Source: Corythucha ciliata (Eukaryota > Arthropoda > Insecta > Hemiptera > Tingidae). Taken from it: a DNA stretch of 64,000 nucleotides. A program made the position numbers and the translations under genes. Below are positions 1 to 64,000 of the stretch, one piece after another. The stretch lies in contig CM075938.1 of assembly GCA_038030265.1 (NCBI GenBank), positions 5,061,009-5,125,008 of the forward strand, in the 5' to 3' direction. The notes below the pieces were generated by a model. That model was not told where the DNA came from. It searched no databases and saw only the letters and a list, made by a program, of their open reading frames with translations. Positions within the stretch are counted from its first letter, which is position 1. Every line of letters starts with the position of its first letter.

Positions 1-10
1 TTCATCACAG

Positions 11-2087
11 GGTCAACGTTTTCTCGGTGATTTATTATCCGACGGTAAAATCAAATCCTTGGAAACGGACATCATATTTGCGAGTCCCAGTGCATGGGCC
101 TGCCACTGTAGACGTATGGTCAATCCTGATAAGAAGTCTGGTTGCGGTTGGGCTTCAGTCAAGTACCAGGGGCAAAAGTTGGACTTTTTCAAAAATAAAT
201 ACTTTAAAGCTATACAAAAAGACAACGAACAAGCTGAGGAAGGTGAAGGCAAATCTAACTGTAAGTTTACGGCTTTTAAAAAAGTGAGTGAATAGAAAAA
301 ATAATCTAAAAACCGAGCTTTTAGCCGTCCAAGAAGACTCCGAACAAAAAGTGGTGGCGACCTCTGCCATGACGTCAGCATCCGCTGTCACAACAACAGC
401 GACAGCAGCGCCGCCGGCGGCGATAACAACGACGACAACGACTTCGTCATCAACTTCGACCAACCAGGAAGCTCAAGCTGGCCCTCCTGTACGACTCGTG
501 GTGAAACACGCCACTTTGGGGTTTAGATCTACCGTACAGTGAGTCGCGATTTTTGTTTTGATTCGACAGGCCTCTCCGTACATTAATTGGTTTGTCTTAG
601 CGATGGCAACACTTTAGTTGAGGCGATGCCTTTTTCGGCTCTGGGGAAAATTCAACCTTTTCTGGTGTCTATATCGAGCAATGCAGCTCTCGTTTTGGAT
701 TTTCATTGCCATTTGACCACTTCAGAAGTCGTCGGATATTTGGCTGGTCATTGGGATGTGAACGCTCACAGTTAGTAGTTTTTAATATTGTGCAGGTCAC
801 GAGGTGGATTTTAAAACTTTTTTGCATCGTCTTAGATTTGGCCATAACACACGCATTTCCGTGTCGAAGTCGTCTGAACGACCGTGAACTTGGACCTCTG
901 GTCGAGGAGGACATCTATCGGGGTATCGAAGCTCGACGCCTCTCCCTAGTTGGATGGTATCACTCGCATCCTACAGCGCCTGCCGCACCCTCTCTTCGTG
1001 ACATCGACGCACAATTAGACTACGAAATTAAAATGAAGGGAACGTCCGATGCGACTTACACTCCAGTCGTTGGTCTTATAAGCTGTTCGTATAATTAATT
1101 CTAGGTCTTCTGGCCAGACCTTCTTGTTTTAATGATTAATATGACGGAATTACTTTTGATATTTTGGTACAGCACCGTATCATCCGGACGCTGTGAGCTT
1201 GGAGTCGAGTTTACTGGCTTACTGGGTAGTTCCCCCTCCTGAAAACAAACCGCACGAGTACGGAAAACCCATGATAATGAATTACAGTATGATTCCCGAT
1301 CAGTTTTTGTCTCAGGATGCTTTGAATGAAATGGTGGGTAATGATTTTTTATTTGTTTATTTAAGTGAATCGGGATGAATGGCGTGATTTCTTTCTTCTT
1401 TTTTTTTTCAGAAAAAGTGCGCTGAGTTCTACAAAGGCGATCAAGATTTCATTAACTTCCAGGGTAAGTTCAAAGCCAACGTGTCTTATTTGGATAAGTT
1501 AAAGGCGTCCGTGACAGCCAAATTTCCCCGTGATCAAAGTGACGGTCTGCTGTGGAACTTACTGGCTCAACTGGTTTGCCCCGGTATAGTTCCTGACCCA
1601 GTTACACATTTTCCCTCTGTGTCAACTCCAACGATCACAATGTCAACCACTGCGTCGTCATCCATTTCGACTGTTCCTATGGTTTCCACGGCCTCTGTTT
1701 CCGTTTCCACACCTCACCAACTCACCACAGGGCTCCCTCTGTCCTCATCGACCTCCACAATTATGCCCATCACTGTGCCCAAAGCGGGCAGTTCATCATC
1801 TTCCTCGTCGTCATCCACGTCCACTCATCAACCTCCCCCCACCACCACCACCGGCCCCCTATCTGGGCGCTGAACTCGCTTCGGCACTTCTCGCCGCCGG
1901 TAAATTCCCACCGTCTCTCGTCGGTCTCTTCCCACCTTTTCCTCATCCCTTGAGTCTATCGACGGCGGCGGCTGCAGCTGCCGCTGCCGCCGCAGCCGTT
2001 TCGGCTGGAAGTAGTTCGCGTTCCTCCGGAAGTTCAACCTCCGGGGGACGGTACTCGGATCACCATAGCTCTGCCACGCAATCTTGA
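11..2087 (+). CDS. MPND: MPND-like JAMM/MPN domain protein (5' part missing, C-terminal frameshift)
   Basis: Exons 11-260, 325-538, 601-770, 836-1084, 1173-1333 and 1412 onward join in frame with GT-AG introns; the first exon opens right after an acceptor, so the 5' end lies outside the window. The first exon encodes a RAMA-type domain (SPSAWA, NPDKKSGCGWASVKY). A serine/threonine/alanine linker follows, then an MPN domain. The full JAMM signature is visible: Glu in SEVVGYLAG, HSHP, seven residues, then SLRD, so zinc binding and isopeptidase chemistry look intact. MPND and MYSM1 relatives act on chromatin/ubiquitin; the substrate here is unknown. The donor at 1085 (GTTCGT) is weak but is the only one that keeps phase. 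The frame stops at 1871-1873, but another frame from 1860 reads on to a TGA at 2085-2087 with plausible protein (AELASALLAAGKFPPSLVG, poly-Ala). A one-base difference in the C run at 1855-1859 explains this. Confidence 0.88.
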
Positions 2088-3073
2088 GGCGTCGCCTCGT
2101 TAGCCAGAAAGCGAGGACGGCAGTGAGGCGAAGCTGAGTGATTGCAACACTTTCTTTATTCTAGTCATTAGTTACGTTCTTATTTTATTAAAAAGACGAG
2201 TTTGTTGATCCTTGATCGAGGCAAACGACAGTTGTTTTTTTAATTATTGATTTTGACCGACTGCGCTCGGTGCCAAAAATCCATAAACAAAAATTTCACT
2301 GCTAAGCCGGATTTTATTCTTACTAAAGTAAAATTTTATACACATCATTAATTAATAAAATGATTCCTTTTTTTAAAAAGCTGCATAACTGAACTGAACT
2401 GAACGCGGGAATGTTCCTCTAATGAAAATAATGAATTCCAGCCAGTCCTCGGGGTTTTATAACACTTCTTGACTGTCACCAAGCTAATACGACAGGAATT
2501 ATAGAAATCTGCTTCAGATTTATTTTAGTAGTTATGAAGAAGTAAAAAAAAATCGGTAAGGCTGGCCGTCCAATAGTCGCGATTTCGCGCGAAGAGGCGA
2601 AAAAGATAAGGCACGAGCAATTCGCCTTGTTTTAAATTTTTAATAAACACGCTGATTCAAATAGCTCCTCGTCCACTGGAAGCGCCAAAAGCGTTTAGTT
2701 CCCAGTGGACGGGGAGCTTAGCAAATCACGCGTGTTTGAAACAAGGCGAAGTGTTCGCGCCAAACCGCGCCTTTTCGTCTTCGAGCGAAAATCGCGCACA
2801 CTGGACGGTCAGGCTTAAGCTTGGTTCTTTCTTTTTATTTCATCTGCCAACCAATTCCCTCACAAGGAACGTCTTTTTTAGTTGTTCTTTTAGCTTCGAG
2901 ATGAAAATAATAATAAAACATAAAAGATTTGTACATTACGCGACAAAGTTTGTGAGACGCTCACCGCGCGTGCGCAGTATTTTTTCACAACAATCCAGTC
3001 AACCTGGAATGAAATATACCGAATGAATAAAGTGCGGCAAAGGAACTTTAATTGCGTCAACTCACCATGTGCT
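2088..3073. other. Convergent intergenic region
   Basis: The 3' ends of MPND and SNW1 face each other across this AT-rich stretch. It holds the short inverted-repeat element at 2558-2817, annotated separately. I see no coding exon. Confidence 0.6.
2558..2817. mobile_element. MITE-like inverted-repeat element
   Basis: The ends are imperfect inverted repeats: AAGGCTGGCCGTCCA at the left, TGGACGGTCAGGCTTA at the right, extended inward by matching CG-rich arms (GTCGCGATTTCGCGCGAAGA against TCTTCGAGCGAAAATCGCGC). The centre is itself palindromic (CTCGTCCACTGG against CCAGTGGACGGGGAG). TA flanks both ends, suggesting a TA target. It is non-coding, about 260 bp. Confidence 0.65.
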
Positions 3074-4970
3074 CTAATCTTTCCTCCTGCGCTTGTCGTG
3101 CGAACGCCCCTCGCTTTCCTTTTGCGACGGCTGAGAACGTTTCGACGGTCCCTGAGCACCTCCTCGTTTAGCTTGTGTCAAGAACTGATCCAAACCGAAA
3201 GGATCCTCTTCCTCTTTTTCAAACTGCACCGGCCCTGCCGAGCGTCCCGCACTTCGATCCGTACCGCTGAACTCTTTGTCCGGAACAAACCGACTCGTTT
3301 TGATAATTTTATCCAAATCGTCACCGTATACTTCTTTGTCCACGTTCTTTCCAGGACGATACAAATGTGTAGCAAGTGAGTTCGCGTCGCGCCACGGTTT
3401 ATCGTAAACATTGTACGCCTCGTCGTCACCGAAACCGGTGTCCATACCCTTGGTCGTGTTGAACAGACGTTGGTCGAACGCCGCCTCACCGGTCAAATTT
3501 TGCGACCTCGCCGGCATGCCCAGGGCAATCTGTTCGCTAATGTCACGCTCGCGTTCCCTCTCGAGTTTTGACCTTTTTTCAGGCGCCGCTCTAGCCAAGT
3601 TTCTTTCCCTGGCTCGATCCTTGTGCCTCTCAAATCTCAGTTGGTCCCTTTCTCGAACTTCGTCATCCTTTTCATGGGCTATCGTACGAATTCCAGCACG
3701 CTCTTCTCGGGCCTTCTGGGCCAGCTGTCGTAGATTTTCTTCCTTCTTTTCTTTCTCTTTTTGCGCGAGTTTCTTTTCAAGCTGTGCTCGCATTTCAACG
3801 GCCTCTCTCGCTTTCCTATCGGCTATATACAAAGCTTCCGCCAATTTTGCGAAATTTTCGTTTATGTGCACCTGCTGAAGACCTCGACCGTCAGCAGCCA
3901 GCCTCTTGTCTAGAGGTATTGTGTAACCCTGAAAAAAAAAAAAAAAAATACGATTATTAAAAACACCACTTGACGACATCAAATATCGGTTACCTTGGCG
4001 TTTTTCCAATTTGAAATACACGGAGGAATTTTCCATTCCTTTTGTTCTTTAACCGTAACCTAGAAGAATAAACGAAAAATTAATCCGACAGCACGTACCA
4101 TTCTTAAGTAAAATAGAAAATATCTCTCTCTTTATGGAATAACGCACTTTTCTGGTCGGAGAATGTAATACAGGAGCAGGTGGTGAGGGAGGGCCTCTTG
4201 GGATCTTTTTATTTATTCTAAAAGGCAAAAAAACGTAAAAATTATGTTTAGGCTTATAAAAAATGAATAAATTAATTTACTTGAATTTTGGAGGCTCCAA
4301 CGGATCTTTTTGAGCTTCGACCATACGAATGACTCGTTGTTTCGCCCCTGAATTAAACGAGGAACCCTGCTGTGCGGGCGTGTAGCGAATAAACTGAGCA
4401 GGAGCGGTTTTCTCCGCACACCTCACAGGCATGGCTGACGCGATCTTGCTATTCGTCAGTTTTTCCAAAGCCTGACGGGTTCGATCAGTTGTCTCTTGAA
4501 TGATGTCGTCGTCGGGGCGTTCTAAAGTGGGGTCCCCTTCGGCTTTGATTTCGGACGGTAAAAGATCGGTGAGTTTTGAATAGATGATCTGCCGAACGAT
4601 TTTTTTTTTATCAGAAACAAATTTATTGTTTTAAAAACGAATAATTTTACATACTTTGTCTTTGGAGTGCCCCTGACGAGCGATAACGTCGTATTTGATT
4701 TTACCCTGAGCGTCTAATTGAACTGCGAGAGCGTTCGACGTGTTCTCTTTTTTGTCATGGCCCATGTTGAGTGGATACTGGGCGACGGCAATTTCAGGGA
4801 AAGCACCGCCGTCGCCGTAGTCTTCCAAAGTTCTCGGAACCCATCCTCGGCGTTGACCGTACGGAGGGGCCGAAGGACTGGTCGATACGAGGGCCGTTGA
4901 AGGCGGTGCCCAAGATGTTCGCGTCTCGTTCTCTCGGTCCCATACGGGCTGCGATGGTGCCGGCAGAAGA
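3074..4970 (-). CDS. SNW1: SNW domain protein 1 (SKIP/Bx42), first exon not seen
   Basis: Exons on the minus strand are 4970-4655, 4588-4281, 4217-4148, 4059-3994 and 3928-3074 (TAG at 3076-3074); all junctions keep frame. The product follows SNW1 along its length: GWVPRTLEDYGDGGAFPE near the N-terminus, SGAKQRVIRMVEAQKDP, the name-giving SNWKNAK and GYTIPLDKRLAADGRGLQ block, a charged Lys/Glu helix region, RDISEQIALG, and the C-terminal QFEKEEEDPFGLDQFL with a basic tail. About 538 codons are present against roughly 536 residues in human SNW1, so only a very short first exon is missing. The first exon found begins in phase 2 after an acceptor at 4971-4973; its start codon must lie to the right, where LINE debris begins near 5.2 kb. 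SNW1 is a nuclear spliceosome component and transcription cofactor. Confidence 0.93.
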
Positions 4971-5234
4971 CTGCAATGAGAAAAGGATACTTTATGAGAT
5001 TTCCACTAGTGAGTAGGCTATTCTTTATCGGAGACAATTGTATATGATCGAGAATTGGGATGCACCGAACAATTAGCCATAACTTCAGATAAGGAATTCA
5101 CCATATTTAATAGGAAAAGAAACATAAATATACGAGAATCTTCATGATTCGAAGCAAGGGAGTAGTAGATTGCCCTCACAAAGAGGCTATGACATAGCCG
5201 TAGGTGAGAGGTGAGAGCAGCGCATACTCATGTA

Positions 5235-5935
5235 CTTCATGAATTGCTCAGATTCTCAGACATCGCGGAACCGGAGCTAGGTTGAACGCGCAAACGGTAA
5301 AACTGGCGAAGAATTTCGCTTCTTAAATGGAGAAAAAGAGCCAATACGCAATACGTTGAGGTTATTCCCTGTAGCCATCCTGGAAATGTCCTCCGTTTGA
5401 AGCACATCACTTCCAACCCACACAGCACGTGCTCTGCCGTTTCCACGGCCAAGTCTCTGCAAATGTCCCGTTAGCAGTCCCTCCAAGATCCTAAGGTCTG
5501 TCCGACTCAGAGAGATCAGGCCCTTCTCCGATCGTCCCTTTGGAGTGACAAAGAGCTTGGCCTGCCTGAGACTTGGTTGTCTAACCCAGTGTTCACGATG
5601 CCTCTCGTCCAACCACGCCTGCACCTACCTCTTCATGACCCCGAGGCATGGCTCCGGGCGAGTTCATCAGCCATCTCATTCCCCTCAAACCCCCTTGTGA
5701 CCCGGCACCCACGTCAAAGTAGGCTGTTTACCCTTGTCACATGCCTGAGGGCTTCAAGACAGCCCCAAACTAGTTTCGAATTCACGACACTTGAGCCAAG
5801 GGCTTTAAGAGCCGTCTGGCTGTCAGACAGGATAAAGATCTTCGCTTTCCAAAGACCCCTCTTACTAATCTTACGTGCCCAAATCTCTCTAAATCGCGGA
5901 AATTCAAGTGCTGGACCAGAAGTTTTCAATATCGC
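5235..5935 (-). pseudogene. Non-LTR retrotransposon RNase H / C-terminal fragment
   Basis: Two minus-strand open stretches in different frames (5929-5714 and 5624-5277) read as one decayed domain. The first has the RNase H block IFILSDSQTALKALGSS with its catalytic Asp. The second has WLDERHREHW and SRTDLRILEGLLTGH, the segment that follows RNase H in I/Jockey-type LINEs. At least one frameshift separates them, and no reverse transcriptase or poly(A) tail is visible. It lies just upstream of SNW1. Confidence 0.7.
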
Positions 5936-6057
5936 TGATATTTTATTGCTTCAGATGTTCCAAATTTGACAGCTATTCGTCGGGCTTTGGGAGTCGTTGG
6001 GACTGACTTTCCGCAGGAGAATGGGAGGGGGCGTCCGAGCTGACCGTAACAACGCTC

Positions 6058-6139
6058 CGAAGCTTGTAATTTCGAGGAAATTAAGCCCCGAAACTTGCAA
6101 TTTCGAGGATATTCAGCCCCGAGACTAGCAATTCCGCAA
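6058..6139. repeat. Short tandem repeat, about 31 bp, three units
   Basis: Three imperfect units share GARACTWGCAATTTCGAG and AGCCCCGA. A lone related unit (AAACTTGTAATTTCACTGA) occurs near 6977. Confidence 0.55.
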
Positions 6140-6223
6140 TGACTGACTACTCTGTTTTCATTTAATAGCCCGTGCAATCACGTCGCAAAGTAAAAATTAT
6201 GACTTCACAGACTGTTTAGCCTT

Positions 6224-6945
6224 AATAGTCCGGGAGCCCACCGTATGAAAAATCCGGGTCATTTGATCGTGTCTGGCACTTGCGCAGGACGTTTTCTATG
6301 GTCTAGGAGATGACACTTCTGAGATCGCCAGAAATTTGAACCAATAAATAATGAACCAAATCAAATAGTCATTTGATCGTGTCTAATAATAGTCCGGGAG
6401 CCCACCGCATGAAAAATCCGAGTCATTTGATCGTGTCTGGCACCTGCGCAGTACGTTTTTTATAGTCTAGTGGATGACACTTATGAGCTCGCCAGACATT
6501 TTCCATGGAACAGGGGCTCACAACAGAGCTAGCTGTTGGCCAACACACCTTTGGGCTGCTTGAAAACGGCTAGCAAGTGTAAAAATTTGCTCTTCACAAA
6601 CAATAAACTTGAAAATTACCACCGCCATCCAATTTCGACTGAAACCCCGGCTACTAGTGAGCCTCGAAATTTCGCATTTTCTAAAGCTCGCTGTCGGCGT
6701 TATCCAAGGTCAAATTGGATGGCGTTGTTGATTTTGTAACGTATTGGACGTGGGAAACGACTTTTTTACTCCCGCCAATCGTTTTCAAATCACCCAAAGT
6801 TGTTGTGTTTGTCAACAGCAAGCTCTGCTGTGAGCCCCTGTCCCACGGAAAATTTCTGGCAATCTCAAAAGTGTCATCTCCTAGACCATAGAAAACGTCC
6901 TGCGCAGGTGCCAGACACGATCAAATGACCCGGATTTTCATAAAT
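6224..6945. mobile_element. Inverted-repeat DNA transposon remnant (AGTCCGGGAGCCCACCG family)
   Basis: A block beginning AGTCCGGGAGCCCACCG and running through TCATTTGATCGTGTCTGGCA occurs at 6226-6352 (partial) and 6391-6515. It returns inverted at about 6820-6945, with arms matching over more than 100 bp. The arms enclose about 300 bp with no coding capacity. The right arm lacks the outermost bases. A further inverted-orientation copy lies near 41.8-41.96 kb, so this is a dispersed family. Confidence 0.7.
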
Positions 6946-8297
6946 CATTGCAGTTTTGAGACAATTTTCCGCCCTGAAACTTGTAATTTCACTGACAGGA
7001 CATTCAGACGTTTTACACATACAACCAACAATCTCCTAATAAGGTGCTACACAACCAGGGGGATGATTCTGTAACTTGCAAAATTTACGAGTAGTAAAAT
7101 GGAAGATGGGCGAGGGGAGGTACCTCGTTGCCATCGTTTTTACGATACCTAATGAATTTAACTGTGGAATTTTCACGCAAAAATAATAAATTATTGACAA
7201 ATGCGTGGAAAACCCGAGGCAACGGGGTACATTCTCTCCCCCTCCTTCCCAGTTACGACACGTAAATTTTGCGAGTAGACAAAATATCAATTATTCGACT
7301 TCGACAAACAACTACAACTGGCCTGACAAGTCAATTATAATTGGTAGTGGTGAGGGGTCAATTTCGGATTCTTTGAAAAATCCCCAGTAAAACTATCAAA
7401 ACCCACTTCAGACCGCCAGTTATATCGAGTTGTTTCTGCTCGAGCACGTTTTTATAGCCAAGCCGATCAGGTTCTGAGGGCTAGATTTCAGTTTTCTGCT
7501 TGAATAATCGGTCTGGGGGACGGAATAGTCAGTTTCTATGCGACTAGAGAAGTTCCTGGGCAAGAATCAAACAGATTCCGCTTCAAAATGGTAATTTTTG
7601 CCGGGGAAAGTCAGTTTCGGTGTCCTACAGGCGCGCACCTAATCGCCCCCCCCCCTCCGCTGAGAACTGGGGGCTTACAAGAAAGCAATGTTCTATTTCA
7701 TTCATTTTCTTCAAACACATGAATGAAAAAGAAACATTGCCACGAAAAACATAATACCTATTGCTTTTTTGTTAGAGAATAGGCCCCCTGGATACGCGCC
7801 TGGAGGACACCCAACCAGCTGTAGCTTCTCATTACGGTCGTTAATGCATCCTAAGATACTTGTGGATCGAAACGAGTTAATGTTTCTAGTGGAAGACGCG
7901 GTGTCTCTCGGGCGCGACTGGCTGGCCAGTTACGAAAGCAAGATCGTAAGGTTGTGCGGAATTTCCTGAATATTTAAATGAGCCCTAGAAGTCTAGGATT
8001 GGTGCAGAAATACGGCGGTAATATCCGTAACGCGGAGTAGGCGAGGTATGATTGGAGGGGGGTCGAGGAAACACATGTACAACTCCCCATAAATTGCAAT
8101 AACTCTTCTTCCACCGGCACAATCGGTTACGCTTATGGTGACGTCACATAACCGTAAGCGTTAAGCGTCAGACGGTTATGCAATAACTCCCTAATGATTT
8201 TGAGGAGGAAACGGCGTACATTGATCAATTGAGCATTCTCCACGGGACTCATACTGCCCGAATTGAAATACTCATGGAGTAAATGACCCTAAAAATT
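6946..8297. other. No gene recognised
   Basis: Ordinary AT-rich sequence with C-rich patches (7648-7660) and a few small open frames without recognisable domains. A short GGTTACGCTTATG...CATAACCGTAAGCG inverted segment lies near 8125-8160. Confidence 0.4.
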
Positions 8298-9960
8298 TCT
8301 GTTAAGGGCGATTTTTGGACTTAACCCTCAAATTAGCGCTTTTCTCAATTTTGGCCGCGTGTATAGTTCTTCTCTATTTCAGCCGTGGATTAGCGGTTTT
8401 GCCCCACCCTCTCCCATAGCTATGAATTTGCGCATTTTTTAAACTTTATAGCAGCAAAGTAGCGTTTTGATCCCGTGAGCGATGTTTCTTAATTTTCCAC
8501 GAGTTTTGGCGTTTTCCTCAATTTTTGCTGCAAATTAGCGATTTTTCAATTTTTTTTTGTAGCAGGGGATTAGCATCTTTTCCAAGTTTTAGCTGAAAAT
8601 TAGCGTTTTTATTAAGTGTTTTCCTCGATACTAGCCGCAAAATAAGGGGGGGGGGGGGGCTTTTCAAGAATTAGAATTTTTTGGTTCACCATACGCAATG
8701 CATGAGCGATTTTTCTCAGTTTTACTTGCGAATTAGTGGTTTTTTCACCCATTGCCATAAACTGGCACTTTTTCTCCATTTCAGCCCCAAAAGTTACCTT
8801 CAGAAGCAGCGAATTGGCGTACATTCAGTTTTTGACGCAAATTAAAATTGTTCTCAATTTTAGCCACGAATTAGCGCTTTTTCTTAATTTTAGTAGCGTT
8901 TCAACCAAGTGAATTGGAGAATTTTCTCAATGTCAGTCACAAATTGGCGTTTGGCGCAATTTTAGCTGTAAATTCCCATTCCGCGAATTAGCGTCTATCC
9001 CATTTTGACTTATTATTTCTCAATAATAAGACTTTGTAATCGTATTGCAAAAAAAAATTTTTGACCCCCCCCCCTAAAAATTTGTAGTTTTACGTTTCAA
9101 AGTGCGTAGAATCCAAGTCTGAAATAAAAAAAAAAATTCCGTCCGCCGTCCGGGCCATATCTTGCCTAGGATTGCTAGAAAAAACTCGTTCTTTCGCACA
9201 TAAACTCCATTTGGGGTCTAATTGGTCCTAACATCTGATCAGTTTGATCAAATAACTCCCTGGGGTTTTATGGGCCAAAAGCGGGTCCAAAACGGGGATT
9301 TTCAAACGATCATAGGGGTGTGGGGTGTCGATTTTCATGTAATTTCAAGCCGGATTTGACTACATCGATGAATAATAAACCCATAAACAGTCAAAATAAT
9401 AAGGCATTGTTCGATAATTCGCAGCGTTTTTTATACGGGAAAGGGTGATTTTCGCAATTTCAGAAGTGAATTTGCCATTTTTGAACAATTTTAACCTGAA
9501 AGAGTATTTTTTTTTTTTTTTTTTGTCGACAGAGTATAGCGTGTTTTTTCTATGTTAACCGCTGAGTTGGCCCAAAAGCAACACTTTTGCGTTGATTTCC
9601 ACAATTTATTCGTAGAATAAATCCCATGCACAGCGAATCGGCGATTTTTTCCAAATTTTAATCTGTAATTTGCATCGCGAGACCACGAATTAGCACTTTT
9701 TCGCAGTTATAGCCCCTTTCGATTTTTTTTTCAATTTTTTAGTCGCGTCAACAAGTTGCAAATTGCCGATCAGCACTTTACTGGACTTATGGATCAAAAG
9801 AAACTCGTATATTTTGTGGAACGGTGTATTTTTTCGTTTTAGCCGCGAATTTTCCTCAAGAGAGCGAGGATTTTCTCAATTTGAGCCACCAGAATAGCGG
9901 TTTCGGGGGGCTCAAAAAACTATTCATACTTCTTTGAGTATAAAATTTTTATCATGGGAC
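8298..9960 (-). repeat. Degenerate AATTCGCGGCTAAAATTGAG minisatellite, T-rich strand up
   Basis: Units of about 27-30 bp read TTCTCAATTTTAGCCGCGAATT followed by AGCGYTTTT with heavy substitution. Longer landmarks (GTTAAGGGCRATTTTTGGACT, CCCACCCTCTC, ATCCCGTGAGCG) appear again in the same order at 11844-12030. ACACTTTTGCGTTGATTTCC near 9580 recurs near 13432. The block is therefore a second, decayed copy of the interior of the hAT-like element at 11731-14635. Confidence 0.75.
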
Positions 9961-9976
9961 GAGCCATAAATTAACT

Positions 9977-10470
9977 ACATGTTTGGAACGAGCCAAACTA
10001 ACCCTTTATGGAACGAGCCATAAATTAACTACGAGTTTGGAACGAGCCAAAATAACCCTTTATGGAACGAGCCATAAATTAACTACGTGTTTGGAACGAG
10101 CCAAACTAACCACTTATGGAACGAGCCATAAATTAACTACGTGTTTGGAACGAGCCAAACTAACCACTTATGGAACGAGCCATAAATTAACTACGTGTTT
10201 GGAACGAGCCAAACTAACCACTTATGGAACGAGCCATAAATTAACTACGTATTTGGAACAAGCCAAACTAACCACTTATGGAACGAGTCATAAATTAACC
10301 ACATTTGGAACGAGCCAAATTGACCCTATACGGAACGAGCCATAAATTAACCATATTTGGAACGAGCCAAATTAACCCTTTAAAGACTAAAAATGGTCAC
10401 ATATTATAACGCTACATTACAATAATTTGGAACGAGCCAAATTAACCATCGCAGTTTGGATTGACCCAAA
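9977..10470. repeat. 54-bp tandem repeat of GGAACGAGCCA half-units
   Basis: About eight units, each made of two related halves (GGAACGAGCCATAAATTAAC and GGAACGAGCCAAACTAACC), decaying into single halves at the right. Because 54 is divisible by three, the array stays open for 120 codons, but the frame is only an 18-residue repeat and is not taken as a gene. Confidence 0.85.
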
Positions 10471-10566
10471 CAAACTAATTTTATCTAGGTTATTATTTAT
10501 TCATCGCAGAGTTTGGAACTCGCGGCATCCCCCACACACGTATAGTTCAATTCTTCAGTTAACACT

Positions 10567-11007
10567 TAAGCCCGCCACTCACGTGCAGTTTTAACTGAAT
10601 AGTTCAAACTGACAGTCTAAACTGCACGTGGGTGGGCATTTCGTCTCAGTTAAGGTGAACTGCACAGTTAAGCTGTACAGTTCTCAGTTCAATTGCTAAT
10701 ATCCGAAGATTGATTCCGCCGTTTCAACCATTCCTTGCACCACTGCCTGCGTCTTTAAGTTGGTTACTTTCCTGATGAATAACTGCACAAATTATACCGA
10801 GAACGGCAAACTGAAGAATTGAACTGCACGTGTGTGGGGGGCTGAACTGAACAGTCCAAACTGACAGTTTAAACTGTGCAGATTGAACTGACAGTTTACC
10901 TGAGAACTGTACAGTTCACCTTAACTGAGACGAAATGCCCACTCACGTGCAGTTTAGACTGTCAGTTTGAACTGTTCAGTTAAAACTGCACGTGAGTGGC
11001 GGGCTAA
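10567..11007. mobile_element. Foldback/MITE element with about 110-bp terminal inverted repeats
   Basis: The left arm starts AGCCCGCCACTCACGTGCAG and the right arm ends with its complement (CTGCACGTGAGTGGCGGGCT). The match continues over about 110 bp, including GCATTTCGTCTCAGTTAAGG. The arms are full of CAGTTTRAACTG palindromes. The target duplication is ambiguous (TTAA-like on the left, TAAA on the right). There is no coding capacity. Confidence 0.8.
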
Positions 11008-11146
11008 AGGCTTTTGACATATCGAAGAAAGAAGCACAAGGACTCTTCTTATCCTCCAGAAGTGTCAAAGCCTAAGAAACCATCTTAACGACGCCATCCA
11101 CCGATCCACGACCCGAGCGAAATCCATATTGAAATTCGGAGAGTAA

Positions 11147-11296
11147 AGCTCGGTGCACACGATGCATTTTTCGAAGCTTGTATACATGCATGGTGAAAAA
11201 AAAAAACAACATATGATCCCCGGTATAGTGACTGGTTGTTTTTTTAGAACAGGCAGGCCATCATGCTTCAAAAAATGCATCGTGTGCACCGAGCTT
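11147..11296. mobile_element. Short MITE, copy 1 (AGCTCGGTGCACACGATGCA termini)
   Basis: The terminal inverted repeat is AGCTCGGTGCACACGATGCA at the left and its near-perfect complement at the right. The about 150-bp interior shares AGAACAGGCAGGCCATCATG with copy 2 at 11501. Flanking TA/TTA suggests a mariner-like TA target. Confidence 0.8.
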
Positions 11297-11500
11297 AAGT
11301 CGGACGTGTCAAGGTGCCTCACCAGTTGTTCATTCAAAATTACCTCCAAAGCCTTCAAATACTGTGACCAAACGTGAAACTTTTGTCAAGGGCACGTTCA
11401 GCACAGGCGTAGCAAGGGGCGTGCGGCGTGTGCCGTCCGGCATCACCCTGGGGCATCAAACCCGCTGTTATGTTATGCGATCACCGCTACCTAGGAATAG

Positions 11501-11641
11501 AGCTCGGTGCACACGATGCATTTTTCGAAGCATGTTTACTTGCATGGTGAAAAAAAACATATGATCCACAGCAGTGACCGGATGTTTTTTAGAACAGGCA
11601 GGCCATCATGCTTCAAAAAATGCATCGTGTGCGCCGAGCTT
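11501..11641. mobile_element. Short MITE, copy 2 (AGCTCGGTGCACACGATGCA termini)
   Basis: Same termini and interior as copy 1, only about 205 bp away, with small deletions in the A-run and one change in the right terminus (GCGCCGAGCT). Two close copies of one small family. Confidence 0.8.
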
Positions 11642-12421
11642 AGGAAACAAGAACGTGAATTTGTAAGGGAACGTTTTTAGCGAAGACATCTGCCGATGGC
11701 TGCAACATTACGGCACGCCTTGCGCCTTCCCAGGGCTGGGCAGTAATTGAATTAAAGTAATTTCACATTTTAGTCATCATTCCACCCAGCCAGCACACTC
11801 TCTGGACATCTTGCTGGCCTCATCATAGCCTCAATCTCTCAGTTAAGGGCAATTTTTGGACTCTACCCGCAAATTAGCGATTTTCTCAATTTTGGCCGAG
11901 TGTATCGTTCTTCTCAATTTCAGCCGCAGATTAGCAGTTTTTCCCCACCCTCTCACATAGCCATGAATTTGCACATTTTCTCAACTTTAGCAGCAAAGTA
12001 TCGTTTTTATCCCGTGAGCGATTTTTCTTAATTATCCACGACTTTTCGCGTTTTCCTCGCGAATTAGCGGTTTCTTCACCTACTGCCACAAATAGGCGTT
12101 TTTTTTCAATTTCAGCCTGAAAAGTTGCCTTCAGAATCCGCAAATTGGCGTGTGTTCAGTTTTGGTGCAAATAAGAATTTTTCTCAATTTCAACCGCGAA
12201 TTAGCGCTTTTTTTTAATTGTAGCGGCGACGCGTCGTAGCGTTTCAAACCTGTGAATTAGCGAATTTTCTCAATTTCAGTCACAAATTGGCGTCTGGCGC
12301 AATTTTAGCTGTAAATTGGCGATTTTTTCCATTTTTAGCCTCGAATTAGCAATTTTCTTAATTTTTAGGCTCAAAATTAACCTTTCTCTTAATTTTGACC
12401 AGACTGATTATTTTATTTTCT

Positions 12422-12562
12422 AAGGCCCGGTTCACAAGCACTATGTTTACGTTCTGTGGAGTCTATGCAGCCAAACAAAGTTACTCCCTCAAAAAATGAA
12501 TCATTTTTATAGGTTGCATAGACACCACATAACACAAACATAGAGCTTGTGAACAGGGCCTA
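12422..12562. mobile_element. TA-flanked MITE nested in the hAT-like element
   Basis: Termini GGCCCGGTTCACAAGC and GCTTGTGAACAGGGCC are inverted repeats, and the match continues through ACTATGTTTACGTT and GTCTATGCA. TA lies outside each end. About 140 bp, non-coding. Confidence 0.8.
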
Positions 12563-13635
12563 AATATTACCCGCAGATTAGCGGCTTTTCACATTTTACC
12601 ACCGCATTAGCAATTTTGTATAACTTTTATATGTACAGATTATTGCTTCTTTTCAGTTCTAGCCGTGAATTAGCGTATTTTTTAACATTGTACTATAGCC
12701 ATGCATGAGTTTGCCATTTTTCTGAATTTTAGCCACAAAAATGCCTTCAGAAGGTGCGAATTTAAATTGTAAAGGTATTTTTTTTTTTTTTTTTTTCAAA
12801 CCAAAAAATTTACATCTATCCGTCCATTTCTGTCAAAAAATAATCATTTTAAAATTATAAATTTCACGGCTTATTCGAGAATTAGTGATGTTTCTCAATT
12901 TTAGCTGCGAATTATCGCTTTTTCTCCATTTTAGCTGCGTGGTAGCGTCTCCAACCCGTGCATTACCTACCGAGTTTTGTCAATTTTTGCCAAGAATTGG
13001 CGTTTGACTCAAATTAAACTGCAAATTAGCAATTTTTTCAATTTATAACTGAGAATTAGCACTTTTCCCCAATTTGAACTGAAAATTAACGTTTTTCTTA
13101 ATTTTAGCCGCGCTAATTGGTGATTTTTTCAATTTTTGCCGCGAATTAGTGATTTTCTTCATTTTGTATCCGCGAATAAACGTTCTCATAACTTTATATC
13201 TGCAAATTGCAAATTAGCGATTTTTCCCAATTTCAGCTGTGAAATAGCGTTTTGTGCTAATTTTGCGGCCATTCAGCATCCTATTCCCTTTTTCATTTGC
13301 GAATGGGCGATTTTACGCCATTTCAGTTGTGAATTTGCCATTTGTGTCCAATTTTATCCTGAAAGCTTCTTTTATTTGTCAGTATTATAGCGTCTTTTCT
13401 CAACTTTAACCGCGGGGTTTGCTCAAATACAACACTTTTGCGTTGATTTCCACAATTTATTCGAAGAATGGCCTCTATGTACCGCGAATCAGCGATTTTG
13501 TCCTTAATTTTAGTCTGAAAGTTGCATCGCGAGACCACGAATCAGAGCTGTTTAGCAGCTATAGCCAAAAATATTACCTATTTTTGTCTGATAGAGGGTT
13601 TCCCCGTACCTGGGTACACTACTGCGTTGGGTCTG

Positions 13636-14092
13636 AAGTCCAAGGATTTTTTTTTTTTTTTTTTTTTGAGGGCTCGGACGGTCTCCCGACTCCGAAGGTG
13701 CCAAAAGCCTTTCGGCCCATACACCATACCCACTTGGGGCCCGGACTCGGGAGAGCCTAGTACGGCTCCTCAAACCTATTTATCCTTTCCAGCAAACTCA
13801 GGAGACGGGTCCCATTCTCCTTTGAGAAGCTGGGGAAGGGTATCCTATCGTCACCAAAAATGGTGTATCTGGCCGCCGCGTAGCCGTCACACTCGCATAC
13901 GACGTGCTCCGCGGTTTCTTCAGCCTCCCCACACCTTTCGCAGTCGGGCCCCCCCCCCACTGCCCCCATGATTGACAAATGCCTATTAAGGGCGTAATGC
14001 CCTGTATATATCCCTACTATCCGTCTAAGCTTAACCCGTGTTAGTCCCAGCAACCATGCCGAAGCTTCCTGGTCTTCCTCAAGTCCAAGGAT
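13636..14092 (-). mobile_element. 5'-truncated LINE insertion with poly(A) and 12-bp target duplication
   Basis: The direct repeat AAGTCCAAGGAT (13636-13647 and 14081-14092) bounds the insertion, and a 20-base T run at 13648-13667 is the poly(A) tail of a minus-strand element. The only coding part is the C-terminal open frame 14053-13757: LTGHYALNRHL-type text (here YTGHYALNRHL) and a CCHC finger, CERCGEAEETAEHVVCEC. Severe 5' truncation leaves no RT. The tail, duplication and truncation together show target-primed reverse transcription into the hAT-like element. Confidence 0.9.
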
Positions 14093-14643
14093 AAAGCTGG
14101 ACGTACTCGGGGACCTTTTCGGGCTGCTTCAAGTCCAGAAAATCTGCTAAATCTAACCTCATGAAACGCTCATGGAGATTTTATGGGGCTCTTCGTTATG
14201 ATACTAGTGCTCCTTCGTTCGTATACTTGTGGCTCTGGCGGGGGGGGGGGATCTATCCATTCCCCGTGACAGTTCGCAGGCCGGGATGAGGGGCAAAATT
14301 TGCAAATTTGACCCCGGACATTTCGCAACCCTACTCATGCGACGCGCTTGGCATCTTGGGGCTATGCTGTTCCTGCTTCCTATCTAAAAGATCTGTTCTG
14401 ACGTTCGATTGTTGGCTGGACGCACTAAAAAAATGACAGTGAACAAGAGCAAGACGCTTGCGTGTTCCACAAATCCAGCTCTTGGGTAATTGGTAATTGG
14501 AAAAGTAATTCAATTACAGTAATTGTAAGTAATTATTCGTGAAAGTGAAAAGTAATTGGTAATTTGTAGTTAATCCTCTTTTTTGGAAGTAATTTGTAAT
14601 TAATTACCCAAAAAGCTGTAATTTGCCCACCCCTGCGCCTTCC

Positions 14644-15781
14644 TAGGAAACCCAAGCAGTAAGCCGCTAAGCTCCCCACCGATCCAACACGCACTCAGAG
14701 TTCCGCGCTGATTTATGCTCGCATCGCTGCGTGCTTGATGATCCTCTTTTGTTCATGTTTCGGAATAGCGAGTGGATATGATCTATCGAGGTTGGAATGC
14801 CTGGAACTGTCGGTATAATTGTGCTATTGAAAGAAAACGCGATATTTTTTTAGTTTTGGCCTTAAAAGACGAATGAACATTAGGGGTATTTATGGTCAAA
14901 AGTTTAACCCGAGTTTAATCCTCAGGGGGGGGGGCATCAAAAAGAGACCCGCACCGGGCATCACTTGCCCTTGCTACGCCCCTGACGTTCAGGCGCCAAA
15001 AATCCAGTAGTCAACAAGGTAACACCAACCAGCCGACGGAAAAAACGTTTTAAACGTTGAACTGATGCCACAACTGAGGAACTACAGAGAGATTCCTTGT
15101 TCTTCCCATCTACTGCGAACTGTTCGGAGCATTGCGACTGTCAAAGGGGTTTGAACCTTAAGTTCAAATATTGGCGATCATATTATCGCGGTATATGGCT
15201 GGCTCGTGAAAATTAAGGTTTTAGTACTTGAAAAGAAAATGTAGGGAAAAATGCCACAAGCCTCGACTTATCTTTGGGGAAGATGAAGATTCCCCAGGAC
15301 ATAACCAAATAACAAAAATTAATTCACCAAATCCAAACGAAAATAAGCCTTTAAAAAATACTTACGAGGATAAAGACATGTTGAGAGGACAGTTCCGACT
15401 GATTTTTCCACGTTTTTATTAAACTACACCACAATCAAAATAGACGAAAAATACAGTATTTTACATAAGAATGAACATTTTCGCCATATTGGACTACTCT
15501 CTCACTCACTCATTTTCTCTCTCACTCGCTCTTTCTCAAGCAAGGAAGTCTTCGTGCGGTTTGTGCTGGGAGGGAGAGCTGCGCAGACTGAAGTGCGCGA
15601 AAACATTTCGAGGTTTCAACCTTTTTTTGACAAGAGGAGCGTAACCTGGTCATTCAACAGGATTGTGATGTGATAATTTATTAAGCACCGAACTTTTTTA
15701 TTTTATTTTTAATTTTTTTATTCAGTTTATCATCAGTTTGTTAAGCTGGTGTTTTATTTTAGACGTGTCCTGTGCATGTAA
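14644..15781. other. Upstream region of PIX, no gene recognised
   Basis: Presumed promoter and 5' UTR of the PIX gene; no TATA box can be assigned with confidence. It holds a CTCTCACTCACT-type pyrimidine microsatellite at about 15500-15535. A 64-codon open frame at 15228-15422 has no recognisable features. Confidence 0.45.
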
Positions 15782-18700
15782 ATGCCTTCTAGGGTTGGCA
15801 TGGCTTCCGAAAGTCCACCTTTTCTAGTCCAAGCTCTCTATCAATTCAAGGGATCCAACAATGACGAGGTAAAAAAAACTTGATTTAATTTAAATCCTTT
15901 ACTTTAACAACAAATCGAGGGATTTCTTTGCAGCTATGCTTCAAAAAAGGCGATATAATCACAGTGACTCAAGTAGAGGACGGAGGATGGTGGGAAGGTA
16001 CTTTGGGCGAAGTCACTGGCTGGTTCCCTTCAAATTACGTCAAGGAGTACAAGCCGCAAAGTGAGACTATTAGGTGTAATAATAGACTTATTCATTTACT
16101 ATTTTGAACATTTCTTGCAAAAGGTGAACACCTTAGCCCTTTGAAAGTTGTCTCGGACCTTGCAGTACAGCAAAGAGCCAACCGGATGCTCGTATTAAAA
16201 GACTTTATTGAGTCTGAAAAGACATTCGTGAAGGAATTGCAGCAATTTGTATCCAATTACATGAACCCCATTGAGAAATCAACAATTCTGGCGAAAGACG
16301 AGTACGCTTGCCTTATGAACAACTTGGACGAGATAATAAATTTCCACGAGAGTCTTCACAATGGGTTGGAAATTGTTGCGAACAAGCCTCCGAACGAGCA
16401 ACGAATCGGTAAATTGTTGTTGACTCTAGCGCCTCGCTTCAAGAAGGTTCACTCGTCCTACTGTGCGGGTCACCCCAAGGCAGCCTTCGTGTTGAATAAA
16501 CACAAGTTAGATTGTTTAAAATCCCTGTTATTTTGTTGCCTACATTTAAACATAATTTTCTTACACCAGGGAACAGCTTCAAGCGTTATTCCCAGCCGAC
16601 TCCACCAATTTTCTCACGTTGACCGCCACGCTCAGTAAACCGTTTCGACGTCTCGACAAATATTGCACGTACATGCAAGAAGTGGAACGACACTTGGAGG
16701 AGAGTCACCAGGACCGTGGCGATACTCAGAGAGCCGTGGCAGTGTACAAAGAAATTGCCACCTCCTGTTCAATGACGAGACGTCAGAATGAAATGGAAGT
16801 GGAAATAGCCAACGGTGGTGTTCGTGGCTGGGAGGGACAGGACATTGACAAATTGGGTCATATCATACATATGGGCTCAGTGGCAATTGCACCCGACCAC
16901 AAAGACCGGTACTTTGTGCTCTTCCCGGCGACTTTGTTAATGCTTAGTGCTAGTCACCGAATGAGCGCTTTTATATACGAGGTGAGTGATCTAATCGTTG
17001 CTTTTACCATGACGGAAATCATTATTTATGTTCTCCATGTAGCATGTATCTCAATTGCACAGGTTTTTTTTTGTGTGTTTAGGTTAGTTTAGGTTAAAAT
17101 GTGACCTCAGAATCAGAATAATTTTGGTTTTAGTTATGGCGTTCACCATTCAATGCAATACGCTAGTGTGGTGTAAGTTTTTCCACCCGTCCTCTCTGAA
17201 TGAATGCAGAGGACGCGGCACTACGCGGGGGGCGATAGACACCCCCCCCCCCCGAGCTACAAGTACAAGAACGAAAGGGCACTAGTACCAACGTTCTTAA
17301 AAGCTCCATAAAATCACCAAAAATGAGCGTTTCTCGTTGAAATTAGGTTTGGCAGATTTTCTCGACTTCAGTCAGCCCGAAAAGTTCCGCGTGTATCCAG
17401 CTGCTTCCTTGGACTGGCCAAAATGGCAAATTCACAACTGAAATGTCGAAAAATCGTCTATTTTCATGTAAAAAAAGAGAATAAATGTGCTGATTCGCTG
17501 CAAACTTATCAGAAAACGCTATTTCACTGCTGAAATGGAGAAAAATCACTAATTCGCGGCTGAAATTGGGAAAATGCAAATCCGTATAGCTTCTGAAAGA
17601 TTCAGGGCTCAAACTAACAAACAGCGCTAATCCATAGCAGAAAGTAGAAAAAAAATTGCTTATGCGGGGCTAAAATTTAAGAAACAACGCTGCTAAAATT
17701 GAAAAAAAATGTGTGTGAATTAGGGCGGCTAACATTAAAAAACACTAATTTTCAACTCAAACTGGGAAAAAGTGCTAATTCGCAGCTGAAAATGAAGAAA
17801 ACTATAATTCGTGGCTAAAATTGAGAAAAATCGCCAGTACAAACGATGGAAACTCTGCTGCGCTGCTAAAATTGAGGAAAAGCGCGGGACTGAAATGTAA
17901 AAAAAAAGACGCAGCTAATATTGATAACACCTTCACTAATTAGTCCGGCATAAATAAATAAAAACTCTAGTTTTCAGCTCAAATAAGAAAAAAGTGCTAT
18001 TCCCGTCTAAAAATTGAGGAAAACGCTAATTTGTGGCTAAAATTCAGAAAATTCGCGAATTCTCAAGCTAGAAACGCTTCTACGCAGCTAAAATTGAAAT
18101 AAAGCGCTAATTCGCGTCTAAAATTGAGGAAAAAATTTGCGAATAAAGTGTGTTAAAATTTCTAATTCTGCCATCTCGCCTTCTGAGGACAACTTTGTGG
18201 GTGAAATTGAGAAAGACGGCAAATTCATGGCTTTGAGTAAAAAAAAAAAAAACACTGATTCACGGCTAGAACTGAGAAGAAGCGCTAATCCGTAGATAAA
18301 ATTTAAACGAAATTGCTAATGTGTGGGAAAATGGAAAACTACCCGCTAATTTGCGGCTAATATTGAGAAAATCAGTAATTATTCTGGCTAAAATTAAGAA
18401 AAAAGGTAATTTTCAGCCTGAATTGCAAAAAAATGTGTGTGAATTAGGGCGGCTAACATTAAAAAACACTAATTTTCAACTCAAACTGGGAAAAAGTGCT
18501 AATTCGCAGCTGAAAATGAAGAAAACTATAATTCGTGGCTAAAATTGAGGAAAATGCAAACGATAGAAACTCTGCTGCGCTGCTAAAATTTAGAAAAAGC
18601 GCGGGACTGAAATGTAAAAAAAAAAAAAGACGCAACTAATATTGAAAACACCTTCACTAATTAGTCCGGCATAAATAAATAAAAACCCTAGTTTTCAGCT

Positions 18701-21700
18701 CAAATAAGAAAAAAGTGCTATTCCCGGCTAAAAATTGAGGAAAACGCTAATTTGTGGCTAAAATTGAGAAAATTCGCGAATTCTCAGGCTAGAAACGCTT
18801 CTACGCAGCTAAAATTGAAATAAAGCGCTAATTCGCGTCTAAAATTGAGGTAAAAATTTGCGAATAAAGTGTGTTAAAATTTCTAATTCTGCCATCTCGC
18901 CTTCTGAGGACAACTTTGTGGGTGAAATTGAGAAAGACGGCAAATTCGTGGCTTTGAGTAAAAAAAAAAAAAACACTGATTCACGGCTAGAACTGAGAAG
19001 AAGCGCTAATCCGTAGATAAAATTTAAAAGAAATTGCTAATGTGTGGGAAAATGGAAAACTACCCGCTAATATTGAGAAAATCAGTAATTATTCTGGCTA
19101 AAATTAAGAAAAAGGTTAATTTTCAGCCTGAATTGCAAAAAAAGTGCTAATACGCTGCCAAAATATAAAACAAATTGCCAATTTGCTCTTAAAATATCGA
19201 AAAACGCCAATTCATGGTTACAATGAACAAAATTCGCTAATTCGCGGTTTAGAAACGCTACTGCCCTGCTAAAATTACGAAAAAACGTTAAATCCGCGGC
19301 TGAAATGTAGGAAAACCACTAATTCACGGCTAAAATTGAGAAAATTTTCAATTTTCGCCAAAAATTGCAAAATACGGTAATTAGCGGCTTCCTCGGCCAA
19401 CTTTGAGGCTGAGAAAAAGCGCCAATGTTCGGTTGTGGGTGAAAAACCTTCAAATTCGCGGCTAAAACTGAGAAAAAATCGGTAATCCGTAGCGTATGGT
19501 TATGGTGAACAAAAAAATGCTAACTTATCGTAAACATTTGGAAAAAACCGCTATTTTGCGGCTAATATTGAGTAAAACGCTAATTTTCAGCTCAAAATGA
19601 GTAATGTGCTAATTTCTTGGTTCCTGCTAGAAAAAATCGCTAATTTGCAGCTAAAACTGTGGAAAACGTTAATTCAAGGAAAGTTAAGAAACATGTCTGG
19701 CTCACGGGATAAAAAAAGCTACTTTGCTGCTAAAGTTGAGAAAAAGCGCGGGGGAGGATCACCCAGCTAATTTGCGTTTAATAGCGGCGAATAGCGCTAA
19801 TTTGCTGGTAAAGTTGACAAAAAGCACTCATTCGCGGTTAAAATGGAGAAATTCGCGGCTTAAACTTGTCATAAGCGCTGTTTGGCGGATAGGTTGTGGA
19901 AATAGCGGTAATTTGCATAAAATAAGGAAAAGGCATTGGTTAAAATTAGGAAAAAGCCTTAGAGGTGTTTGTGCATAAAATTAGAGGGCTTTTAGGGGCC
20001 TCTTGAAGATTTCCGCCCACCGGGCCCCGAGGTCCTCCAGTGGTAGTATGATCGAAAGACCATCATGTTCAGAGGGCTACCGGTTTTCTCGACCATTGGA
20101 CTAAAAGTTGAAGCCACTAATAACTTGCCTTCAGAAACCGTTAATTGGCGTTTTCGGGTCATTTCAGGTACGAATTAGCGCTTTTTCTCAAAACCATTGG
20201 GGAATTATCGATTTTCCGCCATTTTAGCAGGGAATTACTGATTTTTCCACTCTTGATCCGCACTTTTTCTCAATTTTAGCAGCGAAATAACGTTTTACCT
20301 CGCGAATTAGGCAATCAGCTAAGTATATTTCTTAATTTTAGTCGTGATTTAGCGATTTTTCACACTTGAAATCCGTGAGTCGAAGATTTGTCCTAATTTA
20401 TGCTGTGAATTATATAGCCATTTATCTCATTTTCAGTCCCAAATTAGCGGTATTCTCAATTTTGGCCTAGAAGTTACATCGGCAAACCTTGAATTTGTGC
20501 TTTTTCCCAATTCGATGCACGAATATTAGCGTTTTCCAAACTTTTAGCCTTTTATACTTGCCCCTAGAACAGCGCATTAGTGCGCCCTCTCAATTTTAGT
20601 CGCCTAAGGGCCTACAAAAAGGTGCGCATTAGTACTTTTCGCTTGACTTTTGAAGAAAGTGGTTATTTGCACAACGGCAATCTCTTGACGAAAGAAAAAC
20701 TTTAATCTTAGCGTGGTATTTCTTACCACCCTCCCCCACCATCCAAACTGAACGGAAAGTCAATTTGCCGCAAATTATTATATAAATCCACGAAATTTGG
20801 GGTTTTAAGGAACCCATTCCGCGAAATTGGCTATTTGAATAAGCCCTGCCCCACAAAATTGCCTTTTTATTGGGTCAAAAGTGCGAAATTTCGTGTTTGA
20901 TGTTGCGAAATTTGCTTTTTTGGAGGTTAGCAAGCCCCGAGAAATTCTTTTTAATGAGACCGGACGCGCTTGGGTTTTTAGATGGGCCCAAACTCGCAAA
21001 ATTGTTTTTTGGTTGAGTCCAACTGGTAAAATTGGTATCAAATGGACCAACCCTGCGAAATGTTGTTATTGAAAAGAGCCAGACTCGTGAAATTGCTCTT
21101 TAAAATGAGCCTGGAAATTTCACCCGAAACGCCGTGAAATTGACTTTTTGTGTGTTGGCAACTACGTGCAATTGTTTTCTGACGTGCCAGATCGGCAAAA
21201 TTTGGCTTTAGAAAAAGCCAAACCGGCACATTGTTGTTTTTTTTAAGTCGCAAAAAGTGAAATTAGGTTATTGTATTTGTCACACCGCGAAATTTGGGTT
21301 CTTTAGGCGTCAAATCCGTGAAATTTGGACATTAAAAGTGCCTAACTGGCGGAATATTGACTTTTCAAATGAGTCCACCCCTCGAAATTGACTTTTTAGG
21401 GAGACGATCCTATGAAATTGGCTTTTTATAGTAGTATGGATAGTAAATTTGTAGCCGAGCTCCCCCTAGCCCGGCCGGGGCCTCTAGGTGTCTGCCTAGG
21501 CATAAATCCGGGCCTCAGTCCGTGTGTATTTTCAGGGCGCACGAATCCGTTATATTTAGTCGGATTCTGCGGAAAAGTAGTTTTCAGTTGGGCTACGAAC
21601 TCAGTTTAGCCATTATCAAGGAGCGAATAGTTAATTTAACCATTTTATGGACGAAAATTGACAGTTCCGTCGTTTGTAAGGTGCGAGTCGTCAGTTTGTC

Positions 21701-24700
21701 ATTTCGTCAGTTTGTCAGGTAATTTTTACAAGGAGTAAACATTAGCCATGGCGATATTTTCAGGGCAAGAAGCCATGCTATTTCAGGTCCGAATGGTCAG
21801 TTTTGTCGTTTTTAGGGGAATTGCCAGTTTGGCCATTTTTACTGCTGGCCTTTCCTTTGTTTAGCCAATTTTGTTACGCGCGAATGATCCGTTTTGACCA
21901 TTTTCAGGGCAGGACACATCTGTTTAGGCATTTTTCATGTAGCAAATAGTGGTCACGTGGGACGTGAATGGTCAGTATTAGTCATTTTTGCCGTGCGAAT
22001 GGCCAGTTTGGCTATTTTCAGCGCGCGAATGGACGATTTAGTCATTTTCAGAGTTGTAAGCATCGTCAGCTTAGCCATTTTTAGAGCGGGAATTTACAGT
22101 TTGGCAAATTTTAGGGCGCAAATATAGTTAGTTCAGCCCTTTGCAAGGCACTAATCGACTAATCGTCAGTTTTGCCACTTTGGGGCGCGATTACAGTCAG
22201 TTCAACCGTTTTTAAGGTGGGAACAGTCGTTTGGTATGAAATCTTGTCAAAAACGACGATTTTCCCCCTTACTCCCAGTGTAATGCGGCAATTTCGTATT
22301 AGGATAATATAATGTGCTAGGAGCTTGGCTTTCGTCAAAAATTATTTCGTTTACGAGCTCCATGCCTCCTTGTAAATTCTATTCTCCTGGTCGTTAGGGA
22401 CGAAATCTTGTCAAAAACCACTATTTTGCCCCTTTCTCCCAGTGTAATGCGGCAATTTTCTATCTTTCGTATTAGGAGAGTATAATGTTCTAGGAGCTCG
22501 GCTTCCGTCGAAAATTATTTCTCCGATGATCTCCTCGCACATTCTATTCTCCTGGTCGTTGGGGACTGAATTTGGTCAAAAATGACAGTTTTTGCCCCCA
22601 TTTTTACCCCTGTAAGTGCGGTGATTTCCAATCTTTCGTATTAGGAAAATATAATGTTTTAGGAGCTCGGCTTCCGTCCAAAATGATTTCTTCGATGATC
22701 TCCTCGCACATTCTATTCTCCTGGTCGTTGGGGACTGAATTTGGTAAAAAAACGACAGTTTTTGCTCCTTTTTACAAGTGTAATGCGGCGATTTCCTATC
22801 TTTCGTATTAGGAGAATATAATAATCTAGGAGCTCGGCTTCCGTCCAAAATTATTTCTCCGATGATCTCCTCGCACATTCTATTCTCCTGGTCGTTGAGG
22901 ACTGAATTTGGTCAAAAATGACAGTTTTTGCCCCTTTTTACCCGTGTAAGTGCGGTGATTTCCAATCTTTCGTATTAGGAGAATATAGTGTTTTACGAGC
23001 TTGGCTTCCGTCCAAAATTATTTCTTCGATGATCTCCTCGCACATTCTATTCTCCTGGTCGTTGGGGACTGAATTTGGTCAAAAATGACAGTTTTTGCCC
23101 CTTTTTACCCGTGTAAGTGCGGCGATTTCCTATCTTTCGTAAAAAAATTTTATTGGTTTTGTCCTCAAGCTCCATGCAAATTCTATTCTCCTGGTCGTTG
23201 GGGACGAAATTTTGTCAAAAACAACGCATTTTACCCCTTTCTCCCATCGTGGCCAAACAGCTATTTCTGAGGGTTACATTATTAATTTATTAAGGACGAA
23301 AATTGCGTATTGTTTTTTATATCATGCCTTTGTTATGAGAATCATTTATTATTTAGCTCTAATTTGATTTTTCAAATCAAGGGAAAATTGCCGTTGACTG
23401 GGATCACTGTAACGAAATTGGAAGACAATGAAAACTACAAAAATGCATTCGAAATTACCGGTAAGATGACGTAAAATCGACGCATTTCGCTTTTAAATTC
23501 ACCACTTTACTTTCGCATTCATTTCTTTCTGGAAAGGACCGTTGATTGAGCGGATTATTGCCGTCTGTCAAACCAAAGAAGATCAACACAAGTGGGTTGA
23601 ATTGATCACCCAGCATTGCCGCATGATTGGATCGAAAACTTCCTCGTTAGAGAGAGTGAATTTTGATTCATTTGCATTATTTATTTTTATTTTACGATTC
23701 CGTTTGTTAAGACTTTAATGATTTTTTCGAACAGAAATCAAAAAACATAGAAATCGATCCCAATTACGAGGGTCCTTGGTCAATCAGCCGCCTGAGACCG
23801 TCAGCACCGTCGAGAAGTTACTTTCTGAAAACTGACAAACCCTCCGTTAAAGGTAACTCTCAACATTTCATTTTCTCCGCTTTGGTTTCATTTCATTTTG
23901 TTTGTTCGTGATTAGCTCAGCACAGTTTCGAAGAAGACGCACAAATACTCAGAGTTATCGAGTCCTATTGCACTAGTACAAACGCCAGATATACGTTAAA
24001 CTCAGGTCAGTTAAAACTGTCTTTTTTACATGTTGCATGAAGCATGTTCAGTGGAGAATTAACAGCCGCTTTATCTCAATAGAGTTTAGATATAATTCTG
24101 TACATAGTGTGAGCTTTACTTTACGTTTGATTTAAATTATTCGTTAATTTTTTCGTTATATTTTATTTGAATTGTCGCAACGTCGGGCAGTATTTTATCC
24201 TGCTATTGACAAAAAGTTATTATTTGTAGCCTTAGAAACCCAGAGGGATTGCTTTCGAAATAAAATTAAAGCGTGCTCAACGACGTTGTCGTTGCCTCTT
24301 GCAACATGCATTAATGGTAAAGAAGATCTTCGCTGATTTTGACCGTGTAAAATCGAAACGAGAGGCAAGTGAATGATTCGAGAATGACTCCTCTTTTTTT
24401 TCTTTGTAGCGCAAAAACCGAGCATGTTTCCCGATAGCTAATTTGCAATTTTAGATAGCATGAGTGAAATTGTTGTACAGATTTCGCTGAAGAAAGCATT
24501 TATCTTTGAGAGGACAGAAAATCTCTCGAATTATTTGCTTTTTTTTTTTTTTATTGTATAAGTGTAGAAAGATTTCGACTATTTTTAAGTTACTACTGGC
24601 GTGTGTGTGTGTGTGTGCATTGAATTTACAGTAACTTTACCTTCCTCAAGAATGAGACATCATAAACCACGCACAGGAATTCTCTCATGGCTCGTCGATT

Positions 24701-25743
24701 GATGTATCTTCCTTCAAGATAACCAAGCGTGTCCCCCCCCCCACATTTGCGTTTAATAACGTTTTTGCATAAGTTTTAACTAAAGTGTGTTGTTAATACG
24801 AAGTTGAAACTCTAAAAAAGAAACAAAGAAAAAAAAAAAAAACGCATTTTATTCTTCGATAAAATTGTAACAGAGGCTGTTGTGCGACTCAAACGACAGT
24901 TCTCTGTTCCAATGGATGTGCGACCCAAAGTCCAGGGCAAATTGCGACCACCTCGATCGTCATCTTGGTGTTGCGCCAATTTATCGCCCGTTCTCAAAGT
25001 TATTACCAAAACTCACCTCGATTGATTACCATACGTGTGCCATGATTTTTTTTTCTTGTATAAGACGTCAGATATGCGCCAAAAATGGTTGTGCATTTTA
25101 ATGTTATTCAAAACACACCAATAAAATATTTATTTATGTATTTTTAAATTTGTTATTAAATATAACCTCAATGTTTATATTTATGGTAGCTTGTTCTTGT
25201 TTGATTTGTTCTTGTGCCTGTGCCTTTTATACAACCCGTTATAATAAAATATTATGTTACTGTTCTCAAAAGTACAATAAATAATAGTACAATAAGAAAA
25301 CGGAATCTAAATAATGCATTTATTATAAAGATTGTTAAAATCTTTCAAAATTACTAATTTTAACGAAATTATGTTCTCCACTGAACAATAAAAATTATTT
25401 TATCGCCCTATTAACTTTTACGTTTAACTCTACTAGACAATTTAGAACGAATCAACGGCGTTCAACCAAATGAAGAACATATGAAGTGAGTCGCTTCCAT
25501 TACAATTTTCTCCCCCCCCCCCCAGGACCCTTAAATCACTGTTTTAATTTGTTCAGAAGCATAACTGGCACGGTCAGCGATCTACAAGAGAAATTGTTAC
25601 TTCTGCAGAGCGAGCTGGAACATTTAAAAGTGAACGTGAGCGATGAAAAGAACGCGAGGGAGCAGCTGCAACAGATGCTAAAAACTTGTATTCCGTCCTC
25701 TTCTGCAAGTTTAGCACCTCCGGACCTTGTCATTAAAGAGTAA
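15782..25743 (+). CDS. ARHGEF7: PIX / ARHGEF7 Rho guanine nucleotide exchange factor
   Basis: Ten exons join in frame to 549 codons: 15782-15868, 15934-16060, 16124-16505, 16570-16981, 23382-23460, 23537-23655, 23735-23852, 23916-24005, 25437-25485 and 25557-25743 (TAA). An in-frame ATG at 15800 is an alternative start. Order of domains: SH3 ([30 protein letters not shown], residues about 13-70), DH ([19 protein letters not shown] to [10 protein letters not shown], about 85-280), PH ([20 protein letters not shown] to the end of [10 protein letters not shown], about 300-400), [20 protein letters not shown], and a C-terminal coiled coil ([20 protein letters not shown]). The family activates Rac/Cdc42 at focal adhesions and binds PAK by SH3 and GIT by the segment before the coiled coil. 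That linker is much shorter than in vertebrates, so skipped exons between 24006 and 25436 are possible. Confidence 0.93.
17340..19975 (+). repeat. AATTCGCGGCTAAAATTGAG minisatellite with a 724-bp higher-order duplication
   Basis: Units of 27-30 bp (GCTAATTCGCGGCTAAAATT then GAGAAAA) with strong divergence. A 724-bp block is tandemly duplicated: GTGTGTGAATTAGGGCGGCT at 17711 returns at 18435, and the two blocks (about 17704-18427 and 18428-19145) are nearly identical. This recent duplication overlies an old degenerate array. Confidence 0.85.
20110..20640 (-). repeat. Minisatellite block in the opposite orientation
   Basis: Reads TTTTAGCAGCGAAATAACG and CTCAATTTTAGC-type text, the complement of the neighbouring block at 17340-19975. 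The switch comes after a unique-looking stretch at about 19980-20110. Confidence 0.7.
20800..22215. repeat. Two families of imperfect short repeats
   Basis: From 20800 to about 21410, units of roughly 50-60 bp repeat GCGAAATTGSCTTTTT with changing spacers. From about 21600 to 22215, units of roughly 55 bp repeat CGAATGGTCAGTTTRGCCAT and TTTTCAGGGCG. The open frames here are side effects of the repeats. Confidence 0.6.
22215..23260. repeat. 167-bp satellite, about six units
   Basis: The landmark ATTCTCCTGG starts at 22381, 22546, 22715, 22882, 23049 and 23185, giving spacings of 165, 169, 167, 167 and 136. Each unit also carries TTTCGTATTAGGA, GGAGCTCGGCTTCCGTC and GATGATCTCCTCGCACATTC. The last unit is internally deleted. 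The period is close to one nucleosome repeat. Confidence 0.88.
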
Positions 25744-27329
25744 ATTAATTTTTTATCAACACTTTTTTTAAATTATTTAGTTAAATTGACTGTTTTTGTT
25801 TTATTCTCTTTAAACAATAATTTTTATACTTGTAAGTTTTATTCGTGGGCCAGGGGTGTAGGATAATAAATTATGAATATTTCCCAAATTGTTTCCTTAC
25901 GTTTATATTTTTATAAAATGTTGCGTTTAAATAAATATTTTTAAGAATTCATGGTGTAAAAATCGTATAGAGTGCTCTCCGAGTCCCCTCCGCGTCCAGC
26001 TCCCCTCAAAGTGACTAAAAATGAGCGTTTCGCGTTGTCCTTGGTTTCAGACGAATTTGTCCACTCCACCGTGAGCTAGTGAGGTGCGCCTGCGTCAAGG
26101 CTTGTCCTTGGACTTATCCGGGCTGATGATAACGTAGCCGTAGCCCACAGGAAAATTCGTGTGTGCGCCCGGAAAAACTGGCCGAAGCGGCTCTAAATCG
26201 TCGGAATCACGGGGAGAACTCCTTCAATGGCTTGTCCGATGGAAAATCTGTTTCGATTTTCCGATTCCCCGTGATGAGAAACCCCGATATACGAGGTTTC
26301 GTCCATTTCTATTTTTTGGCCATTTTCGCCAAAATGCCCCATGGTTACGTGGGCGAAATTTTAGGCCAATTTTCTCAAAGTGTTCTGATCTGCGCCAAAC
26401 GCTATTTAGTCCCTAGGGCAATGCTGAAATGACAAATACCAGTGGTTTCGGCAAGGACGCCCCCTAATGGGGGCGTCAGCCCCCCTCAAAGTGGCTAAAA
26501 ATGAGCGTTTTGGACCATTTTTCAAATTGCTTCGATTTTAGCTTTACGCTTTACGATTATAAAGTTCCTCCGACTATGCTGAATTGACAACTGCAGGCGT
26601 TTAAGGCCAAATAGTCCCTAAGGGGGCGTCAGCCCCCCTTAAAATGACCAAAACTGACCGTTTCGCGATGTCCTTGGTTTCTTCCAAATTTCTCCGCGAA
26701 TTAGAGAGAGTGTTTCTCCATTTAGCCGCAACTTTTCTTAACATTTGCCGTGAATTCGTGTTTTTAGCCGTGTTTAGTTAATTTATTTTCTTTAGTGGAC
26801 TGTATTTGAATTCTAGGTACTGGTAAGCAGTAGGGAGAAGTATGTATAAAATTTACTTTTTTTTTTTTACACGGAGAAGAGTTAAGTGAATTACCATGCG
26901 GCACTGACCTGGAGTACTCAATTAAAGAGGTATCGTCGAACTATGAAGACGCGAGAACTTGTCGTCAAATTGAATGCGTCACTTTGTTTTGTGCGAAAAG
27001 AGAGAGAAAAAAAAACTCTCTTCTTTCCCAGAAGAGCGCGGTACCGACCGGACTTCCGAAACAACATAACCCACGCCGTGAAAGAACTTATTTCACTAAG
27101 TTTGAAAATAAAGACAGTTGACAGTTGGGAAGGGGCTGGTAGCACGTTGTACAGGTGAAACCATATGAAAATGAAAACATTCAAACTGCTGAAAGGATTG
27201 AATTAGAGAAAACTAAACTAAAATAACGGAACTAAACTAAAATAATGAAGGAAGAAGAATGAACGAGGAGAGAGAGGGAGAAAATAAAATTTAACTTCGG
27301 AGAGAGTGAAGATGTAGAGAGAGAGTAGC
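25744..27329. other. Intergenic, dispersed repeats, no gene recognised
   Basis: The PIX 3' UTR carries an AATAAA candidate near 25930. From 25990 to 26700 the phrase CCCCCTCAAAGTGRCTAAAAATGAGCG with GTCCTTGG recurs three times; the same phrase occurs near 17310. From about 27230 to 27330 an AG-rich stretch (GAGAGAGAGGGAG) abuts the BEL element and may be its non-coding 3' part. No LTR pair was found. Confidence 0.5.
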
Positions 27330-28175
27330 TCAAAGAGTATCTCCGACCGGTAACGGAATTAACCGATGTAGCGGTCGAATTAGCGTCGTAGTCGGCGTTT
27401 TAATTTTGGCTACCCGAGCCACCCCGTCAGGTCCTGGATAAGTCTCCAGTGTCCGCGCGATCGTCCATTGTTGCGGAGGAGAGGCTTTGTCTTGTAGTAC
27501 GACAATCGCTCCGATCGGTAACGAAGGGGTTGAGGTCCACCATTTTGACCTAGGCAGGAGGGTTTGAAGGTACTCCAAGTGCCAGCGTTTCCAAAAGTGT
27601 CGGACGCACGCGGAGAGCATTTCCCAACGAGTGTTCATAGGGAACGACAGGGCTTCCCCATCTGGACGAGCGAGTAGAGGTTGACCTATGAGGAAATGAC
27701 CCGGAGTGAGGTAATCACAGTTGTCATTCGGATCCGGAGAAATGCTGCACAGAGGTCTCGAGTTTAAAATAGCTTCGATCCTGGAGAGTAAAGACGAAAA
27801 TTCTTCGAATGTCAAGGCATGATTCCCAACGACGCGGACTAGATGGTGCTTGGCAGACTTAACCACAGCTTCCCACAAACCTCCAAAATGTGGCGATGCT
27901 GGAGGAATGAAATGCCACTGGATATCGCGCGCGGACAAGTGGTCCGAAATGGCATCCTGATGTTGTGACAGAAAGTCGTAAACGTCCTTGAGACGGCGAG
28001 CTGCCCCGACGAAGTTTGTCCCACGATCACTATGAAGAACCCTAGGAAGACCCCGGCGGGAAATAAACCGATCTAGAGAGGCGAGGAATGCAGATGTCGA
28101 CAGCTCCGTTACTAATTCAAGATGCACCGCCTTGGTAGCAGTACATACGAAGAAACAAATCCAGCATTTGTACAA
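27330..28175 (-). pseudogene. BEL/Pao integrase and C-terminal part
   Basis: The open frame carries TKAVHLELVTELS, the integrase block HSDRGTNFVGA with the second catalytic Asp, GLWEAVVKSAKHHL with the catalytic Glu, and LTPGHFLIGQPL, all hallmarks of Pao-type integrases. The C-terminal basic domain ends at a TAA-type stop at 27330. The first catalytic Asp lies in the preceding open frame (GVD at its end): a stop and a one-base frame change split the integrase at about 28175-28220. Part of the same element as the next three entries. Confidence 0.9.
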
Positions 28176-28219
28176 GCGTGAAGTTCGACGTTTCGAATCT
28201 TTGTAAAGAAAGGGACCAC

Positions 28220-28972
28220 CTAGTCAACGCCAACTTCAAGAAAAGCACGGGCCTGTGTTACCCGCATCGAGGGGAGCGGTGCCATCAAGGGTGTTTGAGG
28301 CTTAACTTTGAATTTGTAACACTGGACGCATTGGAAGGTCCTATTTCGGATTAACTGTCGGGATGAAACGATCCAGAAACGACGCTGTATGAGACTCTGA
28401 ACTAATTGAATTCCTCCATGAAGAGTATACGCGTGGAAATGATCGACTAACAAGACTGCGAGATGAGACTTCTTCGGAATTAAAATTGGATGTTTTGAAT
28501 TGAAAGGCAATGTAGAATTAGTTGGGCGACCTCCTACACGAATGAGGCCATCCTCCGAGATGAACGGATTCAAACGTTTGAAAGAACCGAAGTCCTGACG
28601 ATCGTTGTGTAAAGATTCCAGTAAGACAGAAAATTTGTCGGCCTGAAGGATTTTGATGTAGGCCACTAAAGCTTTATTGATCTCAGAAGTCTGAAGATGT
28701 CCTGATGACCGTGGCTCCGAAGACGGACTTTTCGAAATTCGATTTTTTAGTCGATTAACGAATCGGAGAACCCATGCCATTATCCGGTTAAGTCTAATGT
28801 ACGACGAAAATTTATCGCACTGCTCGAGCAGGTCGTTGTGGCAATTTTGAGTTGCTAGAGAAATTGTCTTTCGTTCAAGAACGCCTGAAGTAGGTTCCAA
28901 ATTCTGGATAGGCCAATCTGAAACCGGTAACTTGAGAAAATCCGGTCCATTCAAGTAGAGCGAATGTTCCAA
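28220..28972 (-). pseudogene. BEL/Pao linker and integrase N-terminal region
   Basis: The segment contains the region between RNase H and integrase: PDFLKLPVSDWP, RVGGRPTNSTLPFNSKHP and a His/Cys zinc-binding-like region (DHFHAYTLHGG, FQCVQCYKFK). An in-frame TGA at about 29036-29038 separates it from the RNase H frame to its right, although the protein text between the two (TSSNPADCVSRGL) is still readable. Confidence 0.88.
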
Positions 28973-29038
28973 AAATTGCGAGGGCGTGAGACCTCGAGAA
29001 ACACAATCAGCCGGATTAGAACTAGTGGGGATGTAACT

Positions 29039-29755
29039 TCACCAAGAAGGTTCGGTGATTTCCAGGATTTGGACCACCCGATTTGCGACGAAAGTCTTTA
29101 GAAGATACGGAGGAGTTTGAAGCCACCACAGAACATTTTTTGAATCGGAGAAACAAATAATTTTGTTGACGCCGCTTTTTTCAATGAATGGCTGCAGAGT
29201 ACGAACAACTTTGGCGGTGAGGAGAGCAGCACAAAGCTCGAGGCGAGGAATACTAATAGTTTTCAACGGAGCCACTTTACTTTTTGCCTTTAAAAGGTGA
29301 ACGAATCTCTGTCCTTGTGCAGTCTCCACTAGAAAATAAACGACACAGCCAAACCCTTTCTCAGACGCGTCCGAAAACGCCGCCAACATACACGAAGAAT
29401 TGTCCGTATAGGACAGAAAACGAGGAAGTGAGAACTCTTGTAGTTGCGGAAGATCTTCCAGAAATTTAGCCCACTCATTCCGGAGTGGAGGAGGCAGCGG
29501 ATCATCCCAGCCCAATTTATGTAACCAAAGACGTTGCAGAAGCGATTTGATCCAAAATGTAACAGGACTTAAGTATCCATTTATGTCGAAAATTCGAGCA
29601 ACGACCGATAAAACAGCTCGTTTGGTGAAACCTGACTGAGAAGTGTCGATTACGTAGCTAAGGCGATCTGATTTCGGATTCCACTGGACCCCTAATATCT
29701 TAAAGGACGACGAAGAATCGAAGGATAACGGTGTGACCCCGAATAAAGATAAAAT
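29039..29755 (-). pseudogene. BEL/Pao RT C-terminus and RNase H
   Basis: Begins within the RT connection (FKILGVQWNPKSDRLSY) and continues through VARIFDINGYLSPVTFWIK into RNase H: LAAFSDASEKGFGCVVY with the catalytic Asp, RLELCAALLTAKV with Glu, and CFSDSKNVLWWLQ with Asp. It is separated from the rest of the RT by the foreign insertion at about 29762-30870. Confidence 0.88.
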
Positions 29756-29761
29756 AAGCAA

Positions 29762-30870
29762 ATTGTACCTTTTGTACCTCCATACGAGTTTTATAATTTT
29801 TGTAATTAGGATTTAGTAATAATAATTGTGTGACAAGATAAAATACCCTTTTGTACCTCCATACGCGTTTCTATAATTTTTGTAATTAGAATTTAGTTTT
29901 TATTTGTCTCTCTCTCCTTGATCCTCCCCAACGTCCGGCGCCTGCGCCCCGTCCCATACCCTTTCTCCCAACTTCCCCCTCTTAAAGAAAAGCGACGGCA
30001 GACCGGGCTCAGGCAAGAGAAGAGAGAAGGGAACGGTAGTAGAGGCAGAAAGAGGGCCATCGTCGGCAAGTCAGTCAAGAGAGAATCGTTGCCTCCGCGG
30101 CAGTTTCCAGCGCGGTACGTCAAAAGTTCACGTTACGTCAGCACAGTATTGCCTCCACGGCCCGTCAAAGGTTATCGTTACGTCAGTGCTGCGTAGCCCC
30201 GCGGCCCGTCGAAAGTTTACGTTAAACAGTCAGTTGAGCACGGCCTCCGCGGCCCATTCGCATCAGTGTGGTGACACCTCGTCGTCGAGGCTTTTCGTGG
30301 TTAAGCCTCCCCGTCTTTACGTCTACTAGTCTTCACGTCACTCGCTTCACGTCAACTCGTCTTCATATCGATTCGTACTCTCGTCGACTCGTCTTCACGT
30401 TGACTCGTCTTCACGTCAACCGCCTTCACGTCAACTCGTCTTCATATCGATTCGTACTCTCGTCGACTCGTCTTCACGTTGACTCGTCTTCTCGTCCACC
30501 GTCTTCACGTCAACCGCTTTCCCGTCTTCGCCTCCCGTCACCCCGTCTCGGCTCGTTGGCACGTTTCCGACAAACGACATCACGGCCTGTTGACCCGGCG
30601 CCCTCTACACGTCGACCCGGCGTGAGTACTTGATGCGAACAGTTACCCCCCCCTCTTCTTTTTTGTCTTTAAACCCTCCCTTCCCGCTGAGTTTCCGTCC
30701 TCATCCCCGATAGTTTTCTAAGTTCTTTTAATATATTTATAGGAATAAATTTTGCGTTTCAATTTTTCGATTTATTTATTTTTCCCCAGTTTTCCTCCTC
30801 TCGCTTAACGTACCCCGAGTCAAAAGAGAGTAAAACGGAGCAGAGGGTACTAATGTACCACAACGGATTG
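29762..30870. mobile_element. Unidentified 1.1-kb insertion inside the BEL/Pao RT region
   Basis: The BEL coding text stops at about 30870 and resumes at about 29755. The intervening sequence has no long meaningful frame. The pentamer ATTGT lies at both edges (29762-29766 and 30867-30871), a possible target duplication. The edges carry TTGTACC and GGTACTAATGTACCACAA, faintly LTR-like. Inside are a roughly 105-bp duplication (GTACCTCCATACG at about 29777 and 29857), GGCCCGTC/TTACGTCAG repeats, and a 79-bp repeat (CTTCATATCGATTCG at 30361 and 30440). A solo LTR or non-autonomous element are both possible. Confidence 0.6.
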
Positions 30871-32909
30871 TCCCGTTGAACTTCCGAAATGGTACTTAAG
30901 ACGGTAGAGTCATTGCTGGCGAACTTGTGGAGCTTGAATCCTCCAAGAGAAAAGAGTTCGTTGAGTTCCTCGCAGAGCTGAATAGCACTCTCGGTTGTAA
31001 AGGCTCCCGAGACAATGTTGTCGACATAAATATCGCCGCTGCACCGCGATGCGTTAGGAAACTGAGCACTGTAAAGAGCGAAGAGTTCGATAAGCACTCG
31101 TTGAGCCAAAAACGGAGAACTTTTCAATCCGAAAGGTAACGTGGTCAGCTCGTATTCTTCTATGGGCAGGGAGGAGTCAAACCGCCAGAGGAAATGAACG
31201 AATTTCCTGTCCTCGGAAGAAAGCCGAATTGAGCGAAACATTTGCTTGATGTCACACGAGATTGCGACCGGAAATAATCGAAAGTTATCAATGATCTGAC
31301 CGATATTTGACTGAAGCGGTTTTCCTGGCAATAATAAATCATTTAGAGAATTAAAACCAGTAGTGTGCTCAGAACCATTGAATACGATTCGCAGTGAAGT
31401 AGTCGAGTTAGGTTTTGCTACCCCGTGATGAGTCATCAAATAGTCACCATGGCTGTTGGTCAGAGATACGTGATCTGCATCAATGTAGCTCTGCATTTGT
31501 GCACCATACAGTGATCGGTAATTGGAATCCCTTGAAAATCTTCTCTCAAGAGTGTGTAAGCGATTTAACGCCGACGTCCGAGTCGAATGAAGTTGTAACG
31601 GAACGTCCGTTCGAAATGGTAAGGACACCATGAAGCGACCCTGATCGTCACGTTGAACATGATCCTGAAAGTGTTTCTCGCAATAACTGTAAGTAGGATC
31701 TTCTGGAATTTGAACTTCGACTTCTTCAGTTTCCCAGAAGCGCTTGAGCTCCTTATTAATAAGGTCTACGGAAAGAAAGGTTTGCACCTCTTCAGATGTT
31801 TCTTCAGTGTCCGTTTCCCCGAAAATGATCCAACCCAGTGCGGAGAGAATCGCTGACGGTCGACCCTTAATGAAGAGAGGTGGATCGCTCAGAATTTCGG
31901 CGTAGAACTGGGCGCCAACGAGTAAGTCGATAGGTCCTGGAGTACTGAAGTCTGGATCAGCTAATGAAAGTGTAGAGAAGCGCTGACCTATCTCGCGAGA
32001 AACAGGCGTCGAAGGTACCGAGGAAACTATGGTAGGCAAAACCCGGGCTGAAAGTGAGAAAGTTGTAGCAGAATTGCTAACCGAACGAAGAGTGCACGAG
32101 ACTTCGTGCTGAGAAGTAGGCAACCGCGTGTTACCAACACCAGAAACCGTGGACGTGATCAGACGTCTGGGTAAATTCAACCGATTTGCGATCTTGTGAG
32201 TAATAAAATTAGATTGCGATCCAGAGTCAATGAGTAAGCGGCAAGTTATCCAGTCACCGGAAGATGATCGAATTTTTGCCCGAGCGGTGCTCAAAAGAAC
32301 GTGAGGATTAGAGTTTACCCGCGCCGCAAGAGAATGTGCGCCTGAGTTTTCGGATGGTGCACCAGAGGTAGGAGCTGAAGGGCTAGAAGGCGAAGGATGA
32401 GCGGACGTAGAGTCCAACGGTGCACGAACGGGAGAGATCGGGCTGCTACTAGAGCCCTCCTGTGATGAGTGTAGTAGTGTGTTGTGTTTCGTGCTACTAC
32501 AAACACGACAAGCTCCGCGACTCGCGCATTCGGAAGCGCTGTGGGCTCCTCCACAGGAAAAACAACGTTTGAACTTCTTGAGCAGTTCGTAACGGCCACT
32601 TACGTTGGACTTGAGAAACGTGGAGCACTGAAGAATTCTATGAGATTTTCTGCAAATCGGACGGACACCTACTGATTTAATGGAAGAAGACGGCGAACTT
32701 GTGCGGGTTTGGACGTTGAACGTCTTGGTAGAAGACGTGGAAGTTTTTCCTCCTTTGTGAGGGTTATCAGAACACAAATCTGCTACTCGGATTTGAGTCT
32801 TTATGAAGTCACACAACTCGGTGAATTTGGGGAATTCACTGTCTGTATACTTGGATTCGAAAAGTTTGCGTGTTTTGTGATCGATAACACGAAGACTGAG
32901 GTGAACCAT
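30870..32909 (-). pseudogene. BEL/Pao gag C-terminus, protease and RT
   Basis: One long open frame holds, in order: the end of gag with CCHC-type knuckles (CFSCGGAHSASEC, CRVCSSTKH), a retropepsin-like aspartic protease (LLIDSGSQSNF), then RT with DIKQMFRSIRL and LPFGLKSSPF. The RT catalytic box reads YVDN instead of YVDD, so the second catalytic Asp is replaced. The N-terminal half of gag and the 5' LTR are absent: the frame runs directly into minisatellite at 32910. The reading after about 30870 belongs to the insertion. Confidence 0.9.
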
Positions 32910-32919
32910 GAAATATCAA

Positions 32920-35900
32920 ATAGCGGCTTTTAGCGGTAGCAGAAAAGCGTTGGCTCATCGTAGAAAACGAAAATACATCACTAATTCGTGGCTGAAAATG
33001 AAAACAAATCACCTGGCTCAACAATTAATTTTTGAAAACGCAAAATTCGTGGTTTTCTCGAGGCAACAACAGAAAAAAAGCGCAATTGAAAAAAAAAAAC
33101 GCTAATTCACGGCTAAAATTGAGAAAGCCACGTAATTCGCGGCTGAAACTGAGAAAATCTACTAATTCCGGCCTAAAATTTAAGTAAAACGCTCATTCAC
33201 AACTAAAATGAAGAAATAAGAAAGAGAAAATTGGCTAAAATTGAGGAAACGCGGTAATTCGTGGCTAAAATTGAGAAATACTTTGCGACTAAAAAATGAG
33301 AAAAAGCGCTTAGATCGCGGTAAAAATTGAGAAAAAAGCTAATTCACGGATACAAGTGATAGAAAAGCCGCTTATTCACGGCTAAAACTGAGACAAACCG
33401 CTAATTGCCGTCTAAAATGTAGAGGAAGAGCTCATTCGCTGTTAAAGATTCAGTGAATTCGCGGCTAAAGTGGGCAAGAAGCGCTTATTCGCCGCTGAAA
33501 CGGAGAAAAACGACGAATCGCGGATCAATTTGAGAAAATCCACTAATTCGCGGCTAAAATTGAGGAAATGCGGTGATTCGCGTCTGAAATGAAGAAAAAA
33601 ATGCGCGGCTAAAATTGAGAAAAGGCACTTAGATCGCGGCAAAAAGTGGAGAAAACCGCTAATTCATTGTTAGATTTGAGAAAAAGCCAATTATTGGTTC
33701 GTATAGAGGCACGTTTGCGGCTGGTAATCAAGAAAAAAAAGAGAGATTCATGGTAGAATCCCTCCCAAGTTAAAATCCTAGATCCGCCACTGGAATCAAT
33801 GGTGTTCTAGAAGCATAAAAATGTGTCGTACAAGCGCGGCTAAAATTAGGAAAACGCTAATCCGCAGCTAGATACAGGAAAAAGCGATAAATTACAAAAC
33901 AAATTGTGATAAACTATGATTCGCAGACAAAATTTTGAAAAATCTCTAGACAATAGGGGCTAAAATTGCACAGGAAAAGCGTTGTTTCGCGGCTAAAATC
34001 AAGACAACTTTTACCCGCGACTAGATTCAGGAAAAACCGCTCATTTACATAACAAATTGAGATAAACTATAATTTGTGGCTGAAATGTACAGAAGTCGCG
34101 TCTACAATTGCGTATAAAAAGCGTTAATTCGCGGCTAAAATCTGGAAAACGTCAATCCGCGGCTAGAATCGGAAAAAAGCGCCGCTAATTTCCAGAATAA
34201 ATTGTGACAAACTGCACTTCGCGGCTGGAATTTGGAAAAATCGCTACATAATAGCGGCTAACATGAGGGGAAAACGCTAATTTTGCAGTTAAAATGGATA
34301 AAAATCAATAATTCACTAATGAAATTGTTAAAAAAGCGTTAATTCGACGGATATAGCGTCGTAAAAGCGCGGCTAAAATGAGGAAAACGCTAATCCGCAG
34401 CTAGATTCCGGAAAAAAGCGATAATTGACAAAACAAATTGTGATAAAATGTGATTCGCGGCAGAAATTTAGAAAAATCTCTCGACATTAGGGGCTAAAAT
34501 TTCACGGGAAAAGCGCTGATTCGCAACTAAAATTAGGAAAACGTTTACCCGCGGCTAGATTAAGGAAAAACCGCTCATTTACAAAACAAATTGAGATAAA
34601 CTGTAATTCGCGGCTGAAATGTACAAAACTCGCGTCTAAAATTGCGTATAAAAAGCGTTAATTCGCGGCTAAAATCAGAAAAACGTCAATCCGCGGCTGG
34701 AATCGGAAAAAAGCGCCGCTAATTTCAAGAATAAATTGTGATAAACTGTAATTCGCGGCTGGAATTTAGAAAAATCGCTACATGATAGCGGCTAACACGA
34801 GGGAAAAACGCTAACTTGCAGTTAAAATGTATAAAAATCAATAATTCACTAATGAAATTGTTAAAAAAGCGTTCATTCGACGGATATAGCGTCGTGAAAG
34901 CGCGGCTAAAATCATGAAAACGCTAATGCGCAACTAGATTCAGGAAAATAGCGTTAATTATTACAAAAAGAATTGTGATAAACTGTGATTCGCGGCGGAA
35001 ATTTGGAAAAATCTCTTGACAATAGGGGCTAGATTAAATATTTAATTCGTGGCTAATTTTGGCAGAAAGCGCTTATTAGCAGCTAAAATGGAGAAATATG
35101 CTACGTCTCGGCACAAGCAAGCGCTAATGTGAAGCTAAATTTCAAAGATACATTTGGTAATTCCGCTTGTTCACGGCTAAAACTGATACAAACGCTAATT
35201 CCCGGCTAAAATTGGGACATTGCGTTGATTCACGGCCAATATAACAAAAGACGCTCGTTCGCGGAGCTCAAATGGAGATAAACGCAAATTCACGGATTTT
35301 GTGAAAATCCTCCAGTTCAAAGCTGAAATTGAGTAAAAGCGGTGATTCAGGCGTGAAATTAAGGAATAATTCACGCGGTTAAAATTCGGAAATAATGCTC
35401 AGCTAAAACGAAGAAAACAAAAAGCTAATTCTCTGCTAGAACTGAGGGAACGAGCTAACTTGCGGCTAAAATGGTGATTAGCGCTAATTCGCATGACTAA
35501 GAAGTGAAGAAAAACGCTAAAATTAGAGGAATAAAACGTTAACTCGTGGCTAAAACTGAGGCAATTGCCGTCTAAAATGTAGTGGAAGAGCTCATTCGCT
35601 GTTAAAGATTCAGTGAATTCACGGCTAAAGTGGGCAAGAAGCGCTTATTCGCCGCTGAAACGGAGAAAAACGATAAATCGCGAATCAGTTTGAGATAACC
35701 CAGTAATTTCACGGCTAAAATTGAGGAAATGCGGTGATTCGCGTCTGAAAATGAAGAAAAAAATTCGCAGCTAAAATTGAGAAAAAGCAACTTAGATCGC
35801 GGCAAAAATTTGGGAAAACCCGCTAATTCATGGTTAAATTTGAGAAAAAGCCAATTATTGGTTCGTACAGAGTCATGTTTGCGGTTGAAACTCAGTAAAA

Positions 35901-36745
35901 AAGAGAGAGATTCGTGGTATAGAACCCCTCCCAGGATAAAATCCTAGATCCGCCACTGCGGGGATCCCTGGCCTCTGGATAAAATTGGGCAAAAGCGTCA
36001 ATTAACAACTAAAATTAGGAAAAACCGTAATTCCCGGCTTAAATTGAGAAAAATGGCCCATTCACTGGGTAAATTAATAAAACCGCCAATTCGCGAAGGT
36101 GTCACTGATGGTGGTAAGAGAAGGCAACTCTAAAGAGTGGGGAGGGGTTAAATTGAGAAAAAATGCTAATTAACGGGTAAAGAGTAGAAAAGACGTAGAA
36201 AAACTCCAGTTGACTGGTGAAATAAAGAAAAAAGCTAAAAACGTTAATTGGTAGCTGAAAATGAGCCAAAAGTGCTTAATTCGTGGCTGAAATTGAGAGA
36301 AATCGTGAATTATCAGCCAAGATGAGGAAAAACGCAATTTCATGGCAAATATTGGGAAAAATCGCTAATTCACGGCTAGAATTGAGAAACGCCCGTCTTC
36401 TTAGAAGCAACTTTTTGGCTAAAATAGAAAAAAGGCGTTAATTAATATAGCTAAAAGTAAAAAAAAAATTGCTAAATGCGGCAAAAATTAATAAAAATGT
36501 CTAATTCACAGTGTAACATTGAGAAATAGAGCAAATTCGCGGCTAAAATTGAGAAAAATAGCTAATTCACGGGCCACGAATAATATAACGAACTTCGTTA
36601 TATCAGAGAAGCTAAAACTTGAAAAATTGCTAAATTACGACTCGAATTAATGAAATTGGCTGCTAATTCGTGGTGTAAAATTGAGAAATAGCGCTAATTC
36701 GCGGTAGAAATTGAGAAAACCACTATTCGCGTTTTATTGAGAAAA
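32920..36745 (+). repeat. Long AATTCGCGGCTAAAATTGAG minisatellite with 533-bp higher-order units
   Basis: A 3.8-kb block of 27-30 bp units in the same orientation as the PIX intron block. Inside it, GTCGTA/GAAAGCGCGGCTAAAA marks a 533-bp higher-order repeat at 33825, 34358 and 34891. A second duplication joins 33405-33795 with 35565-35955: GGAAGAGCTCATTCGCTGTT occurs at about 33424 and 35584. Each of these copies ends at CCTAGATCCGCCACTG, which resembles a transposon terminus. Confidence 0.85.
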
Positions 36746-36754
36746 GGCGCTTTT

Positions 36755-36910
36755 TCCTGGTAACGGGTATAGGCAGCGTGTCGGCCTTGACCAGCTGGCA
36801 AAGGCCGCAGGGCTTGCACGCGTCAGGTCACTTCCCGGAAGTCCTGACTGGTCTATCCTGGCAATGTGCCCTGCGGGGCATCAGATCAGGGCGAGAAGAA
36901 GGCACACACC
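36755..36910 (+). mobile_element. Orphan 3' end of an R1-like LINE
   Basis: This segment aligns on the + strand with the 3' UTR of the LINE at 46811-49254 read on its sense strand. Shared blocks are CCTTGACCAGCTGG, CTTGCACGYGTCRGGTCACT followed by TCCCGG, TATCCTGG..ATGTGCC and GGGCGRGAAGAAGGCACA. The end of the match is the same point at which the other copy meets its repeat array, so it is the true 3' end. No coding sequence precedes it, only minisatellite. Confidence 0.78.
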
Positions 36911-36924
36911 TGAGGTACCGCGCT

Positions 36925-37760
36925 AGAACTTGAACAATCCGTTGTTGCATATCTGTCAAATCAATTTAATGGTTCTTCGCCTGAAGAGCTGACGCATCAA
37001 GAGGAAGAGTCCCGCGAAGAAAAATTCATGGCGATGATGTCAATTTTTTTTTAAAGCCAACAAGAAAGCACCCTACTCGTGATGAAAAACTTGATGCACG
37101 ATTTTAGCTTGACGTTAAAAGACTGTCTTGCTAATGAAAAAGAAAATGCCCCGCAGAAAATGATTAATCCCAAAGTTTGATGGGAAAAACGAGGCGTGTG
37201 TCGTCAACAAATGGACTTCCGACGCCTTAAAAATAAGCAACCTCGTGTTTAATTTCGTGCCAGGGAGCATAGCCGAGAAGTGGTACTTCTCTCTTCTCGT
37301 CGACGAAAATGAGCGGCCTTGGTCTGCTTGGAAGGAAAGTTTTGTGAGCGCTCTCGGTCAAAACATGCTGCAATTAGCTATTCGAGCAAATTCATGGCGG
37401 TATAGATGTGGACCTCTTATGGATTACTACTATGAAAAGCAGAGACTACTCAACATCGCCTGTGGAAATTTGCCTGATCGGGTTTTCAACATCTTCATGG
37501 TGCTGGGCCTCCCTGAGGACATGCAAAATCGACTCATATTACAAGAAGTTGAAGGAAAAGAGCAATTACGCCTTGCCATGGAGAAGCTAAAACCCGACTC
37601 CGATTTTGACAAAGGTTCGTCAAAAGGGAAAGCGGTGAACAATACGACTATTAAAGATAATTTTTCATCGTACTGTGGCTCTATTTCCCCACTATTGACC
37701 AAAGAAATACTCTTAAATAATGAAAAAGTTCAAGCTCTTCTTGACACTGGGGCCAAGAAT
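36925..37760 (+). pseudogene. Ty3/gypsy gag and protease start
   Basis: Recognisable gag text starts near 36925 (YLSNQFNGSSPEELTHQEEE) and continues after frame breaks in the open frame at 37245: PGSIAEKWYFSLL, WSAWKESFVSAL, YYYEKQRLLNIACGNL, the usual retrotransposon gag fold. It ends at VQALLDTGA, the protease active-site motif, where the sequence turns abruptly into CCCGGCCCGAGG-rich text. The protease body and RT are gone. Its RNase H remnant probably lies at 41235-41660. Confidence 0.82.
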
Positions 37761-37789
37761 CGGCCCGGCCCGAGGCCCGAGTTGTTTAC

Positions 37790-38150
37790 GCTTGCATAAA
37801 TAGAGCATAAATCTGCACTCCAATGCAATGGCTAAAAAGCCCGCATTCCACCAATCACATGTACTTCGAGAGCGAGGAAAAAACACCAAATATATGTGAG
37901 GGGGAAGAATTTTTCACAAAAGCACGCCTTTGCCTTGAACAAACGCTCGCTGTGTGGCTGTTGAGCTTTTTCGGTTCACACACTCTGGTGGACATTATTC
38001 TCCCACAAGTCGACAACCTTTTAGCGCTACAGTGGGGGGGGGGTTTGGACTAGACTCACGGCTCCAAGGGTAGCACAATAAGCTACCTATAGGCTTCCTT
38101 GCTAAGGGGAAATTGCCCCCGCCCTCCAGATGAGATTGACCAGATGTAGA
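37790..38150. other. No gene recognised
   Basis: Unassigned sequence between the gypsy remnant and the foldback element; a G9 run at about 38035-38043. Confidence 0.4.
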
Positions 38151-38507
38151 CTTGAGCTTTTTGGTGAAAAGAGGTAATCTCTCCATGTTTAAAGAGTCTT
38201 TATTTCTTAATTTGTGACCGTGGTTTCGGTCGACTATACCATCTTCAGATAAGGTTTAGGGCGTAAAAACCACTCTCGCCACATGACTTTTACTAAAACG
38301 AGCCGTGATCACAGGCTACACATGAGCCTGTCGGATTAGCCTGTGATCACTGCTCGTTTTACTGAAAGTCGTGTGAAGAGGGTGGTTCTTACGCCCTAAA
38401 CATTGTCTGAAGATGGTCTAGCTCTAGTGGACCGAAACGATGGCCACGAATTAATAAAGACACTTCAAACGTGGAGAGGTTAGCCTTTTTCACCAAAAAA
38501 ACTTGAG
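38151..38507. mobile_element. Foldback element with about 165-bp arms
   Basis: CTTGAGCTTTTTGGTGAAAA at the left and TTTTTCACCAAAAAAACTTGA at the right are inverted. The arms continue through GGTTTAGGGCGTAAAAACCA / TGGTTCTTACGCCCTAAAC and GTGATCACAGGCT / AGCCTGTGATCAC, leaving a loop of only about 20 bp. Transcribed, it would form one long hairpin. Confidence 0.82.
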
Positions 38508-38654
38508 TCATCCAAACTGCACTATCTCACCTCGCATCAATACAATGAGACGATCAATGAGATTGAAAAACGCTCGTCTCCAGGAAATTCCGCACTCGCG
38601 TATGATCTTGCTTTCCTACATAAGTCGTCGAAAAAGCGAGAATTTTCAATAGTG

Positions 38655-38835
38655 ATGAGCAAAAATGGTCTTGGTCTTCTCGCGAGACTCTTGCAGCAAG
38701 ACCAAGACCAAGACTCTCTATAACGGCTGCAAGACCAAGACTCTCTAACGGCTGCAAGACCAAAACTTTCTACAAGACCTTACGAACGAGTCTTGCGCAA
38801 GACCAAGACTGTGTTGCAAGAGTCTTGCGAGTCTT
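38655..38835. repeat. AAGACCAAGACT short tandem repeat
   Basis: Units of about 12-25 bp built from GCAAGACCAAGACT, CTCTCTAACGGCT and GTCTTGCGAGTCTTGC, with some units inverted. Confidence 0.7.
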
Positions 38836-38849
38836 GCAAAAAGAAGTTC

Positions 38850-40050
38850 TGATTTAAAAACCGACTTTTGTGGGTTTTGCTCTTCCAAGAACACATTTTG
38901 CTGATTTGGCTCCTTTAAAACCTAGTTTTGGCGATTTTTGCATCATCAAAAACACATTTTCGTGGCTTTAGCTTTTTATTTGTTCTAGGAAGAAAAAGAA
39001 GGAATGAAGGGGGGGGAGAAGGTTTTCGGTTGGTTCCAAAAAGAACGACATTTTGTGATTTTGGATTTTTCTAACCCCAATTTCACCGGAAATTTTCAGT
39101 CTGCCATAACAAAAGTCTCAGAATTGGCACCTTCAAAATCCAATTTCACAGATTCTTGCCATTTTGGACCCCGCAATTTCGCGAATTTACCCGTTATTAA
39201 ATACCAAATTACGTAGTTATACCTCTTATTGAAATCAGTTTTTTACAGATTTGGCTCTTCAGAAAACTTATTTCGCTCTTTTCAAACCCCAAGTCCTGGA
39301 TTTGGCTCAATTCAAACCCAAATATAAATGCCCCAATTTTTGTATATTTAAACTCTTTCAAAACGTAATTTCGTGAGTTTGGCTCCTTCAAAAACTCACA
39401 GATGTTTGCCATTTAAAAACAAACGTGAGTTAAGCTAAAAACTAAATAGTCGAAAAACGAAAAAAAACAAATTTCGTGATTTTGGCGCTCAACCATATTT
39501 TCGCTCTTCCACAACCAAATGTCACCGATTTTGCCCCTTTGATACCAAACTTCGCGGATTTTAGCCATTTAAATTTCCAGCCATTCTAATTTCGCGCATT
39601 TTCATTATTAAAAAAAAAAAAAAAAACAATTTTTGTGGCCTTTGTTCTTTCTGGAATCAGTTATACAGATTTCGCTGTTTCGAAAACCAAATGTTGCTCT
39701 TCCAAAAAAGAAATTCACGGATTTGGCTGGTTTAAATACCAAATTTCGTCATTTCGGCCATCGGCTCTCATAAACGTCAGTTTCGTGGATGTCCGCTCTT
39801 TCATAGTCAAATTTTGCGAATTTGGCTCCTAAAAACTCCAGTTTTTGGAAGTTTTGCTATTTCAAAAGCCAAATTCACATCCGCGCGTTAAAACCCAATT
39901 TTTTGGATTTGTCACCTTGAAAACCAATTTCGGGGATTTAGGCTTTATTAAAATGAGCTGTTCCTTACCAGATGGACAGGTTTAGTTCGTTCAAAAAAGT
40001 AATTCAGCTCATTTGAAACCCAAATTTCGTTATTTTGGCCTTCTCAAACC
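38850..40050. repeat. Imperfect GATTTGGCTCYTTCAAAA repeats
   Basis: Roughly 35-50 bp units repeat GATTTTGGCTCTTCAAAAAC and CCAAATTTCG with heavy decay. They look related, in complement, to the GCGAAATTG repeats in the PIX intron (20800-21410). Confidence 0.55.
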
Positions 40051-40458
40051 ACACATGGTTGCAGAAGGGTGGGGCAGGTTACATTTTTTTCAGTATACGG
40101 CGAGATATGAAGGAAAAATACGAAGAACATCCAAGAGAAAACTCCTTGATTGTGAGTTTGAGGCTTCAACAGACAAAAAAGCAAGAACGAAGCGGGAGCC
40201 CCCCCCCCCGCCAATACATACCCCTACAAAGTAACGACATGCATGCGAAATTTAATGTCCCCTCCCAAAAATGTTTTTTGGATCCGCTACTGGGTAAACT
40301 GGAAAATTTCTCGTACCTTAGTTTCTAGGATTATAAAAACTGGGGAAATTCGCGTCTATTAACCCCACGAAACAGGTAATTTCATTTTTACGACGCCTGT
40401 TCGACCGAGAGATTACACTTGCCTCTTTAGTCTTCCTAAAATCTAGAAAATTTTCCTC

Positions 40459-40718
40459 ATTATATCTATCGTGTCAGTTACTAAGAGTATAAGTCAAAAA
40501 TTAGCCATTTTCTGTTCTTGCACTCAGCTTGACGGCCTGCCTCTACTCTTCTGTTCTCAAGAGTATAAGTCACGAAAAAACCCGAATTCCTATTCCTAAG
40601 AGGACTTGTACCTAACAGTACTGATTGGGTTTTATTTAAATTGAAAAGTTTGGAACGCTCTCTTGAAAACTTCAATTTTTTGACTTTTACTCTTAGTAAC
40701 TGACACGTTAGATATAAT
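40459..40718. mobile_element. Short inverted-repeat element (MITE-like)
   Basis: The left arm ATTATATCTATCGTGTCAGT continues TACTAAGAGTATAAGTCAAAAA; the right arm is the complement with two or three differences. About 260 bp, non-coding; an internal AAGAGTATAAGTCA copy is also present. Confidence 0.75.
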
Positions 40719-41234
40719 CCATGGAACTGGTCATTTAATGATTTTTTTATGGCGAAAATGAGCATTTGCGAGCTTGTGGCCTACCAAACTGGGCATTTTA
40801 ACAACGCCCTTCCTATCGCGAAACTCCATCACTCATCTCTTTCATCATTCTATCAAACTCGTTTGACTACTAAAATGGAGGAAAAAAGCGAAGTAACAAA
40901 TAAAAACGAGGCGAGTATAAAATGTGCATTGTTGTAGAATTACCCAAGAAAATTTAATATAATTATTCATATGGTATAGTAAGTGAAGGTAGGACAAAAA
41001 AGAGGACAGAAAGAGGACGAGTTGACGTGAGGTAATGACCGACAAACGTGGGGGGGGGGGGGGTTGCAAAATTTTTCAAATGTCTATGTCGGACACTCGC
41101 TTTTGGCTGCTTTATATTTTTTCTAATTTTTATTTCGGGCCGGGCCTAGTCGGGCTTCAGCTCTCAGCCCGGCCCGGCCCGAGAAATCGGCGGCCCGAGC
41201 CGAAGCCCGAGCCCGAGGCCATCCCTATTTCCGT

Positions 41235-41660
41235 CCATGCAAAAACTAGGATTCAAGTTACTTTACCCTTCTGCGCTTGAAAAGGCAAGCTCCTCACCTT
41301 CAGCAATCCCACCGATAGAGGCTAGTATTCCTCAGGTTGAGGTAACTATTCCGTCGCTGACAAAGAAGGATTAGCTGTCGTAAAGGCAATTGAGTACTTC
41401 AGAACTTATCTAGAGGGCCGCCGATTCGTTGTCCACACCGACCACCAAGCCTTGAGTTTTATTATGAACCTGAAGGAACCAAAAGGTCGATTGGGCAGGT
41501 GGCAGGTGTTTTTAATGGGATTCGACTTGATCATCAACCATCGCTCAGGAAAAGAATTGCAAGATGCCGACGCTATTTCTCGACTGTGCCTCGATGTTGT
41601 TCCCTCACCGGTTAATGCAACCCAATGTAAATGTAAACTTCAAAAGAAGGGGAAAATGTA
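41235..41660 (+). pseudogene. Ty3/gypsy RNase H fragment
   Basis: Text typical of gypsy RNase H: DKEGLAVVKAIEYF, then FVVHTDHQALSFIMNLKEPK, GRLGRWQVFLMGFDL and HRSGKELQDADAISRL. The first part needs a frame change at about 41370; the second lies in the open frame 41452-41661. RT and integrase are absent. It probably belongs to the same dead element as the gag at 36925-37760, split by debris with CCCGGCCCGAG-rich edges near 37760 and 41140-41220. Confidence 0.82.
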
Positions 41661-41814
41661 ATGAGCCTTATTCTAAAAAGTGAAGCTCATAATATGTTTT
41701 CTACAAATGATTTTAAAAAAAATAATAAAAAGAGTCTTGTCTTGCCCTATTTATTGTCTATTACACCTATGCGCGACTTTAAAAAAGGTGTTTTTGGCAA
41801 CATCTAGTTCGGTT

Positions 41815-41957
41815 GTTAGCCCCTGTCCCACGGTAAATGTCTGGCGACCTCAGAACTGTCATCTCCTACACCTAGACCATAAAAAACGTCCTGCGCCGGT
41901 GCCAGACACGATCAAATGACTCGGATTTTTCATACGGTGGGCTCCCGGAATATTTTT
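41815..41957 (-). mobile_element. Terminal fragment of the AGTCCGGGAGCCCACCG family
   Basis: Same sequence as the right arm at 6820-6945 (CCAGACACGATCAAATGACT, CGTCCTGCGC) and it includes the outer terminus CGGTGGGCTCCCGGA missing there. Only one end is present. Confidence 0.75.
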
Positions 41958-42808
41958 ATGACGCTTACATTAACTAATCCGTGAAAACCACCAGTATACA
42001 GTGCCGCCTTTGAGGGTGGGCCATCGCCCGAGGGCACAGTGTCCTGAGTGGCGCGTCAAGCAAAATGAGGGAGGGGGGAAGGAGAACGAGAAATAAATAA
42101 CTAAGAAGCGCATTTGCTTTACGAATATATCAAAACTATAAAATTTTAAACAAATTAGTTAAAAAAAGAGCGTTGGGATAGGTAGATCTACCGCGAAGCC
42201 AGGGCGCACAAAGAGCTATAATACACAGCAGATACTTAGGTTCAGCTATCAAGTAAATCGATGGAAATAATTGGAGATTTTCCTCAATTTTTGCTGCAAG
42301 TTAGCGATTTTTTACCTTTTCAGCAGTGAATCTTGCACTTTTTTTTCACTTTGAGCTGCAAAGTAGCGTTTTTATTAATTGCAGCCCCGTTAATTATAGT
42401 GATGTTTCTCAACATTGACCACAAATTAGCGGCGTATGAACTAATATACAGGGAGTTCAAAAAATAGAGGGCAATATTTCGCCCGGTGATTCTGCACCTC
42501 AAATGGGTTAAAACGACCCCTATTCACCATAGTCCGATTCTCATTATTTTCCGACTAAATTCAGAATTTAAGTACTTTTTGATTTTGCCTTGTTTTTTTT
42601 TTTAGAAAAGTGGCCGTTGCATGGTAACTGGAGGCTCTAAGGTCAAATCTGAAAGTACCATTGGAAAGAGCGGACGTTTTTCTATTAGAATTGAGGTATT
42701 CCATTCCATTTTGCTCCATACGTGCTCAGATATCCTGCAACAAAGTCAAACTTGTTCTAAATTCAACCCATGTCCACGACACTTTGAAGCTGGATTTCTC
42801 CTCAACAG
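41958..42808. other. No gene; short minisatellite patch
   Basis: A small block at about 42255-42440 is again the AATTTTAGC / AATTAGCG minisatellite, T-rich orientation. From 42450 onward (GGGAGTTCAAAAAATAGAG) the sequence runs into the ORF1 region of the + strand LINE and may be its 5' UTR. Confidence 0.45.
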
Positions 42809-43788
42809 GTGCTTTCGGATATGACTTTTTTTCAGAAAAGTTGGCGCATTGTATCACCATGTTTAGAGGTCGAGAGACAACGAATCGAGATGGAGGAAAT
42901 GCGTAGGAAGAAGGAAGAGGAAAGGGCTAGGCGGGTGGTTAGCGATAGGCGAGAGGGGAAGGGAAGAGGTGGGGGCGGTATCGCAAACTCAAGCCGGGCC
43001 AGAAACGGTGAGCCAGGCGAAGAGAGCGTAAGTGCCCATACAAGCGCGGGTCGCGATCAGGAAGGTGGATGAGGCGCCGTTTGAAGTGGACGAGGCGTTG
43101 GAGCTGAGAGACTTTGCCATGGAGGCGATGTTGGACAGTGAATGTGGGGTAAGCCGATTTATGGATTCGGGGCTAGTGGAGGATAGCAAGATTTACTTGT
43201 TTACCTGTGGGGGACGTTGGGTCGGTGAGGAGATTTGTAGGGTGCCTAAAAGAACCAAGCAGGCAGAGGGGGTTGAATGTATGCCTACTGAGTGACATAC
43301 CGACGCCGACTAGGATTAGGGGCGTTGTCACGGGTATGAGGCAGGCAAAAGAGAAAGTATTGAGGTTCATGAAACTGGTTAACCAGGATCTGGGCCTCGA
43401 CATAGGGTCGTGGCAGTTAGTAGGATTTCGTAGAGACCCTCAACTAAGCTGACGATCGAGGTGCCCGATAAGGACGCGGAGATTGTTAGGAAGGTGGGCC
43501 ATTTGGGGGTGGAGTTTACGAGGGTAAGGTTTTGGATGCTTTCCAAGAGAAGGTGGGGGGAGGATGATGAATCGCTAGTGGGGGGAAACAATGAACCCCA
43601 CGACACGGCTATGGAGATTGAGGGCGATGCGATCCCTCCAAAGGATCAGGCAGGGCCCAGTGGGGTGGTTCCGCCGTTGGAGGGGGAGGTTGGACATGAC
43701 GGCCAACTCAATCCTGCGGTCCTGATGGTCACCGACTTGGAGAGGTCCCTGATAAAACAACAGGGGCCACAGGGAAAGTAGGTAGAGG
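42809..43788 (+). pseudogene. LINE ORF1 (DUF4780-like) with frameshifts
   Basis: Coding text moves through three frames (42809-43072, 43032-43295, 43207-43452, then 43461-43781). It starts with a charged coiled region (EMRRKKEEERARRVV). Then comes a domain with IYLFTCGGRWVGEE, VVTGMRQAKEKVLRFMK, and VPDKDAEIVRKVGHLG followed by VEFTRVRFWML. The last part resembles DUF4780, found in ORF1-type proteins of arthropod LINEs; this match is from memory. There are no CCHC knuckles. At least two indels break the frame. Confidence 0.65.
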
Positions 43789-43826
43789 GCCGTGATGGCG
43801 CGAGGGGAACGGAGAGAAAGTAGGAT

Positions 43827-44021
43827 ATGAAGGTGCTTCAGGCTAATTTGCAGCACAGCAGAACTGCGACGGCGGATGTTGCTGTGCTGGAGGCTGGTTT
43901 GGAGTTCCAGGTGGGGTTGTTTCAGGAACCATATCTCTTTAAGGGGAGGGTGCGAGGGCTCCGGAATCGGAACTATGAGGTTATTCACGCAACGGAGGGA
44001 CTGGAAAGGGTGAGGGCATGT
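43827..44021 (+). CDS. LINE ORF2 N-terminus, AP-like endonuclease (runs into gap)
   Basis: Starts ATG KVLQANLQHSRTATADV and continues GLFQEPYLFKGRVRG, the first two motifs of the R1-clade apurinic-like endonuclease (Asn in LQxNLxxS, Glu in QEP). The frame is open up to the assembly gap at 44022. Its reverse transcriptase would lie in the gap. It is on the opposite strand to the RT on the other side, so the two are not one element as assembled. Confidence 0.8.
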
Positions 44022-44521
44022 NNNNNNNNNNNNNNNNNNNNNNNNNNNNNNNNNNNNNNNNNNNNNNNNNNNNNNNNNNNNNNNNNNNNNNNNNNNNNNN
44101 NNNNNNNNNNNNNNNNNNNNNNNNNNNNNNNNNNNNNNNNNNNNNNNNNNNNNNNNNNNNNNNNNNNNNNNNNNNNNNNNNNNNNNNNNNNNNNNNNNNN
44201 NNNNNNNNNNNNNNNNNNNNNNNNNNNNNNNNNNNNNNNNNNNNNNNNNNNNNNNNNNNNNNNNNNNNNNNNNNNNNNNNNNNNNNNNNNNNNNNNNNNN
44301 NNNNNNNNNNNNNNNNNNNNNNNNNNNNNNNNNNNNNNNNNNNNNNNNNNNNNNNNNNNNNNNNNNNNNNNNNNNNNNNNNNNNNNNNNNNNNNNNNNNN
44401 NNNNNNNNNNNNNNNNNNNNNNNNNNNNNNNNNNNNNNNNNNNNNNNNNNNNNNNNNNNNNNNNNNNNNNNNNNNNNNNNNNNNNNNNNNNNNNNNNNNN
44501 NNNNNNNNNNNNNNNNNNNNN
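44022..44521. other. Assembly gap, 500 N
   Basis: Exactly 500 undefined bases, a typical placeholder rather than a measured size. Confidence 0.99.
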
Positions 44522-45780
44522 GACATTGAGGGCTGTCTCGGCGGCGGTGGAAGTAGAGCTTTCCGTTAAATGATCCATGACCCGATAGCAGTTGGACAGC
44601 GGGATAACTGAGAAAGCTCCACTTCCACCTGAGGCGTTCCGCGATGTTGGGGACGATGGCGTGTGTGTGGCGCCCTGTTGGCGCAGTGTCCCATTCAAGT
44701 TGCCACTGGGATATTGCGGCATCGCGGCATGCAGAGGCAAAGGCGCTGTGGTCCAAGTCCGAAGGGATGGGGGCCAGCCATGGTGGTGAAGGCTGGTCGA
44801 TTCCCAGTAAGCGCGCGCGTGTTGCCGCCCGAATGTCTAGCTCCAAGTCCAGGGGTAGCACCCCAGCGAGGACGTGCAGAGAGAGGTGCGCGGTGGTGGA
44901 GTATGCGCGGAGAGTCGCCAGTAGAAACCTCCTCTGGATGGTCCTCGCTGCTCGACGGTCGGCGGGGCGAGCGTGTGGCCACCAGACGGCGCACGCGTAT
45001 GAGACTTTTGGCAGGAATACTGCCTTATAGTACCGGAGGCGCTTCTGGAAGGTTGGCCCCCATCCCTTGCCCGAAATTCCACGTAGGAAGTCACAGCTTG
45101 CCTGGATCGTTCTCGCCAGGAACGCCAGGTGCTGCGTTGGTAGGCCCGATCTCATGATGGTAACCCCCAGGTACCGCATAGGGTGGACGAGCGGCATGAT
45201 GTGTCCATGCGATGTTCTAAGGTGCCGTTGGGTCGGGAACAGTTGCGTTCCGCGAAGGATCGTCAGCGTGGATTTGCCGTAATTTACCTGGAGTCGACGG
45301 GTCTGGCAGTAGGTCGCGACGATGGAGTCCACGCGGCGGAACTCTTGGCGGAACGTGTGGTGATCCCTAGCCGAGATGACAATGGCCAAATCGTCCACAA
45401 AGGCGGTAGCCGCCAGGCCCTTGGTCTCCAGCTCGCGCAGGAGTGGTGCAAATCCAAGGGCCCAGAGGAGGCACGATGGTACTGTGCCCTGGGGGCACCC
45501 GCTCGAAAGGCTTATGCTCGATGTAGTGCCAGCGTAGTTCAATCGGGCGGAGCGATCGCTGAGGTAGCTGCGGAGGAGCCCGTATATGTTGCGCGGTACG
45601 CCAGCGTTCTTGATCTCCAGGAGGAGCGCTGGCCACCAGACGGCATTGAACGCACCGACGATGTCATAGCAGGCTACCCCAGCAATGCGTTCGGTCGATG
45701 CTGCGAGTTGTTCTTGCAGGTTGACAATGGCGTGTTCCGTCGATCTTCCTGGGATGCCGCCGAATTGCCATCGATGAACC
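44522..45780 (-). pseudogene. R1-like LINE copy A: RT fragment, truncated at both ends
   Basis: The frame begins at the boundary with the 10-bp array (45780) inside the RT domain at HRWQFGGIPGRSTEHA. It runs through YDIVGAFNAVWWPALL, LSSGCPQGTVPSCLLWALG, the catalytic FVDDLAIVI, and the thumb and C-terminal region as far as FHRRRDSPQC at the gap. No stops are seen. The true start is not here: the first residues of the open frame come from translating the array. It is similar to, but clearly diverged from, copy B, so they are different subfamilies and not a recent duplication. The C-terminus and 3' UTR are lost in the gap. Confidence 0.88.
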
Positions 45781-46810
45781 ACACCTAACCACACCTAACC
45801 ACACCTAACCACACCTAACCACACCTAACCACACCTAACCACACCTAACCACACCTAACCACACCTAACCACACCTAACCACACCTAACCACACCTAACC
45901 ACACCTAACCACACCTAACCACACCTAACCACACCTAACCACACCTAACCACACCTAACCACACCTAACCACACCTAACCACACCTAACCACACCTAACC
46001 ACACCTAACCACACCTAACCACACCTAACCACACCTAACCACACCTAACCACACCTAACCACACCTAACCACACCTAACCACACCTAACCACACCTAACC
46101 ACACCTAACCACACCTAACCACACCTAACCACACCTAACCACACCTAACCACACCTAACCACACCTAACCACACCTAACCACACCTAACCACACCTAACC
46201 ACACCTAACCACACCTAACCACACCTAACCACACCTAACCACACCTAACCACACCTAACCACACCTAACCACACCTAACCACACCTAACCACACCTAACC
46301 ACACCTAACCACACCTAACCACACCTAACCACACCTAACCACACCTAACCACACCTAACCACACCTAACCACACCTAACCACACCTAACCACACCTAACC
46401 ACACCTAACCACACCTAACCACACCTAACCACACCTAACCACACCTAACCACACCTAACCACACCTAACCACACCTAACCACACCTAACCACACCTAACC
46501 ACACCTAACCACACCTAACCACACCTAACCACACCTAACCACACCTAACCACACCTAACCACACCTAACCACACCTAACCACACCTAACCACACCTAACC
46601 ACACCTAACCACACCTAACCACACCTAACCACACCTAACCACACCTAACCACACCTAACCACACCTAACCACACCTAACCACACCTAACCACACCTAACC
46701 ACACCTAACCACACCTAACCACACCTAACCACACCTAACCACACCTAACCACACCTAACCACACCTAACCACACCTAACCACACCTAACCACACCTAACC
46801 ACACCTAACC
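45777..46810. repeat. Perfect 10-bp array (TTAGGTGTGG on the minus strand), 103 units
   Basis: From 45781 to 46810 the + strand is ACACCTAACC repeated 103 times without a visible error. On the minus strand the unit is TTAGGTGTGG, the insect telomere core TTAGG plus TGTGG. The array joins the 5' truncation of LINE copy A on the left and the 3' end of copy B on the right. Perfect homogeneity over 1 kb indicates recent synthesis or active homogenisation; a collapsed or over-extended assembly is also possible. Confidence 0.97.
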
Positions 46811-49254
46811 AGGATTGTGCCTTCTTCCCGCCCTGGCTTGATGCCTTGAAAGGCACATAACCAGGATAAAGCCTGACATGACGGCCGGGAAGTGACCCGA
46901 CACGTGCAAGTCCTGGTTATCCTCGCTCCACTCCCCGTCAGCCACACCAGCTGGTCAAGGCTGGTGCGTTACCGGTGTGGACCGCTTGGCGGTGGGGAGT
47001 TTTACAGGTGGTAAAGTAGGGGCGAGGAGAGATACCCGTTCGATGATCGTTGGTTGCTACCGGTGAGCTGTTTCTTGTTGTGCGTGATGGTGATCGTTGT
47101 TGGGGGTGTTGGTTCGCGGTTGTTTAATCGTTGGTATTCTGGGTATCTGGTGGTGATTGAGTTTGGCCGATGTTCGGGCCTGTTCCTCTGCGACTGCACC
47201 ATGCGTTGGCGAAGCAGAGGAAGCGGCGAGCCGAGGTTTTACTAGCGACGAGAGTGCTGAGGTCGCTGGGGATTTGCCAACGAATTCGCTGAAGACGGTA
47301 TAACGGACAGCGGAGAATTACATGCTCCGCTGTCTCGACCTCGCCCCCGCATGGGCAGTCAGGGCTGTCTCTACGGCGGTGGAAATGGAGCTTCTCGTTG
47401 AAGGATCCGTGGCCTGAGAGGAGTTGCACGGTAGGGTAACTCAGGAAGCACCACTTCCAGCGCAAACGCTCCTGTACATCAGGAATGATAGCGAAGGTGT
47501 GGCGTCCCGTTGCTGCTGTTGACCATTCGCGTTGCCATTCCTGGATGGCGGCACGATAACAGTCTTTCTTGTAGTCCGCCTCCGGAAGTGTCGTAGGAAT
47601 GAGGTCAAGCCAAGGCGGCCTAGGCTGGTCCGTTTGAAGGGCTCGCGCGCGGATGGCCGTGCGGACGTCAAGCTCCAGATCTAGGGGGAGGACACCCGCA
47701 AGTACATGGAGGGTCAGATGCGCTGTGGTCGTGTACGCTCGAAGAGTGGCCAGTAGGAAACGGCGTTGTATGGTGCGCACTAGTCGCCGGTCAGCTGGCC
47801 GAGCTGAGGGCCACCAGACGGCACATGCATATGAAATTTTCGGGACGAAAACCGCCCTGTAGTAGTGTAGGCGCTTCAAGAAGTTCGGCCCCCATCCCTT
47901 GCCCGAGATGCTTCGGAGGAAGTCGCAGCTGCTTTGAATTGTACGCGCAAGGTAAGACAAATGCTGCGTGGGCAGACCTGACCTCATGATGACGACACCT
48001 AGGTACCGGAAAGGGTGAATGATCGGCATGGTTGGGCCGTGCTCCGTTCGTATGTGCCGCTGGTTTGGGAAAAGTTGAACTCCTCTAAAGATCGTGAGTG
48101 ACGATTTGGCGTAGCTGATATGAAGGCGACGGGAGGTACACCAAGCCTCAATTAGTGCGTCAACACGCCGGAATTCCTGTCGGAATGTGTGATGGTCGTG
48201 CGCGGTTATCACCACAGCCAAGTCGTCAACGAAGGCAGTTGCCAGTAGGCCTGCCGTCTCGAGCTCGTTCAAGAGTGGAGCAAAGCCCAAGGCCCACAGT
48301 AGGCATGCTGGTACGGCCCCTTGGGGGCAGCCGCTGGAGAGTTCGCGTTTTACCGTGATGCCATTGTCGGTCAGTTGTACTTGGCGGTCACTGAGGTAGC
48401 TGCGTAATAGGGCATATATATTGGCTGGGACCCTGGCGGTTTTAATGTCGTGCAGGAGGGCTGGCCACCATACAGCGTTGAAGGCTCCAACGATGTCGTA
48501 GCATGCGACTGCTGTGATGCGGCGGTTGGTGGAGGCAGCAATTTGCTCACGTAGGTTTAGGATCGCATGCTCTGTGGAGCGTGTAGGAATCCCTCCGAAC
48601 TGCCATCGATGGCAGGCCTCATATATTTCCGGAGTGAGACGGTTAACCAGGAGTCGCTCGAGTATTTTACCTTCGATGGAGATGAGGGAGATGGGTCGGT
48701 AGCTCGAGGGTTCACTACGGTCGCGATCCGGATCTTTTAGAAGCAGACTGATGTTACTGGTTTTCCAGGGAGTCGGAAAGTATCCACTGTGGAGGCATTT
48801 GTTGTAGATGTTGGTGAGGGTCTCTATGGCAGTTTGGGGAAGGTGGCGCAGCATGTGACCCTCTATTCTGGATGGACCAGGGGCTTTCTTCAGCGGGACA
48901 TTGGCAAGGACCGCTGTGACCTCGTCCGTCGTCCAAGGTGGAGCGTTGGGTGTTGTTGGTGGGGTTGCGATGTCTTCCCGGATTCGACTATCCAGGGCCG
49001 TATCCCGTGAGGGGTCGTCCGCAGGGAAGAGCGCCTCAAGGAGAGCACGAAGCGTGGTGTGTACATCCCGGGTGCTGGCTACAGCCGCTAGTAGAGATTT
49101 TGGCCCGAATTTACCGCGGTGGAGGTTGTAGGGGAGGCTCCACGGGTTGGCAGCCAGCTCCTCGGTGACAAAGCCCCTCCACGCTCGGCGCTTCTCCCTG
49201 CGGACAAGTTTTTTGAAGGCGCGACGTTGGGTTGTGTAGGCCAGGTGGGCTGAA
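46811..49254 (-). mobile_element. R1-like LINE copy B: 5'-truncated ORF2 and 3' UTR inside the array
   Basis: ORF2 is open from the array boundary (about 49254) to a stop at 47124, some 709 codons, with no internal stop. Text: a pre-RT region (KKLVRREKRRAWRGF), RT from SYRPISLISIEGKILERLL through GGIPTRSTEHA, YDIVGAFNAVWWPALL, SSGCPQGAVPACLLWALG and FVDDLAVVI, and a C-terminal finger CPCGGEVETAEHVILRC (C-x-C-x8-H-x4-C). The endonuclease is lost by 5' truncation. The 3' UTR, about 310 bp, ends at GGGAAGAAGGCACAATCCT, where the repeats start with no poly(A). The 3' UTR tail is shared with 36755-36910. The clade assignment to R1 (home of TRAS/SART) rests on motif style and target. Confidence 0.9.
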
Positions 49255-49630
49255 CCACACCTAACCACACCTAACCACACCTAACCACACCTAACCACAC
49301 CTAACCACACCTAACCACACCTAACCACACCTAACCACACCTAACCACACCTAACCACACCTAACCACACCTAACCACACCTAACCACACCTAACCACAC
49401 CTAACCACACCCTAACCACACCCTAACCACACCCTAACCACACCCTAACCACACCCTAACCACACCCTAACCACACCCTAACCACACCCTAACCACACCC
49501 TAACCACACCCTAACCACACCCTAACCACACCCTAACCACACCCTAACCACACCCTAACCACACCCTAACCACACCCTAACCACACCCTAACCACACCCT
49601 AACCACACCCTAACCACACCCTAACCACAC
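49255..49630. repeat. Telomere-like array switching from 10-mer to 11-mer
   Basis: About 16 units of the 10-mer CCACACCTAA (49255-49410) give way abruptly to about 20 units of the 11-mer CCACACCCTAA (49411-49629). On the minus strand these are TTAGGTGTGG and TTAGGGTGTGG. Both blocks are homogeneous. The array ends at CACCACAACGACTAG, where unique sequence begins. Confidence 0.97.
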
Positions 49631-50350
49631 CACAACGACTAGTCTGTAGGCAAAGTCCGAATAGGTATATAGTTTTTCTCGGTCGTTTTGTTCACGCTTC
49701 CAAGCAAAACACGATTTGACCCACACTTAACACTGCATCGCCCTGCTTGAACGCGTTGCTCAATGCTGCTGTCCTCGCCGATGAAATCGATGATACTGGC
49801 AAAAATGTCATGATGATGAAAATGAATGGTGAACACAGAAACACATTAGTTAAAAGAAGTTATGTACCAAGCCAATTCACAGTATTCCTAATGGATTACC
49901 TACCTAAATCTCCCTAAAATCCAACGGGAGATAATCTCTGACAAGTCAAGTAAGGATAGACACGAAGTCCCCTCATATGCAGATTACGATCTTCCTTGTT
50001 CCTCTAACTAAATAAATCACTATGCCTCGGCTCAGTGTCTGCCCAGCGAGGCGCTCTGTGCAACTTTACCAAACCCGACCACCTTCCACGGATGGCTTAC
50101 AGAAGTCGAGGTTAGCCATCCAAGGTCGTTGCTGACCTCAGAGTAAAAATCCGAAAAAGTTGAACTAGCTGATAACAAGTCGACCAACATTACAGTCGAC
50201 TTAGATCACAGTTGTCCCTGATTACGGTCGACCAGTGATAAGGTCGACCAACATTACGCACTCTTGCAATCCTATGCAAATCGTGATAAGGTAACCTTTG
50301 TGTAACCTATAACTACATAAATAAAGTTAGCCCCGATGTCCGGAACTCTT
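49631..50350. other. No gene recognised
   Basis: Unique-looking sequence. Around 50180-50270, GGTCGACCA and AGTCGACT palindromes recur. No open frame with recognisable features. Confidence 0.4.
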
Positions 50351-50351
50351 A

Positions 50352-52924
50352 CCCAAGCAGCATGATAATATTTTCTGAACATTCAGAAAATATTCAAACA
50401 TTCAGACAGTATTTAAAATCTCAAAATAATATTTCAAGAATATTAATTTTTCATTCATCGTTAATATTCGTATCATAATATTGTTTAATATGAAAATAAT
50501 ATTTTTGAACGAATATTTTCAAACGAACCTGATTAAAATATTTTTGAAAAACTCTTTTTTGGTGTAGGCGGAAATATTTTCTGGTATAATATCGTAGAAT
50601 ATTATGTAAATATACTTTTATGAGTATTACCTAAATATTTTTCAAGATTATTTAATGCATATTTTTGCTAATTCCACCAAAAATGAACCATTCATTGGGT
50701 AGCTTGAACTTTTCGGAACGATAACATACAACCCCTGCGTTTGCAGATTATGGCTGATTATAGTTATTTATGAACAGTTATAGTTAGTTATTTAGTTATA
50801 GTTATTTTCCACGAGCACAATACTTCTTTCCTAACGGGCCCCGTCTTTCTGAACAAGGTAGTAAAAAACCTAATTTGTGAAAAATATTATTTGTATTGGT
50901 ACCAAGCAAATCATTTTTGTTTAATGAGCGCTGTGAATTCTCGATTAAAAAGGGACTTTATCAGAGAAGTATGAATCGTTCATTTATGAACGACAAGAAT
51001 TACGTATCATATTCGACCACCCGGAACAAAAAAAATACGCGGTAAGAAAGCTTGCAGAGGTTGAGAGAACAATTGAGGTGAACCGCTACCATTTTTATTC
51101 CAAAAATAACCTACAAATTTTGGCCCCTTATGAATTAATTCTAAATAAGCAACTAAAAAATAGTTTCAAGCTTTTAGCCTACGCATAGGCACTGGGCAAA
51201 TCGCTCTTAACATAATGGAGGAGTGCTGAAGGGAGGGAGAGGGTTGAGAGAGGTCCCTCGTCCCATTCTCCCATTCCCAGATCCGTCCTTGAGCCTACGG
51301 TTCAACGTCTACCACATGCGGGCCGCGATCAAAAGAACAAGGGGTGTTAGAGAAAGAAGGACTCGGGGGTGGCTGGTTGATTCGCTGACTGCCGTTTTTC
51401 AGCTTTGTTTCTCCCGTTTGTACCGCCCTTCCATCTTCTCCATTCTTCAAGCAGTTGCTAGCTTTTTCGCATTTCCGTTTCGTGAAGGGGTGTCAAAAGT
51501 TCTTCAGATCTTGTGGTTTTTCGTTTCCAGTAATTTTAGTCGACATCACCAATTCACCACTGAGTTCCTCATCCATGTTAGCGGACATGGGTAAGTACAA
51601 TTTAATTACAACTTGATTAAGCTAAGGAAGAAAAATGCATTTAAAAGTATACTGGTTACACGACAACTCATTTTATTCGAAATTAGTTTATTTGTTAATA
51701 CCATATTGAGAGAACTCATTTAAAACTCAATAATAAGGCAAAAAATTAGAGCCTCGTTAATTTCCTTGGTGTTGCGCGGGCAATATTAAGGTGAAACCGA
51801 GAAATACGATTACTGAGAAATGCTTAGTACGTACTAAAATTCCCGGAATGTTCCTCTACTACCAGTATGCAATATTTATTCAAAAATCGCATCGTGTGAT
51901 CCGGGTTTTATATAATATTCTACTCATGAGATGAATAGCAATTCTTGTCTACCTGGTATAATTAAAAAAACATTCTGTTGTAGGATCAAACCTGGATCCG
52001 ACACAAAATCAACACACATGTCAACATCAAGGTACGTAGCTATAGAGTATAATTTTCGTGCGATGTAAGCTTTTTGAGTTAACCTATTGTATTAACGTGT
52101 TCGATTTTGGGGGGGGGGGCAGATTTCTTGCCAACGATATCCAACGAGGAGCAACTCACCACCTTGGAAGGGCTCCTCACAAATGATACATCTTTCGAGG
52201 ACTTGGTAAATAAAGTAATGATTTTCATCTTGTTCACTTCAACTTTCACACAAAAATCTCAAAGGTTTCAAGCTGTCAGTGCTTGGTGACGCAAAAACGG
52301 CCGGACCAATTTTTAAAAAAATAATGGACCACGTGATCGCTATGTGGACAATTAGGAAAAACTTACAACTGGCGGGGTGTAAAGAGAAAAAGCCCTTCGA
52401 GCACTTGAATTTGGCTCGTGCTCTGAACGGTAAGAAAAACTTTCCTTCTGCCAATTGTTTTATTCATTTTCTAATGTTTTCTCTCTTACAGAGGTCACGC
52501 GCAGAGTTTGTGATCTACTCAATATCGTGGATACAGAGATGGACTTGAGCCACGCCGGCTCAGAGTGACTGGCCTCCTTTTATGGATTTTTTTTAAAAAA
52601 ATGAATATTTTGACGAAAACCTTCATTGAAAATATACAACTAATATTCCAAAAGAATATCTTGCGAATACTTCGAAAAAATACTATTCAAATATTCCAGA
52701 AGAATATTTTGGGAATACTTTGAGAAAATATTTTTGAAACTTACTTAGGGAATATTTTGTAAATACTTGAAGAAAATATTTTTGAATATTATTTCAAGAA
52801 TATTTTGCGAATGATTTTCTCTGAATATTTTATAACCACCCAAAAAGCGGACATTCGAAATATTATTTGAATATTCGAAAATAATATTCTAAAAATATGT
52901 TTTAAATGAACTTTGCTACTCGGG
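50352..52924. mobile_element. TIR element with GAATATT subterminal palindromes, carrying a DUF4806 gene
   Basis: The left end is CCCAAGCAGCATGATAATAT and the right end, complemented, is CCCGAGTAGCAAAGTTCATT; they share CCCRAGYAGCA. TTA flanks both ends and is a candidate 3-bp target duplication. Both subterminal regions (about 50375-50660 and 52600-52905) are packed with GAATATTC, AAAATATTT and similar short palindromes, absent from the middle. The only gene inside is the DUF4806 gene at 51575-52568. Three-base duplications and subterminal repeat clusters recall CACTA/CMC elements, but the terminal bases differ and no transposase is present. Confidence 0.6.
51575..52568 (+). CDS. Small DUF4806 protein, five exons
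   Basis: Exons 51575-51590, 51984-52031, 52123-52205, 52273-52429 and 52492-52568 (TGA) join in frame to 126 codons; every junction is GT-AG. The protein starts MLADMG, then a short linker, then the DUF4806 pattern: DFLPTISNEEQLTTLEGLLT, a helix LGDAKTAGPIFKKIMDHV, and GCKEKKPFEHLNLARALN with the usual Lys-Lys-Phe-x-x-Leu segment. DUF4806 proteins are of unknown function, multicopy in several insects and cnidarians. This copy has no N-terminal extension, unlike the gene at 57.7-61.1 kb. Intact splicing suggests recent activity or function. It lies wholly inside the TIR element. Confidence 0.72.
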
Positions 52925-53448
52925 TTATATTACCTTACGGACACGAGATAAGAGTTGGGTTATATTACCTTTCCTGGTTACCCCAAATTTATTACAGTAT
53001 TTAGTGATTTATTTATATTTACTTAATTTTAACGTTCCAAAAGTTGTTTTATGAGCTGAAATTTAGGTCTATTGTAAGCAATTGATCCACAGACGGTGAT
53101 AGTTTCTTCCGGTTTTCAGTCACTGAGGCAGAACAGAATGTGTATTCCCCACATCACTCGGCTAAGAAGTCTTGTTCCTATGTCACTTGAAAAATAAATT
53201 TTGACTAGAGAATCATCAAAACGTGTTCTTTTTATTCTATAATGCACAAATGACGTTTATTCGACCAATCCAATAAAACGAAATGCCGGTGAACTACACG
53301 TTTGTTGGGTGCTACTCGAGGGCTGGAAAGGACCGTGTATCTTTCTCCAGATTCTTTTCCAAGCATCAGGGTTGAGTAATTTTCTTCAGCGCTATAAAAG
53401 GAGCACGTGAACATTCTACGTTAAGCATTTCCCAACGGTCTTTTCACA
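52925..53448. other. No gene recognised
   Basis: Contains TTATATTACC twice (52924-52975) and a 60-codon minus-strand frame at 53414-53232 without recognisable features. Confidence 0.4.
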
Positions 53449-53830
53449 CACTGAGAAAAATCCCCTTTCACAGTAATGTAAAAACATTGTTATAGCGTAA
53501 TGAAATAAGAGTACCTTCGTGAACCATAAGTTGATGACTAAATAAGTATTGTATTAATTGAAATTCATTGAAATGTCGTAGAAAAATACCATAACGTAAT
53601 GCAATTATGCTGTTATTGATCCCCATAATCTTCTAAGAAAAACATGATCCTTCCTTCAAGAAATTGTTCACAATGAAATAACATTATTTCATTTCACGCT
53701 GTCAGGAAAGCTGTCCGAATGAGGCAATGACGTCACTCCCTCATGATATTGGAATGAAAAACTGTGGTGCTGTTACATTTCCAATTCGGGTAGAAACGCA
53801 AGCACATTGGTAAATGTCACTATGGTACAT
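53449..53830. mobile_element. Probable transposon terminus CACTGAGAAAAAT with subterminal repeats
   Basis: CACTGAGAAAAAT at 53449 resembles CACTA-type ends seen in insects. It is followed by repeated CATTGTTATAGCGTAATG / CATAACGTAATGCAATTATG motifs, much as at the other two termini at 50.35 and 55.28 kb. No matching right end was found. Confidence 0.4.
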
Positions 53831-54134
53831 TAGGACAAGAATAACCAATTCCGTCGAGGCGTCGACAAAAAATTGCAAGATCACTTCAAAGTCTTGACGT
53901 GTTTAAAAATTTAAAGAAGTGACTCTGGTTGATTAAATGAAGATTCTTGCTTCAACGAGAATCACGAGGAATTATCAGGAAAAGGACTAGGTGCTCATCT
54001 ATAGCGGGTGGGGTGCAGACACAGTTTTTCATCATTCTCGTTCTCGCGCCTCTCGCGGGCCTTCGCCATTCGGCCACTCGCACAGTCGTTGGCTCGTTGA
54101 TTCAGTTTGAGTTCTGTTTACCGTTCCGATAATT

Positions 54135-54205
54135 ATGGACAAGTGTACTCGCGACCTGCTCGAGCGTTGGGGCCTTAGCCACTACATAACGACGTTATGT
54201 TACAG
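54135..54205 (+). CDS. Possible first exon, SAM-like N-terminus
   Basis: ATG starts MDKCTRDLLERWGLSHYITT, followed by a GT donor (GTAGAT) after phase-2 bases. The pattern (LLERWGL..YI..L) is that of the first helix of SAM-like domains, which head many insect DUF4806 genes. No continuing exon was identified, so it may be an orphaned exon of a decayed element beginning at 53449. Confidence 0.4.
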
Positions 54206-55275
54206 GTAGATCTAAAGTGGACTAAATATTTTGTTGTAGTTGTGATATTTGTATGCCATTCGATTTCATCATTTATGTTAATAAAAGGATTTGAAAAAAT
54301 AAGGTAATTGGAATATTTTCTTATACATATTTTACTTTTTTCTGTCCATTTCTTTTCACTTACCTACTGTTTCGATAACGTGACAGCACAGAAAGAGCCA
54401 ATAGGGGAAAAAATGAACTTCCTCATAACTTCAATTGAGGATCACGTTAATTTATTCTTCATATCCCCATATTTCCAAAGGATTCCTGATAAAGGTATGA
54501 CGTCATGGTTCCTCTATGCCAATGCCTTCCAACGTGAAGGAGCATGATGAGGGATCGTGCTACTAGTTCCTAATGCAGTAAGATGCCGTAACGTGAGTCG
54601 GTTTCTATCATGAATTCCTCTTATTTCTGTTGAAAATTTCTCTCGGTGCATTAACGCGGTTTCACGAGGCCCCCGCGTGTAATCCGCGTGAATGCCGCTT
54701 TCTCATCGAACCAAGTAATATGTACCGCACGTGTGTAAAGGTGTACGTGGTCACTACGCGGCAGCCAAAACCGCGCCGCGTGAAACCTCGTATATGTGAA
54801 ACGAGCCTAACGCGCTAGTTAAAAGTTAAGCCACTTCAAAATTGACGGGATGGCAACGTGAAAGGGTTTGAAATGAAACGATTGCTCCGACTAAAGTCAC
54901 CCATTCGCATTTACGTTCCCGTACCGATAATAAATTGTGAACTGGCCTTTTTTCTTGAATAACAACGGGAAACTCACTCTTGTCATCACAAGCCCTTGTC
55001 TCCGGCATTCCGAACTCCCGAAGTACTAACTAAGCCACTTCTGTCGACGTGTTGCGGCTCAAGTAATTTCAAATCGCGAAACTCTCCTCTTGTGTGAATG
55101 CACTCACCACGTCAACGAGGTAATTTACATTATCCAAGCTCGACATCGCCGGGAAATGACGGGCGTCTGTCGAATTGCCACTATGAATCTTTGTACTAGA
55201 AAGGACACTATGATTGAAATAAGTTGCCCGATTTTTATTGATGACAAGATGTCAAATGTTGAGAGATTGGATACT
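54206..55275. other. No gene recognised
   Basis: AT-rich unique sequence; small open frames (54308-54547) without recognisable domains. Confidence 0.4.
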
Positions 55276-55600
55276 CCCCTAGTAGCAAAGGTACGTTTCA
55301 GAAACGTATCTTTTTTTCATTTCAAACATGTTTTTAAAATCAGTGGAGAAACGTTTCCGCAACGTTTCTATGTCCGCGTTTTGGTTGCCCACTGTCACGT
55401 TTTGGAAATGTTTCGATAACGTTTTAGAAACCATTTACGAAATTTTTCTGAAAGTATTTAGAAACGTGTTTTTCAAGGATTTGAAACGTTTCTAAATGTA
55501 GTAAGATAACGTATCAGAAACGTGTTTTTCAAGGATTTGAAACGTTTCTAAATTCAGATTGAAAACGTATCAGAAACGTGTTTTTCAAGGATTTGAAACC
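55276..55600. mobile_element. Transposon terminus with GAAACGTTTC subterminal palindromes
   Basis: CCCCTAGTAGCAAAGGTACG resembles the CCCRAGYAGCA ends of the element at 50352-52924. It is followed by more than a dozen GAAACGTTTC / AGAAACGT motifs, including three copies of AGAAACGTGTTTTTCAAGGA. It may be the left end of an element containing the genes at 57.7-61.8 kb; a right end was not found, possibly lost to the LTR-like insertion at 61834. Confidence 0.5.
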
Positions 55601-55669
55601 GCTTTGTAGTTTCGACCAGAATGACGTGTAGCGCTATTCACATTCTAAAATCATTAAATAATATTGAAT

Positions 55670-56110
55670 ATAGATTTTAATTAAATAAACGTTGGCAAAC
55701 AGTTCATTTTGGAAAAAACACGTTTCTTTGGGTGAAAACAGAAAAAAAAATTCACACGCTTCATAACCTAAAAACGAGAAATAACAAGTAAATGGATTAT
55801 GAAACCGATTCATCAACAGCAAGGGCTCTTACCTTCTCCAAATTGTAGTTACATAAACATCGGCAAATGTTTCAGGAAAGAAAAAAAAGTTTCTTGAGAT
55901 AAAATCAAAATTCACAACCTTCATCAACCTAAAAAAGTTCATCACCTAAAAAAAAAAAAATAAAAAAATAAATTGACAAGGAAATGGATAATGAAACCGA
56001 TTCATCAACAGCAAGGACTCTCACCTTTTCAAAATTTTAATTAAATAAATATCGGCAAATGGTTCCTTTCGGAGAAAAACGTTTCTTGAGGGAAAACAGA
56101 ACACATCCAT
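55670..56110. repeat. 192-bp tandem repeat, about 2.3 units
   Basis: GAAACCGATTCATCAACAGC occurs at 55801 and 55993; ATCGGCAAATG and GTTTCTTGAGRK flank it in each unit, and TTGGCAAACAG at 55690 starts the series. Confidence 0.75.
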
Positions 56111-56639
56111 ATTTTACCGCTCTATAACATAGGCCGCGTTGCAAAACTTCTGACTTGTTCAGCGCTCAATGAGCACTTACTCTTTTGCCGTTGCAAAACT
56201 GTCAATCTAGCTCAGCGCTGAGTAAGTGTTTAATAATCCAACTAAACATGTTCCGAGGTGTTTCGATAGCCTTTTTCATCGCGATGAAACCTTTCTGCCC
56301 TCTTTTTTAAAAAGTGGCCATAAAAGTTCAACGAGTGCCGCTGTCTGTTGACCGCTCTCTAGGCAACTGCTGGTGTGATTTAAAAGGGGATTTTTTCTAC
56401 CGCTATATTACGGCACCGCTTTTCTAGGAAACCAAAGCTTTACTGAATACTCTCGCTCTCTAGCGGCTTTCTTTCAGACGACGGAAGGGCGCGGCCCTCC
56501 TCGCCCCTCAGCTCCTGTTTCTACTTCCAAAAATCTTGCTGACTTGACAAAACTTCTTTTCTAACTTTTCACTATGCGAGCCTATCAGATCTCTCCATTT
56601 TTTCCGTTTCTATTTCAACAACCAATCACAAAGGATCTC

Positions 56640-56670
56640 CAAAATATAAATACGTCGCTCAGTCAAACTT
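56640..56670 (+). promoter_or_regulatory. TATA box with initiator-like CAGT
   Basis: ATATAAATACG is followed about 13 bp later by GCTCAGTCAAAC, an arthropod TCAGT-type initiator. The spacing is shorter than the usual 25-30 bp, so this is tentative. Serine- and proline-rich open sequence lies downstream. Confidence 0.3.
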
Positions 56671-57249
56671 TCGACAAACTCTGCTGCCTGTCTTTGATGC
56701 GATCGGATGCTTTTTCTCTACGTTGACTCCACCAACTCTGGCCTTTTTTTTGCGAAGTTGAGAAGTGATTCGTCCCGAAGTCTGCCGTCTGTTTTCTTGA
56801 AGTGGAAGCTCGAAGTGAAGGGATAAGACCTTGGCTGAAGGCCCCCCAACCGAGGGAGAACATTCGTTCGACGACTCCGTCGCTTGATTTTCTTTCACCG
56901 TCCCAGCTTCTTCTCTTCGCTATTTTAAAACTCTTCTTTCTTCTACCCTTGCCGGGGTGCTTTCGAAAAGGCTTTGTTTTTTTTTATTTTTTCTTTCCTC
57001 TCCACGGGAAGCCAGCTCACTCCTATTAAAAAATAGTCGAGCATTCGAGCTTATAAAGACCTTCTTCACTGGTTTTGTGAAGAGCGGTGTACCTCCTCCT
57101 TCGATTGGCTCAGCCAACGAGGCCTCCTTCTCCTTCAATACCTGTTCAGCCCAGCGTTCAGGTATCCTCCTGTCAACGTCTCGATAAGGGGTACTGGCCA
57201 AGCCAGCCCTCGGAAGAACGTTTGTTTCGCGACCTTAAGACAGTCCGTC

Positions 57250-57873
57250 TTGGCCGCACGTTTTCCTTCCCCCAAAGCGTCGTTCTCTTCTCACTCCTTC
57301 TCCAGGAGACGACTGCTTCTTCTTCCTTTCTTTTGCCGTAGAGTATTTTGGCGCAGCCAAACTCTTCTGGTTAATTGTTTTTCCTTCCTTTTCACCACGG
57401 AACGATCACGCAGGTCTAAGCGCTATAACGCTTCTTCGGCTCGTACGTTCCAAGCGCTCTTCCCCGAGCGGCGTGCGATACCCCTCTGTTTGGCTCAGCC
57501 ACCAGAGGTTCCTACCCCCGAAGCTTGTTCGGCCTCTCGAACAACTTCTCCTTCTCGGGAACCAGTAAACAGTTGCGGCTCAGCTCAACAATTGAAAGTT
57601 ACCCTTCTGCCTCCTTCGTCGCTCGTATCTTCCTCTCGGCCGATTCAAACTCCTCCCCCGGCCCCGGCTGCCGTCCCTTCTTCTCTTCCTTCAGCTCGAC
57701 CTAAACTCGCCCGTTTGAAAATTTGTCGGAATTCTAAAACGGTAACTCGTTCTACGTGTGGCTGCCCGACGCCCGTATTGGTCCGATACGATCACAATCG
57801 CAAACTTCTTCGACCGACGAGCCCATTTCCCGGCGAATATCGAACACATTTTCAACACAGCGTCTTAAAATGA
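57250..57873 (+). CDS. Hypothetical Ser/Pro/Arg-rich open frame (doubtful)
   Basis: A 207-codon frame from a non-ATG start, rich in Ser, Pro and Arg, with no recognised domain. It overlaps, antisense, the proposed last exon of the DUF4806 gene (57863-57691). Long pyrimidine-rich stretches (TTCTCTTCTCACTCC) favour open frames here by composition, so it may not be coding. Confidence 0.2.
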   Translation: MAARFPSPKASFSSHSFSRRRLLLLPFFCRRVFWRSQTLLVNCFSFLFTTERSRRSKRYNASSARTFQALFPERRAIPLCLAQPPEVPTPEACSASRTTSPSREPVNSCGSAQQLKVTLLPPSSLVSSSRPIQTPPPAPAAVPSSLPSARPKLARLKICRNSKTVTRSTCGCPTPVLVRYDHNRKLLRPTSPFPGEYRTHFQHSVLK

Positions 57874-60800
57874 TTCATTCGTTTTCAAATGTCTACTGTA
57901 CCAAACTGTGTGTAGCAAACTTACCAATCACGGCGCGACCAATTGAAAGTTTCTCAAATGACCTCTTTTCTTTTTGACCCTTCCAACTAAATAATTTGGC
58001 GAAATCGTCGTCAATGGTCATACGAAGGCAGCTTGACGTTACTCTTGCCTCCGACTTCCCTTCTGCTCCAAACACTAAAGCTGAAATCTAAATTGAATAA
58101 ACCAGATTCATTTAATATGTTTCACCCATATAATTGATATTAGAAAGAAAGTATACGTGCCACTTTGTCAAAAAACTCTTTCCCCTCTAGCTGCTTCTCT
58201 GTTTTGCTCAATTGGTCGTCACTCTTTATTGGAAAGTCTTTTAAGATATTTTGGTCTACTCCGTTATTTCTGCCAAATCCAAGGGAAATTTCACTGCGAG
58301 CGTCGAGCCGAGAAATCACTTCGTGTTGGGTGTTGCAGTAACTTGAGCGAACCACTAAGTTTTTTCATTTCCGCTGTAAGCACAATCTCAGCATTTCAGC
58401 ATTGAGAACAATTCACATGAGCTTGCAACTTATGGATTGATTTCACCATAATAAACTAGATATAGGATAATATAGGAGAGTTTCCATCATTTTTTATCAG
58501 CCCGACTTTTTTCACGAGGTTCAGTTTGGAAAAAATGATGGAACTGGACGAAACATTAGGTAGCATAACCAGAATTTGAAATACCTGAAAGATGGCATAG
58601 GATTTGACGCTGATCATCTGCTACAAATGCGCATCTATGCGGCACACCGCAAGAACATTGCAGATCTTTCCGAGGAGGTGTTGCACTCTATAAGTAAAAA
58701 ATTATACATAGTTGATAAACAAGTCCTCAAAAAACCCAGAAAACTTCTATGCCAACCTTCAATGCTGACGTCGTTGGCATCGAAAAAGCCTGGTTAGCGC
58801 GTATATCATCGTACTAGATCAAAATGAGTTAAACTTTAATAAATTAAACATATTTATCGTAACGCGGGGCCATAATATCTGGTGCGTTGAAAAAAGGGTT
58901 AAACCCCATTAAATGAAATATTAATTGTTTTATTGAATGAGTTTTTGATTAATAAAGGCTCTATTCGCCTCAGAAAATAGGCCATAATGCTTTATTTAGG
59001 AGCTTACTTCTAAATCCTTCATTTGAGTTGGGAATACCCCTGGTGGAGGGCATACTAAGGGTTGTTCAATTTCAATGCCACAGTCCTATAATAAAAGGTT
59101 TTTAGTGAAATGTAATGTCGAAGTCATGCACATAGGTAACATTGTATACAAATTTAATATAAACATTCTTACTTCTTCACTAGAACTTGATGATGAAGAG
59201 ATTTTTCGAGGCCGCTTCTTTCTGCGACCACGGCCAAGATCCTTGTCCGAATGAATGTCTTGATTTTTTACTAATTTAATCAGCATTCTAATTCCTTTTT
59301 CGTAGTAATCTAAACATAGTCCAGTCAAATCGTATAAAAAAAATACCATACGTGGACAAAAATCTCGTCTTTGATTTTTTCACTTTATTCTATGTTTTTT
59401 GGGGTGAGGAACACGAATCTGAAGAGATCCAACACAATTTCCTTGTGCGTTTTGAGAAAATCGCGAAAAACTGATAATTTTTGGCACTTTTTTTAGTTTT
59501 TCGCTTGCAACTACTCAATGACGCCTTCTACGGAAAATTGTACCCTGTTCTTTTTTGAAGAGCATCAAGTTCTGCGCCGAATCACTTTTTCTTTTGTCAC
59601 AATTGACCCAGCCGTTTCGCCGGTATTGATTTTTTTTAAATGGTCATTTTTAGTCGCTTTTGGCAAAAGTGTGTGAAAAAATAAAAGTAGTTCAACTCTC
59701 AGTCGAGTGATGTAATCTCTGACGCTACCTATAAGACTGGTGGTATGGTGAGTTTTAACATTTGTGGACAAAGTTAGTGGGCCTAGCCACTTTTTTTTTA
59801 AAACAAAACCTATTTTCCTATTTTCATCGCCCTGAATAGAATATTTTCCGGGTCTTGAAAAATTTGGCAAATATGGTTTCTGACTGTAAATTTTACCAGC
59901 TTTCACTGAAAAATAGTGCAATTTTCATCGAAGGCTTCGTTCGATAGTTATAGGCAAAAACGTTCGGCTGAAGAAAGGAGTTATTGGCAAATTACTCATT
60001 TTGCGAATTTCCCACTGCGTTTTATTGCAACTTATCGGGTCTTTATAAAAACGCCATAGATGACTCCTTATAGGAAATTTAACGAGCTTTCAGATGAGTT
60101 TCTTTAAAAGTTTAATCGGATGGATAGTTTTTGAGTTAAAGGCCGAAATGTGACAAAAAAGTTTTTTTGCAGCAAATTTCAAATTGTTTGACGTTATGGC
60201 CCAGTCTTATATTAATCTTCAAATGAAATTTCATATAATAGGTCTGATAGAAAATGCAATCAGCTTTCAGATCGTTTTTCATAGGGAAAAATTGGACTAC
60301 GTGTTCTCGAGCTATTGGCAAAAATGTGCAGAAAAACGTGGTTTTTGGGCCGCCTTTTTTCGCGTTTTTTGTCGCTAACTGATACCACTGATTTTTCCTG
60401 TAGGTTTCAAGGCTTTTCACTTATGTAAAATTCAATTCTGAAAACTTTGATTTCTTGACATTTTTCGAATGGAACAGCCGTTTTTAAGTTGCAGCTGCCT
60501 TAGTCATTTTTATTAATTTCACCAAAAGTGGCTAAAAATGACCGTTTCAAAAAATTAATATCGATGAAACGGCTGTGTCAATTGTGACAAAAGAAAGAAC
60601 GATTCGACGCAGAATTCAATGCTTTTCAAAAAGTGAGAGGTTAATATTTTCCGTAGAATGCGTCATTAAGGAGTTATAAGCAAAAAACTGAAAAAAGTGC
60701 GAAAAATGAGCAGTTTTTCACGATTTGCTCCAAACGCACAGGGAAATTTTGTTGGATCTCTTCAGATTCGTGTTCCTCACCTCAAAAAACATAGAATAAA

Positions 60801-61142
60801 GTGAAAAAATCGAAGACGAGATTTTTGTCCACGTGGAACTACCGTTTGACTGGACTAAACAGTTTTGTTTTTGTTTTCAATAATTGATTGAAATATAGTA
60901 TATAAGATTAATAGAAATACTGTACCTATATCTCTTTCAATTACGATTATTTTTGCACGAAACCAACTTTTTTCGTCTGGCTGAGCTTGATTTTTGGCCA
61001 GAGCATTGATGACACTAATTATTTTTAAGTGTTTCGGATAGAAGCAGAAACTTTCGTCAGCAAACACCCATTTTCGAGGAATTAGGTCAGGCATCTCCCC
61101 TTCGTTTTCATCCAGCAGACGGACCAGTACCACATCCTCGTA
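57691..61142 (-). CDS. DUF4806 gene, longer form
   Basis: Minus-strand exons: 61142-60926 (RLLDENEGEMPDLIPRKWVF, ESFCFYPK), 59309-59173 (YYEKGIRMLIKLVKNQD then basic GRGRRKKRPRK and a Ser run), 59085-59008, one ending at 58157 (HEVISRLDA, DFPIKSDDQLSKTEKQLEG), 58074-57925 (MTIDDDFAKLFSWKGQKEKR, FEKLSIGRAVI) and perhaps 57863-57691 (TGA). The layout is typical of this family: N-terminal K-W-V/C-F domain, basic linker, coiled segment, then DUF4806 with its SWKGQKEKRSFEKL core. Function is unknown. Junction phases agree except around the fourth exon, whose 5' limit is unclear, and the first exon is not seen. A 1.5-kb transposon sits in the intron 3 bp-scale from the 59309 acceptor. Confidence 0.68.
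58576..58797 (+). other. Unassigned 73-codon open frame
   Basis: The frame starts at an ATG-like position and reads FDADHLLQMRIYAAHRKNIA then DLSEEVLHSISKKLY; composition is protein-like but no family was recognised. It is antisense to an intron of the DUF4806 gene. Confidence 0.2.
59317..60857. mobile_element. Long-TIR DNA transposon (1.54 kb) in the DUF4806 gene intron
   Basis: Inverted arms of about 340 bp (59317-59660 against 60520-60857) start TAGTCCAGTCAAA and share GTGGACAAAAATCTCGTCTT, CACTTTATTCTATG and GTGTTCCTCACC. AACA flanks both ends (59313-59316 and 60858-60861), a 4-bp target duplication. The interior has no transposase, so it is non-autonomous. The insertion is only a few bases from the intron's acceptor. 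Confidence 0.85.
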
Positions 61143-61363
61143 CTAAACCGTGGAAATTATTTTTTTAAATCAAATCTTCTTACTTTATTTAGCGCAAAAA
61201 CATGAGAAAAAAACAGAAAAAACCGCGAAAATAATAGAAACATGAAAACATACACAAAGTTACAAATACAAAAATATCAAATAACAATAACACTTAATTT
61301 ACTCATTTAATGCTAATCATTAACTAAATTATGGTGGGCTTAAGTAGCATCTTTATGTGTGAA

Positions 61364-61833
61364 TCATGGGGAAAAGGACATTTCTAATTTTTTGTACGGT
61401 AGGCAAATGTATTTTTTTTGGATTTCAGAGACTTTCCACATTTTTAACGTTTCATTGGTGCCTTTACTAACGAATATGTCAAGTTTGGAACTTGGACAGG
61501 GAAACTCGTACAGATTCTTTGATTTTTGGAAAACTCTACCAATTATAACAGGTGTATTCTCGGCTGTTAAAAACGTAATATTAAGAACTCTGATGACTTC
61601 TCCGTTCTTGACACTACAACAGTTATCAGGCTCCTGATTCGATAAACGGAAACTTTCGAAAATTAAACTCTTGTACTGAATCTCGCCACTGTTGTCAAGA
61701 AGGGGACGTTCAACATGAGGCGACTTGAAAATTGGGTAGTTAACTCGTTCCTCTGCCTCAGTTGCGTTAGTGTCTTGGAACGTTCGTTCAGCAAGTCTCC
61801 TTGCTACCTGCTGCAAAGGTAGATTGTAACCTC
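61364..61833 (-). pseudogene. C-terminal domain of a transposase-like protein
   Basis: The frame carries DNCCSVKNGEVIRVLNITF, VIIGRVFQKSKNLYEFPCPS, then LKMWKVSEIQKKYICLPYKK and a stop. I recall this arrangement (CC..K.GEIVRI..I, F...YPCPSS.L, W....I..K.VCLPYK) as the end of multicopy transposase-associated proteins in insects and Hydra; no search could be run. The frame is open to 61833, where LTR-like sequence begins, so the N-terminal part is displaced or lost. It is followed on the same strand, about 220 bp on, by the DUF4806 gene. Confidence 0.55.
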
Positions 61834-62500
61834 TGTAACGGGGGGGATTTTTGGGCTTTTGGGGCCGTTACAGGGGAGACAGGACAAATTAAAGAATCAC
61901 GAGTCACACTCTAAACTTTATTAACTTAACCAAACAAACCCAACCCACTTATAATTTTAACTAAGAGACGACTAGGGGGGGGGGACACGATGGTTCTCAG
62001 GGCACAATTAAACAGTTACACTTCCACGAGCCGGTGGCTGGCGAACGACCCCTTTATTTCGGCACTCCGTCCACCTGGAAAACTCAGGATTGGGTAAGAG
62101 GGGAATTGAAACTAGGTTGTCTATTGCGACACTTGCCGTGCCGTTCAATTGAGCTTTGGACTCTTAGCTCAGCCCCCTGTCCCACACCGTAATGTCGTAG
62201 GCAACCTCGGGACCGGCAACCTTCGTCACCCTTGCGTAGCGCACGTTACATCCACCCCCTATCGTCCGGAGCCAGCGTCCTCGCTGGCTGACTGGCCTCC
62301 GTCGTGTAGGATGGGGTGACGGTTTGTGGGGGGGGGGGCTCATTTGCTGGCGGCTGTTCGGGCCGGTCCTCCTTGGTCTCGGTTTAGGGTCGGCGAGATG
62401 GGCTGAGCTGGCTCGTGATCCGGTCCCCGGCAAGTGTAGGCAGGGGAGGATCGGGTACTGGTGCTTGGAATGGGGGGGGGGTTAGAGGTTGTTTAGATGG
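61834..62500. mobile_element. LTR-like terminus (TGTAACGG...)
   Basis: TGTAACGGGGGGGATTTT begins abruptly within the transposase-like reading frame. CCGTTACAGGGGAGACAGGA and a minus-strand AATAAAGTTTAGAGTG polyadenylation-like signal follow, as in LTRs of gypsy type. The other end and the partner LTR were not identified; G-runs at 61975-61983, 62328-62338 and 62471-62480 are present. Confidence 0.4.
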
Positions 62501-62804
62501 ATGTCTTCCAGTGCGGTAGAAGTAGCCGAGAAAGGTCGGCCGCCCGGGACTCCATTGTGTAAATAAATGCATTAGTGTGTATATAAATACATAAAATAAA
62601 ATGGGAACCTATACATTAAATAAGCTAATAGCATTTACGTATAATAGTGTCTCTAGTATACATATATGTCCTTTTCTTAGACCTAATTTTATTTACAAAA
62701 TTAACCATTAACTAAATATAGGGTTATTTAACTAACTTAGGCTAATATAACTATATGTCCTACTAACTAAGCTAGCCTAATCGAAATCTTTCCCTGAAGA
62801 GGTC

Positions 62805-62809
62805 AACGT

Positions 62810-62846
<37 letters not shown>

Positions 62847-62930
62847 AACTATCCTCATAGCGATAAAATTTGGAATTTAAAGTACAATTAAAAGGGGGGG
62901 ATGAATTTTTTTTTTTTTTTTTTTTTTAAC
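62805..62930. repeat. Two long poly(T) tracts
   Basis: About 30 T ending near 62842 and about 18 T at 62910-62928. They could be poly(A) tails of minus-strand retroposons, but no coding sequence can be tied to them. Confidence 0.6.
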
Positions 62931-63271
62931 TAGAAGCTACGACGATGATGATGATACGAGGGGGTGGGTCAAGTGAAGAGAGAAAATTTCCAATGTCCAA
63001 AATGTCCAATAGGCTAAAGAAGGTATAAAATAATCTGGAACAGAGAACTCGAAAGTGCATTAATAGTAGTCGGGGATTTTCATTGTAACTTGATCGCTTG
63101 CCGGCGAAAGAAGACTCAGTGAATATGGAAGTGGCAGGGGGAAGGGGGAGAGGTGTAGAGTGACATTCACCCAGTAATTCTTGCTGACAATGTTACGTGG
63201 TTGTGTAGAAGAAGAAGGGAACAAGGAAAAAATAAACTACTAGGGGGGAGGAGGTATCAAATCGCTTGTAA

Positions 63272-63913
63272 TTATGTAATAAATTCCTCCGGGTGAAAAT
63301 AGATTTTAAGTCGTTTGCGCCCGTTTGACAGGACCTTTTGGAGGATTTCGGAAGGACTTCGAGGATATGAACGAATGCCATTTCCGAGAGAGTTTTTGGT
63401 GAAGGGCACTATCAACGTAGACGGTACTTCCGAGGGAAAATAAGGGCTAGTCAGGCGCAGGATATACAACCTAAGCATTTCAGTGGGCGAAATTAATAAA
63501 TGCAGAGGGGTAGCTGCGTTCGTTTTAGAACTCGGCTTGTGGAAGAAACGTCCATTAGGTTCGGGGAGAGTCATCAGGTTCAAGGTCAAATCAGGGTTTG
63601 GGAGACAGTCCCTAAATTGGCCCGTGTGAGACGCTGGAGTGGTTGGGGTTGTTAGGGGGGTTGTAATGGATTTTGGCGGTGAGGAGGAGATGGGGTTCCA
63701 GGGTATAGTGGTGGGCTTGGAAGGTGGATTAAGGGTGAGAGGGTTAGGGGTCATTTCTGGTTCAGGACTGTGTGGGGAACAGGAAGTAGGGAAGGCATCC
63801 CCGGGGGCCGCTTGTAGAGGTGGGGAAATGGTTCGGGTTTTGGCAGGGGGTGCAAGGGTCGGTCTCACCGAAAGTTGTGGAGGGGGGTAATATTGTCCAG
63901 GGTTTGAATCCAT
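63272..63913 (-). CDS. Proline-rich protein C-terminus, unknown
   Basis: A 213-codon frame whose first half is Pro/Ser/Thr-rich (LNPPSKPTTIPWNPISSSPP). The second half looks folded: PLHLLISPTEMLRLYILRLT, SPYFPSEVPSTLIVPFTKNS, then EILQKVLSNGRKRLKIYFHP and a stop at 63272. The Pro-rich low-complexity start with a compact end would suit a retroelement gag-like or host regulatory protein. I do not recognise it. Confidence 0.35.
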   Translation of the reverse strand: MDSNPGQYYPPPQLSVRPTLAPPAKTRTISPPLQAAPGDAFPTSCSPHSPEPEMTPNPLTLNPPSKPTTIPWNPISSSPPKSITTPLTTPTTPASHTGQFRDCLPNPDLTLNLMTLPEPNGRFFHKPSSKTNAATPLHLLISPTEMLRLYILRLTSPYFPSEVPSTLIVPFTKNSLGNGIRSYPRSPSEILQKVLSNGRKRLKIYFHPEEFIT

Positions 63914-64000
63914 GGGGAGGTTGGTAAGTCATGGAAAAAGTTGGGGGGATGCTGCCGTGTGGTTTGCTGGCCTCGGCTCGGGCAGAAAGGGACGAGGAAC

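Follow-up and report, generated by a model that had tools for sequence, protein, structure and literature searches.

The window analysed here is a 64,000-nucleotide stretch of contig CM075938.1 of the lace bug Corythucha ciliata (Heteroptera, Tingidae), in which two tandem arrays of the decamer TTAGGTGTGG, the second continuing into the 11-bp unit TTAGGGTGTGG, are situated on the proximal side of a scaffold gap and are separated by a retrotransposon (Table 1). Both arrays were recognised by TRF, the first as (AACCACACCT)n with 103.5 copies and a 100% match, and the second as one span covering both of its parts. Exact counting in the window gave 118 occurrences of CCACACCTAA (103 in array 1 and 15 in array 2) and 20 of CCACACCCTAA, with none of either outside the two arrays and none on the opposite strand. 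The minus strand is the one that reads TTAGG, so distal means toward lower window coordinates. The first-pass annotation, which had listed 103 and about 16 10-mers as well as about 20 11-mers, proved correct to within one unit, the sixteenth 10-mer of array 2 being obtained only in the frame AACCACACCT; it had mentioned neither the reverse transcriptase element between the arrays nor the scaffold gap.

Table 1. Features of the array-bearing part of the window and its surroundings.
Feature	Position	Strand	Remarks
3'-end remnant of a relative of element A	36808..36912	+	Solitary; 79-80% identity; no adjoining array
LINE of another kind, 5' part	43437..44021	+	ORF1 end and start of endonuclease-like ORF2; beyond the gap
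Scaffold gap	44022..44521	.	500 N; distal side of the array-bearing contig; 1.26 kb beyond array 1
Element B	44522..45776	-	Second 5'-truncated element; distal to array 1; cut by the gap; 68% nucleotide identity to element A
Array 1 (distal)	45777..46811	-	103 perfect TTAGGTGTGG units; C-strand on the plus strand
Element A	46812..49252	-	5'-truncated non-LTR retrotransposon; 3' UTR, no poly(A); inside the array as TGGTT/element/TGGTTAGG
Open frame of element A	47124..49262	-	712 aa, first residues encoded by the array; RVT_1 (Pfam PF00078, E=1.1e-28)
Array 2, distal part	49253..49404	-	15 full TTAGGTGTGG units, 16 with the partial one
Array 2, proximal part	49405..49631	-	20 TTAGGGTGTGG (11-mer) units

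An Rfam search of the window at the gathering threshold returned nothing, and a search for the mitochondrial gene domain PF00662 likewise gave no match. The window also carries a fragment of SNW1, which adjoins the pea aphid with a support of 0.949 in a tree of 118 of the 121 rows (the rest being too gappy); one column of the SNW1 alignment is like that of the wasp Aphidius.

Retrotransposons within the arrays

Element A, whose protein has a best relative with 39% identity and best named relatives in the mirid bug Nesidiocoris tenuis, accounts for 2.4 kb of the 3.9 kb that the window arrays span from outer edge to outer edge. Its 5' junction reads GGTGTGGTT/CAGCC and its 3' junction CACAATCC/TGGTTAGG (slashes mark the junctions), the latter being shared with another copy in the genome, at C3:10.39 Mb. 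The 5' junction of element B, GGTGTGGTT/CATCG, is in the register of element A. One register is common to both 5' junctions in the window and to the two 3' junctions (element A and the C3 copy), and in both window elements the 5' junction falls between TT and AGG. The coding strand is the TTAGG strand in all three cases, as read from the reverse transcriptase frames of elements A and B and from the 3' end of the C3 copy. A head-to-head joining of two telomeres at the window gap was also considered and dropped, since the plus-strand LINE fragment left of the gap matches other LINEs and not the closest relatives of element A.

Arrays at assembly gaps across the genome

Three consecutive units of TTAGGTGTGG (a 30-mer) were matched 990 times in the 400.9 Mb genome (504 forward and 486 reverse) vs 0 times for the reversed pattern, so that the arrays are not due to chance; the same 30-mer gave 0 and 0 matches in the viral and prokaryote collections. 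All 486 reverse matches lie at sites that were read, as do 48 of the 504 forward ones; of the remaining 456, about 453 can be accommodated in the unread central part of a single 4.8-kb array on C3, provided that it is unbroken. The first-pass annotation had proposed a telomere repeat diverged from TTAGG, to be doubted if canonical TTAGG arrays stood at scaffold ends or if the motif kept to one internal locus. This proposal is supported, as five consecutive TTAGG units were found 0 times forward and 0 times reverse in the whole genome and the motif occurs on six scaffolds, at 10 gap sites in all. Three consecutive units of either TTAGGGATGG or TTAGGGGTGG, the decamers most common in true bugs, were likewise absent from the whole genome on both strands.

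An N gap accompanies 10 of 10 array sites; in the nine that were fully read it consists of 500 N, and at C2:55.54 Mb 355 N were read, up to the edge of the stretch. The 11 array ends at these gaps are all within 1.3 kb of the N run, a proximity for which chance would give about 0.7% per site if some 1,078 gaps were placed at random (a number derived from the published 1085 contigs, not counted in the assembly). Seven of them face the gap, the orientation expected of chromosome ends, and these include the longest homogeneous arrays (103 and 251 units as read, and about 482 as inferred). The four that point away (both sides at C2:53.27 Mb, as well as C2:55.54 and C4:3.26 Mb) hold short or mixed, partly decayed units. 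Apart from very short remnants, TTAGGTGTGG is almost restricted to contig ends. At the ends of the large scaffolds it was found in 0 of 14 cases (seven starts of 10 kb and seven ends of 3 kb); 14 chromosome ends would be expected vs the seven gap-facing ends seen. A reverse transcriptase fragment with a frameshift, at C5:55.42 Mb, breaks off in mid-domain and is directly followed by 59 perfect 11-mers, a junction resembling that left after chromosome healing.

As judged from the assembled sequence, we estimate at about 0.85 the probability that C. ciliata has TTAGGTGTGG, one substitution away from TTAGGGGTGG, as its telomere repeat, and that this came to lie in the interior through scaffold joins over gaps. 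In such a scheme TTAGGTGTGG, together with its G-run variants TTAGGGTGTGG and TTAGGGGTGTGG, would be added by telomerase to the 3' end of the G-strand. Retrotransposons in SART-like orientation insert into the arrays, in one register at the junctions seen, and the position and orientation of the gaps suggest that Hi-C scaffolding linked contigs ending in telomeres with other contigs across N runs. The misjoined contig end, which the first-pass annotation had named as one option, is then a likely cause, given that all array ends are near N gaps and 7 of 11 face them; the empty scaffold ends and the four array ends facing away do not conform to it.

The same two observations, and the interior position of every located array, would be accounted for by interstitial telomeric sequences derived from real fusions or rearrangements, the living ends carrying the same or another sequence that is missing from the assembly. 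We regard this as quite unlikely, because every array end is situated at an N join, leaving no continuous array flanked on both sides by ordinary DNA, and the longest homogeneous arrays face the gap. Moreover, the seven scaffolds (399.926 Mb in total, N50 of 60,522,411), which agree with the published genome (399.93 Mb, seven chromosomes, N50 of 60.52 Mb), are in agreement with the karyotype that the genome paper cites.

It is still less probable that telomere-specific retrotransposition is the main means of telomere maintenance, with the short repeats as a relic target. The large share of element A in the window array would fit this, as would the failure of a TERT (PF12009) domain search to give any match; the control of that search, however, likewise remained without a match in every one of its genomes, and the result does not demonstrate a lack of TERT. 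Long perfect arrays imply recent synthesis or homogenisation, and elements A and B are both 5'-truncated, which speaks against such maintenance. A search for a telomerase RNA template in one presumed phase yielded 30 matches vs 10 for the reversed control. Four of the 30 fall in known arrays; the other 26 are spread over 24 stretches that were read, and 4 of these 26 matches lie in short array remnants. No supported telomerase RNA gene candidate emerged among the 30, which counts against the main reading, and the upstream regions of four U6 genes revealed no clear common promoter box. The short and highly homogeneous tandem unit might suggest an ordinary satellite DNA whose unit resembles a telomere repeat but which does not function at chromosome ends; such a satellite is scarcely credible in view of the near confinement to contig ends, the TTAGG core with strand polarity, the insertions oriented like those of a known telomere-specific family, and the absence from the genome of all other telomere motifs tested.

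Order of the 10-, 11- and 12-bp units

At all six gap-facing ends where both unit lengths occur, the proximal part is dominated by 11/12-mers, and the distal part holds 10-mers alone or nearly so in four of them and a mixture of 10- and 11-mers in the other two. A tentative reading, which we hold to be rather doubtful, is that chromosome ends record a recent motif change, with older 11/12-bp units (TTAGGGTGTGG and TTAGGGGTGTGG) inside and younger TTAGGTGTGG outside, an order that a shift of one or two bases in the telomerase RNA template, or in the register of its alignment, would be expected to leave. A clean one-way change is weakened by the presence of reverse transitions: with two units required on each side, 10 switches from 11 to 10 and 9 from 10 to 11 were counted at the loci read, the latter at C2:53.27 (2), C4 (3), C6 (1) and C7 (3), and at gap-facing ends the numbers are 8 vs 4. 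Alternatively, a single real unit length might have been blurred by consensus errors, the published assembly being based on PacBio CLR reads processed with wtdbg2, Arrow and Pilon, and the main variants differing in just one G-run. Such an origin appears unlikely, considering the pure blocks (59, 45 and 20 perfect 11-mers; 251 and 103 perfect 10-mers) and the proximal position of the longer units at all six gap-facing ends with both. One template would be distinguishable from two by a small RNA that is shared by C. ciliata and another lace bug and carries CCUAACCACACC or CCUAACCACACCC.

Comparison with known telomeres

Tingidae comprise about 2,600 described species, and according to the available text of PMC9324616 the TTAGG probe failed in 32 of 32 species tested, FISH being negative in C. 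ciliata and in the family, and the subfamily studied was described as having a telomere "yet unknown". With TTAGGTGTGG as a concrete probe sequence, the Tingidae telomere becomes directly testable. The location of the arrays inside scaffolds, at gaps of a published chromosome-level assembly, suggests how the motif could be overlooked.

The elements described above resemble SART1 of Bombyx (PMC7265360) in being inserted among telomere repeats, in having the TTAGG strand as coding strand, and in the position of the 5' junction after TT. However, SART1 ends in poly(A)/AGG, whereas here there is no poly(A), the 3' junction is CACAATCC/TGGTTAGG in both of the cases seen, and the target duplication is 4-5 bp.

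The parallel drawn by the first-pass annotation with Hymenoptera, in which long motifs such as TTAGGTTGGGG are known (PMC9841428), did not hold. These too are lengthened, TTAGG-derived units, but they belong to another order and offer an analogy only; the host is a heteropteran, and the nearest parallels are the 10-bp motifs of true bugs. As far as the available text of PMC13421425, PMC12287714 and PMC11354137 goes, the heteropteran motifs comprise TTAGGGATGG, TTAGGGGTGG, TTAGGGTGGT and TTAGAGGTGG, which, like TTAGGTGTGG, are TTAGG-related units replacing TTAGG, and TTAGGGGTGG is one base away from it. The differences are the many 11- and 12-bp G-run variants in C. ciliata and the fact that TTAGGTGTGG is known from assembly sequence. 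It is not among the decamers in the available text of these papers and may stand in a supplementary table. The resemblance alone is weak evidence, because 11.5% of decamers with shuffled letters are at most one base away from some published decamer. In the available text of PMC13421425, cimicomorphan decamers are given for Cimicidae, Anthocoridae and Miridae only, so that a lace bug decamer would be an addition. The same source, in its available part, gives TGGATAGGTG, i.e., ATAGGTGTGG, as a candidate motif of Naucoroidea (Nepomorpha), which agrees with TTAGGTGTGG in 9 of 10 bases in register, the TGTGG half included, and differs in beginning with ATAGG instead of TTAGG. Naucoroidea represent a different infraorder, which makes convergence likely. 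With TTAGGTGTGG, one more decamer would enter the debate on a single versus repeated origin of the true-bug decamers.

Decamer arrays in the window and across the assembly

The first-pass annotation had described homogeneous arrays of a 10-mer and an 11-mer, and both TRF and exact unit counts bore this out. Within the window, CCACACCTAA occurs 118 times and CCACACCCTAA 20 times, and exact counting found no further copies of either in the window outside the two arrays. The proximal array (array 2) passes distally from 20 11-mers into 15 full 10-mers. Because the arrays are G-rich on the minus strand, the chromosome end, if present here, would lie toward lower window coordinates.

The assembly searched comprises 400,903,649 bases in 57 contigs (the window being C2:5061009-5125008), with 399,925,974 bases in the seven large scaffolds (C1-C7) and an N50 of 60,522,411. 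A tree built on an SNW1 fragment is likewise consistent with Hemiptera. The available text of the Corythucha ciliata genome paper gives 399.93 Mb on seven chromosomes, a scaffold N50 of 60.52 Mb, 1085 contigs, construction with PacBio CLR, wtdbg2 and 3D-DNA, and 401.27 Mb for the finished assembly, a little more than the 400.90 Mb analysed here (PMC11993305).

Three tandem copies of TTAGGTGTGG, the 10-mer unit, gave 504 forward and 486 reverse matches genome-wide, and the backwards-read control gave none; likewise, neither five copies of TTAGG nor three copies of TTAGGGATGG or TTAGGGGTGG matched either strand of the genome. All 486 reverse matches and 48 of the 504 forward matches fall at positions examined directly. 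The 4.5-kb middle of the C3:10.39 array, outside the sequence examined, would hold about 453 more forward matches if unbroken, and about three would then be unplaced. The census, which leaves out arrays purely of 11- or 12-mers and very short remnants, totals 11 array ends at 10 gaps: C2:5.11 (window), C2:53.27 (two array ends), C2:55.54, C3:10.39, C3:51.19, C4:3.26, C5:6.17, C5:55.42, C6:5.67 and C7:46.84 Mb. Very short 10/11-mer remnants also occur far from these sites (C1:25.31, C4:18.18 and C4:2.92 Mb).

Features of the window and order of units at gap-facing array ends
Feature	Position	Strand	Description	Basis
N gap	44022-44521		exactly 500 N, distal to element B	
Array 1 (distal)	45777-46811	minus = G-rich	period 10, 103.5 copies, 100% match	TRF
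Array 2 (proximal)	49253-49631	minus = G-rich		TRF
JAB/MPN-domain protein gene	622-1900	+		Pfam, parts of stretch
SNW1/SKIP gene	3077-5005	-		Pfam, parts of stretch
RhoGEF gene	16108-17092	+		Pfam, parts of stretch
Tandem array	9954-10377		period 54 bp	TRF
Tandem array	22292-23141		period 167 bp	TRF
Diverged 30-bp repeat family	33094-33665, 12314-13177, 17400-19750		consensus AAAAACCGCTAATTCACGGCTAAAACTGAG in one array	TRF
Presumed BEL/Pao-like retroelement frames	27330-32915	-		look of sequence
Unit order, window	C2:5.11 Mb		proximal 20 11-mers, then 15 + 103 10-mers distally	
Unit order	C3:51.19 Mb		proximal 26 longer units, short mix, 19 + 89 10-mers	
Unit order	C5:6.17 Mb		proximal block chiefly 11-mers, then 251 10-mers	
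Unit order	C5:55.42 Mb		proximal 59 11-mers, then 7 10-mers	
Unit order	C6		proximal 45 11-mers, then 9 10-mers among 12 11-mers	
Unit order	C7		proximal 12-mers, then 21 10-mers among 27 11-mers	

Array ends, assembly gaps and the order of units

All 11 array ends lie less than 1.3 kb from an N gap, for which random placement would predict about 0.7% per site (some 1,078 gaps over 400.9 Mb, a number derived from the published contig count). Nine of the 10 gaps, spanned fully, measure 500 N, and that at C2:55.54 at least 355 N, up to the stretch edge; other stretches totalling 236,000 bases (scaffold ends, small contigs and flanks, a non-random sample) contained no N run. A contig ending in a telomere must have its G-strand facing the gap, and seven of the 11 ends fit (C2:5.11, C3:10.39, C3:51.19, C5:6.17, C5:55.42, C6:5.67 and C7:46.84). 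At the remaining four (both at C2:53.27, C2:55.54 and C4:3.26) it points away; these arrays have few units or mixed ones, show some decay, and could represent interstitial copies or errors of assembly. Relatives of the diverged 30-bp family also flank the C2:53.27 arrays. The motif was found at none of the 14 ends of the large scaffolds (first 10 kb, last 3 kb), and 13 of the 50 smaller contigs, checked over their first 10 kb, likewise lacked it. Judged from sequence, the sycamore lace bug very probably has TTAGGTGTGG as its telomere repeat, with contig ends displaced in the assembly.

The main variable part of the unit is one G-run (TTAGG, TTAGGG or TTAGGGG, then TGTGG). Longer units dominate proximally at all six gap-facing ends having both lengths, and the distal part consists of 10-mers alone or nearly so at four of them and of a mix at two; at C5:6.17, C6 and C7 the stretch examined stops within the array, the innermost part lying beyond it. 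A single 10-mer stands at the extreme inner edge at C3:51.19, and C3:10.39 has 10-mers exclusively in the parts examined, and a final TTAGGG at the gap. Mixed zones switch both ways, from 11- to 10-mers 10 times and back nine times over all loci examined (eight and four times at gap-facing ends). Telomerase presumably copies a template with a C-run at the end of its alignment region, which would allow a G-run two to four long, and a shift in template or register would produce the proximal-distal order.

Retroelements in and beside the arrays

The space between the window arrays is filled by element A, a 5'-truncated non-LTR retrotransposon (2.4 kb, minus strand) with an RVT_1 domain. Among 7998 scored candidates, 104 proteins reached E <= 0.001, the top relative being an unnamed protein (39% identity) and the top named ones coming from the mirid bug Nesidiocoris tenuis. 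Element B, distal to the larger array, is likewise 5'-truncated, has 68% identity to element A and shows the same repeat register at its junction. Past the window gap lies a plus-strand LINE outside the group of element A's closest relatives.

The 5' junctions of elements A and B both read GGTGTGGTT|. At the 3' end, element A and the C3:10.39 copy, 88% identical over 238 bases, share CACAATCC|TGGTTAGG, which gives a 4-5 bp duplication (TGGTT). The elements sit inside the arrays in a single register at the junctions seen. The genome-wide junction search, covering this one register only, gave three 3'-side matches (two element ends and one variant unit in the C4 array) and six 5'-side matches (elements A and B, one array exit at C5:55.42 and three variant units).

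The decayed fragment of a reverse transcriptase at C5:55.42 breaks off at ...CCGTGTGG and is directly adjoined by 59 11-mers, a joint that looks like repeats added onto a broken end. The first 800 bases of that stretch hold what we take, by eye, to be a Gypsy-like RT piece, followed by one TTAGGAGTGTGG unit and, ahead of the 59-unit array, part of an element truncated at either end. Beside the C3 array (C3:51.196 Mb, stretch positions 2096-3023), an open frame that by eye resembles a parvovirus capsid phospholipase domain is possibly an endogenous viral remnant.

Comparison with known telomere repeats and elements

According to the available parts of PMC9324616, the TTAGG signal is absent in 32 lace bug species, C. 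ciliata appears in a figure whose legend states that signals are absent, and the telomere is termed unknown. Among the papers listed in searches of the PMC literature, none presents TTAGGTGTGG as a telomere repeat. String matches, among those listed, mostly concerned primers of human LINE-1 assays. The available text of a fungal telomere review contains the 11-mer string a single time, within a vestigial junction and not as a repeat unit (PMC8381367).

The divergent telomere repeat proposed in the first-pass annotation is retained, while its parallel with Hymenoptera now serves as analogy only (available parts of Gokhman 2023, PMC10632776; Fajkus 2022, PMC9841428). Published true-bug decamers, in the parts seen of the sources, are TTAGGGATGG, TTAGGGGTGG, TTAGGGTGGT and TTAGAGGTGG, and Nepomorpha candidates include TGGATAGGTG (PMC13421425, PMC11354137, PMC12287714). 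The C. ciliata unit is one base apart from TTAGGGGTGG and from ATAGGTGTGG, a likeness that is only supportive, since 11.5% of letter-shuffled decamers come equally near any of nine published motifs. With SART1, the telomere-specific non-LTR retrotransposon of Bombyx, as covered in the available text, the elements agree in orientation and in the TT|AGG 5' junction, whereas its poly(A)|AGG 3' junction is not matched (PMC7265360); we therefore term them SART-like in orientation and leave them outside the SART family.
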